A stretch of 48,779 bases of DNA. It comes from a virus. The position numbers were made by a program, and so were the translations under genes. The DNA lies in IMG/VR virus record IMGVR_UViG_3300042389_000320, positions 1 through 48,779 of that record; one strand, written 5' to 3'. Below are positions 1 through 48,779 of the stretch, piece after piece (within the stretch, counting starts at the first letter, position 1; every line of letters begins with the position of its first letter). Below the pieces are notes generated by a model. That model was not told the origin of the DNA, made no database searches, and was given only the letters and a program-made list of their open reading frames with translations.

Positions 1-1
1 C

Positions 2-1558
2 GCACATGGTAAATTCTGTGATAGTACTCAACAAATTCCAGTCTGTGCTTGGATAGAAAATAATGAATTAAATATTTCAAATCATAGATGTACAACATTA
101 ACAGACTGCGAAGGAACTTACAACGGCACAACAAACACAACAAATGTTGGATCTGCACTTATTCTGAAAAGTGGGGAATCGACAGAGTGCTATGTCGATA
201 AGAGACTTCCTAGAGCATGTTGCTATATTGCTTATGATGCTTTGAATTTCCCAATAGGAATTACATGTGAAAATGTTTGCACTTCTCTAGAATGTGAAAC
301 TAAGTCTCCTGTTTATAGTGAAGTTGCAATACCATCAGTAGATGCTCCATATCTTTGCTTAAATGAACAAAATAGCTACGATAATACAAATGGCGGATTC
401 TGCTATCAATGGTGTGGGTGTGCAGATGGTATTAAGAATGAGTTGTGTTTCTATAAAAATGAGAGCGATATAGTTGATGAATATGGTCTTCCGCCAGGTG
501 TCCGGGCCTGTGGTTCTTTTACCAGTCCGGATATTCTTGATGAGTTTAAGATGCTCTCACCAAAAGAGGCTTCATATCCTAGTATATTCAATAGCGGTGC
601 CATATGTGGTAAAGAATTATTAGATGGTAAGGGTTCATTTAATTGTGGTGTAGAATCTGAGGGATTCTTACTCAAGAATAGTTACAGATTTAGTTCTAAT
701 TATTTAAGAGAAGAAAACACTGGAACCTGCTTCACCCTTGTTAAAAATTCAGATGGTTCTTACAAATACGATTGTGAACTATCGTTTAAAGCAGATTGTT
801 CATCCAAGGGTGGTTACTTTGTAACTCTCAAAGATTCAAATAATAATATTTGCACAGGTTCACATGCACCAACTGCCCCCCAATTTGACTCAAAGGATCA
901 ATTGATTGCTCAAACTATGACTGAAGAAGCATTCTTGGAACAAAGATTATCCTTCGGTGATTATAAGTGGGGTGGATACTTTATTGGAATATTTAAACCA
1001 GGCGAAACCCAAGTATATGGTTCAGATCCCCAAACTCTTGATAGACCAATTTATAGAAAATCAAAAGTATCTTCATATGGAAAATCAACAGGTAAGGGAT
1101 GGGCATTATTTGTACAAGATGTTTCCTTCAAAGTTCGATATTTTGACTATAGAACTGAACAAAGTCTAAGAGCATCAAAAAATACATCCCTACACGATGG
1201 TTTTAATAATCTCTATAAGACCGAATTGGTTCAGACTGGAAATCTTCTAAACAAACTATATTTTGTAAATTATGGTTCATTTAATGACTATTATTTACCA
1301 TCCTTAGAAGAAATGCAGTTCTTGGCAAGCAAACTTCACGACGATCCAAGTAACTACTACATTTATCTAAATAAGTTACATAGACAAGATATAAATAATA
1401 GTGTCTTCTGGACATCTAGTACGTTCAATACTAATCTAGTATATGCAACTTACATGGATGTTGAAAATGTAAAAGACTTTGGTAAAATTGTGTTAGTGCC
1501 TGCACATGCTAGAGAACTTTATAATGCATTCTTTGTCAGAAGAATTGAGTTGACTTAA
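2..1558 (+). CDS. Cys-rich virion/adhesin-like protein with DUF1566-like C-terminus (5' partial)
   Basis: The frame is open from base 2, so the gene begins before the window; 518 codons are visible. The first 300 residues are rich in Cys (many isolated Cys and GCG/WCGC-type clusters), as in disulfide-stabilised secreted or surface proteins. The C-terminal part carries YYLPSLEEMQFLA, then FWTSSTF and a final FFVRRIEL. This is the layout of the DUF1566/Lcl C-terminal domain (W.LPs..E, yWSSt, vRpVR), which is found in phage tail-tip and adhesin proteins. It lies immediately before the neck genes, on the distal side of what is probably another structural cluster. A role in host-surface binding is inferred from the domain. 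No internal start is proposed because the open frame continues upstream. Confidence 0.7.
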   Translation, partial: AHGKFCDSTQQIPVCAWIENNELNISNHRCTTLTDCEGTYNGTTNTTNVGSALILKSGESTECYVDKRLPRACCYIAYDALNFPIGITCENVCTSLECETKSPVYSEVAIPSVDAPYLCLNEQNSYDNTNGGFCYQWCGCADGIKNELCFYKNESDIVDEYGLPPGVRACGSFTSPDILDEFKMLSPKEASYPSIFNSGAICGKELLDGKGSFNCGVESEGFLLKNSYRFSSNYLREENTGTCFTLVKNSDGSYKYDCELSFKADCSSKGGYFVTLKDSNNNICTGSHAPTAPQFDSKDQLIAQTMTEEAFLEQRLSFGDYKWGGYFIGIFKPGETQVYGSDPQTLDRPIYRKSKVSSYGKSTGKGWALFVQDVSFKVRYFDYRTEQSLRASKNTSLHDGFNNLYKTELVQTGNLLNKLYFVNYGSFNDYYLPSLEEMQFLASKLHDDPSNYYIYLNKLHRQDINNSVFWTSSTFNTNLVYATYMDVENVKDFGKIVLVPAHARELYNAFFVRRIELT

Positions 1559-1596
1559 TTTAATTTTGATCTATAATAACTAATAAGGATTATATT

Positions 1597-2136
1597 ATGA
1601 GCAATGAAACACCAGAATTCAGAAAAGAAGAAGCAAAAAAGCAGAGTGGAATAGCAGATAAATTAACAATGGTTCAAAATTTTGCATCCGCTCTAACTTC
1701 TAGAGGTCTTAAAAACGAAAAAACAACCAAACCAGTAAAACAACTAAGAGTTTTGAGTTGCTTTGGTAATACAAATACTGGTGGGGTATTGCCACCATGC
1801 GAACACCTAAAGGAATCATCTACACCCGGAAAGCATTTTTGTGGTGGATGTGGATGTGGGGATAGAAAGGGAACATGGCTAGTCGCAGAAGGTGAAGAGT
1901 ATAGTAAACTAGATTATCCTAAGCTCGCATGTCCTCTACAGATGCCCGGGTTTACAAATTATAAGAAGAGTGAACCCGACGAAAGTGTTAGTCCAATTAC
2001 AAGACGTTATTATATTGAAAACATGTCTTATCGAGATATAGAAAAGGTTTCTGTTACGGTTCATGGTGCGCCGCCGGTGCCACCGAAGAAGGAAGAAACG
2101 CCTCCTTCTACACCAGAAACTCCACCAACAACTTAA
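1597..2136 (+). CDS. Small Cys-rich protein with Pro-rich tail, function unknown
   Basis: A 179-aa protein preceded by AAGGA about 9 bases before the ATG. I do not recognise the family. The N-terminus is charged. The middle carries a Cys cluster (SCFGN at about 57, PPCEH, then FCGGCGCGD and a later ACPLQ), which could bind zinc or an Fe-S cluster. The last 25 residues are Pro/Thr/Glu-rich (PPVPPKKEE, PPSTPETPPTT) and probably disordered. It sits between an adhesin-like gene and gp13, and its end is followed by the gp13 promoter/terminator hairpin. A virion or assembly role is possible from position only. Confidence 0.6.
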   Translation: MSNETPEFRKEEAKKQSGIADKLTMVQNFASALTSRGLKNEKTTKPVKQLRVLSCFGNTNTGGVLPPCEHLKESSTPGKHFCGGCGCGDRKGTWLVAEGEEYSKLDYPKLACPLQMPGFTNYKKSEPDESVSPITRRYYIENMSYRDIEKVSVTVHGAPPVPPKKEETPPSTPETPPTT

Positions 2137-2144
2137 AATAAAAT

Positions 2145-2175
2145 AAAATCTCCGTATAAATACTACGGAGATTTT
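2145..2175 (+). promoter_or_regulatory. Late promoter (TATAAATA) inside a terminator-like hairpin covering the gp13 ribosome-binding site
   Basis: A 12-bp perfect stem (2145-2156 with 2164-2175) has a 7-base loop and ends in six T. The T4 late box TATAAATA lies at 2155-2162, across the end of the 5' arm and the loop. The GGAG ribosome-binding site (2167-2170) is in the 3' arm and the gp13 ATG is at 2179. RNA reading through from upstream would fold and hide GGAG, or terminate at the T run. RNA started at the late box (start expected near 2168) lacks the 5' arm and leaves GGAG free. The same logic is documented for several T4 late genes (e, soc, 49). Confidence 0.8.
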
Positions 2176-2178
2176 TTA

Positions 2179-2982
2179 ATGCTAAATATCACTTCCAAAG
2201 AAGAACTAATAGAATACTGTCTTCGCAAATTAGGCAAACCAGTAATTCAGATAAATGTTGATTATCAACAATGCGAAGATCGTATTAATGATGCATTATT
2301 ATTCTTTTCCGAAAGACACTTTGATGGTGTAGAAAAGGGTTACTTTAAATACCAATTAACCCAACAAGACATCGACAGAAAATTTGTACAAACCGATGAT
2401 ATCGGACCAATAAATGGTATAACCGGAGATAGTCCAAGTGGTAAAGATATAGTATCAGTTGTAAAGGTTTTTCAATTTGGAAACTTTACTTCTATTGACA
2501 TGTTTGATATTAGATATCAATTAGCATTGACTGACTATTTCGGTATTAATAGAGGTCTGGCAGGTACTCCTGCATTAGGTCTTGCTTCATATGATGCAAC
2601 TAAAAAATATATTAAATTAATTCAAGATTTCTTTCAACCAGAAAAGGCAATCAGATTTAGCAAAGTAACAAATAGAATATACATTGATGGAACCTTGGCG
2701 GATATAACCGCAGGAAATCATATAGTTGTAGAAGCATATGCAGCCCTAAATCCAGATATTTTTACTGAAATATATAATGACCGTTGGTTACAAAAATATT
2801 GCACTGCTTTAATTAAAAAGCAATGGGGATCCAACATGGCGAAATATGATGGAGTTGTTCTTCCTGGTGGGATAACAATGAAAGGTGCTCAAATCTTTGC
2901 AGAAGCAACCCAGGAATTAGCAGAAATAGAAAATGAATTCTTACGAAGTTACGAATTACCAGTAGACTTCATGATGGGTTAA
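2179..2982 (+). CDS. 13: Neck protein gp13 (head completion)
   Basis: 267 aa. The N-terminus (ITSKEELIEYCLRKLGKP, then INVDYQQCEDRINDAL) is the conserved opening of T4-type gp13, and the C-terminal part (WLQKYCTALIKKQWGSN, GGITMKGAQIF) is also typical. In T4, gp13 and gp14 form the neck that closes the filled head and accepts the tail. The gene starts the assembly operon 13-14-15-16-17-18-19-20, in T4 order, with gp14 two bases downstream. Its translation start is within the hairpin-controlled late leader described at 2145-2175. The length is slightly below the T4 protein (about 309 aa). Confidence 0.9.
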   Translation: MLNITSKEELIEYCLRKLGKPVIQINVDYQQCEDRINDALLFFSERHFDGVEKGYFKYQLTQQDIDRKFVQTDDIGPINGITGDSPSGKDIVSVVKVFQFGNFTSIDMFDIRYQLALTDYFGINRGLAGTPALGLASYDATKKYIKLIQDFFQPEKAIRFSKVTNRIYIDGTLADITAGNHIVVEAYAALNPDIFTEIYNDRWLQKYCTALIKKQWGSNMAKYDGVVLPGGITMKGAQIFAEATQELAEIENEFLRSYELPVDFMMG

Positions 2983-2984
2983 TT

Positions 2985-3932
2985 ATGTCAGTAAATCCAT
3001 TTTTTAAAGATTATGTCGGAGAACAATCTTTACTAGATGATTTGGTTGTCGAAACAATCAAAGCAACTGGTAGAGATGTAGTTTATATTCCTAGACAATA
3101 TTTAAATTTAGATCAAACTTTAGGTGAAGATACACAAGGAAGTAAATTTACCAAAGGTTATCCAATAGAAATGTATTTGTCTGATGTTCAGCAGTTCGGT
3201 GGTCAAAGAGATATAGTGAGTAAATTTGGCATTCAACTTACTGATCGAATTACTTTGGTATTATCAAAAACTAGATTTCAACAAGAAATTGTTTCAAAGG
3301 AAATAGACATAATTCGTCCAAGAGAAGGTGATTTAATTTACTTTCCAATGATGGAATATCTTTTTGAAATAAACTTTGTAGAAGACAAGCAACCATTTTT
3401 CCAATTCGGAACTCTCACTACCTATAATTTAATTTGTGAAGTATTCAACTACTCATATGAAACAATCAATACTGGAAATTCAGATATTGATGGAACACAG
3501 ACAGAAAGAAAAGAATATCTCAAACAACTAAGGCTTTCATTTACACCAATTGGTTCTACTGCAAATTATAATTTCTATAATGGTGAAAAGATTTTCCAAG
3601 TAGCAGGAGTAACTGGTGCTGGTGCAACATTCGCAAATGCAACTGCCGTAGGAACAATTATAGAGTTCAATTATTCTGGTGGAAATACTTATAATTATGT
3701 TTATGTTGCAGATATAACTGGAACATTCTTGACCGGAAACGAATCTGTTAAGGGTATAACATCCGGTGTCGAATATGGAATAAGTGATGTTATAACAAGT
3801 GCGGTTGTTGTAGGAAGAAATCCAGAAACAGATGATCCAGATAGAGATAATGATGCAATTGCATATAAACAGGAAAAGGATTCGATCTTTGATTTTACAG
3901 AGAGAGATCCTTTCTCTGAAGGAGAATATTAA
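2985..3932 (+). CDS. 14: Neck protein gp14
   Basis: 315 aa. The first 150 residues follow gp14 of T4-like phages: NPFFKDYVGEQSLLDDL at the start, RDVVYIPRQ, then LSDVQQFGGQRD and PREGDLIYFP. The protein joins gp13 in the neck of the virion. Residues from about 200 to 285 form a Gly/Ala/Thr-rich beta segment (VAGVTGAGATFANATAVGT), which looks like an inserted surface domain. The end is acidic. The start follows the gp13 stop by two bases and the stop codon overlaps the gp15 ATG (TAATG). Confidence 0.88.
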   Translation: MSVNPFFKDYVGEQSLLDDLVVETIKATGRDVVYIPRQYLNLDQTLGEDTQGSKFTKGYPIEMYLSDVQQFGGQRDIVSKFGIQLTDRITLVLSKTRFQQEIVSKEIDIIRPREGDLIYFPMMEYLFEINFVEDKQPFFQFGTLTTYNLICEVFNYSYETINTGNSDIDGTQTERKEYLKQLRLSFTPIGSTANYNFYNGEKIFQVAGVTGAGATFANATAVGTIIEFNYSGGNTYNYVYVADITGTFLTGNESVKGITSGVEYGISDVITSAVVVGRNPETDDPDRDNDAIAYKQEKDSIFDFTERDPFSEGEY

Positions 3933-4656
3933 TGTTTGGAATTGATAATAGTTATTATAATCGTTCCCTAAAGAAACTAGTAGTTGCGTTTGGTTCAATA
4001 TTCAACGAAATATATCTTTCTAGATTTGATTCTTCGAATACTCTTTTAGAAAAAATTAGAGTTCCATTGACATATGGACCAAAGGAAAAATTTGTCAGAA
4101 GGTTGACAGAAGCAAGTAGCATTTCATCTGGAACTAAATTAGGAATAACTCTTCCTATAATTGGATTTCAAATAACAAATATCGTATATGATCCATCTAG
4201 AAAATTAAATAAGATGAATAAGGTTATAAGCACCACAGATAATAGTATAAAAACTATGTGGTCAGAAGTTCCGTATAATGTTGATTTTGGTGTATTTGTT
4301 TTTGCAAGAACAATAGACGACAACTTTCAAATTATAGAGCAAATACTTCCAACCTTTACTCCAGACTTTACTGTGACTATTAATTTTAATGAATTAAATA
4401 CAAAGGTTGATGTTCCATTTCAATTAAATGGAGTACAAACTACAGAAGATTTTGAAGGAACATATGCAACAAGAAGAAGTGTAACTTCTTCGTTGACATT
4501 TACTGCTAAAACATATATGTTTGGAAAAATCAAAGAAACATCATATGGACCAATCGAAGAAGTCGATATTAATTTTAAAAATTATGTCACCGAAGATTTT
4601 ATTTTAGATACAGGATACACAGGAGATGTTGATACTGGAAGTATCACATATAAGCC

Positions 4657-4660
<4 letters not shown>
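3932..4660 (+). CDS. 15: Tail sheath stabiliser/terminator gp15
   Basis: 242 aa, close to T4 gp15 (272 aa). It opens with MFGIDNSYYNRSLKKLVVAFGSIFNEIYL, split here as FGIDNSYYNRSLKK and AFGSIFNEIYLSR, and continues with RVPLTYGPKEKF and PIIGFQITNIVYDPSRKLN, all hallmarks of this family. gp15 caps the finished tail and sheath and makes the contact to the neck. The start codon overlaps the gp14 stop and the stop overlaps the gp16 ATG, so the three are probably translated in a coupled way. Confidence 0.92.
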
Positions 4661-6859
<2,199 letters not shown>

Positions 6860-6872
6860 AGATATCGAAAAA

Positions 6873-6880
6873 TATACATA
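6873..6880 (+). promoter_or_regulatory. Possible variant late box TATACATA upstream of gp18
   Basis: TATACATA differs by one base from the T4 late box TATAAATA. It lies 36 bases before the gp18 ATG in the 57-base gap after gp17, where a separate late promoter for the highly needed sheath protein would be expected. The same octamer precedes the gene at 14218. No consensus TATAAATA is present in this gap. The assignment is tentative because such octamers occur by chance in AT-rich DNA. Confidence 0.35.
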
Positions 6881-6916
6881 TTTGGAAACCACATTTTATT
6901 TAAAGGAGATTAAAAA

Positions 6917-8161
6917 ATGGCACGACCAAATGTTTCGATAAAGGTAATAGATGAATCATTAGTGGCACCAATCGGGGAAAATACAAGTCCCGGCCGTGGT
7001 GCTATGGTTTCTCGTAATAGACTTGCATATGACTTAGGAACAACCGGAGAAAAACAACAAGGTCTTTTGCTTGCCGGGAGCGTTCAGGATTGGTTTGGTA
7101 GACTAAAGACTTATACAGAAAATAATCTAAAAGGATTAAGTTCTGGATATTGGTATGGAGCAACCCTACAGGCAGCAATAGGCGTCTGCGCGGCCGAGCA
7201 TATTGATATCGGCGGGGCAGGGGCCACTAAACCTTGGCAAAAAGAATGGTGGGCGGTTCACAACTTCCTTCAATATGGTGGAGCATGCTTTGTTGGAAAT
7301 ACTGGAACTGTATCCAATACTATAGATAATCTAGCTTCTCTTAAAGACCCAACTATTAATTTTGATGTAGCATTCATGGGTGATACTGCATCTGGTTATC
7401 AGACCGACTTAATCAATCTAACAGATGCTAAATCAATATCTGAACTTCCTGCACTCGGCGTTGTTCATAGAAGTGTAACTGATACATCTAAAGTTAGCGG
7501 AACAGAAACTGAATTCTTTGTAAATGTTGCCGGATCAAAATATCACCTAAATGGTGTTGGTCAAGGCGCTTTGGATGCAACTAAACTAATTCTAACAAAT
7601 CTGACTCCAGATGTTGCTGGTTGTATAACTAGATGCGATAGAGATTCATTCCCCTGGTTCTCCCCTGCAGGTAGAGTAAGAGGAAGAATTTTAAATGTTG
7701 TTCGTTTATTGGAAAATCCATCAGTTACACAGCAAGACACTCTCTTTGATGCGGGTATTAATCCAGTGGTAACTTTCCCCGGTGAAGGAACACTTCTTTT
7801 CGGTGATAAAACTGGACAAGCAGATACCTCAACCCTTTCTAGAATCAATGTTTCTAGATTGTTCATCTATCTAAGAAAAGTAATTAATCCAATCGCAAGA
7901 AGTATTCTATTCGAAATTAATGATGCAATTACTAGATCACGATTCGTTCTTGCTGCCAGCACTGTTCTAAATACAGTGAAAGGTCAAAGAGGCATCACTG
8001 ATTTTAGAATCATATGCGACGAAACAAATAATCCACCTGAACTAGTTCAGGCAAGAATCTTTGTAGCCGATATCTTAGTCAAACCAACAATAGCAATCAA
8101 TTACGTTAGAATTACATTCACTAATAAAAATCTAAATGATGATTTATCAGCTCGTGCTTAA
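6917..8161 (+). CDS. 18: Contractile tail sheath protein gp18 (short form)
   Basis: 414 aa, preceded by AAAGGAGAT. The gene lies between terminase and tube genes exactly as in T4. Sheath features include an N-terminal RPNVSIKVIDESL strand, WWAVHNFLQYGGACFVGN (residues about 111-128), and a C-terminal core (SRLFIYLRKVINPIARSILFEIND, seen as VSRLFIYLRKVI and ARSILFEIND) with ARIFVADILVKPTIAINYV. These are the conserved subdomains of myovirus sheaths. T4 gp18 has 659 aa, so the protein appears to lack much of the outer protease-resistant domains while keeping the tube-contacting core. The C-rich codon stretches fit high expression. Confidence 0.9.
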   Translation: MARPNVSIKVIDESLVAPIGENTSPGRGAMVSRNRLAYDLGTTGEKQQGLLLAGSVQDWFGRLKTYTENNLKGLSSGYWYGATLQAAIGVCAAEHIDIGGAGATKPWQKEWWAVHNFLQYGGACFVGNTGTVSNTIDNLASLKDPTINFDVAFMGDTASGYQTDLINLTDAKSISELPALGVVHRSVTDTSKVSGTETEFFVNVAGSKYHLNGVGQGALDATKLILTNLTPDVAGCITRCDRDSFPWFSPAGRVRGRILNVVRLLENPSVTQQDTLFDAGINPVVTFPGEGTLLFGDKTGQADTSTLSRINVSRLFIYLRKVINPIARSILFEINDAITRSRFVLAASTVLNTVKGQRGITDFRIICDETNNPPELVQARIFVADILVKPTIAINYVRITFTNKNLNDDLSARA

Positions 8162-8197
8162 AGAGTATAGATATTACTATAAGAAGGAGAGAGAAAT

Positions 8198-8824
8198 ATG
8201 GCAATTGGCATAAATGACTTTAGATCACAATTTAGAGGAACTAGAAACAATAGATTTGCTATTCAGTTGGATCTTCCTAGTGAGATTGGAAATGGTAATA
8301 CTTTAAGATTGGATCTCTATGGAAAAGCAACTGCATTACCAACTGCATCGATTGGTGTAATTCCTGTGCCTTGGATGGGTAGAGTTATCAAATTTTCAGG
8401 AGAAAGAACTTTTGCTGACTGGACTATTCAATTGTATGATGAAAATGCAGGAGGAAATAGCGACATTCGTAACCTAATGATGAAATGGATAGAAGCAATG
8501 AATACTGCAGAAACACATGATATTAGATATAATATAGTTTCTGATGCAGTCATTGCATGGAATGATTTGCAGGGTGGACAAGGTCCAACAAATCACAATA
8601 ACCAATCATCTTGGGGCAAGAGAGTTAAACTATATAACTGCTTCCCAATCGATGTGGGTGAATTGCAACTTAGTTATGATAATGTTGACCAATTTAGTGA
8701 GTTTCCAGTAACATTTGCTTATGATTACTGGGATTATGTTGGTGCTGATGGTAGTGCTCAAACAACTGGTGCAGATTTAGCACAATCATCTGGACAGCAA
8801 TCTGAGCTCGCACCTCGTCGGTAA
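8198..8824 (+). CDS. 19: Tail tube protein gp19
   Basis: 208 aa with a strong AAGGAGAG site. It matches the T4 gp19 family (163 aa in T4): an N-terminal FRSQFRGTRNNRFAIQL, the central ATALPTASIGVIPVPWMGR, then GERTFADWTIQLYDE and NLMMKWIEAMN, and FPVTFAYDYWDYV near the end. It polymerises into the rigid inner tube around which gp18 assembles. The Gln/Ser/Thr-rich last 25 residues are an extension relative to T4. Confidence 0.93.
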   Translation: MAIGINDFRSQFRGTRNNRFAIQLDLPSEIGNGNTLRLDLYGKATALPTASIGVIPVPWMGRVIKFSGERTFADWTIQLYDENAGGNSDIRNLMMKWIEAMNTAETHDIRYNIVSDAVIAWNDLQGGQGPTNHNNQSSWGKRVKLYNCFPIDVGELQLSYDNVDQFSEFPVTFAYDYWDYVGADGSAQTTGADLAQSSGQQSELAPRR

Positions 8825-8849
8825 TAGAAAGTAATAGAAAGTTTAAATT

Positions 8850-10424
8850 ATGGCATTAAGCGATTATTTTGGTTTTTCTTTTGGTAAGAAAAAAACTGAT
8901 GAAATGGAGGGGGTTGAGGTTCCTAAGACCCAACCCTCATTCATTTCACCAGAAGATTATGATGGTACATATGTAATTGAAACCGGTGGAATTCTTAGTA
9001 GTTATTTTGATTTTGGTGGTTCATTAACTGAAGAAAATACACTAATTCAACAATATCGTTCTATGGCACTTTATCCGGAAGTAGATAAGGCGATTCAAGA
9101 CATAGTAAACGATGCAGTTGTTTTTAATGATGAAAATGAAGCAGTCCAAATGAATTTAGATAATATTACTTTTTTATCAGAGAATATTAAATCTAAACTA
9201 CAAACTGAATTTAAATACATTAAAAAACTATTAGATTTTAATAACAAAGGAGACGAAATTTTTAGACGATGGTATATCGATTCTAAATTATATTTCCATG
9301 TTATCATAGATCTAGAACAACCTCAAAAGGGCATAATAGAACTAAGAGGAATAGATCCAACAAAGATCAAAAAGATCCGTAAAGTAGAAAAAGAAATTAA
9401 AACTGCAAATACTGGATCAGTTGCAGTTGTTAAAAAGATTGATGAGTTTTTTGTTTATACCGATCTAGACACAGATTCATTAACACCAACGACATCTCAA
9501 GGTATTAAAATTGCAGTAGATTCTATCTCATATCTGCATAGTGGTATAGTGGATAGCACAACAAAACGAGTTGTCGGTTATGTTCATAAAGCAATTCGTC
9601 CTGTTAACATGTTGCGTCAAATAGAAGATGCAATTGTAATTTATAGAATGTCAAGAGCACCAGATAGAAGAATATTCTATGTTGATGTCGGTAATCTTCC
9701 AAAACAAAAGGCAGAACAGTACATTGCATCGTTAATGAATAAGTATAGAAATAAAATAACCTACGATAGCAGAACAGGTGAAATCAAAGACGAAAGAAAT
9801 CACATGTCCATGCTTGAGGATTATTGGATTCCGAGACGCGAAGGTGGTAGAGGAACTGAAGTTGCAACCCTAGAAGGTGGCCAAAATTTAGGACAATTAG
9901 AAGATGTAGATTATCTTTTAAAGAAAGTCTATAGAGCACTAAATGTTCCTATCAGTCGCATGGAAACTACCACCGGGTTTAGTCTTGGTCGTTCTACAGA
10001 AATAACCAGAGATGAAGTTCTTTTCTTTAAGTTTATAGAAAAACTAAGAAAGCGGTTCTCTTTATTGTTCGTGGATCTTTTAAAGAAGCAAGTTTTGCTA
10101 AAGGGAATTATGACCGAATCCGATTGGTCAAAAATTAATCAGGACATTTACTTTGTTTGGAATAAAGATTCATTCTTTAGCGATTTAAAGGAAAATGAAA
10201 TTTTAAGAGAAAAAGTGGATATGTTGAATATAATGGCAAATTATGTTGGTCAATTTTATTCAAATGAATGGTTAAGAAAGAATATCCTCAAGCAAACAGA
10301 CGAAGAAATCCAAGAAATTAACCAACAAATGCAAAATGAACAGGCGGCCGCGCTTGAACAACAAATGATGCAGCAACAGGAACAAGGGGTAGAAGGTGAA
10401 GAACCACCCCCAGAAGAAGAATAA
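8850..10424 (+). CDS. 20: Portal protein gp20
   Basis: 524 aa, equal to T4 gp20 (524 aa). Recognisable blocks are YRSMALYPEVDKAIQDI (about 68-84), FRRWYIDSKLYFHVIID, ELRGIDPTKIKKIRKV, the RMSRAPDRRIFYVDVGNLPK motif in the stem/clip region, and FSLGRSTEITRDEVLFFKF. The portal is the dodecameric vertex through which DNA enters and leaves and the initiator of head assembly. The C-terminal 35 residues are Gln/Glu-rich. The start has no clear Shine-Dalgarno; the leader carries a short direct repeat (AGTAATAGAA twice, 8822-8841). Confidence 0.96.
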   Translation: MALSDYFGFSFGKKKTDEMEGVEVPKTQPSFISPEDYDGTYVIETGGILSSYFDFGGSLTEENTLIQQYRSMALYPEVDKAIQDIVNDAVVFNDENEAVQMNLDNITFLSENIKSKLQTEFKYIKKLLDFNNKGDEIFRRWYIDSKLYFHVIIDLEQPQKGIIELRGIDPTKIKKIRKVEKEIKTANTGSVAVVKKIDEFFVYTDLDTDSLTPTTSQGIKIAVDSISYLHSGIVDSTTKRVVGYVHKAIRPVNMLRQIEDAIVIYRMSRAPDRRIFYVDVGNLPKQKAEQYIASLMNKYRNKITYDSRTGEIKDERNHMSMLEDYWIPRREGGRGTEVATLEGGQNLGQLEDVDYLLKKVYRALNVPISRMETTTGFSLGRSTEITRDEVLFFKFIEKLRKRFSLLFVDLLKKQVLLKGIMTESDWSKINQDIYFVWNKDSFFSDLKENEILREKVDMLNIMANYVGQFYSNEWLRKNILKQTDEEIQEINQQMQNEQAAALEQQMMQQQEQGVEGEEPPPEEE

Positions 10425-10426
10425 AA

Positions 10427-10442
10427 TATAAATACATAAATA
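10427..10442 (+). promoter_or_regulatory. Tandem late promoter boxes before the gp67-like gene
   Basis: TATAAATA (10427-10434) is directly followed by CATAAATA (10435-10442). Each has the invariant ATAAATA core of T4-type late promoters, read by gp55 with the clamp. The ATG of the prohead core gene is at 10459 with AGGAG in between. They would drive 67-21-22 and perhaps feed gp23. Confidence 0.75.
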
Positions 10443-10458
10443 ATAACAGGAGAATTAT

Positions 10459-10998
10459 ATGAACACCGAACTCAAGAATGCAATAACTTTAATGATAAAT
10501 GAAGAAATTGTGAAGGCAAAGCAGTTAATTGAAGACAATCTATATGCTAAACTTGGAAAAGCATTAGAAGAAAAACTAATGGAATACGCACCAACAGTTT
10601 TTAATGAGAAAAAAGAGGATGAAGATGAAGAGGAAGATGAAGAGGATGATTCTGAAGATTCAGAGGACGAAGATGATAATGATGATGAAGAATCTGATGC
10701 AGAAAATGATTCATCCGAAGAAATGAATGAACAATTTGAATATGAACTCTATAGCACAATTTCCGATCTAGTAGATTATATTCAAGAGCAAGAAGGAAAG
10801 CAGCTAACACAAGAAGAAATTGAATTTATAGCAGAAGAAGTCATCAAAGAATATGAACTATTAGCAGAAGAAGAGCAACTAGATCCAGTTGGCGACGAAG
10901 ATGATGATATTAATAATGATGGAGAAGAAGACGATAGCGATGCATATCTAGCAAAACGAAGAGCAGCAATAGCAGCAGCAATTAACAGGGGTAATTAA
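10459..10998 (+). CDS. 67: Acidic prohead core protein, gp67-like
   Basis: 179 aa, preceded by CAGGAG. Assignment rests on position (between portal and prohead protease, as T4 gene 67) and composition. A short helical N-terminus is followed by a very acidic, low-complexity region (KKEDEDEEEDEEDDSED, residues about 51-85) and a second acidic block near the end. T4 gp67 is an 80-aa acidic core protein cleaved by gp21; this protein is longer, as in other marine relatives. It probably forms part of the internal scaffold that is degraded before packaging. Confidence 0.75.
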   Translation: MNTELKNAITLMINEEIVKAKQLIEDNLYAKLGKALEEKLMEYAPTVFNEKKEDEDEEEDEEDDSEDSEDEDDNDDEESDAENDSSEEMNEQFEYELYSTISDLVDYIQEQEGKQLTQEEIEFIAEEVIKEYELLAEEEQLDPVGDEDDDINNDGEEDDSDAYLAKRRAAIAAAINRGN

Positions 10999-11000
10999 TA

Positions 11001-11648
11001 ATGAAATTAATCACAGAGCATACTGAGGATGTAAAACCTCTAATTGAAGCTCGTGAGGACGGCAAAAAGTCCTATTTTATAGAAGGAATAATGCTTCAAG
11101 CAGAAACTGTTAATCGTAACGGTAGAATGTATCCCCTTTCTATTCTTTCAGAAGAAATTGGAAGATACACTAATAATTACATTATAAAAAACAGAGCCAT
11201 GGGTGAATTAAACCACCCAACGAGTCCAACCGTAAATCTTGATAAGGTTTGTCATATGATAACCGAAATGAAGAAAAGCGGTAATGATTTTATCGGCAAG
11301 GCAAAAATTCTCACAGAAACCCCTATGGGTGCTATTGTCAAAAATTTAATTGATGAAGGTGCATGTCTTGGTGTTTCTTCAAGAGGAATGGGTTCATTGC
11401 AAAAAATCAATGGAGTAAATATCGTTCAAAAGGACTTTACTCTTTCTGCTATTGATATTGTTGCAGATCCATCTGCCCCTGGCGCATTTGTAAATGGCAT
11501 CATGGAAGGTAAAGAATGGATTTGGGATAACGGCATTTTGAAAGAACAACAAATTTCAGAATACCATAATAAACTTAAAAAAACACCAAAACGAAAATTA
11601 GAGGAAAGAGCTTTAAGTCTTTTTAAGCATTTCCTAAGAAATATCTGA
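11001..11648 (+). CDS. 21: Prohead maturation protease gp21
   Basis: 215 aa, matching T4 gp21 (212 aa). Motifs of the herpesvirus-protease-like fold are present: His72 in MGELNHP, Ser126/127 in LGVSSRGMGS, and DIVADPSAPGAF near residue 155. The N-terminal YFIEGIMLQAETVNRNGR is typical. It cleaves the scaffold and the capsid N-terminus during head maturation. It starts three bases after the gp67-like gene. Confidence 0.93.
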   Translation: MKLITEHTEDVKPLIEAREDGKKSYFIEGIMLQAETVNRNGRMYPLSILSEEIGRYTNNYIIKNRAMGELNHPTSPTVNLDKVCHMITEMKKSGNDFIGKAKILTETPMGAIVKNLIDEGACLGVSSRGMGSLQKINGVNIVQKDFTLSAIDIVADPSAPGAFVNGIMEGKEWIWDNGILKEQQISEYHNKLKKTPKRKLEERALSLFKHFLRNI

Positions 11649-11714
11649 GGTGTGTACAGTCGTTTATATTGTCAAAAAATAGATATTACTAAATATTAAA
11701 AAACGGAGGTCAAA

Positions 11715-12677
11715 GTGTCAGAATACGAAGATACAAATTTATATAACGATGGATCGGGTCGAGGTGCAAAACTAGGCACTCTCGACGGTGCAAGAGCATT
11801 CAATGCGGCGGCCGCTAACATGGCTTCACTAAAACCAGGCGGGGCACAACCAACTGGCGGACAGGACGAATCAGATGATGCAGATGACAGCATTAATGAA
11901 GAATCAGAAATGGAACAACTAGAACTTGACATTTCAGATACTTTAAATGCGCTATTCGAATCTACCGAAGCATCACCTGAGTTTGTTGAAAAATTCAAAG
12001 TAGTCTTTGAAGCAGCACTTTCAGAAAAAGTTTCACTGATTGAACAATCAATTCTTGAAGCAAGCAAGGAAGTAATTGAAGAAAATATTGAATCAATTAC
12101 CGAAGAATTAACTAATCATATGGACGAATATCTTTCATATGTTGTTGAAGAATGGATGCAAGAAAATAAACTTGCAGTCGAAAGTGGTTTCAGAACTGAA
12201 ATTGCAGAAAACTTTATGATGGGACTCAAAGAACTATTTGAAAATAGTTTCATTGATGTACCACAAGAAAAATATGATGTTTTAGATGATCTATTTGCGT
12301 CAAATTCAGACCTTGAAGAACAATTAAATCACACACTAAAAGAAAATATTGATCTAAAGAATAAGGTTCTTGCTCATGAGTGTGCTGAATCATTTGTTGA
12401 AATGAGCAGAGGTCTTGCAGATACTGAAATTGAGAAACTAGCAAAACTTTCAGAAAATATTGAATTCAATAGTGTAGATCAATATCGTGAAAAGATCGAA
12501 CTTTTGAAAGAATCGTATTTCGGATCTGAAGGTTCTCCAGAATATACTGGATCACTTTTAACCGAAGAAACTACAGATGTAAATAGAAAACCAGCTGGTG
12601 CGGATCCTATGATGGATGCGTATATCCATAGCATCAGCAACCAGCTTAAGTTAACAAATCGTAAAACAGCAAAATAA
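11715..12677 (+). CDS. 22: Scaffolding prohead core protein gp22
   Basis: 320 aa starting at GTG 11715, with GGAGG at 11705-11709. It is strongly acidic and helical from residue 55 on (SEMEQLELDISDTLNALF, then repeated Glu-rich coiled-coil stretches), as in the T4-type major scaffold (T4: 269 aa). It lies between gp21 and gp23 as in T4. The first 50 residues are Gly/Ala-rich. The C-terminus (MMDAYIHSISNQLKLTNR) resembles the conserved end of gp22 in related phages. The protein is expected to be destroyed by gp21. Confidence 0.9.
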   Translation: MSEYEDTNLYNDGSGRGAKLGTLDGARAFNAAAANMASLKPGGAQPTGGQDESDDADDSINEESEMEQLELDISDTLNALFESTEASPEFVEKFKVVFEAALSEKVSLIEQSILEASKEVIEENIESITEELTNHMDEYLSYVVEEWMQENKLAVESGFRTEIAENFMMGLKELFENSFIDVPQEKYDVLDDLFASNSDLEEQLNHTLKENIDLKNKVLAHECAESFVEMSRGLADTEIEKLAKLSENIEFNSVDQYREKIELLKESYFGSEGSPEYTGSLLTEETTDVNRKPAGADPMMDAYIHSISNQLKLTNRKTAK

Positions 12678-12687
12678 TAAATAAATA
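12677..12687 (+). promoter_or_regulatory. Overlapping late boxes before the capsid gene
   Basis: Two overlapping copies of the ATAAATA core (12677-12683 and 12681-12687, each preceded by A) overlap the gp22 stop codon and lie about 17 bases before the gp23 ATG, with AAGGAG between. The most abundant structural protein would need its own late promoter. The boxes are AATAAATA rather than TATAAATA. Confidence 0.6.
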
Positions 12688-12703
12688 ACAAGGAGAAATA
12701 GAG

Positions 12704-14146
12704 ATGGATTTTAATTCGACAACCCCGTATGATACTTTAGTAGAAAAGTGGAGTCCTGTGCTAGATCACAAGGAACTCGAAGAAATTAATGACATTCACA
12801 AGAAGAGAGTCACTGCAGTTCTTCTAGAAAACCAGAAGAATGCAATGAGAGAACAGTACCTAGTTGAAGCCCCAGCCAACGCAATGGGTGGTGCATTCTC
12901 AGTTCCTACTGTTTCATCGGCAACCAACACTTCGCTAGCAGGTTATGATCCAATTCTAATCTCACTAGTTCGTCGTGCAATGCCTAATGTTGTTGCATAT
13001 GATATTTGCGGTGTGCAGCCAATGACTGCTCCAACCGGACTTATCTTTGCAATGCGTAGCAAGTATGATTCACAGACCGGGTTTGAATCACACTTCGATG
13101 AACCATTACCAGCATTCGCTGGTGCTGCAGGTTCAACTTCTGGTATTACCTTCGGATTCTCACCACTAGAAGGCGGTACTTGGTTGAATCTTAACGGTGC
13201 TCCAACTGGTGCTAAGTGGCCAACTAGAGATGGTGCAAATGACCCACTTTCAAACTTCCGTGGTTTCTCGACTGCAAATGCAGAAAACCTCGGCACTGGT
13301 TCTCCATCATTCCAGCAAATGGCATTCAGCATTGAGCGTGTTGCCGTGGAAGCAAAGACCAGAGCACTAAAGGCAGAGTACACCACCGAACTTGCACAAG
13401 ACCTCAAGGCCGTTCACGGACTTGACGCTGAGGCAGAACTTGCTAATATTCTTAGCACTGAAATCCTCAACGAAATCAACCGCGAAATTATCCGTGCAAT
13501 GTACCATGTTGCAAAGACCGGTTGCAAGCAACCAGACCTTGCTAACTACTCAAGCGGTACTGGTGGTATCTACGACATCCTAAATGACTCAGATGGTCGT
13601 TGGAGCGCAGAACGTTTCCGCGGTCTAATGTTCCAGATTGAACGCGAAGCAAATGTTATCGCCAAGCAAACCCGTAGAGGCAAGGGTAACTTCATCATCT
13701 GCTCTGCAGATGTTGCAAGCGCCCTAGCAATGGGTGGTTTCCTAAACCTTGCTCCTGCCATGACCGCCAACCTAAATGTTGACGACACTGGTAATGTCTT
13801 CGCTGGTATTCTTGCCGGTAAGATGAAGGTTTACATCGATCCATTCGTCAACACCAACCAGAACTTCGTTTGCGTTGGTTATAAGGGTTCAACTCCTTAT
13901 GACGCAGGATTCTTCTACTGCCCATATGTTCCACTACAGATGGTTCGTGCAGTAAATCAGGATACCTTCCAACCCAAGATTGGCTTCAAGACTCGTTACG
14001 GAATGGTTGCAAACCCATTCGCTAAGGGTCGTACCTCATGGGCAAATCAAACTGGTACTGATGGTCTAGACTCAGACAGCAATGTTTACTACCGTCTATT
14101 CCGCGTTGATAATCTCCACGGACAGACCGGCGGATACGTCGCCTGA
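12704..14146 (+). CDS. 23: Major capsid protein gp23
   Basis: 480 aa (T4 gp23: 521 aa), with CAAGGAG before the ATG. Diagnostic blocks are VRRAMPNVVAYDICGVQPM (about 87-105), PTGLIFAMRSKY, VEAKTRALKAEYTTELAQDL, GKGNFIICSADVASAL and KIGFKTRYGMVANPF. T4-type gp23 is matured by gp21 cleavage near residue 65, and here AMGGAFSVPT lies close to that site. Codon use is visibly richer in C-ending codons than in neighbours, as expected for the most expressed gene. A strong terminator follows within 30 bases. Confidence 0.97.
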   Translation: MDFNSTTPYDTLVEKWSPVLDHKELEEINDIHKKRVTAVLLENQKNAMREQYLVEAPANAMGGAFSVPTVSSATNTSLAGYDPILISLVRRAMPNVVAYDICGVQPMTAPTGLIFAMRSKYDSQTGFESHFDEPLPAFAGAAGSTSGITFGFSPLEGGTWLNLNGAPTGAKWPTRDGANDPLSNFRGFSTANAENLGTGSPSFQQMAFSIERVAVEAKTRALKAEYTTELAQDLKAVHGLDAEAELANILSTEILNEINREIIRAMYHVAKTGCKQPDLANYSSGTGGIYDILNDSDGRWSAERFRGLMFQIEREANVIAKQTRRGKGNFIICSADVASALAMGGFLNLAPAMTANLNVDDTGNVFAGILAGKMKVYIDPFVNTNQNFVCVGYKGSTPYDAGFFYCPYVPLQMVRAVNQDTFQPKIGFKTRYGMVANPFAKGRTSWANQTGTDGLDSDSNVYYRLFRVDNLHGQTGGYVA

Positions 14147-14173
14147 TAACAAAGACTGAATAAGGTTCAGTAG

Positions 14174-14205
14174 CAGGGAGGGGCAAAACCCCTCCCTGTT
14201 TTTTT
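14174..14205 (+). terminator. Rho-independent terminator after gp23
   Basis: A perfect 10-bp GC-rich stem (CAGGGAGGGG at 14174-14183 with its complement at 14189-14198) has a 5-base loop (CAAAA) and is followed by seven T. It ends the head operon and insulates the next gene, whose ATG is only 12 bases beyond the T run. Confidence 0.93.
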
Positions 14206-14212
14206 ATACATA
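14205..14212 (+). promoter_or_regulatory. Possible variant late box TATACATA
   Basis: TATACATA sits at the end of the terminator T run, 5 bases before the ATG at 14218. A late start about 6 bases downstream of the box would fall on the ATG itself, giving a leaderless mRNA. The downstream gene needs some promoter because the strong terminator is directly upstream. It is one mismatch from the T4 box, so the call is tentative. Confidence 0.4.
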
Positions 14213-14217
14213 CTTAT

Positions 14218-14802
14218 ATGTCAAATAACATATTAGAATATCTTGGAAATTTACCTATTGATTTGTTAAATCAATTACCTGGAGATATCTTACTAAAGAA
14301 TCCATATCAACCAGAAAACAGAAATAAACTAACCAATAATAAGTTTCTATTTTTAATTAATAGATGTCCTACCTTCACATATTTTTGTCAAAGAGCAAAT
14401 ATACCAGAATTGTCGATGGGTATAAGTATTCAATCAAATCCAACTGCAATTGATATAAAAAGACCAGGAACTAGACATGTATTTGGTGATTTGGCAGTTG
14501 GATTTGTAGTCGATGAAGAAATGAAAAATTGGTTGGAAATATACAATTGGATTCGTGATTTATCCAACGACACGAATGCATATTCCGATGTTTTAAAGGA
14601 GCATCAGAAAGTATCCTCTGCACTTTTAACTGTTTTTAACAGTGCATATAAACCAATCATAAATGTTAATTTTTACAATTTATTTCCAATATCATTAACC
14701 GGAATAGATTTTGATTCAACACTTCCTGCGGTGGATGCAGTTGTAGCATCTGCTACATTCTCGTATACTCATTATGAAATACAAGGTATAACTGCCGCTT
14801 GA
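14218..14802 (+). CDS. Tail-tube-like (gp19-family) baseplate or tail protein
   Basis: 194 aa with no Shine-Dalgarno. Residues 40-115 follow the tube-protein pattern seen in gp19 and related baseplate/tube initiators: FLFLINRCPTFTYFCQRANI, an IPELSM turn, PTAIDIKRPGTRHVFGDLAV, then FVVDEEMKNWLEIYNWIRDL. The C-terminus ends in a beta strand set (VASATFSYTHYEI). It may be a second tube paralogue, a tube initiator (gp54/gp48 role) or a terminator. The position after gp23 corresponds to where related phages carry gene 3 (tail completion), but I see no gp3 signature. The virion role is likely, the exact one open. Confidence 0.6.
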   Translation: MSNNILEYLGNLPIDLLNQLPGDILLKNPYQPENRNKLTNNKFLFLINRCPTFTYFCQRANIPELSMGISIQSNPTAIDIKRPGTRHVFGDLAVGFVVDEEMKNWLEIYNWIRDLSNDTNAYSDVLKEHQKVSSALLTVFNSAYKPIINVNFYNLFPISLTGIDFDSTLPAVDAVVASATFSYTHYEIQGITAA

Positions 14803-14832
14803 TTTCTGCCGATTATGTGATATAATCTAAGC
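14799..14832 (+). promoter_or_regulatory. Sigma70-like early promoter of uvsY, predicted leaderless
   Basis: TTGATT (14799-14804), a 16-base spacer, then TATAAT (14821-14826) with the extended -10 TGTGA directly before it. The expected start, 7 bases past the -10, is 14833, the A of the uvsY ATG. There is no ribosome-binding site between -10 and ATG. The same design is seen before genes 55 and rnh. Confidence 0.72.
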
Positions 14833-15273
14833 ATGTCAATTAAACTAAGTGAAATTCGAACTATGGCTGAACAAGATATGAAGATTGATCCATCTTCTTT
14901 GGATGTTGAAAGTCTTCGCACACCACAAATTCATAACAAGTATCTATCTATTATGTTGGACGAGAAACTGATTTTGAAGAAGTTGGAATCTGATCTAAAT
15001 ATAGTAAGGAAGAACAAGTGGTTGTATTACTCTGGAAAGATGTCAGATGAACAATTAAAGGATCTAGGATGGGAACCATTTGATCTTGCACTTCTTCGAC
15101 AAGACCTAGACAGATTCATCGATAGCGATCAACAAATAATTGATATCTCAAATAAAGTTGAACTTCAAAAGGAAAAGGTAAACTACCTAGAAAATCTTGT
15201 TAAAGTAATTTCTCAGAGGAATTGGAATATTCGTTCTGCAATTGATTGGATTAAATTTACACAGGGACAATGA
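14833..15273 (+). CDS. uvsY: Recombination mediator UvsY
   Basis: 146 aa (T4 UvsY: 137 aa). It is helical, with TPQIHNKYLSIMLDEKLILKKLE split as PQIHNKYLSIMLDEKL, then RKNKWLYYSGKMS and ISQRNWNIRSAIDWIKF at the end, all conserved in UvsY. In T4 it loads the UvsX recombinase on gp32-coated single-stranded DNA. The stop overlaps the uvsW ATG (ATGA), so the two are co-translated. The gene is served by its own early-type promoter. Confidence 0.92.
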   Translation: MSIKLSEIRTMAEQDMKIDPSSLDVESLRTPQIHNKYLSIMLDEKLILKKLESDLNIVRKNKWLYYSGKMSDEQLKDLGWEPFDLALLRQDLDRFIDSDQQIIDISNKVELQKEKVNYLENLVKVISQRNWNIRSAIDWIKFTQGQ

Positions 15274-16757
15274 TTGAAGTAAAACAAGTAGATGCCGTTA
15301 ATTTAAAAATCGACTGTGAAAAAGGCATTGCTAAGGAAATAAGTTCCTTTTTCACTTTCTCGGTTCCTAATTATCAATTTACACCAGCATATAAGAATAG
15401 ACTATGGGATGGAAAGATTCGTCTTTTCAATACTCTCACTCATACTCTTTATGTTGGATTGTTGGACTACTTGTTTAAGTTTGCCGAAGAGCGAGGATAT
15501 AAACTTCAATATGAACCAGTTCAGAATTTAAATTTAAAGTTCAACGAACAAGATATAGAAGACTTCTTTAAAAGAACAAAATGCTATAGTGATGGTAGCG
15601 AAATACAACCACACGAATATCAAAAAGATGCAGTAAAGCATGCATTATTGAAGCAAAGAACATTACTCATCTCTCCGACTGGAAGTGGTAAGTCTTTGAT
15701 AATTTACATGTGTGTTAGATATCTTTTAGAAAAAATTCCACCACATAAGAAAATTTTAATCGTAGTTCCAACAACTGGTCTTGTTGGTCAAATGGCAAAT
15801 GATTTCCACGATTATTCAAATAAGGATGGATTTCTCCGTAATTGTCATGCGGTATATTCCGGTCAACCAAAAGAGACAAATAGAAGAGTTATAATTTCAA
15901 CTTGGCAGAGCATCTATAAGATGAAAGAAGAATTCTTTAAAGATGTTCTTTGTGTGTTCGGAGATGAATGTCATTTGTTCAAAGCAAAATCACTCACTAC
16001 CCTAATGAATAAAATGAAAGGTTGTGAATTTAGAGTTGGAACTACAGGAACACTAGATGGAACGCATGTCCATAAATTAGTCGTAGAAGGTTTATTTGGT
16101 CCTGTTTTCCGTGTCACCACAACAAAGGATCTAATTGATCAAAATTTCTTATCGAATATAAAGATAAACTGCATCCTTTTAAAGTATCCAGAATCTAAAG
16201 TTGAAGAAATTAAAAGAGCAAAGTACATAGATGAAATACAATGGTTAGTTGCAAATGAAGAAAGAAATTATTTCATAGAACAACTATGTAAGAACTTAAC
16301 AGGGAATACTCTAGTTCTATTTAACTTTGTTGAGAAACATGGGATACCAATGTATAAAAGGCTAAAGCAATACTCTGAATATCCTTGCTATCTCATTCAT
16401 GGAAAAACACAGGCGGATGACAGGGAATCTATTCGTCAAATTGTAAATAAACAATCAAGAAGTATTCTTGTTGCTTCTTATGGCACATGTAGTACAGGAA
16501 TTAACATCAAGAACATACACAATATCGTTTTCACATCACCATCTAAATCGGTAGTTAGAGTCTTACAATCGATAGGTAGAGGATTGCGAAAGAGTGAAAA
16601 GAAAGATAAAGTTTCAATATACGACATAGGTGACGATCTTCGATGGAAGAAGCACCGTAACCATTCTCTCCGTCACATGGACGAAAGAATCAACCTATAT
16701 AGTAATGAGAGATTCCCTTACGAAGTAGTCAATATTAATCTAAAGGAGACATCATGA
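15270..16757 (+). CDS. uvsW: UvsW helicase (superfamily 2)
   Basis: 495 aa (T4 UvsW: 503 aa). The N-terminal DNA-binding part includes FTPAYKNRLWDGKIRLFN. Helicase motifs follow: a Q-like HEYQKDAV (115-122), Walker A SPTGSGKS (135-142), DECH at 232-235, GTTGTLDG, and motif VI QSIGRGLRKS. UvsW unwinds branched DNA and R-loops and helps the switch from origin- to recombination-dependent replication. It overlaps uvsY upstream and the next gene downstream by four bases. Confidence 0.94.
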   Translation: MIEVKQVDAVNLKIDCEKGIAKEISSFFTFSVPNYQFTPAYKNRLWDGKIRLFNTLTHTLYVGLLDYLFKFAEERGYKLQYEPVQNLNLKFNEQDIEDFFKRTKCYSDGSEIQPHEYQKDAVKHALLKQRTLLISPTGSGKSLIIYMCVRYLLEKIPPHKKILIVVPTTGLVGQMANDFHDYSNKDGFLRNCHAVYSGQPKETNRRVIISTWQSIYKMKEEFFKDVLCVFGDECHLFKAKSLTTLMNKMKGCEFRVGTTGTLDGTHVHKLVVEGLFGPVFRVTTTKDLIDQNFLSNIKINCILLKYPESKVEEIKRAKYIDEIQWLVANEERNYFIEQLCKNLTGNTLVLFNFVEKHGIPMYKRLKQYSEYPCYLIHGKTQADDRESIRQIVNKQSRSILVASYGTCSTGINIKNIHNIVFTSPSKSVVRVLQSIGRGLRKSEKKDKVSIYDIGDDLRWKKHRNHSLRHMDERINLYSNERFPYEVVNINLKETS

Positions 16758-17419
16758 ATTGCAAAATACTAAAATTAAAAAGCGGTGAAGAGGTTATTTC
16801 AATTCTAACAGAGACTAAGGGCAAATACACTCTTACGAATCCCATGTTATTTCGTTTCACTACAATGATGGATATGACTGGTAGACCATATGATATGACC
16901 ACTCTAAAGGATTGGTTGTATAATAGCGACGAAAAAACCATTAGCATCCCCCGTAGTCATGTTGCCTCAATTATAGAACCATCTCAAAAGTGCAAAACCA
17001 TTTACATGCAGCAACTTGATAATCTTTCTGCCGTTTCTAGTAATGTAGTTACTGACGAAGATAGAGAAATGGCAGAAAAAGAAATGGAAGACATGTTTAA
17101 CGAACTTTTTGAGAAGTTCGGTCCTGGTGGTGGTGCAGGTGGAGATTCTTCAGTTCTAGGTAAACTAGAAGGCGATGATAGTGAAATGGGTACAGAAAAA
17201 ATGAACGGGCAGGAAATGATTTATATGAGTATGGTTTTCCCACCTGAAATGATTATGAATCTTATTACTTCTGGCATTTTAGATCCCCGTGATCTACAAA
17301 AAATGATCAAGGAAGTAAAGAAGAAGAATAAGTTTACAGGGGATGAGAAGGATCGAAAAGACTTCGGAAATAAGTTTTCCGATTGGAACCCAGATCCTAA
17401 TTCAGATGACTATGCTTAA
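16754..17419 (+). CDS. Conserved T4-like phage protein, possibly Sm-like fold
   Basis: 221 aa. The first 85 residues (CKILKLKSGEEVISILTE, YTLTNPMLFRF, then IPRSHVASIIEPS) form a small beta-rich unit reminiscent of Sm/LSm-like barrels, in which a leading KLKSGEEV and a later hydrophobic strand are typical. The rest is acidic, with a Gly-rich linker (GPGGGAGGD) and a helical end. I recall similar proteins next to uvsW in marine T4-like phages but cannot name a tested function. It is translationally coupled to uvsW. Confidence 0.6.
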   Translation: MNCKILKLKSGEEVISILTETKGKYTLTNPMLFRFTTMMDMTGRPYDMTTLKDWLYNSDEKTISIPRSHVASIIEPSQKCKTIYMQQLDNLSAVSSNVVTDEDREMAEKEMEDMFNELFEKFGPGGGAGGDSSVLGKLEGDDSEMGTEKMNGQEMIYMSMVFPPEMIMNLITSGILDPRDLQKMIKEVKKKNKFTGDEKDRKDFGNKFSDWNPDPNSDDYA

Positions 17420-17508
17420 GTGGTTTCTAGAGTACTCAGAGGGCTTTAGAGCTCTTAGAGTATAGTTACTATTATCCTTTTCCATAGCCCACACAGACAG
17501 TGTAACGA

Positions 17509-17529
17509 GGTTGTCAAGTATTGTCAACC
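17509..17529. repeat. 21-bp inverted repeat, possible operator
   Basis: GGTTGTCAA, GTA, TTGTCAACC: the outer arms are perfect complements except at one internal position (T opposite T). It lies in the 163-base gap between the uvsW operon and gene 55, 38 bases before the gene 55 -35 element. The rest of the gap contains an imperfect hairpin near 17432-17462 without a T run and the promoter. A protein-binding site is an inference. Confidence 0.4.
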
Positions 17530-17545
17530 AATTTTTAGAAGATTC

Positions 17546-17582
17546 TTGATTTTTATATAATGGAAGGTATACTAGTGTCACT
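17546..17582 (+). promoter_or_regulatory. Sigma70-like promoter of gene 55, near-leaderless
   Basis: TTGATT (17546-17551), a 16-base spacer and TATACT (17568-17573). The expected start is near 17580, about three bases before the ATG at 17583. No Shine-Dalgarno lies between. A TATAAT at 17556-17561 also exists but lacks a -35 at proper distance. It would let the late sigma factor be made early by host polymerase. Confidence 0.62.
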
Positions 17583-18173
17583 ATGGGAAAGAAAAAGAAA
17601 CCAAAACAAGAAGAAGATATAGAAGATTCAAAAACATTAAAACATTATGTTGACAATCAGCGTTTCTGTAAAGAAATGACAGATTGGAAAAAGAAAGTAA
17701 AAGAAGCAGAAGAATGTGATGAGGGTAGACCCCCAGTTACAGATTATATTGCCGAATGTTTTTTAAAGATTGCTGAACATCTTTCCTATAGACCTAATTT
17801 TATTAACTATCCATTTAGAGAAGATATGGTCGGTGATGGTATAGAAAACTGTCTTCTATATGCTCATAATTTTGATCCAAAGAAATCCAAAAATCCATTC
17901 TCATACTTTACTCAAATAATTTATTATGCATTTCTGAGACGTATAGAAAAAGAAAAAAAACAAGCTTATATAAAATATAAGTCCTTGCAGATGAATGATC
18001 CAGATGGTAAATTTGTAGACTGGTTGAAGGAAAATCAGGGTTCCTCCACCTATACGGAATTTTTACAAAAGACTTTCTTTCTAAGTGAACAAGATCTCAA
18101 TAATCTAGAACCAAAACAAAGAAAGAAAAGAAAAAAGAAAAATAAAAGTAAGTCCAATAGGTTATTTGAATGA
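17583..18173 (+). CDS. 55: Late-transcription sigma factor gp55
   Basis: 196 aa (T4 gp55: 185 aa). The core DNA-recognition region is clear: FREDMVGDGIENCLLYAHNF, then FDPKKSKNPFSYFTQIIYYA and LRRIEKEKKQAYIKYK, the sigma region 2-like block of gp55. The C-terminus is very basic (KQRKKRKKKNKSKSNR) and ends in RLFE, like the short hydrophobic/acidic tail with which T4 gp55 binds the sliding clamp. It directs RNA polymerase to the TATAAATA boxes found elsewhere in this window. The stop overlaps the gene 47 ATG. Confidence 0.94.
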   Translation: MGKKKKPKQEEDIEDSKTLKHYVDNQRFCKEMTDWKKKVKEAEECDEGRPPVTDYIAECFLKIAEHLSYRPNFINYPFREDMVGDGIENCLLYAHNFDPKKSKNPFSYFTQIIYYAFLRRIEKEKKQAYIKYKSLQMNDPDGKFVDWLKENQGSSTYTEFLQKTFFLSEQDLNNLEPKQRKKRKKKNKSKSNRLFE

Positions 18174-19225
18174 AAATTGCAATAATAAATGATACGCATT
18201 TTGGTATTAGAAACGATTCTCCATTTTTTCTAGATCAATCTTTAGATTTCTTTGAGAAGATATTCTTTCCATATCTTAAAGAAAATAACATTAAAAATGT
18301 AATTCATCTTGGTGATCTTTTAGATCGCAGGAAGTTTGTAAATTTTAATACACTTTCTCAAGTAAGAAAACGATTCTTCAAACCACTCATTGATAATGGT
18401 ATAAAAACTCATATTACTATTGGTAATCATGATACTTATTATAAAAATACTAATAGTTTAAATTCTATTAATGAACTTTTTTTGAATGAATCAGATATTG
18501 TTACTATTGTAGAAACACCAACAGCAATCGATTATGATGGATTATGTATTGGAATTATTCCTTGGGTTGCAAAAGATAACGAAAAGGAATGTTTAGATTT
18601 TATTAAATCTTGTAAATGTCCAATTATTGGAGGACATTTTGAGATTAGTGGGTTTCATGTAATGAATGGTGTTGTCCATCCATCTGGATTGAATAAATCA
18701 ATATTTGAAAGATTTGAATTAGTTTTATCTGGTCATTTTCATTTGAAGCAGAATAATGGTAATATTCATTATCTCGGTACTCAATATGAATTGAATTTTG
18801 GGGATATGAATAGTCCAAAGGGATTTCATGTTTTAGATACAAAAACTAGAAATATTGAATTTATTAAAAATCCTAATAAGATATTCCATTTAATTAAATA
18901 TGATGATTCCACACAGGATGGTATTGATTCTATAATCTCTACTGATTTTTCTCAATATAAAAATGGTTTCATCAAGATCATTGTTTCAAATAAAACAAAA
19001 CCATTTGCATTTGATAAGTTCATTGATGCAATTTATACATTAAATCCTCAACAATTAACAATAGTTGAAGAATATACAGATAAGCAAAATCCAATAGATA
19101 TAGACATATCAGAGGATACTATATCAATTATAAATAAAGAGATCGATAATTTAGAACATATATCAGACAAAACTAAGTTAAAAATTATTATTAAAGATTT
19201 ATATATGGAGAGTTTAACACTATGA
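18170..19225 (+). CDS. 47: Recombination endonuclease subunit gp47 (SbcD/Mre11-like)
   Basis: 351 aa (T4 gp47: 339 aa). All phosphodiesterase motifs are present: NDTHFG (8-12), HLGDLLDRR (47-54), TIGNHDTYY (83-91), PIIGGHFEISG and LSGHFHLKQN. Together with gp46 it resects double-strand ends for recombination-dependent replication. In T4 genes 47 and 46 are nearly adjacent; here a SET-domain gene separates them, with ATGA overlap at the 3' end. Confidence 0.95.
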   Translation: MKIAIINDTHFGIRNDSPFFLDQSLDFFEKIFFPYLKENNIKNVIHLGDLLDRRKFVNFNTLSQVRKRFFKPLIDNGIKTHITIGNHDTYYKNTNSLNSINELFLNESDIVTIVETPTAIDYDGLCIGIIPWVAKDNEKECLDFIKSCKCPIIGGHFEISGFHVMNGVVHPSGLNKSIFERFELVLSGHFHLKQNNGNIHYLGTQYELNFGDMNSPKGFHVLDTKTRNIEFIKNPNKIFHLIKYDDSTQDGIDSIISTDFSQYKNGFIKIIVSNKTKPFAFDKFIDAIYTLNPQQLTIVEEYTDKQNPIDIDISEDTISIINKEIDNLEHISDKTKLKIIIKDLYMESLTL

Positions 19226-20199
19226 GTGAAAATAATACAAATTCAGGTCTTACTGGCAATAACAACATACAGGTTATGGAAACTGAACCAGAATATACTA
19301 GTCATTCGCATTATCATGGTTCATTCGATTACAATACAAATAGTTACGCAAAAAAGGAAAGGTTCATCAATAAGACTTATATTGGAAAGTCTAATATAAG
19401 TGGTTATGGTGTATTTGCAAACGAAGACATAAGTGCAGGTGATGTCATTGAAGAATTTCCAGTCTTATTACTAGACACTACTTGGTCTAATAATAAAGAT
19501 CAAGCACTTCATCGTTATGCTATGACATGGGATTGCAATTGCAATATATGTCAAAAGAATGGTAAGAGCATGGCGGTAATGTTTGGAAATGGTTCAATTT
19601 ACAATCATTCTGAAAAACCAAATGCTTATATTGTACAGGACAATGCATTTAAACTTTATAGATTCTATGCGTTGACGGATATAAAGAAGGATACAGAAAT
19701 TACTTGGTATTATAGTTCTGGTTATGCTAAAACAATACGCAATGAGGCTAATAATCCCAAGGTTCAACCTGAAGGACTTAGTTATGTAGTAAAGTCTATT
19801 CAGAAAGGATATCAAGTAGGACCACATGATTATCCGCAATCAGCGCAAGAGAAAAAGCGAGGATGTGGTTGTAGAAATGGTACTATAAACGAAAAGGGTG
19901 AAAAGATATATGAAATGCCTACGGAAAAATTAATTGAAATGGGCAAGGCAAGAGCAGAAGATTATGATCGCAGAGTAAAGGAAGGCCTTCCGGTCGGAAA
20001 ACTAATAAAGGTTGAACCCACTTCTTCTCTTCCGCAGGATGATAAACCAATAGTGGAGACTATTCCTGTACAATCTGATGAAAATTTTGAAAGTTTTATG
20101 CAAACTACTACACCAGATGTGTTACAATCTGAGGTAACATCCATCGATCCCAATCCTACATTTAGATCTATGGTTGTTCCTGAAAATAAGTTGAATTGA
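19222..20199 (+). CDS. SET-domain protein (putative protein lysine methyltransferase)
   Basis: 325 aa. Residues 53-170 form a SET domain: YIGKSNISGYGVFANEDISA (GxG at 61-63), DVIEEFPVLLLD, SIYNHSEKPNAY (the NHS motif at 128-130) and EITWYYSSGY (159-168), the usual end of the SET pseudoknot. There is an internal Cys cluster (CNCNIC, 105-110) and a later GCGC at 214-217. After these come a helical segment and a disordered tail. SET enzymes transfer methyl from AdoMet to lysine side chains. It overlaps gp47 by four bases and is followed four bases later by gp46, so it is expressed with the nuclease. The target is unknown. Confidence 0.8.
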   Translation: MSENNTNSGLTGNNNIQVMETEPEYTSHSHYHGSFDYNTNSYAKKERFINKTYIGKSNISGYGVFANEDISAGDVIEEFPVLLLDTTWSNNKDQALHRYAMTWDCNCNICQKNGKSMAVMFGNGSIYNHSEKPNAYIVQDNAFKLYRFYALTDIKKDTEITWYYSSGYAKTIRNEANNPKVQPEGLSYVVKSIQKGYQVGPHDYPQSAQEKKRGCGCRNGTINEKGEKIYEMPTEKLIEMGKARAEDYDRRVKEGLPVGKLIKVEPTSSLPQDDKPIVETIPVQSDENFESFMQTTTPDVLQSEVTSIDPNPTFRSMVVPENKLN

Positions 20200-20203
20200 T
20201 ATT

Positions 20204-21919
20204 ATGATAAAATTTTCTAAGGTTAAATTTAAGAACTTTGGTTCTTTTGGTAATACCTTTACGGAATTGAATCTAGACAAAAATAATACCACTCTCATCT
20301 GCGGAAGCAATGGGAGTGGTAAGTCTTTTGCTTTTTTAGATTCTATTACTTTTGCTTTGTTTGGAAAACCATTTCGTAAGATTAATATTCCTCAACTTGC
20401 AAATTCTATTAATTCTAAAAATTGTTTAGTTGAAATTGAATTTGCAAAGGGCAATGAACAATATATTGTTCGTAGAGGATTAAACCCAAAGATATTTGAA
20501 ATTCATAGAAATGGTGAACTTCTAAATCAAGATGCCAAGAGTGTAGATTATCAGTCTGTTCTGGAAGAACAAATTCTTAAAATGAATTACAAAACATTCA
20601 CACAAGTGGTGATTCTTGGTAGTTCATCTTTTGTCCCTTTCATGCAATTAAATGCATCTGATCGCCGAGCAGTTATTGAAAATATTTTGGATATCAATGT
20701 TTTTAGTTCTATGAATATGATTTTGAAGGGAAAACTATCTGCTCTTAAAGAAAATCTTAGAGAGTTAAACAATAGTATAGAGATTCAAAAAGAAAAGATT
20801 AATTCAAAGAATGATCTAATCAATAGTTTAGAAACTAGAAGCAATAAAGATATAGAACATACCAATGAAAAGATTCAAAAGATAGAATCTGAATTGGCTG
20901 ATCTTTTACATGATATCTCTGAATTAGAAAAATCTATAGCAATTACACTGTCTTCTATAGAGGATAAAGATAATGTATTTGATAAGTTAACTGAAATTAA
21001 AACTCTTAAAACCAAGATTGGAGTTAACTTATCTTCGCTTTCTAAAGATATTAGTTTCTTTACAGAAAACGAAACATGTCCTTCTTGTTGTCAATCAATT
21101 ACTTCAGAAGTAAAGGAGAAGGAATTGAAGAAAAGAAATAAGAAGAAAGAAGAATACGAAAAAGCAATTTCTGAATTAGAAAAAACTATTCAGGAATATA
21201 ATGCTCGTGTTGAAGAAATTAATACTTCTTCTTCATTTGTTCAAACCAAGAACATTCAACTTCTTCAAAAGAAAACATCAATTGATAATGGAAAGAAGTT
21301 TCTAAAAACCCTTTCTGAAGATTTAAAAAAGGCAAATATTTCAACTGAAGAAATTATTCTAGAAAAGGGAAAGTTAGAATCCATGAAGGTTTCTTTAGTC
21401 GAAATGGAAACCAAGAAGATTGAAATGAAAGATGAGGAGCACTATTATCAATATGCTTCTGATCTTCTAAAGGACTCTGGAGTAAAGGCAAAGATTATCA
21501 AGTATTATCTTCCCTTTATGAATAAGTACATTAACAAGTTTTTAACTTCTATGGATTTCTTCGTGCAATTTATTTTAGATGAAGATTTTAATGAAACTAT
21601 TAAGAGTCGTCATCGGGATGAAATGAGTTATATGAATTTCAGCGAAGGTGAAAAGATGAGAATTGATTTGGCACTTTTACTTGCTTGGAGAGAAATTGCC
21701 AGGGCAAAGAATAGTGTTAATTGTAATCTTTTGATTCTTGATGAAGTATTTGATTCTTCTCTGGACACTTTAGGTATGGAAGAATTGATGAAACTTTTAA
21801 ATTCTGTAAGTGATAAATCGAACATCTATGTGATTAGTCACAAATCAGATCAACTTGCTGATAAGTTTCAAAATACAATTTCATTCGAAAAGAAAAACAA
21901 TTTTAGTAGAATGCTATGA
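20204..21919 (+). CDS. 46: Recombination endonuclease subunit gp46 (SbcC/Rad50-like)
   Basis: 571 aa (T4 gp46: 560 aa). Walker A is GSNGSGKS at 34-41. A coiled coil follows from about 180 to 450, broken by a zinc hook CPSC at 292-295 (a further Cys at 296). The ABC signature is FSEGEKMRIDLALLLA near 479-494 and Walker B is LLILDEVFD with D513/E514. It forms the ATP-driven clamp of the 46/47 nuclease. The stop overlaps the next ATG. Confidence 0.95.
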   Translation: MIKFSKVKFKNFGSFGNTFTELNLDKNNTTLICGSNGSGKSFAFLDSITFALFGKPFRKINIPQLANSINSKNCLVEIEFAKGNEQYIVRRGLNPKIFEIHRNGELLNQDAKSVDYQSVLEEQILKMNYKTFTQVVILGSSSFVPFMQLNASDRRAVIENILDINVFSSMNMILKGKLSALKENLRELNNSIEIQKEKINSKNDLINSLETRSNKDIEHTNEKIQKIESELADLLHDISELEKSIAITLSSIEDKDNVFDKLTEIKTLKTKIGVNLSSLSKDISFFTENETCPSCCQSITSEVKEKELKKRNKKKEEYEKAISELEKTIQEYNARVEEINTSSSFVQTKNIQLLQKKTSIDNGKKFLKTLSEDLKKANISTEEIILEKGKLESMKVSLVEMETKKIEMKDEEHYYQYASDLLKDSGVKAKIIKYYLPFMNKYINKFLTSMDFFVQFILDEDFNETIKSRHRDEMSYMNFSEGEKMRIDLALLLAWREIARAKNSVNCNLLILDEVFDSSLDTLGMEELMKLLNSVSDKSNIYVISHKSDQLADKFQNTISFEKKNNFSRML

Positions 21920-22647
21920 TTGATGAATTAAATCCCCCTCCTGTAATTATGGAACATGATGGATTTTTAGTAGTCCGTGATGATCTTATTGATGGTGGTT
22001 CAAAAACTAGATTTGTTCAATCGTTAGTGAAGGATTTTGTCGGCGATGAATTGGTTTATGGTTCTTCGCCTGCAACTGGTTATGCTCAGATATCGTTGGC
22101 AAGAGTATGTCAGCATTTCAATAAGAAATGTATATTGTTTATGGCAAAAAGAAAGATGGAGAATCTTCATCCTTACCAGTTGAAAGCAATATCATACGGT
22201 GCTACAATGAACTGGGTAGAGAACGGTATGCTATCTGTAACTCAGAAAAGAGCGCGTGATTATGTTAACTCAGATCCTTTTACTCGTAAATTGTTTCCTA
22301 TTGGGTTTGATTGTCCAGAGGTATTGGACTCCATACGGGATCTGGCTAGACAACTTCCTGTTCAACCGAAAGAAGTCTGGACAGTAGGATCGAGCGGAAC
22401 TCTAACTAGAGGATTACAGGCCGCATGGCCTAATGCTGAATTTAATTGTGTGTCTGTTGGTCATAAAATGGGGGCGAAGGAGTTAGGGAGAGCAAAAATG
22501 TTCAAGTGTGCCATTCCTTTCTTTCAGGCCGTCGCAGCGGCTGATGCTCCTCCCTTTCCTTCCGCCCCCACATATGACGCCAAAGCATGGGCCTTTATGA
22601 AACAATACGCAAAACCGGGTGCTCTGTTTTGGAATGTAGGCGCATGA
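21916..22647 (+). CDS. PLP-dependent enzyme-like protein (ACC deaminase / D-cysteine desulfhydrase fold)
   Basis: 243 aa, fold-type II PLP enzyme pattern in compact form. FLVVRDDLIDGGSKTRFV (17-34) contains the likely cofactor lysine K30, equal to the GGNKxRK motif of ACC deaminase-like proteins. A SSPATGYAQ segment stands where the substrate loop (GAxQSNH) lies, TVGSSGTLTRGL resembles the Gly-rich phosphate loop, and ALFWNVGA ends like the LFxHTGG terminus of that family. Relatives have about 330 aa, so parts of the small domain are reduced. It overlaps gp46 upstream and the methyltransferase downstream (ATGA each). The substrate is unknown. Confidence 0.65.
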   Translation: MIDELNPPPVIMEHDGFLVVRDDLIDGGSKTRFVQSLVKDFVGDELVYGSSPATGYAQISLARVCQHFNKKCILFMAKRKMENLHPYQLKAISYGATMNWVENGMLSVTQKRARDYVNSDPFTRKLFPIGFDCPEVLDSIRDLARQLPVQPKEVWTVGSSGTLTRGLQAAWPNAEFNCVSVGHKMGAKELGRAKMFKCAIPFFQAVAAADAPPFPSAPTYDAKAWAFMKQYAKPGALFWNVGA

Positions 22648-24200
22648 AACCATTTTACGAACGGAACGAATATGTTTTAAATAGTGATATCAATGTCTTT
22701 TATGAAGACATTGTTTCTATGACTGAACCCGAATTTGAAGATTGGGTCAAGAAGATGCGTAAAACTATTCTTGATATATGGGATACCTATGGTTGTCCCC
22801 CGCGTACTGGTAAAAACGAACAAGAAATAATTGATGAGTTTAATAAACTTGTTAGTTATCCGATTCATCAATTTGAATTTGTTGATGAGATAACCGGAAC
22901 AAAAGATGTAATTATCAATAAATCAAGAATTGGATCTGAAGCAGATCAGTTCTTTTCTAATATGTACAAGACCAGAATTAATTATAGCGAAAATGATACT
23001 GGTTACTCAATCTATGATTTATTTGCGGATGATAAGTATCTTCCTAGAATGATCAAGGGTGCAAAGAGACATATTCGTAGAGATTCCTTCTATAATTTTG
23101 CTCTATCTTCAATTAAGAACGATCCAAAATATTCAATCATTGATGTATCTACTGGCGACGAATGGATGGAAGCATTCTTTAGTAGTCCTGAAATATTTCA
23201 GGGTTATGATTTTATTCTAGAAAAGAACAAGAAGAAGAATGGACTGAATACTGGTTATTTTCAACTAGAACAATCTAGAATACTGTCTCTTGACAAAGAT
23301 TTATTTCTTAAGTGGAAATCTAAACTTTCTTATCGTCATTACTCAACCTTTGACATACATAACATCGAGAGTGATGATGTTTTCCATATTAGAGTGTATG
23401 AAAAGGGACAACGAATATTTCCAAAGTGTTTTCCTTCGTTTAGGATTGGTTATATTCAACCTGCGGTGAACTTCCCACCTCTTACTGCAAAGTTTCTTTA
23501 TGAAAAATATACTTCTCATATTACAGGAAATAAGTTACTTACTATTTACGACCCTTCTAGCGGTTGGGGTGGTCGTCTTCTCGGTTGCATGTCTATGTCT
23601 GATCGTGTTCGCATACACTATATCGGAACTGATCCAAATAGCGAAAACTGGTTTTCAGAGAATTCGTCAAAATACCACAACCTAGCAAACTTCTATAATA
23701 CTAGAACATATAGAGGTAACTCTTTCTTTAGCGACACCCATACCTTTGAGTTGTATCAGTATGGTTCTGAGGAAATAGGAAAACACATTTCAAAGGAAGT
23801 AGATCTTGTATTTACTTCTCCTCCCTATTTCAATAGAGAGGCATATTCAAATGATAATACACAGTCATATAAGAAGTTTTCTAATTATGATTCTTGGCGA
23901 GATGGATTTTTAAGACCGACACTAGAAACATGTGTTAAATGGTTGAAGAAAGATCGTTATCTTCTTTGGAATATTGCAGATATTCAAATTGGCGGTAAAT
24001 ATTTGCCACTAGAAAAAGATTCTAGAGATATTTTGGAAAGTTTGGGAATGAAATATGTCGAAACGATGAAGATGGCAATGGAAGGAATGCCGGGACAAAA
24101 TAGACTAGACTCAGACGGCAAACCAAAGTGTAAAAATTATTGCAAAGTTAATAATACATACTTGAAATACGAACCAGTTTTTGTATTCTATAAAGAGTAA
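22644..24200 (+). CDS. DNA amino-methyltransferase (N6-adenine or N4-cytosine type)
   Basis: 518 aa from ATG 22644, which overlaps the previous stop. The catalytic domain is C-terminal: AdoMet motif I YDPSSGWGGRLLG at about 302-314 and motif IV TSPPYF at 391-396, the signature of DNA amino-methylases. The motif order I before IV with a short gap resembles the gamma class. The first 300 residues are unassigned, mostly helical and basic, and may hold target recognition. No restriction enzyme gene is adjacent, so a solitary phage methylase that protects or marks its DNA is likely. The stop overlaps the next ATG (TAATG). Confidence 0.82.
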   Translation: MKPFYERNEYVLNSDINVFYEDIVSMTEPEFEDWVKKMRKTILDIWDTYGCPPRTGKNEQEIIDEFNKLVSYPIHQFEFVDEITGTKDVIINKSRIGSEADQFFSNMYKTRINYSENDTGYSIYDLFADDKYLPRMIKGAKRHIRRDSFYNFALSSIKNDPKYSIIDVSTGDEWMEAFFSSPEIFQGYDFILEKNKKKNGLNTGYFQLEQSRILSLDKDLFLKWKSKLSYRHYSTFDIHNIESDDVFHIRVYEKGQRIFPKCFPSFRIGYIQPAVNFPPLTAKFLYEKYTSHITGNKLLTIYDPSSGWGGRLLGCMSMSDRVRIHYIGTDPNSENWFSENSSKYHNLANFYNTRTYRGNSFFSDTHTFELYQYGSEEIGKHISKEVDLVFTSPPYFNREAYSNDNTQSYKKFSNYDSWRDGFLRPTLETCVKWLKKDRYLLWNIADIQIGGKYLPLEKDSRDILESLGMKYVETMKMAMEGMPGQNRLDSDGKPKCKNYCKVNNTYLKYEPVFVFYKE

Positions 24201-25276
24201 TGGCAAAGAAAAAAACATTTGAAGAACCAACTCCCGCTCCATCAATTGATGCTAAGGAGTACGAGGCAGAGGTTTATAACGCATATAATACCTATCGTGG
24301 TATCAGCACATCCAAGGATCATAAGAAATGGGTGACGGAATATGTTGCCAATCTTAAGAGAGATCCTATGATCTATTCTCACGGTAAAACGAAAGATTAT
24401 ACTCCATTCGGTATCTGGGCAAGAATGCTATATCGTGGCATTTCAATACCAGAAACTGAAAAGAAGATATTTGATGATTTCCTACTTAAGTTAGAAAACA
24501 AATATGCCGATTATCTAAAGAGTAAGAATAAGTCAATAGAAGAACGAACAAAGAGGTTTGCAGATACATTGTGCAAGCATCTTGTAGATATTAATATTTT
24601 CATTGATGAATGTTCTACCCTAATTCAGAAAAAGAAAAAGAAAGATATCAATGTAAAGAAAACTTGTGATAAGTTTGAAATTACTCCTGCTTTTTATACA
24701 GAGGTTATTCATTTTATAGAAGACAAGTTAAATGAGTTGTACCTTGCGAGGGATAAGAAGGATGATCAATTGGTAGAGGGGTATTCGTACTTTACTAAAT
24801 CACAATTGGTTTCTTACATTGAAACACAAGAAGAACTTTTGAATTATTACAATTCAAAGATTCAGGAAAAGCGACAAAATCGTAAGCCAAGAAAGAAAAA
24901 GAATAAGACCCCACAACAAATTGCATCCAAGGTCAAATATCTCCCATCCTTTAATGGTATTAATTCCATGAAACCGGAGCAGATTGTTGGTTGTTCTTCT
25001 GTGGTCGTATTGAATATTAAGACCAAATCACTCACAATCTATAAATCAAAAACAAACGAAACGCTTTCATTCAAGGGAACTACTCTTTTGGGTGTAGATG
25101 AAGAAAAATCAAGTATTAAGAAGATTCGTGGATTCGATAAGTTTATTAAAATTAATAACTTAAATTCTGTAAACTTTAAATATACTGAAACATTATTTTC
25201 TTCTATAAATACTAAAGAGTCCAAACCAAAATCAAGAATTAACGAACATTGTTTATTCCTGAGTAGTCAAAAATGA
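24200..25276 (+). CDS. Basic helical protein, function unknown
   Basis: 358 aa, family not recognised. It is Lys-rich with several runs (IQKKKKKDINVKK, RQNRKPRKKKNKTPQQI), suggesting nucleic-acid binding or disorder. Residues 20-240 are mainly helical with WARMLYRGISIPETEKKIF and a central YSYFTKSQLVSYIETQEELL. Residues 250-330 are beta-rich (CSSVVVLNIKTKSLTIYKS). It lies in an uninterrupted overlap chain from gene 47 to 25587, which suggests work on phage DNA with its neighbours. Confidence 0.6.
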   Translation: MAKKKTFEEPTPAPSIDAKEYEAEVYNAYNTYRGISTSKDHKKWVTEYVANLKRDPMIYSHGKTKDYTPFGIWARMLYRGISIPETEKKIFDDFLLKLENKYADYLKSKNKSIEERTKRFADTLCKHLVDINIFIDECSTLIQKKKKKDINVKKTCDKFEITPAFYTEVIHFIEDKLNELYLARDKKDDQLVEGYSYFTKSQLVSYIETQEELLNYYNSKIQEKRQNRKPRKKKNKTPQQIASKVKYLPSFNGINSMKPEQIVGCSSVVVLNIKTKSLTIYKSKTNETLSFKGTTLLGVDEEKSSIKKIRGFDKFIKINNLNSVNFKYTETLFSSINTKESKPKSRINEHCLFLSSQK

Positions 25277-25587
25277 ACGAAGCAGATAACTTAAATTTTG
25301 TAGGAAACTATAGAAAATACGATCCAAATGGTCGTTTAATTGAATATGCCAAAGGTTCTGTGGTTACTTACAATGGAATAAATTATATTGCCACAAAAAA
25401 TATAATGGGAAGTAATCCATTATTTAAGAATAGTGGATGGGAAAAATTAACATCAACACCAACATTTTATTGTCAAACAGAAGAACCTGAAGTTTCTTCA
25501 GAAGGTGACCGTTGGTTTAATCCGGATGTAGGACTTCTTTATACTAGAGTTTGTGATAATGACGGTCTTCATTGGGTTGCTACTTGA
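25273..25587 (+). CDS. Small carbohydrate-binding-like / virion-type protein
   Basis: 104 aa. Residues 24-60 (IEYAKGSVVTYNGINYIATK to the SGWEKL end) look like a CBM5/12-type carbohydrate-binding module, in which YxxGxVVxYxGxxYxA and a terminal Trp are typical. The second half (SEGDRWFNPDVGLLYTRV, then HWVAT) is the GDxWFNPxxGxLY..W unit found in phage fibre proteins, and a related one ([17 protein letters not shown]) is in the collagen-like protein at 39228. A virion or adhesin-associated role is likely. It overlaps the previous gene although the surrounding genes are for DNA metabolism. Confidence 0.6.
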   Translation: MNEADNLNFVGNYRKYDPNGRLIEYAKGSVVTYNGINYIATKNIMGSNPLFKNSGWEKLTSTPTFYCQTEEPEVSSEGDRWFNPDVGLLYTRVCDNDGLHWVAT

Positions 25588-25618
25588 CTATTTAATTTAT
25601 TTGTGATACGATATAAAC
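25584..25618 (+). promoter_or_regulatory. Sigma70-like promoter of rnh, predicted leaderless
   Basis: TTGACT (25584-25589), a 17-base spacer and TACGAT (25607-25612) with an extended -10 TGTGA before it, as in the uvsY promoter. The expected start is 25619, the A of the rnh ATG. The -35 overlaps the stop codon of the preceding gene. There is no ribosome-binding site. Confidence 0.65.
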
Positions 25619-26464
25619 ATGATTTTGCTAGATAATAATCAGATCATTCTTGCCAGTATTTTTGTTGGTCTTAAGAACGATCCAAATGTAACTGAAGATC
25701 TCATTCGTCATCAGGTATTGAATTCATACAGAATGATTCGTAGGTTGTTTAATGAAGAATATGGGGAACTGGTGATTTGCCAGGATTCTTCTAATTCGTG
25801 GCGTAAGCAATATTTCCCACAATACAAGGCAAATAGATCAAAGAGTCATTCCGAATCCGAATATGATTGGGATGAAATCTATCGTATTCTAAACATTGTG
25901 CGCGATGAAGTTCGTGATAATTTTCCATACAAGAATATGCGTGTAGAAAACTGCGAAGCAGATGATATTATTGCAGTTCTTGTTAAGAATAATTCACACA
26001 GAGAAAAGATTGTCATTGTCTCCAACGATAAGGACTTTCAACAACTTCAAGTCTACCCCAATGTTAAGCAATACAGCACCATGAAAAAGGAGTTTTTAGA
26101 ATGTCGAAATCCAAAGTTCTTTCTTCTAGAACACATTCTTCGTGGTGATTCTTCAGATGGTATCCCCAATATTCTTTCCGATGATGATGTTTTCGTTGAG
26201 GATCAAAAGAGGCAGAATCGTCTAACTGCAAAGCGTATAGAGCAGATGATGAACACTGCTCCTCGGTTTGAGGATCATGCTATTTCTAGAAATTGGGATA
26301 GAAATAGCACTCTTATTGATTTTACATGCATTCCCCAACACATTGAGAATAGAATTATGGAAGAATACGAAAAACCTACAGTTGTATCAGATAGGTCCAA
26401 GGTTCTGCCCTATATGATCAATAATAAACTAAAGAACCTTATTTCAGTAATAGAGGAGTTTTAA
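25619..26464 (+). CDS. rnh: RNase H / 5'-3' exonuclease (FEN-like)
   Basis: 281 aa (T4 RNase H: 305 aa). Acidic motifs of the FEN/T4 RNase H family are visible: LLDNNQIIL at the start, CQDSSNSWRKQYFPQYKANR, the NCEADDIIAVL cluster, IVSNDKDFQQLQ, and a final LRGDSSDGIPNI. In T4 it removes RNA primers from lagging-strand fragments. It begins with its own promoter and is followed by the clamp genes. Confidence 0.92.
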   Translation: MILLDNNQIILASIFVGLKNDPNVTEDLIRHQVLNSYRMIRRLFNEEYGELVICQDSSNSWRKQYFPQYKANRSKSHSESEYDWDEIYRILNIVRDEVRDNFPYKNMRVENCEADDIIAVLVKNNSHREKIVIVSNDKDFQQLQVYPNVKQYSTMKKEFLECRNPKFFLLEHILRGDSSDGIPNILSDDDVFVEDQKRQNRLTAKRIEQMMNTAPRFEDHAISRNWDRNSTLIDFTCIPQHIENRIMEEYEKPTVVSDRSKVLPYMINNKLKNLISVIEEF

Positions 26465-26465
26465 T

Positions 26466-26645
26466 GTGAAACGAGATTATGACCGAGACAGGGATGAAAG
26501 ACCACTTCGTCGCAAAGACCGTGGATCTATTGATAAGGAAAATACTTCCCGTAAGCGAAATGTAAAAAAGGATTTACAAGAATATGTTGACAACATAAAT
26601 TCGGGAGAGTATGATGACGACTTCGATGACGATTTCGAGGAATAA
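26466..26645 (+). CDS. 59-aa charged protein between rnh and gene 45
   Basis: A short frame starting at GTG 26466, with AGAGGAG 8 bases upstream; the ATG at 26464 would stop at once. The N-terminal half is very basic (KRDYDRDRDERPLRRKDRG), the C-terminal half acidic and ends in EYDDDFDDDFEE. The frame stops two bases before the clamp ATG. The acidic/aromatic tail next to the clamp gene recalls clamp-binding co-regulators such as gp33, but no gp33 homology can be claimed. The coding call rests on the good ribosome-binding site, tight packing and biased composition. Confidence 0.6.
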   Translation: MKRDYDRDRDERPLRRKDRGSIDKENTSRKRNVKKDLQEYVDNINSGEYDDDFDDDFEE

Positions 26646-26646
26646 T

Positions 26647-27339
26647 ATGACAACTACAACAACAAAGATTAATTTTTCAAAGGAAACCCTTTCCATTCTC
26701 AAGAACTTCGCAAGTTTGAATTCAAATATTCTTGTGAAGCCCGGTAATGTTATCAAGACAATTACCCCTTCAAAGAATGGAATGGCAGAGGCAAAGGTTA
26801 CAGAGACATTCGATACTGAATTTGGTATCTGGGATCTTAATAAGTTCCTTGGAGTGATTAGTCTTTTTACCAATCCGAACTTTGAATTTATGGAGAAGTA
26901 TGTTCTTATCTCCGGCGGAGGTTCACAGAAGGTAAAGTATTTTTACTCTGAACCAAAGCTACTTACTACCCCCACCAAGAATGTAAACATGCCAGAGACT
27001 GTGGTTAGTGCCACTCTTTCCGGTTCTGACTTTACACAAATTCAGAAGGCGTCCGCGGTTATGCAACTTCCGGATCTTTCTTTTGTGAATAAGGAAGGTT
27101 CTATTGTTGCACGAGTTACTGATCTAAAGGATCCAACCGCCAATAGTTATGAAGTTGGTGTTGGTGATTATGATGGTGATGCAGACTTCAAGTTCAATTT
27201 CCAAATTCAGAACATCAAGTTGCTTGCCGGTGATTATGACATTAATTTTGCAAAGAATACTGTTGCCGAATTTGTAAATGTCAATACGGATCTTAAGTAT
27301 TGGTTTGCAATGGAAACTGGTTCAACGTATACTGAGTGA
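26647..27339 (+). CDS. 45: Sliding clamp gp45
   Basis: 230 aa from ATG 26647 (GAGGA 5 bases upstream), equal in size to T4 gp45 (228 aa). Typical segments are NFSKETLSILKNFASLNSNI, FGIWDLNKFLGVISLF, LPDLSFV and NIKLLAGDYDINF. The trimeric ring holds the polymerase on DNA and is also the activator of gp55-dependent late transcription. In-frame codons upstream (26611) belong to the 59-aa gene and lack a start signal. Confidence 0.94.
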   Translation: MTTTTTKINFSKETLSILKNFASLNSNILVKPGNVIKTITPSKNGMAEAKVTETFDTEFGIWDLNKFLGVISLFTNPNFEFMEKYVLISGGGSQKVKYFYSEPKLLTTPTKNVNMPETVVSATLSGSDFTQIQKASAVMQLPDLSFVNKEGSIVARVTDLKDPTANSYEVGVGDYDGDADFKFNFQIQNIKLLAGDYDINFAKNTVAEFVNVNTDLKYWFAMETGSTYTE

Positions 27340-27342
27340 TAT

Positions 27343-28293
27343 ATGCAAAACAAAGAGAATGAGTTTCTGTGGGTGGAGAAGTACCGCCCACAGACAATTG
27401 AAGATTGTATCCTTCCGGGGGAGTTGAAGAAGACTTTCCTCGACATGGTGAAGCGTGGGGAACCCCAAAACCTTCTTCTATCGGGTACTGCCGGTATCGG
27501 TAAGACTACCGTTGCTAAAGCACTTTGCAAGGATATTGGTGTTGATTCAATGATTATCAATTGTTCCGAAAATGGAAATATTGATACTCTACGAACTGAT
27601 ATTCGCCAATTTGCTAGTACCGTATCCCTTTCAGAATCCAAGAAGACAGTTATTTTGGATGAGTTTGACTATTCAAACGCACAGAGCATTCAACCTGCTC
27701 TACGAGGTGCGATTGAAGAGTTCTCCAATAATTGCCGATTTATTCTTACTTGTAATTACAAGAGCAGAATTATCGAACCAATTCATTCTCGGTGTACTTG
27801 CATTGAGTTTAAGATTCCACAGAAGGAAAAACCTGCACTTGCTCTAAAGATGCTCGGAAGAATCAATATGATTCTGGAGAAGGAAAAGATCAAGGTTAGT
27901 GATTCTGCCGTTTTGGCACAGCTAATTGCGAAGCATTTTCCCGACTTCCGTAGGATTATTAACGAACTTCAGAGGTATTCTGTCTCTGGTGTAATTGATG
28001 AGGGCATACTGTCCAATTTCGTGGAACTGGATATGAAGACTCTTATCGCTGCGATGCGTTCCAAGGACTTTGGAGCGGTTCGTAAGTGGGTGGTAATGAA
28101 TCTAGACAATTCCCAGACAGAGATCTTCCGTAAGGTGTACGACAGTCTATATGACTTCCTGAGTCCTCCTAGCATCCCTGAAGCGGTTCTAGTGCTTGCT
28201 GAGTACCAATACAAGTCTTCCTTCGCTGCGGATCAGGAAATCAATCTAGTAGCATGTATGACCGAACTAATGATGAGATGTGAGTTCAAATAA
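27343..28293 (+). CDS. 44: Clamp loader large subunit gp44
   Basis: 316 aa (T4 gp44: 319 aa). It begins with LWVEKYRPQTIEDCILP, the usual RFC-box opening. Walker A is GTAGIGKTT at 48-56, Walker B VILDEFD at 103-109 and the SRC motif lies at 149-151. With gp62 it forms the ATPase that opens and loads the clamp. The stop overlaps the gp62 start (TAATG). Confidence 0.95.
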   Translation: MQNKENEFLWVEKYRPQTIEDCILPGELKKTFLDMVKRGEPQNLLLSGTAGIGKTTVAKALCKDIGVDSMIINCSENGNIDTLRTDIRQFASTVSLSESKKTVILDEFDYSNAQSIQPALRGAIEEFSNNCRFILTCNYKSRIIEPIHSRCTCIEFKIPQKEKPALALKMLGRINMILEKEKIKVSDSAVLAQLIAKHFPDFRRIINELQRYSVSGVIDEGILSNFVELDMKTLIAAMRSKDFGAVRKWVVMNLDNSQTEIFRKVYDSLYDFLSPPSIPEAVLVLAEYQYKSSFAADQEINLVACMTELMMRCEFK

Positions 28294-28676
28294 TGCCGTC
28301 TTTGGGTGATTTTCTAAGTTCTATTAACTACAACAAGAAGGATCTCATCAAACAAGATCCTCTTGCCGAAAAGGATTACCTACCTTTCGTGACAAATAGG
28401 TGTCTATCTTATTTTCCAGACACAGTTTTTTACGCAAATCAAATGAATCTGATGCCACATTTGGACAAGAAGATGCAATATGATTATTTGCGCGAAAAAC
28501 TCTCAAGGAGAAGTCGATTCAGTAAATGGACGAAACAGGAAGAAAACCCAGATATTGATGCAATAAAGCAGTACTACGGTTATTCGATTCAAAAGGCAAA
28601 ACAAATTCTGCCCTTGCTTTCTGATGAACAGATTGCTATAATTAAATCTCACCTAAATACTGGTGGGCATAAATAA
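28293..28676 (+). CDS. 62: Clamp loader small subunit gp62
   Basis: 127 aa, shorter than T4 gp62 (187 aa) but like those of marine relatives. Conserved parts are LSSINYNKKDLIKQDP, the RCLSYFPDTVFYANQMN block and RRSRFSKWTKQEEN. It joins four gp44 subunits in the clamp loader. It is coupled to gp44 by a one-base overlap of stop and start. Its final codons hold a late box for the next gene. Confidence 0.9.
   Translation: MPSLGDFLSSINYNKKDLIKQDPLAEKDYLPFVTNRCLSYFPDTVFYANQMNLMPHLDKKMQYDYLREKLSRRSRFSKWTKQEENPDIDAIKQYYGYSIQKAKQILPLLSDEQIAIIKSHLNTGGHK
28668..28675 (+). promoter_or_regulatory. Late promoter box CATAAATA
   Basis: CATAAATA overlaps the last codons of gp62. The start expected about 6 bases downstream leaves AAAGGA and the ATG at 28692. 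It would switch on the small structural-type gene late, although the upstream genes are replication genes. Confidence 0.6.
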
Positions 28677-28691
28677 TAGAAAGGATTTTAA

Positions 28692-28970
28692 ATGGGAGAA
28701 ACATCATATACTGTAGTAAAGGCTCAGGCACTAACAACCGGAACTGGATCATTAGCAGTCACCTCAATTCCAAAGCATAAGTGTTTACATATTAGCAATA
28801 CGGGTGCCGCTACTGCGGTTGTAACGGTAAAGGGAATGAAACCAGATGGAACTGCAACCGATTCGTTTGTTTTAAATGTACCAGACGATACTACTTTTTT
28901 TGTGCCGTTTAGAATCTATGAAATTACATCTTTAACTGGTGCAAATATAAGTATCGCATTTTTGATGTAA
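28692..28970 (+). CDS. Small beta-rich protein, probable late structural protein
   Basis: 92 aa with AAAGGA 7 bases before the ATG. I do not recognise a family. The sequence is almost all short beta strands and Thr/Ala/Gly turns (VVKAQALTTGTGSLAVTSIP, HISNTGAATAVVTVKG, SFVLNVPDDTTFFVPFRIY), without charge clusters, as in small capsid or tail decoration proteins. A late box directly upstream supports a virion role. The next small frame follows five bases later. Confidence 0.62.
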   Translation: MGETSYTVVKAQALTTGTGSLAVTSIPKHKCLHISNTGAATAVVTVKGMKPDGTATDSFVLNVPDDTTFFVPFRIYEITSLTGANISIAFLM

Positions 28971-28975
28971 TTTTT

Positions 28976-29152
28976 ATGACACTAACACAAGAACAAATAC
29001 AACTTATACAATCGTTAAAGGGGGAAGTTGATAAGATCAAGGTCAACCTCATCCTTGAAAATAAGAAACTTGATCAAATTGCAAATCTATTACTTAAAGT
29101 GATGAATGGTGATTATAATGAAAAAAACTCCAATAACTCTACTTCCAGTTGA
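28976..29152 (+). CDS. 58-aa coiled-coil-like protein
   Basis: A short frame from ATG 28976, beginning MTLTQEQIQLIQSLKGEV. The first 42 residues show a hydrophobic heptad-like pattern fit for a coiled coil and the end is Asn/Ser-rich. No good ribosome-binding site is seen, so translation may be coupled to the gene five bases upstream. It overlaps the 5' part of the longer version of the next gene. A 55-aa protein at 44308 starts similarly (MTIEQL). Confidence 0.5.
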   Translation: MTLTQEQIQLIQSLKGEVDKIKVNLILENKKLDQIANLLLKVMNGDYNEKNSNNSTSS

Positions 29153-29177
29153 TTTGCGTCTTTATAAGGATTTAAAA

Positions 29178-29480
29178 ATGTCTAATTATTTTAGCTATCG
29201 TTTTCTTGCCTTTGTTTCGCTTTTTGCCGCAGTAGTTCTTCATTTCTCATGCTCAGAATTTAATGTGGTTGCTTCTTTTGCCGGTCTTTCGTTTATTTTT
29301 CTTGCATATGATAACTTCAGACTAAATTCTCGCATCGAAGAGCGTTATCAGAGCGATTACATTGTTGAGATTGAACGCCGGGTTGATCGTATTGACGAAT
29401 CACTACATTGCCTTAAGAACAAGTGTAGCGCCGTCTGCAATAAGACTCAAGTATGCAATAAGACTCCAAGCGAAGTCTGA
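29178..29480 (+). CDS. Small membrane protein with two hydrophobic segments
   Basis: 100 aa from ATG 29178, chosen because TAAGGA lies 7 bases upstream; longer in-frame starts at 29118 or 29106 have weak sites and overlap the preceding gene. Two membrane segments (about residues 7-24, FLAFVSLFAAVVLHFSC, and 29-44, VVASFAGLSFIFLAYD) are followed by a charged, Cys-containing tail with heptad character (RIEERYQSDYIVEIERRVDR). This could be a holin-like or inner-membrane protein, but no family is recognised. A terminator follows after 21 bases. Confidence 0.6.
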   Translation: MSNYFSYRFLAFVSLFAAVVLHFSCSEFNVVASFAGLSFIFLAYDNFRLNSRIEERYQSDYIVEIERRVDRIDESLHCLKNKCSAVCNKTQVCNKTPSEV

Positions 29481-29501
29481 TTCAAACTAATTTTTAAAAG
29501 G

Positions 29502-29526
29502 AACCCCGCGAAAGCGGGGTTTTTTT
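29502..29526 (+). terminator. Rho-independent terminator before regA
   Basis: Stem AACCCCGC (29502-29509) with GCGGGGTT (29514-29521), a GAAA tetraloop and a seven-T run (29520-29526). It ends the rnh-45-44-62 operon and separates it from regA. Confidence 0.93.
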
Positions 29527-29544
29527 ATTGTAAATCGAGTTTTT

Positions 29545-29570
29545 TATAAATATTGCCGTAAATTACGGAG
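29545..29570 (+). promoter_or_regulatory. Late promoter and RBS hairpin of regA
   Basis: A perfect TATAAATA lies at 29545-29552. A short hairpin, CCGTA (29556-29560) with TACGG (29564-29568), overlaps the ACGGAG ribosome-binding site before the ATG at 29576. A late start near 29558 would fall in the 5' arm and open the hairpin, the same principle as at gp13 (both share TACGGAGAT). The stem is only 5 bp, so hairpin control is less sure here than at gp13. Confidence 0.65.
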
Positions 29571-29575
29571 ATATT

Positions 29576-29977
29576 ATGGAAAATGATGATGATATTTTTG
29601 ACGGATTGGGCGTTGAGATTAAACTCAAAAATAAAGAAGACTTCCTTAAGGTCAAGGAAACTCTTACTCGCCTAGGCGTCTCTTCCAAGCACGAAAAGAA
29701 ACTTTACCAATCTTGCCACATTCTACACAAACGTGGTAGATATGCCATTATGCATTTTAAAGAAATGTTCTTAATGGATGGACTAGAAAGCGATATAAGT
29801 GAAGAAGACGAAATGAGAAGAAATACAATTGTTAAACTTCTAGTCGATTGGGGTCTAGTTGAGGCAGTAGATCCAAGTGAATATGAAAAACAATTAAGTC
29901 TTGCTCGTTTAAAGATTATTTCGCATAAGGAGAAGGGAGACTGGGAACTCGTACCTAAATACCATATAGGAAGGTGA
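29576..29977 (+). CDS. regA: Translational repressor RegA
   Basis: 133 aa (T4 RegA: 122 aa). Very similar to T4 in EDFLKVKETLTRLGVSS, LYQSCHILHKRGRYAI, MHFKEMFLMDGLES and WELVPKYHIGR, including the Trp in LVDWGLVEA. RegA binds the start regions of many early mRNAs, including clamp and clamp-loader genes, and blocks ribosome binding. There is an extra acidic N-terminus of about 12 residues (MENDDDIFDGLG) before the T4-equivalent start. The good ribosome-binding site supports this longer form. Confidence 0.95.
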   Translation: MENDDDIFDGLGVEIKLKNKEDFLKVKETLTRLGVSSKHEKKLYQSCHILHKRGRYAIMHFKEMFLMDGLESDISEEDEMRRNTIVKLLVDWGLVEAVDPSEYEKQLSLARLKIISHKEKGDWELVPKYHIGR

Positions 29978-29984
29978 TATTTTT

Positions 29985-30839
29985 ATGAATGAGATACAAG
30001 CGATAGGCGCTCCGTTTCCAGTTGAATATTCTTCGTGTTCGAATAAACTACCAGAACTTTTTAGATGGACTGATCAGGATAGACCAATAAAGGTTTATAT
30101 TGATCGTGGTATTGCTTTGGGATTACAAGAACCAAAGAAAGAAGGAGAGAAAAAAATAGCATGGGTTTGTGAATCTAGGGCTATATTTCATCTTTCCTTC
30201 CCGCGAGAGTTATTTGAAAAAGAGTTGAAAAAAATAAGTGAGTCTTTTGATTATGTTTTTGTTTCAGAGCGAAGTTTATGCAAATATCCAAACATACTCT
30301 ATAGTCCGGCCGGTAGCAATTTACCTTGGTTGAGCATTTATAGAGATCTACCATTGAAAACTAAAAATGTTTCTTTGATTGCTTCTCCTAAAAAAATAAC
30401 ATTTGGACATGCAATCCGACATATAGTAGCAGAAAAGTTCAAAGATGTTATTGATGTCTATGGTGGCGCAGCTGGCACCACAAGATTTGGTTATGGTGAG
30501 AATATTTGGCCAGATAAATCTAACGCAACAGTTCCATATAGATTTTCTATAGTGATCGAAAATGATTCATATTCGACATACTATACAGAAAAGATAACAG
30601 ATTGTTTCGCATCTGGTACTATACCAATTTACTGGGGAGCACCCGATATATCTGAACACTTTAATTCAGATGGAATAATTCAATTGACTTCTGACTTTGA
30701 TCCTATTATACTTACTCCAGAATTATATGAAAGTAAGTTAGAGGCAGTTAAGGACAATTTAGAAAGAGTTAAATTACTAAAGTCTTCAGACGATATTCTT
30801 TATACTAATATTATTAAAAATGAAAATAGAAGTGTCTAA
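29985..30839 (+). CDS. Glycosyltransferase family 10 (fucosyltransferase-like)
   Basis: 284 aa. The C-terminal half has the GT10 signature: YRFSIVIENDSYSTYYTEKI, then TDCFASGTIPIYWGAPDI, as in alpha-1,3/4-fucosyltransferases that use GDP-fucose. The N-terminal half (WVCESRAIFHLSFPREL, FDYVFVSERSL) is like bacterial and phage GT10 members. It opens the glycan island, 7 bases after regA, and overlaps the next gene by 20 bases. A cytoplasmic enzyme is expected, as no signal peptide is seen. Confidence 0.85.
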   Translation: MNEIQAIGAPFPVEYSSCSNKLPELFRWTDQDRPIKVYIDRGIALGLQEPKKEGEKKIAWVCESRAIFHLSFPRELFEKELKKISESFDYVFVSERSLCKYPNILYSPAGSNLPWLSIYRDLPLKTKNVSLIASPKKITFGHAIRHIVAEKFKDVIDVYGGAAGTTRFGYGENIWPDKSNATVPYRFSIVIENDSYSTYYTEKITDCFASGTIPIYWGAPDISEHFNSDGIIQLTSDFDPIILTPELYESKLEAVKDNLERVKLLKSSDDILYTNIIKNENRSV

Positions 30840-31200
30840 TGGTGAGATTGTAGACAAATATACAATTTTAAAAATTAAAATAAGAAAAGCGATTCCATTT
30901 TCCATGAAGTATTTTAATATTCATGAGGAGTATAATGCAATTAAACCACTAGTGGATCAGTTGCACATTGATGAAGAAATATTAGAATCTCTTTACACCA
31001 CTAATTTAGAATTATGGGAAATAGAAGATAAATTAAGAATCAAAGAAAGTCAAAACACATTTGATGATGAGTTTATTTTGCTATCACGATCTGTTTATAA
31101 AATTAACGACAAGAGATATTCCATAAAACAAAAAATTAATGAAATAACTAATAGTCTCTTAAAAGAAGAAAAAATATTACCAAGATATAAAAATGACTAA
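30820..31200 (+). CDS. DUF6165-like protein of glycan loci
   Basis: 126 aa. The N-terminus MKIEVSNGEIVDKYTILKI is the conserved opening of DUF6165-type proteins that accompany glycosyltransferases in bacterial surface-glycan loci and some phages. The rest is helical and charged. Its biochemical role is not known. It overlaps the genes on both sides. Confidence 0.65.
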   Translation: MKIEVSNGEIVDKYTILKIKIRKAIPFSMKYFNIHEEYNAIKPLVDQLHIDEEILESLYTTNLELWEIEDKLRIKESQNTFDDEFILLSRSVYKINDKRYSIKQKINEITNSLLKEEKILPRYKND

Positions 31201-31963
31201 GCGGATAGCATTAATTGATCAGGCTAGAGGATTGGGGGACATCTTCTTTTTGCAGAAAGCAGTATATGAGATATCAGAAAGAATGGATAATATTATTTGG
31301 CCAATACATCCAAAATATAATTATCTTCACGAATATTTGATAACTCCCAAGACTTCATATTTTAGTTTTCCGTTGAACGAGGCAGAGTTCAGCGAGAGTG
31401 TCAAAATATGGCATAAGGTTTTGTATGATAATTATAAATCAAATACATTTAGTAGCACTCCCGTTAGTGGTGGTGTAATTCACTATTATCCATTTAGAAC
31501 ATCTTCATTTAATTCAAATGATATAGACATTATGTATTCAAAATATAAAATATTGAATATATCCTTTGATGATTGGCAGAAATATTTTCAATTTAAGAGA
31601 AAATTAGACAGAGAAGATTCTCTTAGAAAGAAATATGGGATTGAAAGGGGAGAGAAGTTTATATTTGTAAATACCATGTATTTCACTAGTCCATACAATA
31701 CTTACAAAATAAATTTGGAAAGTGAATATAAAATTATATACAATGACGGATCCCCCTGTCACATATTTGATTTTTGTTGGTTGTTGGAAAACGCACAAGA
31801 GATTCATACAGTCGAAACTTCAATGTGTTATCTTGTTGAAGTTCTAAATACTACTGACAAAATTTACTGTTATCCCAGATTACGAAAAGGTGGTGAAAAA
31901 ATGTATCAAAATTTTGACTACATTAATAAAATATTTAAGAAAAATTGGAACTATATTCAATGA
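31193..31963 (+). CDS. Probable GT-B glycosyltransferase (heptosyltransferase-like)
   Basis: 256 aa. The opening LIDQARGLGDIFFLQKAVYE resembles the N-terminal GLGD loop of the GT9 (ADP-heptose transferase) fold, and the C-terminal HIFDFCWLLENAQEIHTVET with SMCYLVEVLN resembles the sugar-nucleotide-binding end where such enzymes have a (D/E)TS motif. The middle is divergent. The substrate cannot be told. It overlaps its neighbours by a few bases within the island. Confidence 0.5.
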   Translation: MTKRIALIDQARGLGDIFFLQKAVYEISERMDNIIWPIHPKYNYLHEYLITPKTSYFSFPLNEAEFSESVKIWHKVLYDNYKSNTFSSTPVSGGVIHYYPFRTSSFNSNDIDIMYSKYKILNISFDDWQKYFQFKRKLDREDSLRKKYGIERGEKFIFVNTMYFTSPYNTYKINLESEYKIIYNDGSPCHIFDFCWLLENAQEIHTVETSMCYLVEVLNTTDKIYCYPRLRKGGEKMYQNFDYINKIFKKNWNYIQ

Positions 31964-32622
31964 AAACTGAAATTATATCATTTTTTTCCGACATAGATGG
32001 ACACACTTATTATAGTGATCATGCTGCTCGTTTAGCAAAAAACTGCGAAGAGCATAATATCCCCTATGACATAAGAAAGTTAGAGAGTAGTGGTAGTTAT
32101 AGAATGAATTGTTTAAGAAAACCAGAATTTATTTTAACCATGCTTAAACTTAAAAATAAACCTATAGTTTGGTTAGATATAGATTCTTTGATTCATAATG
32201 AACTTAGCATATTTGATGATAAAGAAAATCACTGTGATATGATATTTGCTTATTCTGGCATTACTCCATCGATGATCGATGTTAAACTACCAAAGGCTTC
32301 ACCAATATATCTAACACCAAAACCTATAGTATTTGAATTTCTTGAGTTTTGGGTTGATAAGTGTCATTATAATGCTTCCAATACTGGTCCGAAAGTATTT
32401 GATCACGAAGTGCTATTGTTTGATGTTTTACCGGAGTTTCTTAAGAGATTGAGACTAGGAGTATTACCAGTAAATTATGCAATCTGGCCAACAGATAAAC
32501 TACCTCCGGAAATGAAACCATACATAACTATGGGTATAGCAGATAATAAATCCAAGGAATTATCTTTGAGAGAAATGGGATTTAGTGAATCTGCTATAAA
32601 GTTTAATCTATTGAAAATTTAA
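31960..32622 (+). CDS. GT-A fold glycosyltransferase-like protein
   Basis: 220 aa from ATG 31960, which overlaps the previous stop (an in-frame TTG at 31945 is less likely). KPIVWLDIDSLIHNELSIF at about 70-88 contains the DxD motif used by GT-A enzymes for metal and sugar-nucleotide binding. Flanking parts (RKPEFILTMLKLKNKP, FDHEVLLFDVLPEF) match nucleotide-diphospho-sugar transferases. The acceptor is unknown. Confidence 0.65.
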   Translation: MKTEIISFFSDIDGHTYYSDHAARLAKNCEEHNIPYDIRKLESSGSYRMNCLRKPEFILTMLKLKNKPIVWLDIDSLIHNELSIFDDKENHCDMIFAYSGITPSMIDVKLPKASPIYLTPKPIVFEFLEFWVDKCHYNASNTGPKVFDHEVLLFDVLPEFLKRLRLGVLPVNYAIWPTDKLPPEMKPYITMGIADNKSKELSLREMGFSESAIKFNLLKI

Positions 32623-32625
32623 ATT

Positions 32626-33435
32626 ATGAGAAACCTTATATTAAATTATTGGAAATCAGAAAACGAGGAAAGATCTATAGAAGTAGATAGATGTATAAAA
32701 CAGAATTTAGAATCAAAATTATTTGATAGATTGATATTTTTTGTTATAGATTCTCAAAAAGATCATTTACTTTCTATATTTAACAATATTGATTATGGAA
32801 ACATTCAAGTGAAAATATTTAATTCATTTGAACCCTCTATAACATATCAAAAAATTATTGATATATGCAATACAGTTGTAGGTACAGAAGATGTAAATAT
32901 TTTATCTAATAGTGATATTGTATTCGATGAAACTATAAAATTAGCAGACATGATATCGACAAAGGAAATCTATGCTCTGACCAGATATAATGATGATATA
33001 TTGGATTGGCATGTACCACCTGCACCTGAATATGCTACCGATTCTCAGGATGTTTGGATATGGAAAGGAATTAATGTTTTAAATTCCGAAATTCCAATTT
33101 ATATGGGAGTTCCTGGGTGCGATAATAGAATATCATATGATTTTTTTATATCGGGTTATGTTGTTCGTAATCCTTGTCTGAGTATTAAGACACATCATGT
33201 TCATAAAACAAATAGTAGACCAGGAACATCTACTGATATTTCTAAGAGGATAATGTATCCATATTTATTTTTGAAACCAACAAAGTTGGGTGATTTTTAT
33301 GGATCATATCTTTCATTACACAACTCAATTACATATCAAATATTAGAAAATGAAATTAAAAAAAACAACCTAGAAGATCAGGTTCATGTTGCTCTTAAAG
33401 AATTTTATAAAACAATTATGGAAACTTACAAATGA
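32626..33435 (+). CDS. Putative glycosyltransferase of the island
   Basis: 269 aa. VNILSNSDIVFDETIKL near 100-115 has a SxxDI element where GT-A enzymes have DxD. QDVWIWKGINVL, MGVPGCDNRISYDFFISGY and NPCLSIKTHHVH form a C-terminal part like that of galactosyltransferase-type GT2 enzymes (conserved D-W and G-D-R/H groups). The exact family is not certain. It begins four bases after the previous gene and overlaps the next. Confidence 0.55.
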   Translation: MRNLILNYWKSENEERSIEVDRCIKQNLESKLFDRLIFFVIDSQKDHLLSIFNNIDYGNIQVKIFNSFEPSITYQKIIDICNTVVGTEDVNILSNSDIVFDETIKLADMISTKEIYALTRYNDDILDWHVPPAPEYATDSQDVWIWKGINVLNSEIPIYMGVPGCDNRISYDFFISGYVVRNPCLSIKTHHVHKTNSRPGTSTDISKRIMYPYLFLKPTKLGDFYGSYLSLHNSITYQILENEIKKNNLEDQVHVALKEFYKTIMETYK

Positions 33436-34091
33436 AATTATATACCTTTTATACCGATTCACACAAAATACTTTTTGATGACTGGTTTTTGCCATCATTT
33501 ACTTCTACAAATAAAAATATAGAACTAATAACAACTAAATTTGATCAACACTGTAAGAGTGGAAATTTTATGGAAGAAGGATGGATGAGGTCAATGCACG
33601 ATAAGATCGATTTGGTAATAAGGGGCATTGAGGAAAATTGGAATGAATATTTTATTCATTCCGATTGCGATGTTCAATTTTTTGGAGATATCAAGTCCGA
33701 TTTACTTGAACAGGTTCAAGATTATGATTTAGCCGGAACCAATGATAATCCATTTGATCCAAATTCACATATATGTTGTGGTTTCTTTATATGTAAAGGC
33801 AATGATAAAACTTTATCTATGTTCAAAGAAATTAAGAAAATAATGAATCAACAATATAATGATCAAATTGTTCTTAATATGATTAAAGATAGATTTATAA
33901 CTAGCAAAAAGTTAAATTATAAACATTATAATGTAATATATTCAAATGGTCCTAGAGTTTGGAGTCCTGAGATGGGGGTGACACATGTTGATCCTTCAAT
34001 TTTAACCCACCATGCAAATTGGATAATAGGAATTGAAAATAAGATTACAAATTTAAAATTAGTTAAAGAGTTAGTAGAAAAAAATAGATAA
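33432..34091 (+). CDS. GT-A nucleotide-diphospho-sugar transferase
   Basis: 219 aa. YFIHSDCDVQFFGDIKSDLL (about 73-92) carries the DxD motif. DYDLAGTNDN, CCGFFICKGNDKTL and YNDQIVLNMI follow the order in PF03407-type transferases: post-DxD aspartates, a Gly-Phe-Phe strand and a DQ motif. It is closely similar in architecture to the protein at 31960. The sugar and acceptor are unknown. Confidence 0.68.
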   Translation: MKLYTFYTDSHKILFDDWFLPSFTSTNKNIELITTKFDQHCKSGNFMEEGWMRSMHDKIDLVIRGIEENWNEYFIHSDCDVQFFGDIKSDLLEQVQDYDLAGTNDNPFDPNSHICCGFFICKGNDKTLSMFKEIKKIMNQQYNDQIVLNMIKDRFITSKKLNYKHYNVIYSNGPRVWSPEMGVTHVDPSILTHHANWIIGIENKITNLKLVKELVEKNR

Positions 34092-34108
34092 TACTGGACT
34101 AATGAATA

Positions 34109-34960
34109 ATGTTATTAAGTGATCCAAATTATCTTAGACCAAATCCAAATTATCCAGTTTATCCGCCATATCATGATGGACTATACTTGGAGGATTATTT
34201 TATTAATTATTGGAAAAATCACGAAGTAAATACTAGCAAGCAGTTCATTGCAGTTTCTTGGACTAGTTATTATAATAATGGATTGAATAGAAGTATTTTG
34301 CAAAATTACTTAGATTCCTTAGATACTAGTAAAGAGTATTTTATCGTTTGTCAGCACGATGATGCACCATTGGAAAGATTACCACCAAATACTATTGTTT
34401 TTTGTGCCGGTGGAAACTACTTAGGATCTAATAAAATTTCAATTCCTTTAATTTGTTCTCAAATTCCTAAACAACTCATACCACATAATAACAACAAAGA
34501 TATTTTTTGTTCCTTTGTTGGATCGATGACACATCCGATACGAAACTCTATAATAGAAAATTATAAAGATAATTTAAATTTTGTTCTGAACTATACTGGA
34601 TGGAATGCTAGAGTGTCTGGTGATTCTTTGAGGAATTTTATTGATATTACAACTAGAAGTAAATATACTCTATGTCCTAGAGGTTATGGAACTAGTAGTT
34701 TTAGATTGTATGAAACTATGCAACTAAATAGTGTTCCTGTTTATGTTAGTGACGTTCACGATTTACCTTGGTCGGATGAACTAGATTGGAATGAGTTTTG
34801 TGTAATTGTAAAACAACATGAAATTTCAAATATACATGAAATATTGAGTTCAATAGATGATACTAAATATCATAGTATGCTAATGAAACTTAAAAGCGTG
34901 TATGATGAATATTTTACTTTAAATGGTGTTTGTGGAAATATAATAAGGAAAATAAAATGA
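34109..34960 (+). CDS. Exostosin-family (GT47-like) glycosyltransferase
   Basis: 283 aa. The C-terminal exostosin motif is clear: SKYTLCPRGYGTSSFRLYE, then TMQLNSVPVYVSDVHDLPWS and WNEFCVIV. Upstream, CSFVGSMTHPIRNSII is the usual start of the nucleotide-binding half. GT47-like enzymes in bacteria and phages build surface glycans. It overlaps the next gene by four bases (ATGA). Confidence 0.8.
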   Translation: MLLSDPNYLRPNPNYPVYPPYHDGLYLEDYFINYWKNHEVNTSKQFIAVSWTSYYNNGLNRSILQNYLDSLDTSKEYFIVCQHDDAPLERLPPNTIVFCAGGNYLGSNKISIPLICSQIPKQLIPHNNNKDIFCSFVGSMTHPIRNSIIENYKDNLNFVLNYTGWNARVSGDSLRNFIDITTRSKYTLCPRGYGTSSFRLYETMQLNSVPVYVSDVHDLPWSDELDWNEFCVIVKQHEISNIHEILSSIDDTKYHSMLMKLKSVYDEYFTLNGVCGNIIRKIK

Positions 34961-35568
34961 CAGAATTATGTACTATAATGGCGGAAGAAGGAAGCGATAA
35001 GAGCGATATTAGTTCAAGACATCATAACTATACCATAGAATATAATCTTCTTTTTAAGGATAAAAGGGACAAAATAAGAACAGTTTTTGAAGTAGGTCTG
35101 GGGACAAATTACACCGATGTTAAATCGTCTATGGGCCCCAATGGAATTCCAGGAGCATCGTTGCGAGGATGGAAAAGATATTTTAAAAATGCAAATATTT
35201 ATGGTGCAGACATAGATAAAAGAATTTTATTCACTGAAGATAGAATTAAAACATATTATGTCGATCAAACGAATAAAAACTCTATAGATGAATTATGGAA
35301 AATAGAAGAGTTATCAACTCTATTCGATATCATCATTGACGATGGACTTCATGAAATAAATGCAAATTTAACATTTTTAGAAAATTCTTTACACAAATTA
35401 AAACAAGATGGAATTTATATTATAGAAGATATAGTTTTTACTATGGTAGCAGAATATAAATCCAGATTGGATGAATTAAAACAAAAAATAAATTTTGATT
35501 ACAGTGTAAAAATTCTTGATCACCATACAAATAAAAGTGATAATTGTTTAATAATAATTACAAAATAG
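34957..35568 (+). CDS. Class I SAM-dependent methyltransferase (MycE/sugar O-methylase-like)
   Basis: 203 aa from ATG 34957 overlapping the exostosin stop. Motif I is TVFEVGLGTNYTDV; GPNGIPGASLRGWKRYF and ANIYGADIDKRILF follow, then LFDIIIDDGLHEINANLTFL and GIYIIEDI. This set, with the D-D-G-x-H motif, is typical of macrocin/mycinose-type sugar O-methyltransferases. Within a glycan island it probably methylates a sugar hydroxyl. Confidence 0.72.
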   Translation: MTELCTIMAEEGSDKSDISSRHHNYTIEYNLLFKDKRDKIRTVFEVGLGTNYTDVKSSMGPNGIPGASLRGWKRYFKNANIYGADIDKRILFTEDRIKTYYVDQTNKNSIDELWKIEELSTLFDIIIDDGLHEINANLTFLENSLHKLKQDGIYIIEDIVFTMVAEYKSRLDELKQKINFDYSVKILDHHTNKSDNCLIIITK

Positions 35569-35576
35569 TAAATAAT

Positions 35577-36086
35577 ATGGAAAAACCAAATTTAAATTGT
35601 AGAAGAATGCCAGAAGTTACTGATCCTTATTGGGATTCTGTAAATTCTTTACACGGTTTGGATGAATTATGTTCTGATTATTTAGATAAAACAAAAACAG
35701 TTTTAGAATTGGGAACTTATGAGGGCGCAAGTACAAAACTTTTTGCATATTATGCAAAACATGTTACAACTGTAGATATTATAAAAAAATCAAATATAGA
35801 TTCATTATTAAATGAATATAATAATATAAATTTTATTCAAGGTGAAACACAAGATATACTTTCAAAATTAAATATAAAATATGATTTAATTTATATAGAT
35901 GCTGATCATAGTTATAATAATATCAAACAAGATATTTTAGGTAGTATTAATTTACTAAATGAAAATGGGATAATTTCTGGCCACGATTATGATAATTATA
36001 CAAAAAATGATGTATTTGTAGTTGTAAATGAATTTTTCCCAAAAATAAAAATATACAGTGATCAAAGTTGGGTTGCATTAAGATGA
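35577..36086 (+). CDS. Class I methyltransferase (Methyltransf_24 type)
   Basis: 169 aa from ATG 35577. Motif I is TVLELGTYEGASTKLFAYY, then HVTTVDI, YDLIYIDADHSYNNIKQDIL and GIISGHDYDNYTKNDVF. The IDADHSY and GHDY pair mark the Methyltransf_24 family, often linked to glycan or small-molecule methylation. The N-terminal 30 residues name no family. It is paralogous to the gene at 36239, from which a 152-base gap separates it. Confidence 0.72.
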   Translation: MEKPNLNCRRMPEVTDPYWDSVNSLHGLDELCSDYLDKTKTVLELGTYEGASTKLFAYYAKHVTTVDIIKKSNIDSLLNEYNNINFIQGETQDILSKLNIKYDLIYIDADHSYNNIKQDILGSINLLNENGIISGHDYDNYTKNDVFVVVNEFFPKIKIYSDQSWVALR

Positions 36087-36225
36087 TGCCTGTTATTTTT
36101 ATAGTATTACAAATAATAATGAAAAAATAAAAATGAATAGTATCCATTGTCAAGGATATACTAAAGACTTTATGAAAACAATAAAAAATATTTATAGCGA
36201 TAATATAGAATTACATTTAAGGTAA
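36082..36225 (+). pseudogene. Possible gene remnant between two methyltransferase genes
   Basis: The 152-base gap 36087-36238 has one frame open over 47 codons (36082-36222, stop at 36223) that reads like protein (YSITNNNEKIK, then SIHCQGYTKDFMKTIKN) but has no start at its beginning. An internal ATG at 36133 would give 30 aa without a ribosome-binding site. The composition is like that of the island. It may be the 3' end of a decayed gene, perhaps lost in a duplication of methyltransferase genes; chance cannot be excluded in such AT-rich DNA. Confidence 0.35.
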
Positions 36226-36238
36226 ACAAAAATAAACA

Positions 36239-36787
36239 ATGCAACACATCTATAATAATGATTCATTTGGTGAAAATTGGTTTAGTTATCCTAATTTATA
36301 TTCTTATGTGGTAAATAAGTTTCCTTCCGGATCACATTTTGTTGAAGTGGGATCTTGGAAAGGTAAGTCTTCTGCATATATGGCTGTAGAAATAGCGAAT
36401 AGCAATAAAAACATAAAATTTGATTGCGTTGATACATGGAGAGGTTCCATTGAACACGAAAACATTGATATCGAACAACTCTATAATACCTTTTTGAGTA
36501 ATATGAAACCAGTTGCTGATTATTATTCGCATCATAGAATGACTAGTGTAGAGGCATCTAAATTATATGAAAATAATTCTTTAGATTTTGTTTTCATTGA
36601 TGCATGTCACGAATATGAATGTGTGAAGGAAGATATTATTTCCTGGCTTCCAAAAATAAAAAATGGTGGTGTTATTGCTGGGCACGATTATATTCCTGAA
36701 TTTTTTGGTGTTGTTATGGCGGTCAATGAGATTTTGGTAGGAAAACAATTAAAATTTCAAGAAAGATGCTGGATTTATCAACTATGA
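36239..36787 (+). CDS. Class I methyltransferase (Methyltransf_24 type), second copy
   Basis: 182 aa. SHFVEVGSWKGKSSAYMAV is motif I; FDCVDTWRGS, LDFVFIDACHEYECVKEDI and GGVIAGHDYIPEFFGV follow, the same order as in the gene at 35577 but with low identity, so they are related but diverged. VDTW is frequent in sugar O-methylases of this group. The ATG at 36239 has no strong ribosome-binding site. The stop overlaps the next ATG. Confidence 0.75.
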   Translation: MQHIYNNDSFGENWFSYPNLYSYVVNKFPSGSHFVEVGSWKGKSSAYMAVEIANSNKNIKFDCVDTWRGSIEHENIDIEQLYNTFLSNMKPVADYYSHHRMTSVEASKLYENNSLDFVFIDACHEYECVKEDIISWLPKIKNGGVIAGHDYIPEFFGVVMAVNEILVGKQLKFQERCWIYQL

Positions 36788-37542
36788 TAATAGAAATACA
36801 TCCATATGAGGGCGAACAAAATAATGTTGGTTTGTGTAATAAATTAAGAACTATAATTAGTTATCTTTATTATTGTGACATTAAAGACTATAAATTAAAA
36901 GTAGTTTGGGATTATTTCTATACTTTATTTCCCACGATACTAGATAATTCATTGTTTACTATGGAACAATCTAATATTAGTTATGGACCTCCTTTATTTT
37001 ACCCGTTAGGTGAATCTAATAATTATAGAGGCGGTTGTAATTGCGATATATCTGTTGATTTTTATTCAAAAATATTTCCTTTTGGAAAATATTTTAATAT
37101 GCTGATTCCCAATCACGAAATTAAACAGACAATAGATAGTTTTCAAAATCTAGAACACTCATTTGGCGTTCACATCAGACAAACTGATTTTATACACTTT
37201 TCTAAAAGTAATGGATTATTTCTTCCAACAGTTGATGATTATATTAAAAAAATTGATGTCTTATTGGAAGAAAATAATTCATTTTATTTTACAACAGACG
37301 AATCAGCAACATACAAAACTATAAAAGATAGATATGGATCTAAAGTTTTTTATATCGAAAGTAAAGAACTAAATCGAAATAATGTAAAATGTTTTGATTA
37401 TGCCTATATTGATTGTGTTCTTTTAAGTAAAACTAAATTTATTCTAGGTAATGTAAATAGTTCCTTTTCATATCTTTCTTCAAAAATTTCAAATAAAAAA
37501 TTAATAACATACAATGGATCTGGGTGGAGTGAGTATGTTTAA
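36784..37542 (+). CDS. Fucosyltransferase-like protein (GT11/GT23/O-FucT superfamily)
   Basis: 252 aa from ATG 36784 overlapping the upstream stop (ATGA). FGVHIRQTDFIHFSKSN contains the HxR-x-x-D motif that binds GDP-fucose in alpha-1,2, alpha-1,6 and protein O-fucosyltransferases. NSFYFTTDESATYKTIK and TKFILGNVNSSFSYLSS match the following motifs II and III. With the GT10 gene at 29985 it makes a second candidate fucosyl step in the island. Confidence 0.72.
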   Translation: MIIEIHPYEGEQNNVGLCNKLRTIISYLYYCDIKDYKLKVVWDYFYTLFPTILDNSLFTMEQSNISYGPPLFYPLGESNNYRGGCNCDISVDFYSKIFPFGKYFNMLIPNHEIKQTIDSFQNLEHSFGVHIRQTDFIHFSKSNGLFLPTVDDYIKKIDVLLEENNSFYFTTDESATYKTIKDRYGSKVFYIESKELNRNNVKCFDYAYIDCVLLSKTKFILGNVNSSFSYLSSKISNKKLITYNGSGWSEYV

Positions 37543-37546
37543 TCAA

Positions 37547-37576
37547 TTGTTAATCGTTATTTGTATTGCATACATA
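37547..37576 (+). promoter_or_regulatory. Possible promoter before the GT2 gene
   Basis: In the 52-base gap 37543-37594 there is TTGTTA (37547-37552), followed 17 bases later by ATACAT with TG before it (extended -10). The same spot contains CATACATA (37569-37576), one mismatch from the late core, so the class of promoter is open. AAAGGA at 37581-37586 provides the ribosome-binding site of the next gene. Confidence 0.3.
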
Positions 37577-37594
37577 TAGTAAAGGATTTATATA

Positions 37595-38776
37595 ATGCTA
37601 CCAAAAATTACACTATGCATGATCGTGAAGAATGAATCGCACATTATAGAAGAATGTTTAAACTCTGTTTACAAATATATCAATTATTGGGTTATTTGTG
37701 ATACTGGTTCTACTGATAATACTAAAGAAATAATTAAGAAGTTTTTTGAAGAAAAAAATATTCCCGGTGAACTTCACGATCACGAGTGGAAGGGATTCGG
37801 ATACAATAGAACTTTAGCTTTTGATGTAGCAAAAGGTAAAGCTGAGTATGCGTTGGTAATAGATGCAGATGATTATATTCATGGTACATTACCAATTTCT
37901 AATGTCACCAATCATGATGGTTACACTTTGAAAATGGGAAGAGAAGAGTTTTCTTGGTGGAGAACTCAAATTTTTAAATTAGATCTTGATTGGGAGTATG
38001 TTGGAGTTTTACATGAATATGCAAAACCAAGAAACAAGGATCTACCGCAACTTGCAAAGTTAGATGGAAATTATAGAGTTGTTGCTAGAACTCTTGGTGC
38101 TAGAAATCAAAATATAACTCCTGTTGAAAAATACTCAAGAGATGCAGAAATATTGGAGAAAGCATTAATAGATGAACCAAATAACACTAGGTATATGTTT
38201 TACCTTGCACAGAGTTATTTTGATTCACAGCAGTGGGCAAAATCAGAAGAAGCATATACACGGAGAGCATTGGCGGGCCAGTGGCCAGAGGAAGTATATT
38301 ACTCTTTGTTAAGAGTTGCACAATGCAAAGCAATGCAGGAAAAACCTTGGCCCGAAATACAACAAGCATTCTTGGACGCTTATAACTATAGGCCAACTAG
38401 AGCAGAACCACTATATCATTTAGCACAAATTTACAGGCTTAAATATAATCAACCTGTTCTTGCTTATCTTTTTGCAAAAATGGCACTCGACATTCCTTTC
38501 CCGAAGGATGACATTCTTTTCGTCCCAAATGCCATATATGATTGGGGTGTTGCTGATGAGATCAGTAGTACTGCATTTTATGCTGGATATCCGCTGATTG
38601 GATATGAAGTTACAAGAAAACTATTACAAAGTGGAAAAGTTCCAAAGGAACATCTTGAAAGAATTCAAAAAAACTATGTTTCATATGTTGAGGTAGTTGA
38701 GCAATTGATTAAAAAGGGAATTCTGAAAGCAGAAGATGCCCCAGAGGGTATTAATGCTAAAAGTAAATATAAATAA
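37595..38776 (+). CDS. Glycosyltransferase family 2 with TPR-like C-terminus
   Basis: 393 aa. GT2 domain: ITLCMIVKNESHIIEECLNS, VICDTGSTDNTKEII (nucleotide-binding DTGS) and ALVIDADDYIHG (DxD at about 90); GVLHEYA follows. Residues 190-300 are repeated helices (NTRYMFYLAQSYFDSQQW, KSEEAYTRRALAG, AEPLYHLAQIYRL) of TPR type. This GT2-TPR layout is common in phages and large viruses and resembles enzymes that process protein or lipid-linked glycans. It has its own leader and closes the island, followed by a late promoter. Confidence 0.85.
   Translation: MLPKITLCMIVKNESHIIEECLNSVYKYINYWVICDTGSTDNTKEIIKKFFEEKNIPGELHDHEWKGFGYNRTLAFDVAKGKAEYALVIDADDYIHGTLPISNVTNHDGYTLKMGREEFSWWRTQIFKLDLDWEYVGVLHEYAKPRNKDLPQLAKLDGNYRVVARTLGARNQNITPVEKYSRDAEILEKALIDEPNNTRYMFYLAQSYFDSQQWAKSEEAYTRRALAGQWPEEVYYSLLRVAQCKAMQEKPWPEIQQAFLDAYNYRPTRAEPLYHLAQIYRLKYNQPVLAYLFAKMALDIPFPKDDILFVPNAIYDWGVADEISSTAFYAGYPLIGYEVTRKLLQSGKVPKEHLERIQKNYVSYVEVVEQLIKKGILKAEDAPEGINAKSKYK
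38768..38775 (+). promoter_or_regulatory. Late promoter TATAAATA before the fibre module
   Basis: A perfect T4 late box overlaps the last codons of the GT2 gene. The expected start is near 38781, followed by AGGGAG and the ATG at 38794. It should drive the tail-fibre genes. Confidence 0.8.
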
Positions 38777-38793
38777 GATGTAGGGAGAACTAT

Positions 38794-39225
38794 ATGCCAG
38801 CATCAAGATACGACATATACGCAGAACAGGGTAGTACATTTAAATTACATCTTGACTATAAGTATGCCGGTGGAACTGGTATTAATTTGAATGGGTTTCA
38901 TGGTAACATGCAAGTTAGAAAGTCCGATAAAGATTCTAACATGTTACTTTTCCTCAGTGACTATGGTTTAACCGGTGGCGGCACTACCGGATATTTCTAT
39001 GGTTCTACAGGAGGTGTAGCCGGTGTTGGAGGTATAAGTTTCAACACATCGACTACTGGCGCGACTGGATATACTGGTGGAATATTCTTAAGAGTAGATA
39101 GCACTACAATGAAAAATGTTCCATCTGGTAAGCACTTTTATGATTTTGAAATTATTAACACCCTTGGTGAAGTTTATAGATTAGTGGAAGGATCATTCGA
39201 GGTTTCTAGAGAAATTACGAGATAA
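38794..39225 (+). CDS. Small virion adaptor-like protein
   Basis: 143 aa with GGGAG in the leader. The N-terminus ([21 protein letters not shown]) and the end ([20 protein letters not shown]) resemble beta-sandwich proteins of phage baseplates and fibres (BppU-like, with a Q-G-x-T-F-x-L start), interrupted by a Gly/Thr-rich segment ([15 protein letters not shown]). It is likely a fibre-attachment or baseplate component. It lies two bases before the collagen-like gene. Confidence 0.65.
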
Positions 39226-39227
39226 AA

Positions 39228-40742
<1,515 letters not shown>

Positions 40743-40744
40743 GA

Positions 40745-40752
40745 CATAAATA
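40745..40752 (+). promoter_or_regulatory. Late box CATAAATA
   Basis: CATAAATA lies 9 bases before the ATG at 40762, just after the stop of the collagen-like gene. A start about 6 bases downstream would give a leader of about 4 bases and leave GAGGT outside the mRNA, so the late RNA would be almost leaderless while read-through RNA keeps the ribosome-binding site. Confidence 0.5.
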
Positions 40753-40761
40753 GAGGTAGAT

Positions 40762-41400
40762 ATGAAAAAACTTTTAGGTACAGATACAGTTGGTTCTTAT
40801 ACATTCAATCCTGGTGCAAAAACAGTTACTTTTTCTAATTTGCAACAGGAGTTGACTCTTGCAAATATTTTGTTAATTACTAATACAACTGCAAATACTA
40901 TAATTTACAATTTTGCAGATCCAAATACTGGAGCAATAAGTTTCAATAATAATATTTTGACTCTTGATTATGATACTTCATCAATGAATTCTTCAGATAT
41001 ACTACAAATTTATGTAGATGTTGAGTCTTATGAAGAATCTTTACATACATTACTTCGTCGTATGAATAAGATATTAGAATCTAATTCAGTAGTAGATTTA
41101 CAGCAGAGGCAAAGAATAACCATAGATGCACTTCGCACCAGTGCAACCGCAACAACAGATTTGACAGGAACTATACCAGTTTCTGGTACTGTTACTGCAT
41201 CAGCATCTGGCACATATACTGTAAATAATTCAATAACTAATCAGCTTTTACCAGGTTCTGCTGGCAATCCTTATTCTTTGAGTCCAGCATCAGCTGCTGG
41301 TATTATAATGGAAGGGCCTGTTCATCAAATTTGGAGAATTATAGATGATTCTCGTTCTCTCTATTCAAACGCAATTCGTTCAAAATTAACATTCAGTTAA
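40762..41400 (+). CDS. Virion-module protein, function unknown
   Basis: 212 aa. Residues 1-95 are beta-rich (YTFNPGAKTVTFSNLQQEL, LLITNTTANTIIYNFAD, LTLDYDTSSMNSSDILQIYV). A helix LHTLLRRMNKILESNSVVD follows, then a Thr/Ser/Gly segment. It lies between fibre genes, so it is probably a virion or assembly protein. I do not recognise a family. Confidence 0.62.
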   Translation: MKKLLGTDTVGSYTFNPGAKTVTFSNLQQELTLANILLITNTTANTIIYNFADPNTGAISFNNNILTLDYDTSSMNSSDILQIYVDVESYEESLHTLLRRMNKILESNSVVDLQQRQRITIDALRTSATATTDLTGTIPVSGTVTASASGTYTVNNSITNQLLPGSAGNPYSLSPASAAGIIMEGPVHQIWRIIDDSRSLYSNAIRSKLTFS

Positions 41401-41409
41401 GGAAATATT

Positions 41410-44292
41410 ATGACTGTAACTAATCTTTTAAAGCAACAAGTTGATCAACCAGTTTTTGAGTGGATGCGTCCTGCTCCAACTACGACAAGTAATACTTCAA
41501 TTCTTTTGTCTTCGGATGAAAAGGCGAGATATATGTACTATGTTGTGGGTCAAGCCATGTGGCGTTACGATACCTACAGCGATTCATGGCAAGAATGCGC
41601 TACTCCTTTATCATTAGGAACTACAACATATGCAGGAAAATATTCTGCTTTTTCTGGAAACAGAGGACATACAATAAGTGCAACTTCTACAACAATTACA
41701 ATTGGAGGTCTTGGAAGATTAGGAAATTTGTGCAATGGAAATAAAATTAGAATTATTGCTGGAACTGGAGCAGGACAGGAAAGAACTATTACTGCTGTTT
41801 CTGATGGAGTAATTCATGATAATGGTTTGGCAACTACAGCTTCTGTAAATACAATTGGAGATTCCACTAAAAAATGGAGAGTTAATCAGTGGGATGGATA
41901 TACCTGCCGCTTAACTTACAGCAATGGTCAATCTCAAGTAAGAAAAATTCTTTATAATGATACCACAACTTTAACTTTTGTTGATACTAATCATCAACCA
42001 ATTGATAGCTTTAATAATACACAATTTAATACTTCTCCAACTACAACAGCAGGATCTCAGACAAATTTTGTTATAGAATCTACTGAATTGACCGTCAATA
42101 CCTCTTGGGATGTAACTCCAGATTCTAGTTCAATTTACATGATAATGACTGGTGGTATTTGGCTTTTAACTGGTAACAGCTCAATACCATGGTCTCAATT
42201 TATGTTCTATGATGTATTATCGGATACTTGGACCGCAAAGACTCCACCAGGACCAACGCATATTTATTCCTCATTATCAACAGATTTTGCAATAGATAGA
42301 ACAGGTGAAGCTGGAGGTGTATTCATAAGTGGATTGACTGCTTCATCTGCTACCGCAAAATCATTGGTTCATAGCGGAGCAACTTATGACTATGATCGTT
42401 ATACAAATTATCAATTGAGAATTATTTCTGGTAAGGGAATAGGACAAAGAAGAAGAATTGCTGCTCATACTGCGGATACTTTTTATATTGATCATAAATG
42501 GGACATAACGCCAGATAATACTTCTCAGTATTCAATATATGGTGATACTGATAAACTCTGGGCTGCTGGAAATGGTTCGGCTGCATTGCTCCAATATTCT
42601 GTCGAAAATGATTTGTGGTCAACTGCACCATCAGTTGCAGCTGGTATTGCTAGACAAATATCAGCAACTCCGGCCGCTGGAATTACTGGTTCATATGGAC
42701 CTCCACATGAAGGATATGGTATCACGAGTATTACTTATACGGCAAGTGGAATATTGTCTATTTCTGTTAATGCTGGTGGGTTGAATTATGTTGTTGGCGA
42801 TTTAGTCACTTGCTCTACCACAGGAACAAACGGTCAAGCTTATGTTACTTCCGTTAGTTCGACCGGGGCGGTTACTGGTCTTCAATTGGCCGCATCCGGA
42901 AGCGGATATTCAAATGGTTCATCCAATACTACAGGCGGTAGCGGATCTGGTCTTACAATAACACTAACTGTAGGTAAGGTTGGTAATGTTGTTACTGCTA
43001 CAAATCATGATTTTAGACACAACGAGTATGTAACAATTGCTGGTTGTGCAACAGAAACAACATTTAATGATACTTTCCAAATAATTGGAATCGCATCTTT
43101 AACTACATTTAGCATTGCAGCAAATGCTTCTGCTACACAAAGCCCAACAGCCGCAAGTTCTTTAACCACTTCACTTTTAGTAGACGCTTCACAAAATTGG
43201 ACTACTAATGAGCATGTTGGTAGAATTGTTTTTGTTCAAACAGATGGAACAAATTTGCAAACAAACTTAGGATCCAGAAGAATTACTGCAAACACTGCAA
43301 CGACATTGACTTTGACAAGTGCCATAAGTGCAATGACGAATGGTAGATCGAGATATATTATCCAAGAAGCAAGACCATTTGGTGCTATGTGTATTGATAA
43401 GGTTCCTGAGCGTTCCCCTAATGGGTGGGCTTCTTCTGGAACTGCAACTACTCTAGTTGATAGCACTAAGAATTGGAGAAATAATCAGTATCAGAATTGT
43501 CGTGTTCGTGTTGTCGCAGGAACCGGAGAAGGTAATGATGTAGTTATTACAAGTAATAGTTCAACAACACTTACAGTAGCGTCCTGGAATGTTGCTACAC
43601 CAGATACAACTTCAAAATATGAAATTATGGATTCTTATGGATTTGTGACAACTGGTTCTGGTACAACAACAGTTACAGATGCAAATAAAAATTTTCCAAC
43701 AAACTACTTGGCAGGAAAAAGAATTAGATATATTGCAGGATCGGTCTCTTCTTCTGCTAATACTACAACAGTTGAACAATCTATAACTTCTAATACTGCA
43801 ACTGTTATAACAATACCAGCATTAGGCGCTAATGCAACTGATACCTTTTATTGCGTATATGAAATACCAGCAAAGGGAACAGGAATAGATATTAAATGGA
43901 CATTTGGTTTATCCGACCAGAATAAAAAAGGTAGATGGCTTATTTCTCCTCGCGGTGGAGGTTCAAATATTTTTGATATCTTTGATATTCCTACTGGAAC
44001 ATGGGAATTGACACCATATTTATCCCCAGGCACAGCAACTCTTACAACTGGTTCAATGTATGTTTATGATGGTGGAGATTATTATTACTTTACAAAAGAT
44101 GCTACAAATCGTATTTATGCACTAGATCTTGCAAGCTTCAAAGTTGACATTTCAGGATCTATTCCATATGTACATAATACCGCAACACTTGGTAATAAAT
44201 TCGAATTAGTAAAGACTGCTGATGATTTAACTTATCTCTATATAATGCGTCACACAGGACAGGAAATGTGGAGAACTCTGAAGTTCTGGTAA
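41410..44292 (+). CDS. Large beta-repeat virion protein
   Basis: 960 aa. Two kinds of repeat are seen. One is Kelch-like blades (MWRYDTYSDSWQECATP, MFYDVLSDTWTAKTPP, LLQYSVENDLWSTAP, IFDIFDIPTGTWELTP). The other is a strand pair of the type IRIIAGTGAGQERTITAV, recurring as LRIISGKGIGQRRRIAAH, VRVVAGTGEGNDVVITSN and others, each followed by a TTTLT-like strand. Together they suggest a propeller or beta-solenoid adhesin. The size and place in the fibre module favour a tail or baseplate-attached receptor-binding protein. Confidence 0.65.
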   Translation: MTVTNLLKQQVDQPVFEWMRPAPTTTSNTSILLSSDEKARYMYYVVGQAMWRYDTYSDSWQECATPLSLGTTTYAGKYSAFSGNRGHTISATSTTITIGGLGRLGNLCNGNKIRIIAGTGAGQERTITAVSDGVIHDNGLATTASVNTIGDSTKKWRVNQWDGYTCRLTYSNGQSQVRKILYNDTTTLTFVDTNHQPIDSFNNTQFNTSPTTTAGSQTNFVIESTELTVNTSWDVTPDSSSIYMIMTGGIWLLTGNSSIPWSQFMFYDVLSDTWTAKTPPGPTHIYSSLSTDFAIDRTGEAGGVFISGLTASSATAKSLVHSGATYDYDRYTNYQLRIISGKGIGQRRRIAAHTADTFYIDHKWDITPDNTSQYSIYGDTDKLWAAGNGSAALLQYSVENDLWSTAPSVAAGIARQISATPAAGITGSYGPPHEGYGITSITYTASGILSISVNAGGLNYVVGDLVTCSTTGTNGQAYVTSVSSTGAVTGLQLAASGSGYSNGSSNTTGGSGSGLTITLTVGKVGNVVTATNHDFRHNEYVTIAGCATETTFNDTFQIIGIASLTTFSIAANASATQSPTAASSLTTSLLVDASQNWTTNEHVGRIVFVQTDGTNLQTNLGSRRITANTATTLTLTSAISAMTNGRSRYIIQEARPFGAMCIDKVPERSPNGWASSGTATTLVDSTKNWRNNQYQNCRVRVVAGTGEGNDVVITSNSSTTLTVASWNVATPDTTSKYEIMDSYGFVTTGSGTTTVTDANKNFPTNYLAGKRIRYIAGSVSSSANTTTVEQSITSNTATVITIPALGANATDTFYCVYEIPAKGTGIDIKWTFGLSDQNKKGRWLISPRGGGSNIFDIFDIPTGTWELTPYLSPGTATLTTGSMYVYDGGDYYYFTKDATNRIYALDLASFKVDISGSIPYVHNTATLGNKFELVKTADDLTYLYIMRHTGQEMWRTLKFW

Positions 44293-44307
44293 AAAAAAGG
44301 AATTAAA

Positions 44308-44475
44308 ATGACAATAGAACAACTTATAGAAATGACACAAAATCGTTTAACAATTTTAAATGAACAAAAAATTCAATATACAAAATTAGGAGATGTTTCT
44401 AAAGTTACTGAATTAGATACTGAAATATTTAAAACAGAAACAACCTTGAATAAATTAAAGTCATTGCAAGTGTAA
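44308..44475 (+). CDS. 55-aa coiled-coil-like protein
   Basis: A short frame with AAAAGGAA before the ATG. MTIEQLIEMTQNRLTILNE and the following residues make a helical, heptad-like protein (I/L at spaced positions) without Cys or Trp. Such small coiled-coil proteins occur between fibre genes in marine T4-like phages; their function is unknown to me. The next gene starts 6 bases after the stop. A similar start is seen in the small gene at 28976. Confidence 0.6.
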   Translation: MTIEQLIEMTQNRLTILNEQKIQYTKLGDVSKVTELDTEIFKTETTLNKLKSLQV

Positions 44476-44481
44476 TATTTA

Positions 44482-47388
44482 ATGCCATTAGTCTTCCCAA
44501 CAAATTCTTCAATCGGTGCTACCTATGATTACGGAGGTATTCATTACATTTACGATGGTAATGGGTGGGTCAATAAGAGCATTTATGGTATTTCTGCTGG
44601 TTCAAATATTAGTTTTGCAAATTATAATGGGACTGGGCCTCTAGTAATTTCAGCTTCTAGTACTGGTGGAGGAATTACTAGTGCTGTTACAAGTATTAAC
44701 GGACTAAGCGGTGCTGTTGGCATATCTGCTGGACAAGATATGTCAATAAGCATTGTAGGTAATACTCTTGCTTTTAGCTCTCCTACTGTTTATGGTATTA
44801 GCGCAAACATATACGCATCAAGTCTTGCAACTGGACTTTTGCACGGTGGAATTATTTCCATAAATGCAGGAAACACTGCTAGATTTGATATAACCTCTGG
44901 AAGAGGCCAAATTCATGCATCAGGATCTACATACACGGCAGATCCACAACCAACATTTAATTATGTTACATGGCCAGCTCAAACAGGAATAACTGTAACA
45001 AATCTTGCAACTTCAGATACAACTTGGCTCTATATTGATTCGTCTGGCAATGTACAGCAAAGAACCGAATATTATACCGATGAACAGTTAGAAACTACTA
45101 TAATCATAGGCCAGTTAGTCCATCCTTCAAGAACTTACATTAATCTTGCAAGAACAAACCCAAATGTTGCTTATGCTACCGATAAGCAATATGAGCAGTT
45201 CATTAGATCTTTCGGCCCCATTAAAGTTTCTGGCCATAGCATTTCCCCAAACGGAGCAAATCTAAAACTCAATAGAACCTCTGGTAAGGCATTCAGCCTT
45301 GGTAGAAACTGGATCAATAATACTGATGACCCTAGCGTAGTTTCAGATCCTGCTCAAACCGATTGTACATTCTTTAGATATTATCGCGGTGTTACTGCCG
45401 GAACCTTCATAACTGTTCCAAATCAGACAGCGATAGATCCGACAAAATATGATAATGGAAGCGGAACATTAGCAACAGTTCCTGGTGGTAAATATACCAT
45501 TCAAAGATTGTTCTATTACCCAAATACACCAACGCTTCTTGGTGTTTATTATGGTAGAGCAGAATATAATAGCATTTCTGTTGCTGCTGCAAATATAGAC
45601 TTAGAAAATTTCTCAGAAATTGAGAATACAAGAACAAATGCAATTTTTGCTGGTTATTTAATAGTCAAATCTGGTGCAACTGATTTAACAAACACAGCAG
45701 ATGCATTGATTATTCAGGCAGGAAGCTTTAGAAGTACATCAAGCGGTGGTGGTTCAGTATCCATAACTCTGGATGACCTCACGGATGTTATTATATCATC
45801 TCCGATAAACTATCAAGTGTTGACTTATGTTGACGGAGTTACTGGTTGGGAAAACAGATCAGTTTCTCAATTACCTTTAGTTTATTCTTTCAATGGTTTG
45901 AGCGGTGCTGTTCAGGGTGTATCTGCCGCTGTTGCTGGGACAGGTATTTCTGTATCAGGTGCGACTGGTTCTGTAACCATTACGAATACTGGAGTTCTTT
46001 CGTTTAATGGAAATACTGGTGCGGTTCAGGGTGTTTCATCTATTAATGGAGCTACTGGTGCAATTACGAATGTTGCTAAGACAAATACAGCACAGACATT
46101 TAGCGGATTACAGAGTTTCAGTACTGGTATAAGCGCAAGTTATGTTAAAACTGACTCAATAGATTCAGCTAATTTATCGATAACTCCATCATTTTTGGGC
46201 GTAGGTAGCGCAACTATAAAATTAAAACAAGATAATGGGCTTAATCAATATTTTACAACGATAAGTGGTGCTGGATCTGCTGCTTCTTCAGACAGAACTA
46301 TAACATTACCAGACGATAATGGTACTGTTGCTCTTACTAAAAATATTGTAAGTTCATTCAATGGACTTACAGGCGCGGTTCAAGGTGTATCTTCCGCTGT
46401 TGCGGGAACAGGTATTTCTGTTTCCGGTGCAACTGGTTCTGTAACCATTACGAATATTGGAGTTCTTTCTTTCAACGGACTCACTGGTGCTGTTCAAGGT
46501 GTTTCATCAATCAATGGAAATACTGGAGCTATTTCCAATGTTGCCTTTATTAATGTAGCACAAACTTTTACAGAAACACAACATTTCAGTCAAGGTCTTA
46601 CAGCAGCAGATGTTGTAGAGTTCTATGCGGATACCAGTTATTTCTATCCAACAGGAAAAGGTAACAGATATGTATCAATAACCCCAGGTCCTCTAAATTA
46701 TGTAAGTGCTAATGGTAACTCTGCTCTAGTTTTAAACCAAAACAACGGAAATGCTGTTTATATTGGTGATTATGATGTTAATAATAATGGCACATATATT
46801 ACTATAGAAGATAATGCCCAAACTATAAGTTTTAATTATTCTGGAATTGTATATAGATTTCCTACTAGTGTCGGATCAGCAAATCAGGTTCTTACAACAG
46901 ATGGCGTTAATCAATTAAGTTGGACCACGATAAGCGGTTCTGGGGGTGGAGTTAGTAGCTTTAATGGTTTAACTGGCGCTGTTCAAGGCGTATCTGCTGC
47001 TATTGGAGGAACTGGAATTTCAGTTTCTGGCGCAACTGGTTCAGTAACAATTACTAATACTGGAGTAAGATCATTTAATGGTTCTACCGGAGATGTTACA
47101 TATAATGCTTTAAGTCGCTATATTGCATCCATTTCAACAAATACCACTGCTGGTTCTACTGCAAATACTGACTTTGTTTATGTTTGTACTGCTGGACTTA
47201 CTTTAACTCTTCCAACCGCTGTATCAAATACAAATAGATATAGTGTTAAAAATACAAGTTCATCTGTAGTAAAGGTGTTTACTACTTCTTCGCAGGCAAT
47301 TGACGGTATCACTTCAGGATATAATCTTACGAGACAATATCAAGCAATAGATGTCATAAGCGATGGTTCTAACTGGTTCGTAATTTGA
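44482..47388 (+). CDS. Modular tail fibre protein with SFNGLTGAVQG repeats
   Basis: 968 aa. The N-terminus (PTNSSIGATYDYGGIHYIYD, GNGWVNKS) is a common fibre-attachment unit. Residues about 469-545, 625-690 and 826-870 carry the module SFNGLTGAVQGVSAAVAGTG, then ISVSGATGSVTITNTGV, found in phage fibres. The C-terminal 90 residues (TAGLTLTLPTAVSNTNRYSV, GYNLTRQYQAIDVISDG, NWFVI) are a well-known terminal fibre domain. The middle part with GNAVYIGDYDVNNNG resembles virion pectin-lyase-like or beta-helix domains. It is likely a trimeric fibre contacting the host. Confidence 0.82.
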   Translation: MPLVFPTNSSIGATYDYGGIHYIYDGNGWVNKSIYGISAGSNISFANYNGTGPLVISASSTGGGITSAVTSINGLSGAVGISAGQDMSISIVGNTLAFSSPTVYGISANIYASSLATGLLHGGIISINAGNTARFDITSGRGQIHASGSTYTADPQPTFNYVTWPAQTGITVTNLATSDTTWLYIDSSGNVQQRTEYYTDEQLETTIIIGQLVHPSRTYINLARTNPNVAYATDKQYEQFIRSFGPIKVSGHSISPNGANLKLNRTSGKAFSLGRNWINNTDDPSVVSDPAQTDCTFFRYYRGVTAGTFITVPNQTAIDPTKYDNGSGTLATVPGGKYTIQRLFYYPNTPTLLGVYYGRAEYNSISVAAANIDLENFSEIENTRTNAIFAGYLIVKSGATDLTNTADALIIQAGSFRSTSSGGGSVSITLDDLTDVIISSPINYQVLTYVDGVTGWENRSVSQLPLVYSFNGLSGAVQGVSAAVAGTGISVSGATGSVTITNTGVLSFNGNTGAVQGVSSINGATGAITNVAKTNTAQTFSGLQSFSTGISASYVKTDSIDSANLSITPSFLGVGSATIKLKQDNGLNQYFTTISGAGSAASSDRTITLPDDNGTVALTKNIVSSFNGLTGAVQGVSSAVAGTGISVSGATGSVTITNIGVLSFNGLTGAVQGVSSINGNTGAISNVAFINVAQTFTETQHFSQGLTAADVVEFYADTSYFYPTGKGNRYVSITPGPLNYVSANGNSALVLNQNNGNAVYIGDYDVNNNGTYITIEDNAQTISFNYSGIVYRFPTSVGSANQVLTTDGVNQLSWTTISGSGGGVSSFNGLTGAVQGVSAAIGGTGISVSGATGSVTITNTGVRSFNGSTGDVTYNALSRYIASISTNTTAGSTANTDFVYVCTAGLTLTLPTAVSNTNRYSVKNTSSSVVKVFTTSSQAIDGITSGYNLTRQYQAIDVISDGSNWFVI
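45886..47095 (+). repeat. Three copies of a fibre module in DNA
   Basis: Related copies start near 45886, 46354 and 46958, each coding SFNGL(T/S)GAVQGVS and the ISVSGATGSVTITN continuation. The first two copies also repeat VLSFNG..GAVQGVSSINGxTGAI directly after. Many silent differences between copies show they are older than the collagen-tract duplications. Confidence 0.7.
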
Positions 47389-47396
47389 GGTAAAAT

Positions 47397-48260
47397 ATGG
47401 CTTATAGTATTCAAAGTATAAATGAATATGTTCTACCAGCATGTGCTCAATCTGAAAATTCATCTCAGTTAGATACTATATTTTTTTCTGACTTTCATCA
47501 AAATGCAAGTCCCACCACCTCAGTTCCATCTCAAGGTGCAGTGTTTTATGCACCATCGGGAAACGGTGGAGCACTTACAAGTAATACAAGCACTCATTTT
47601 GAAGCGTTTGGTATAACTTATGCTTCTGGTGTAGTTTCAGTATCTACAGGAACAACAAGCAATAGCACAGGATATGCTGGATTAGCAACATCTGCTGTTA
47701 TTATACCCGGAATACCAACACCAGATTCTGGGTTGATTACTAAATATGAAGCAGAAATTTTAATAAGAACAGATAGCACCATTCACGGAAATTCTCCAAC
47801 AACCAATAGAGGTTATTATAGATTTGGTTTTATGAGCAGCACAACAAATACTGTTCCTGCCGATGGTGTTTATTTTGAATTTTTATGCGACGGCACAACA
47901 ACTGATACTAATTGGAATATCGTTTTTAGAAAAGACAGTAGCCAAGATAGAGTAGCTACTACGACTGCTGTTACTGCATCAAAGACTTATAGACTATATC
48001 TCTGTGTAGAAAGAGACACTGCAGGAAATTACACAACTACCTATAAAGTAAAAAATACTACTGATAATACCAACGAAGAAAATACTGCTGCTCCAACGAC
48101 AACAGCAAGATATCCAAGTGGAACTGGAGATTATATGGGTATAGTATTTACAAATTCAAAAATAACAACAACATCCACTACTGCTAGATTAGTCTTTGTT
48201 GACTATATTGCAGGTAGAATAAGAAGACCAGTAACCAGAGAAATTTTAATTTTTTCATAA
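47397..48260 (+). CDS. Virion-type beta-sandwich protein (paralogue A)
   Basis: 287 aa, with GAGG before the ATG. It begins MAYSIQSINEYVLPACAQ, has DTIFFSDFHQN, then a Ser/Thr/Gly-rich, strand-dominated body (GLITKYEAEILIRTD, YRFGFMSSTTNTVPADGVYFE, TYRLYLCVERD, ARLVFVDYIAGRI) that resembles jelly-roll carbohydrate-binding folds. The last residues are basic/hydrophobic. It is the first of two tandem copies and directly follows a fibre gene, so an exchangeable receptor-binding tip is a reasonable guess. Confidence 0.65.
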   Translation: MAYSIQSINEYVLPACAQSENSSQLDTIFFSDFHQNASPTTSVPSQGAVFYAPSGNGGALTSNTSTHFEAFGITYASGVVSVSTGTTSNSTGYAGLATSAVIIPGIPTPDSGLITKYEAEILIRTDSTIHGNSPTTNRGYYRFGFMSSTTNTVPADGVYFEFLCDGTTTDTNWNIVFRKDSSQDRVATTTAVTASKTYRLYLCVERDTAGNYTTTYKVKNTTDNTNEENTAAPTTTARYPSGTGDYMGIVFTNSKITTTSTTARLVFVDYIAGRIRRPVTREILIFS

Positions 48261-48261
48261 T

Positions 48262-48779
48262 ATGGCATATAGTATAAGAAGCATTAACGAAAATGTCTTA
48301 GATGGGAGTATCAACAATGATAATCCCAATCAACTTGATTTTACTTGTTTCACTGATTTTATGCAGCTTGCCGCACCAACAAATGCTTTATCCATGTCTG
48401 GTGGAGGTTTTGCTAGCACTACAGGAAATGGTGGAACTGCGACATTTACTTCTTCTGCTTTTGCTTCTTATCAGGGATATATTAGTGGATCTATAAAAGA
48501 CGGGAGCGGAGTAGTTAATTTTAATACAGGATCTACTTCGAACAGTACTGGTTATATTTCACATGGAACAAGTATGAATATACTTCCTGGAATACCTACA
48601 CCAGGATCTGGTTTGATTACTAAATATGAAGCAGAATGTGGTATAGTTTTACAATTAGTTCCTGATCTTATAACAACTACTAGTGGGGCATATAGATTTG
48701 GTTTTATGAATTCAAACGCAAATACCGAACCTACGGATGGAATCTATTTAGAATTTAAATCAGATTCCGCTTTATTGCC
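48262..48779 (+). CDS. Virion-type beta-sandwich protein (paralogue B, 3' partial)
   Basis: 172 codons to the window end, still open. It starts one base after the preceding stop (TAATATG). It shares with paralogue A the start MAYSI.SINE.VL, a DF..F.DF block, the motif PGIPTP.SGLITKYEAE and YRFGFM(S/N)S..N..P.DG(V/I)Y.EF. Between these the two differ strongly. A tandem duplication followed by divergence is the simplest reading. The end of the gene is beyond the window. Confidence 0.7.
   Translation, partial: MAYSIRSINENVLDGSINNDNPNQLDFTCFTDFMQLAAPTNALSMSGGGFASTTGNGGTATFTSSAFASYQGYISGSIKDGSGVVNFNTGSTSNSTGYISHGTSMNILPGIPTPGSGLITKYEAECGIVLQLVPDLITTTSGAYRFGFMNSNANTEPTDGIYLEFKSDSALL

Follow-up and report, generated by a model that had tools for sequence, protein, structure and literature searches.

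The window analyzed here is the 48,779-nt IMG/VR record IMGVR_UViG_3300042389_000320, a 48.8-kb genome fragment of an uncultured T4-like phage that has no close DNA relative among GenBank phages, the sole match being 38 bp in regA. Between regA, which ends a gp45-gp44-gp62-regA cluster, and the tail-fiber genes, positions 29985 to 38776 are filled by 12 open reading frames on one strand, most of them overlapping or abutting (Table 1). This bears out the twelve-gene island described in an earlier sequence-only reading. All 12 genes are real and intact. Independent evidence backs nine of them (GT10, DUF6165, Nucleotid_trans, GT47, three Methyltransf_24, GT2-TPR, and a GT6-like fold), and key residues are conserved in the GT10 signature, the GT2 DADD motif, and the GT47 and methyltransferase motifs.

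Table 1. Features of the island and its flanks (window coordinates)
Feature	Position	Strand	Evidence
Intrinsic-terminator-like hairpin CCCCGCGAAAGCGGGGTTTTTTT, then T-run, just upstream of regA	29503..29526	+	Read in sequence
T4-type late-promoter motif TATAAATA, upstream of regA and island	29545..29552	+	Exact motif
regA, left flank of locus	29576..29977	+	Pfam Translat_reg 1e-42
GT10 fucosyltransferase-like, conserved left end	29985..30839	+	Pfam GT10 E 2e-6
DUF6165 protein	30820..31200	+	Pfam DUF6165 4e-12
GT-B-like protein, motif only	31193..31963	+	Without profile match
GT-A, GT6-like fold, conserved left end	31960..32622	+	AlphaFold and Foldseek
Putative GT-A, motif only, variable cassette	32626..33435	+	Without profile match
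Nucleotid_trans glycosyltransferase PF03407, variable cassette	33432..34091	+	Pfam 3e-12
GT47 exostosin-like glycosyltransferase, variable cassette	34109..34960	+	Pfam Exostosin_GT47 1e-20
Class-I methyltransferase	34957..35568	+	PHROG methyltransferase 3e-8
Methyltransf_24 methyltransferase	35577..36086	+	Pfam 1e-14
Methyltransf_24 methyltransferase	36239..36787	+	Pfam 3e-20
Putative fucosyltransferase-like protein	36784..37542	+	HxRxxD motif only, by eye
GT2-TPR, conserved right end	37595..38776	+	Pfam GT2 plus TPR 6e-14
Late-promoter motif TATAAATA at island/tail boundary	38768..38775	+	Exact motif
Small tail-associated protein, right flank	38794..39225	+	PHROG "L-shaped tail fiber protein assembly" 1e-7
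Collagen-like tail-fiber protein	39228..40742	+	Pfam Collagen 4e-26; PHROG tail fiber protein

Eight of the genes had been called glycosyltransferases. Pfam supports four of them (GT10, Nucleotid_trans, GT47, and GT2-TPR) and a GT6-like fold supports a fifth, the gene at 31960; the calls at 31193 ("GT-B"), 32626 ("GT-A"), and 36784 ("O-FucT-like") stay motif-only, with no match in Pfam, NCBIfam, or PDB sequences. The GT10 protein scores 27.9 bits against a Pfam cut-off of 23.9, its profile matches an alpha1,3-fucosyltransferase structure (2e-15), and it carries the YTEK...PIYWG signature, with E202 and K203 among the columns that are invariant across 36 relatives. The protein encoded at 31960..32622 has no Pfam match; its AlphaFold model (pLDDT 94.9) resembles BoGT6a of family GT6 (Foldseek, 1e-8) and A064R of virus PBCV-1 (4e-8), and tblastn found no match for it in 50,697 phage records. 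Among the motif-only proteins, the one at 31193 has nine homologues in sibling islands, and the sibling-island homologues of the one at 32626 keep its NSD and QDVWIW motifs; for the one at 36784, neither a profile or PDB match nor a homologue among the fetched loci was found. GT47 homologues occur in many sibling islands, and a DUF6165 gene, here confirmed by Pfam, in 6 of the 30 islands compared. The three methylase-like enzymes also held up, two through Pfam Methyltransf_24 and the one at 34957 through PHROG, its Methyltransf_24 value of 0.0015 lying under the Pfam cut-off. The island indeed lacks a sugar-nucleotide synthesis gene, as had been claimed. An obligatory use of host donors does not follow, however: the record is a fragment, from which nothing can be concluded about the remaining genome, and sugar-nucleotide enzymes are present in 12 of 13 sibling islands, which makes their absence peculiar to this allele.

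Comparison with related phages was needed to see the main point. Dozens of uncultured T4-like phages carry a locus fixed in place between regA and the tail-fiber genes, and the island is one of its swappable alleles. Related phages keep the position of the locus and differ in its sugar-building genes. GT10, which adjoins regA in nearly all relatives, and the GT6-fold enzyme form the left end, GT2-TPR forms the right end (in every complete island it lies on the side of the tail genes), and the stretch between the ends is exchanged as a cassette. Across 30 contigs, the 362 island genes fell into 117 clusters, including 70 singletons, with the ends conserved and the middle variable. In one relative, L013, a 13,043-bp stretch that runs through the fourth island gene matches the window at 99.2% identity; beyond a crossover at the 3' end of that gene, the L013 sequence is unrelated to the window and still encodes glycan genes. 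Two other phages share six cassette genes at 91 to 99% protein identity, with only 56 to 75% in the core genes gp46, gp45, gp44, gp62, and regA and 52 to 60% in the flanking GT10, GT6-fold, and GT2-TPR genes. The combination of multiple glycosyltransferases, a variable region, adjoining tail fibers, and a T4-like genome is that of an aquatic hypervariable glycosyltransferase island. A cyanophage origin was rejected: no photosystem reaction-centre gene (PF00124) was found in 11 sibling records, giving no pointer to a cyanobacterial host.

The unit is bounded by T4-type late-promoter motifs, suggesting that its enzymes are probably made alongside virion proteins. Exact TATAAATA lies upstream of regA in 36 of 57 relatives, compared with 8 of 310 island-internal junctions, while the copy at the island/tail boundary is exact in 15 of 48 relatives and present in a relaxed form in 43 of 48; these counts are not independent, since the compared phages are related. 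Only the placement of the motif across relatives is unusual and informative. Its number in the window was discarded as evidence on its own (8 exact copies versus 7.8 expected), and sigma-70-like sites are near chance level. A sequence similar to the hairpin upstream of regA is found in close relatives.

GT2-TPR fuses a GT2 catalytic domain with a DxD motif to TPR, and its model shows helical repeats; D90, A91, D92, and D93 of the DADD motif are invariant. Its closest solved relatives are GmaR and SunS/ThuS, both by sequence (GmaR, 1e-15; SunS, 3e-12) and, for SunS/ThuS, by fold (SunS, 5e-17), although it shares only about 20% identity with SunS and a score of 51 bits against the cut-off of 350 for the SunS family TIGR04195 makes it a relative rather than a member. 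We propose that GT2-TPR is a protein O-glycosyltransferase that primes the glycan. Thr-rich collagen-like tracts were found near cellular GT2-TPR relatives at 31 of 80 loci, versus 1 of 80 reversed controls, and such genes lie nearby in 17 of 39 genomes, where at most about 1 was expected. In the phage isolate Tunturi_5, GT2-TPR likewise lies a few kilobases from a tail fiber with a 27-triplet tract. The collagen-like fiber of the window has three Gly-X-Thr tracts, one of 20 triplets (Thr at 85% of Y positions), one of 19 (58%), and one of 23 (65%), and we propose these tracts as the best candidate acceptor. Gly-X-Thr tracts are present in many phage tail-fiber families. That such a fiber always follows the locus was ruled out: among 42 phage loci whose downstream sequence extends for 1.5 kb or more, 9 show no Gly-X-Thr triplets there, several of them having Thr-poor collagen tracts only, so that the acceptor either varies between phages or is a different protein.

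Taken together, we consider it fairly probable that the island is an allele of a modular, late-expressed virion-glycosylation locus, most likely decorating the phage's own collagen-like tail fibers. GT2-TPR would put the first sugar directly on Ser/Thr of virion proteins, with the Thr-rich repeats of the fiber encoded just downstream as the best candidate target. Next, GT10, the GT6-fold enzyme, and the cassette glycosyltransferases would lengthen the chain in the cytoplasm, with the methyltransferases modifying or capping it. The exchange of the middle cassette between phages, by recombination against the conserved ends, would leave close relatives with different surface glycans.

The sequence-only reading had named the virion, DNA, or the host surface as possible targets. 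What favors the virion is the protein-type glycosyltransferase at the tail end, the late-promoter motifs, and the lack of a flippase, polymerase, or lipid-carrier enzyme. Only 2 of 362 island proteins contain a hydrophobic 19-mer, and with almost no membrane proteins the islands have no flippase or polymerase; PF02397, PF00953, and PF00303 are absent from 11 large, incomplete sibling records, and no lipid-linked initiating transferase was found. In this the islands differ from O-antigen or serotype-conversion cassettes, which are marked by a membrane flippase, a polymerase, or a lipid-linked initiating transferase. This bears on the weaker rival, that the enzymes remodel a host surface glycan (LPS O-chain or capsule), excluding other phages or stopping progeny from re-adsorbing to debris. 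Many cassette enzymes do come from O-antigen families (RfbH, GMD, WavE, and NeuB-like), glycosyltransferase-rich hypervariable islands of pelagimyophages have been read this way (PMC7029224), and lipid-linked intermediates of the host could still serve as substrates. Yet late-promoter motifs suit superinfection exclusion poorly and the fixed right-end enzyme resembles protein-modifying enzymes, which, with the missing lipid-linked machinery, leaves host-surface remodeling rather unlikely.

It is distinctly unlikely that the glycan sits on the capsid or another virion protein and that the adjacency to tail fibers is incidental. In PBCV-1 and in mycobacteriophages, glycans are added to capsid and tail-tube proteins, the left-end enzyme has the fold of a PBCV-1 capsid-glycan enzyme, and the nine loci without Gly-X-Thr tracts fit this explanation, but it leaves aside the constant place of GT2-TPR at the tail-gene end and the collagen-like genes that often adjoin its cellular relatives. 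Modification of phage DNA, as by the T4 glucosyltransferases, is hardly tenable despite the T4-like backbone, a pentose-modified cytosine in Shewanella phage Thanatos (PMC12838424), and one PHROG label of "DNA methyltransferase": 11 large, incomplete sibling records hold no gene of the thymidylate-synthase/dCMP-hydroxymethylase family, the Pfam matches of island proteins include no T4 glucosyltransferase family, a dozen variable sugar enzymes and methyltransferases far exceed what DNA glycosylation needs, and late-promoter motifs would put expression after most replication.

Extending the virion-glycosylation reading, it is tempting to speculate, as a serious if tentative possibility, that fixed priming and core enzymes plus exchangeable whole cassettes (some with sugar-nucleotide pathways) moving between lineages constitute a true serotype locus in T4-like phages of aquatic bacteria, switching the glycan on collagen-like tail fibers, and that GT2-TPR is a collagen-repeat Thr O-glycosyltransferase of a family that phages share with bacteria. 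Glycosyltransferase-rich islands in these phages have so far been read as tools for changing the host surface. If our reading is true, phages would diversify their surface identity through sugar chemistry in addition to adhesin sequence, swappable fiber glycans would affect adsorption and how phages are recognized, and the locus would give phages a counterpart of sorts to the bacterial "serotype." Across bacteria, the genomic link of GT2-TPR enzymes with Thr-rich collagen-like genes also offers a directly testable function for an uncharacterized enzyme family.

Several known systems share parts of this arrangement. The host recognition cluster of pelagimyophages and cyanomyophages (PMC7029224) is likewise a hypervariable island with glycosyltransferases and tail fibers in T4-like phages of aquatic bacteria; it is described as lying between VrlC and gp14 and diverging gradually, and was read as modifying the host O-chain. 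The present locus has regA at its left edge and differs in its fixed end enzymes, GT2-TPR among them, and in being exchanged by cassette. In mycobacteriophages Che8, Corndog, and Myrna (Freeman et al. 2023, as cited in PMC12363180), phage glycosyltransferases also modify capsid and tail-tube proteins, with few enzymes described there, compared with the swappable locus of 10 to 19 genes here. Chlorovirus PBCV-1, through A064R and A061L, similarly uses viral glycosyltransferases and methyltransferases to decorate a virion protein with a methylated glycan, and its capsid glycans define antigenic classes (PMC9614988); the left-end GT6-fold enzyme has the fold of A064R domain 1. PBCV-1 differs in being a eukaryotic virus with a capsid N-glycan, whose variants arise by mutation rather than cassette exchange (PMC9614988). 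Listeria GmaR, which doubles as an anti-repressor (PMC9638930), and the peptide S-glycosyltransferases SunS/ThuS share about 20% identity with GT2-TPR and differ in acceptor. A comparable gene arrangement is that of SgtA-BclA3 of Clostridioides difficile, where the glycosyltransferase gene sgtA lies directly upstream of the collagen-like gene bclA3 and addition of beta-O-GlcNAc to Thr of the collagen-like repeats has been demonstrated (PMC7157674), albeit on a bacterial spore protein.

The twelve-gene island is, as judged by sequence comparison, one allele of a conserved locus. Among 80 relatives retrieved via regA, nearly all those with sufficient sequence show the order regA, GT10, GT6-fold enzyme, interrupted in some relatives by one or two intervening genes. 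GT2-TPR is the last island gene, followed by tail genes, in the 13 sibling islands traced to the right end. Complete islands span 8.8-16.5 kb and 10-19 genes, and clustering the 362 genes of 30 contigs gave 117 clusters, 70 of them singletons. Representative genes from the middle encode glycan enzymes, namely GMD, an RfbH-like dehydratase, GDP-fucose-synthase-like reductases, NeuB-like, acetolactate-synthase-like and AroB-related proteins, FkbM methyltransferases, WavE and GT34-like transferases; the RfbH-like, acetolactate-synthase-like, NeuB-like and AroB-related enzymes point to unusual deoxy or branched sugars as probable products. An SDR-type sugar-nucleotide enzyme is found in 12 of 13 sibling islands, whereas the window allele has none.

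Evidence for exchange of the middle comes from both directions. The window and its relative L013 share 99.2% identity across 13,043 bp, up through the fourth island gene, and are unrelated beyond, where L013 continues with a GT10-GT2 fusion, a GT2-like protein, an RfbH-like enzyme and another transferase-like protein. Likewise, contigs c021093 (L019/L107) and c020183 (L022/L106) have identical regA (100%) and nearly identical first tail proteins (99%) around different middles. The converse holds for c032312 (L087) and c017766 (L044/L165): protein identity is 91-99% for six shared middle genes, against mostly 56-75% for the core genes and 52-60% for the enzymes at the island ends. Therefore, one backbone carries different cassettes, and one cassette sits on different backbones.

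The backbone of this 48,779-base IMG/VR record is that of a T4-like phage: profile searches recognized terminase, portal, major head protein, gp47, gp45 and regA, and its gp55 resembles T4-like late sigma factors. The sequenced phages that match it best, which are pelagiphages, Methylophilales phages, cyanophages and Sinorhizobium phages, reach just 50-60% identity.

Features of the window, sibling cassettes and phage Tunturi_5
Feature	Location	Remark
Twelve ORFs, one strand	window 29985-38776	flanked by regA and tail-fibre genes
DUF6165 protein	window 30820-31200	also a weak DUF4254 match (E 0.005)
Threonine-dehydratase-labelled protein, then DNA-methyltransferase-like protein	window 21916-24200	in part of lineage only
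RfbH-like	L013:15347-16699	sibling cassette
Acetolactate-synthase-like	L043:16928-18682	sibling cassette
NeuB-like	L033:17693-18799	sibling cassette
AroB-related (TIGR04425)	L088:13522-14535	sibling cassette
GT2-TPR locus, Tunturi_5 (L270)	6001-13017	isolated jumbo phage of Tunturiibacter; GT2-TPR 36% identical

Within the window island, Pfam backs GT10, DUF6165, Nucleotid_trans, Exostosin_GT47, GT2-TPR and, in two genes, Methyltransf_24; a third methyltransferase falls under the Pfam cut-off, yet matches a PHROG methyltransferase. The protein at 31960-32622 had no match in profile searches, and its confident AlphaFold model (pLDDT 94.9) matches the GT6 enzyme BoGT6a and chlorovirus A064R, which makes part of the PBCV-1 capsid glycan (PMC9614988). 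Only motifs mark the proteins at 31193, 32626 and 36784 as glycosyltransferase-like; none of the libraries searched supported them. The DUF6165 protein recurs in sibling islands, mostly adjoining a 31193-type protein. The sequence-only reading had named broken catalytic motifs as evidence against a glycan-building role; conserved residues proved intact wherever they could be checked.

That reading had proposed that the glycan could be built on the virion, on DNA or on the host surface. A hydrophobic 19-residue stretch occurs in only 2 of 362 island proteins, and 11 large, incomplete sibling records (64-157 kb) held neither lipid-linked initiating transferases (PF02397, PF00953) nor members of the thymidylate-synthase/dCMP-hydroxymethylase family, which argues against a phage-exported polysaccharide and T4-style DNA glycosylation.

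Upstream of regA in the window lie a hairpin with a T-run and TATAAATA, which we take to be the T4-type late promoter established in T4; a second copy lies at the end of the GT2-TPR gene. Across relatives, the exact motif precedes regA in 36/57 cases and marks the right boundary in 15/48 and internal junctions in 8/310 (relaxed form: 54/57, 43/48 and 16/310), although p-values for these counts overstate independence because the compared phages are related. Several exact internal sites immediately precede GT2-TPR. Promoters acting earlier in infection may also serve the island; late expression, as predicted from these sites, would fit virion modification best.

A candidate acceptor for such modification is the collagen-like tail fibre, the second gene past GT2-TPR, in whose tracts threonine fills 58-85% of Y positions. 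GT2-TPR is nearest to polypeptide-glycosylating proteins, namely GmaR and SunS/ThuS by sequence and SunS/ThuS by fold; it scores below the SunS-family cut-off and so falls outside that family. Among 80 cellular GT2-TPR relatives gathered without regard to collagen, 31 fetched loci contained a Thr-rich Gly-X-Y tract, versus 1 of 80 reversed sequences. A Thr-rich collagen-like tract also lay near GT2-TPR in 17 genomes of a 39-genome subset, chosen by us after an initial look and thus not blind, versus at most about 1.03 expected. The 31 cellular loci suggest that GT2-TPR enzymes may form a family that glycosylates collagen repeats in general. The association has exceptions: of 42 phage loci with 1.5 kb or more of downstream sequence, 9 lack Gly-X-Thr triplets there. 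The cellular loci (L190-L269) belong to Streptomyces, Rhizobiales, Bacillus and others, GT2-TPR often adjoining the Thr-rich collagen-like genes. In Tunturi_5, a tail-fibre gene whose product carries a Gly-X-Thr tract lies a few kb from GT2-TPR, a neighbourhood resembling that of the window. In Clostridioides difficile, the gene for SgtA immediately precedes bclA3, and the enzyme puts GlcNAc onto threonines of collagen-like repeats (PMC7157674).

Relatives of island enzymes also occur elsewhere. Synechococcus phages S-T4 and S-SKS1 (L103, L104) cluster GT10 or GT47 relatives with heptose or GDP-fucose synthesis genes, and these clusters do not adjoin regA; the GT47, GT10 and GT2-TPR enzymes also have relatives in LR756501, an uncultured huge phage of 735 kb. 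Pelagimyophages and cyanomyophages are known to carry hypervariable islands rich in glycosyltransferases close to their tail fibres, and these were interpreted as modifying the host O-chain (PMC7029224). Phage-encoded enzymes glycosylate mycobacteriophage virions (PMC12363180), and PBCV-1 makes methylated capsid glycans with virus-encoded enzymes (PMC9614988). Against this background, and as far as the searched literature goes, the fixed ends with a swappable middle starting at regA, the evidence of cassette exchange in both directions and the apparent link of GT2-TPR to collagen-like proteins are new.
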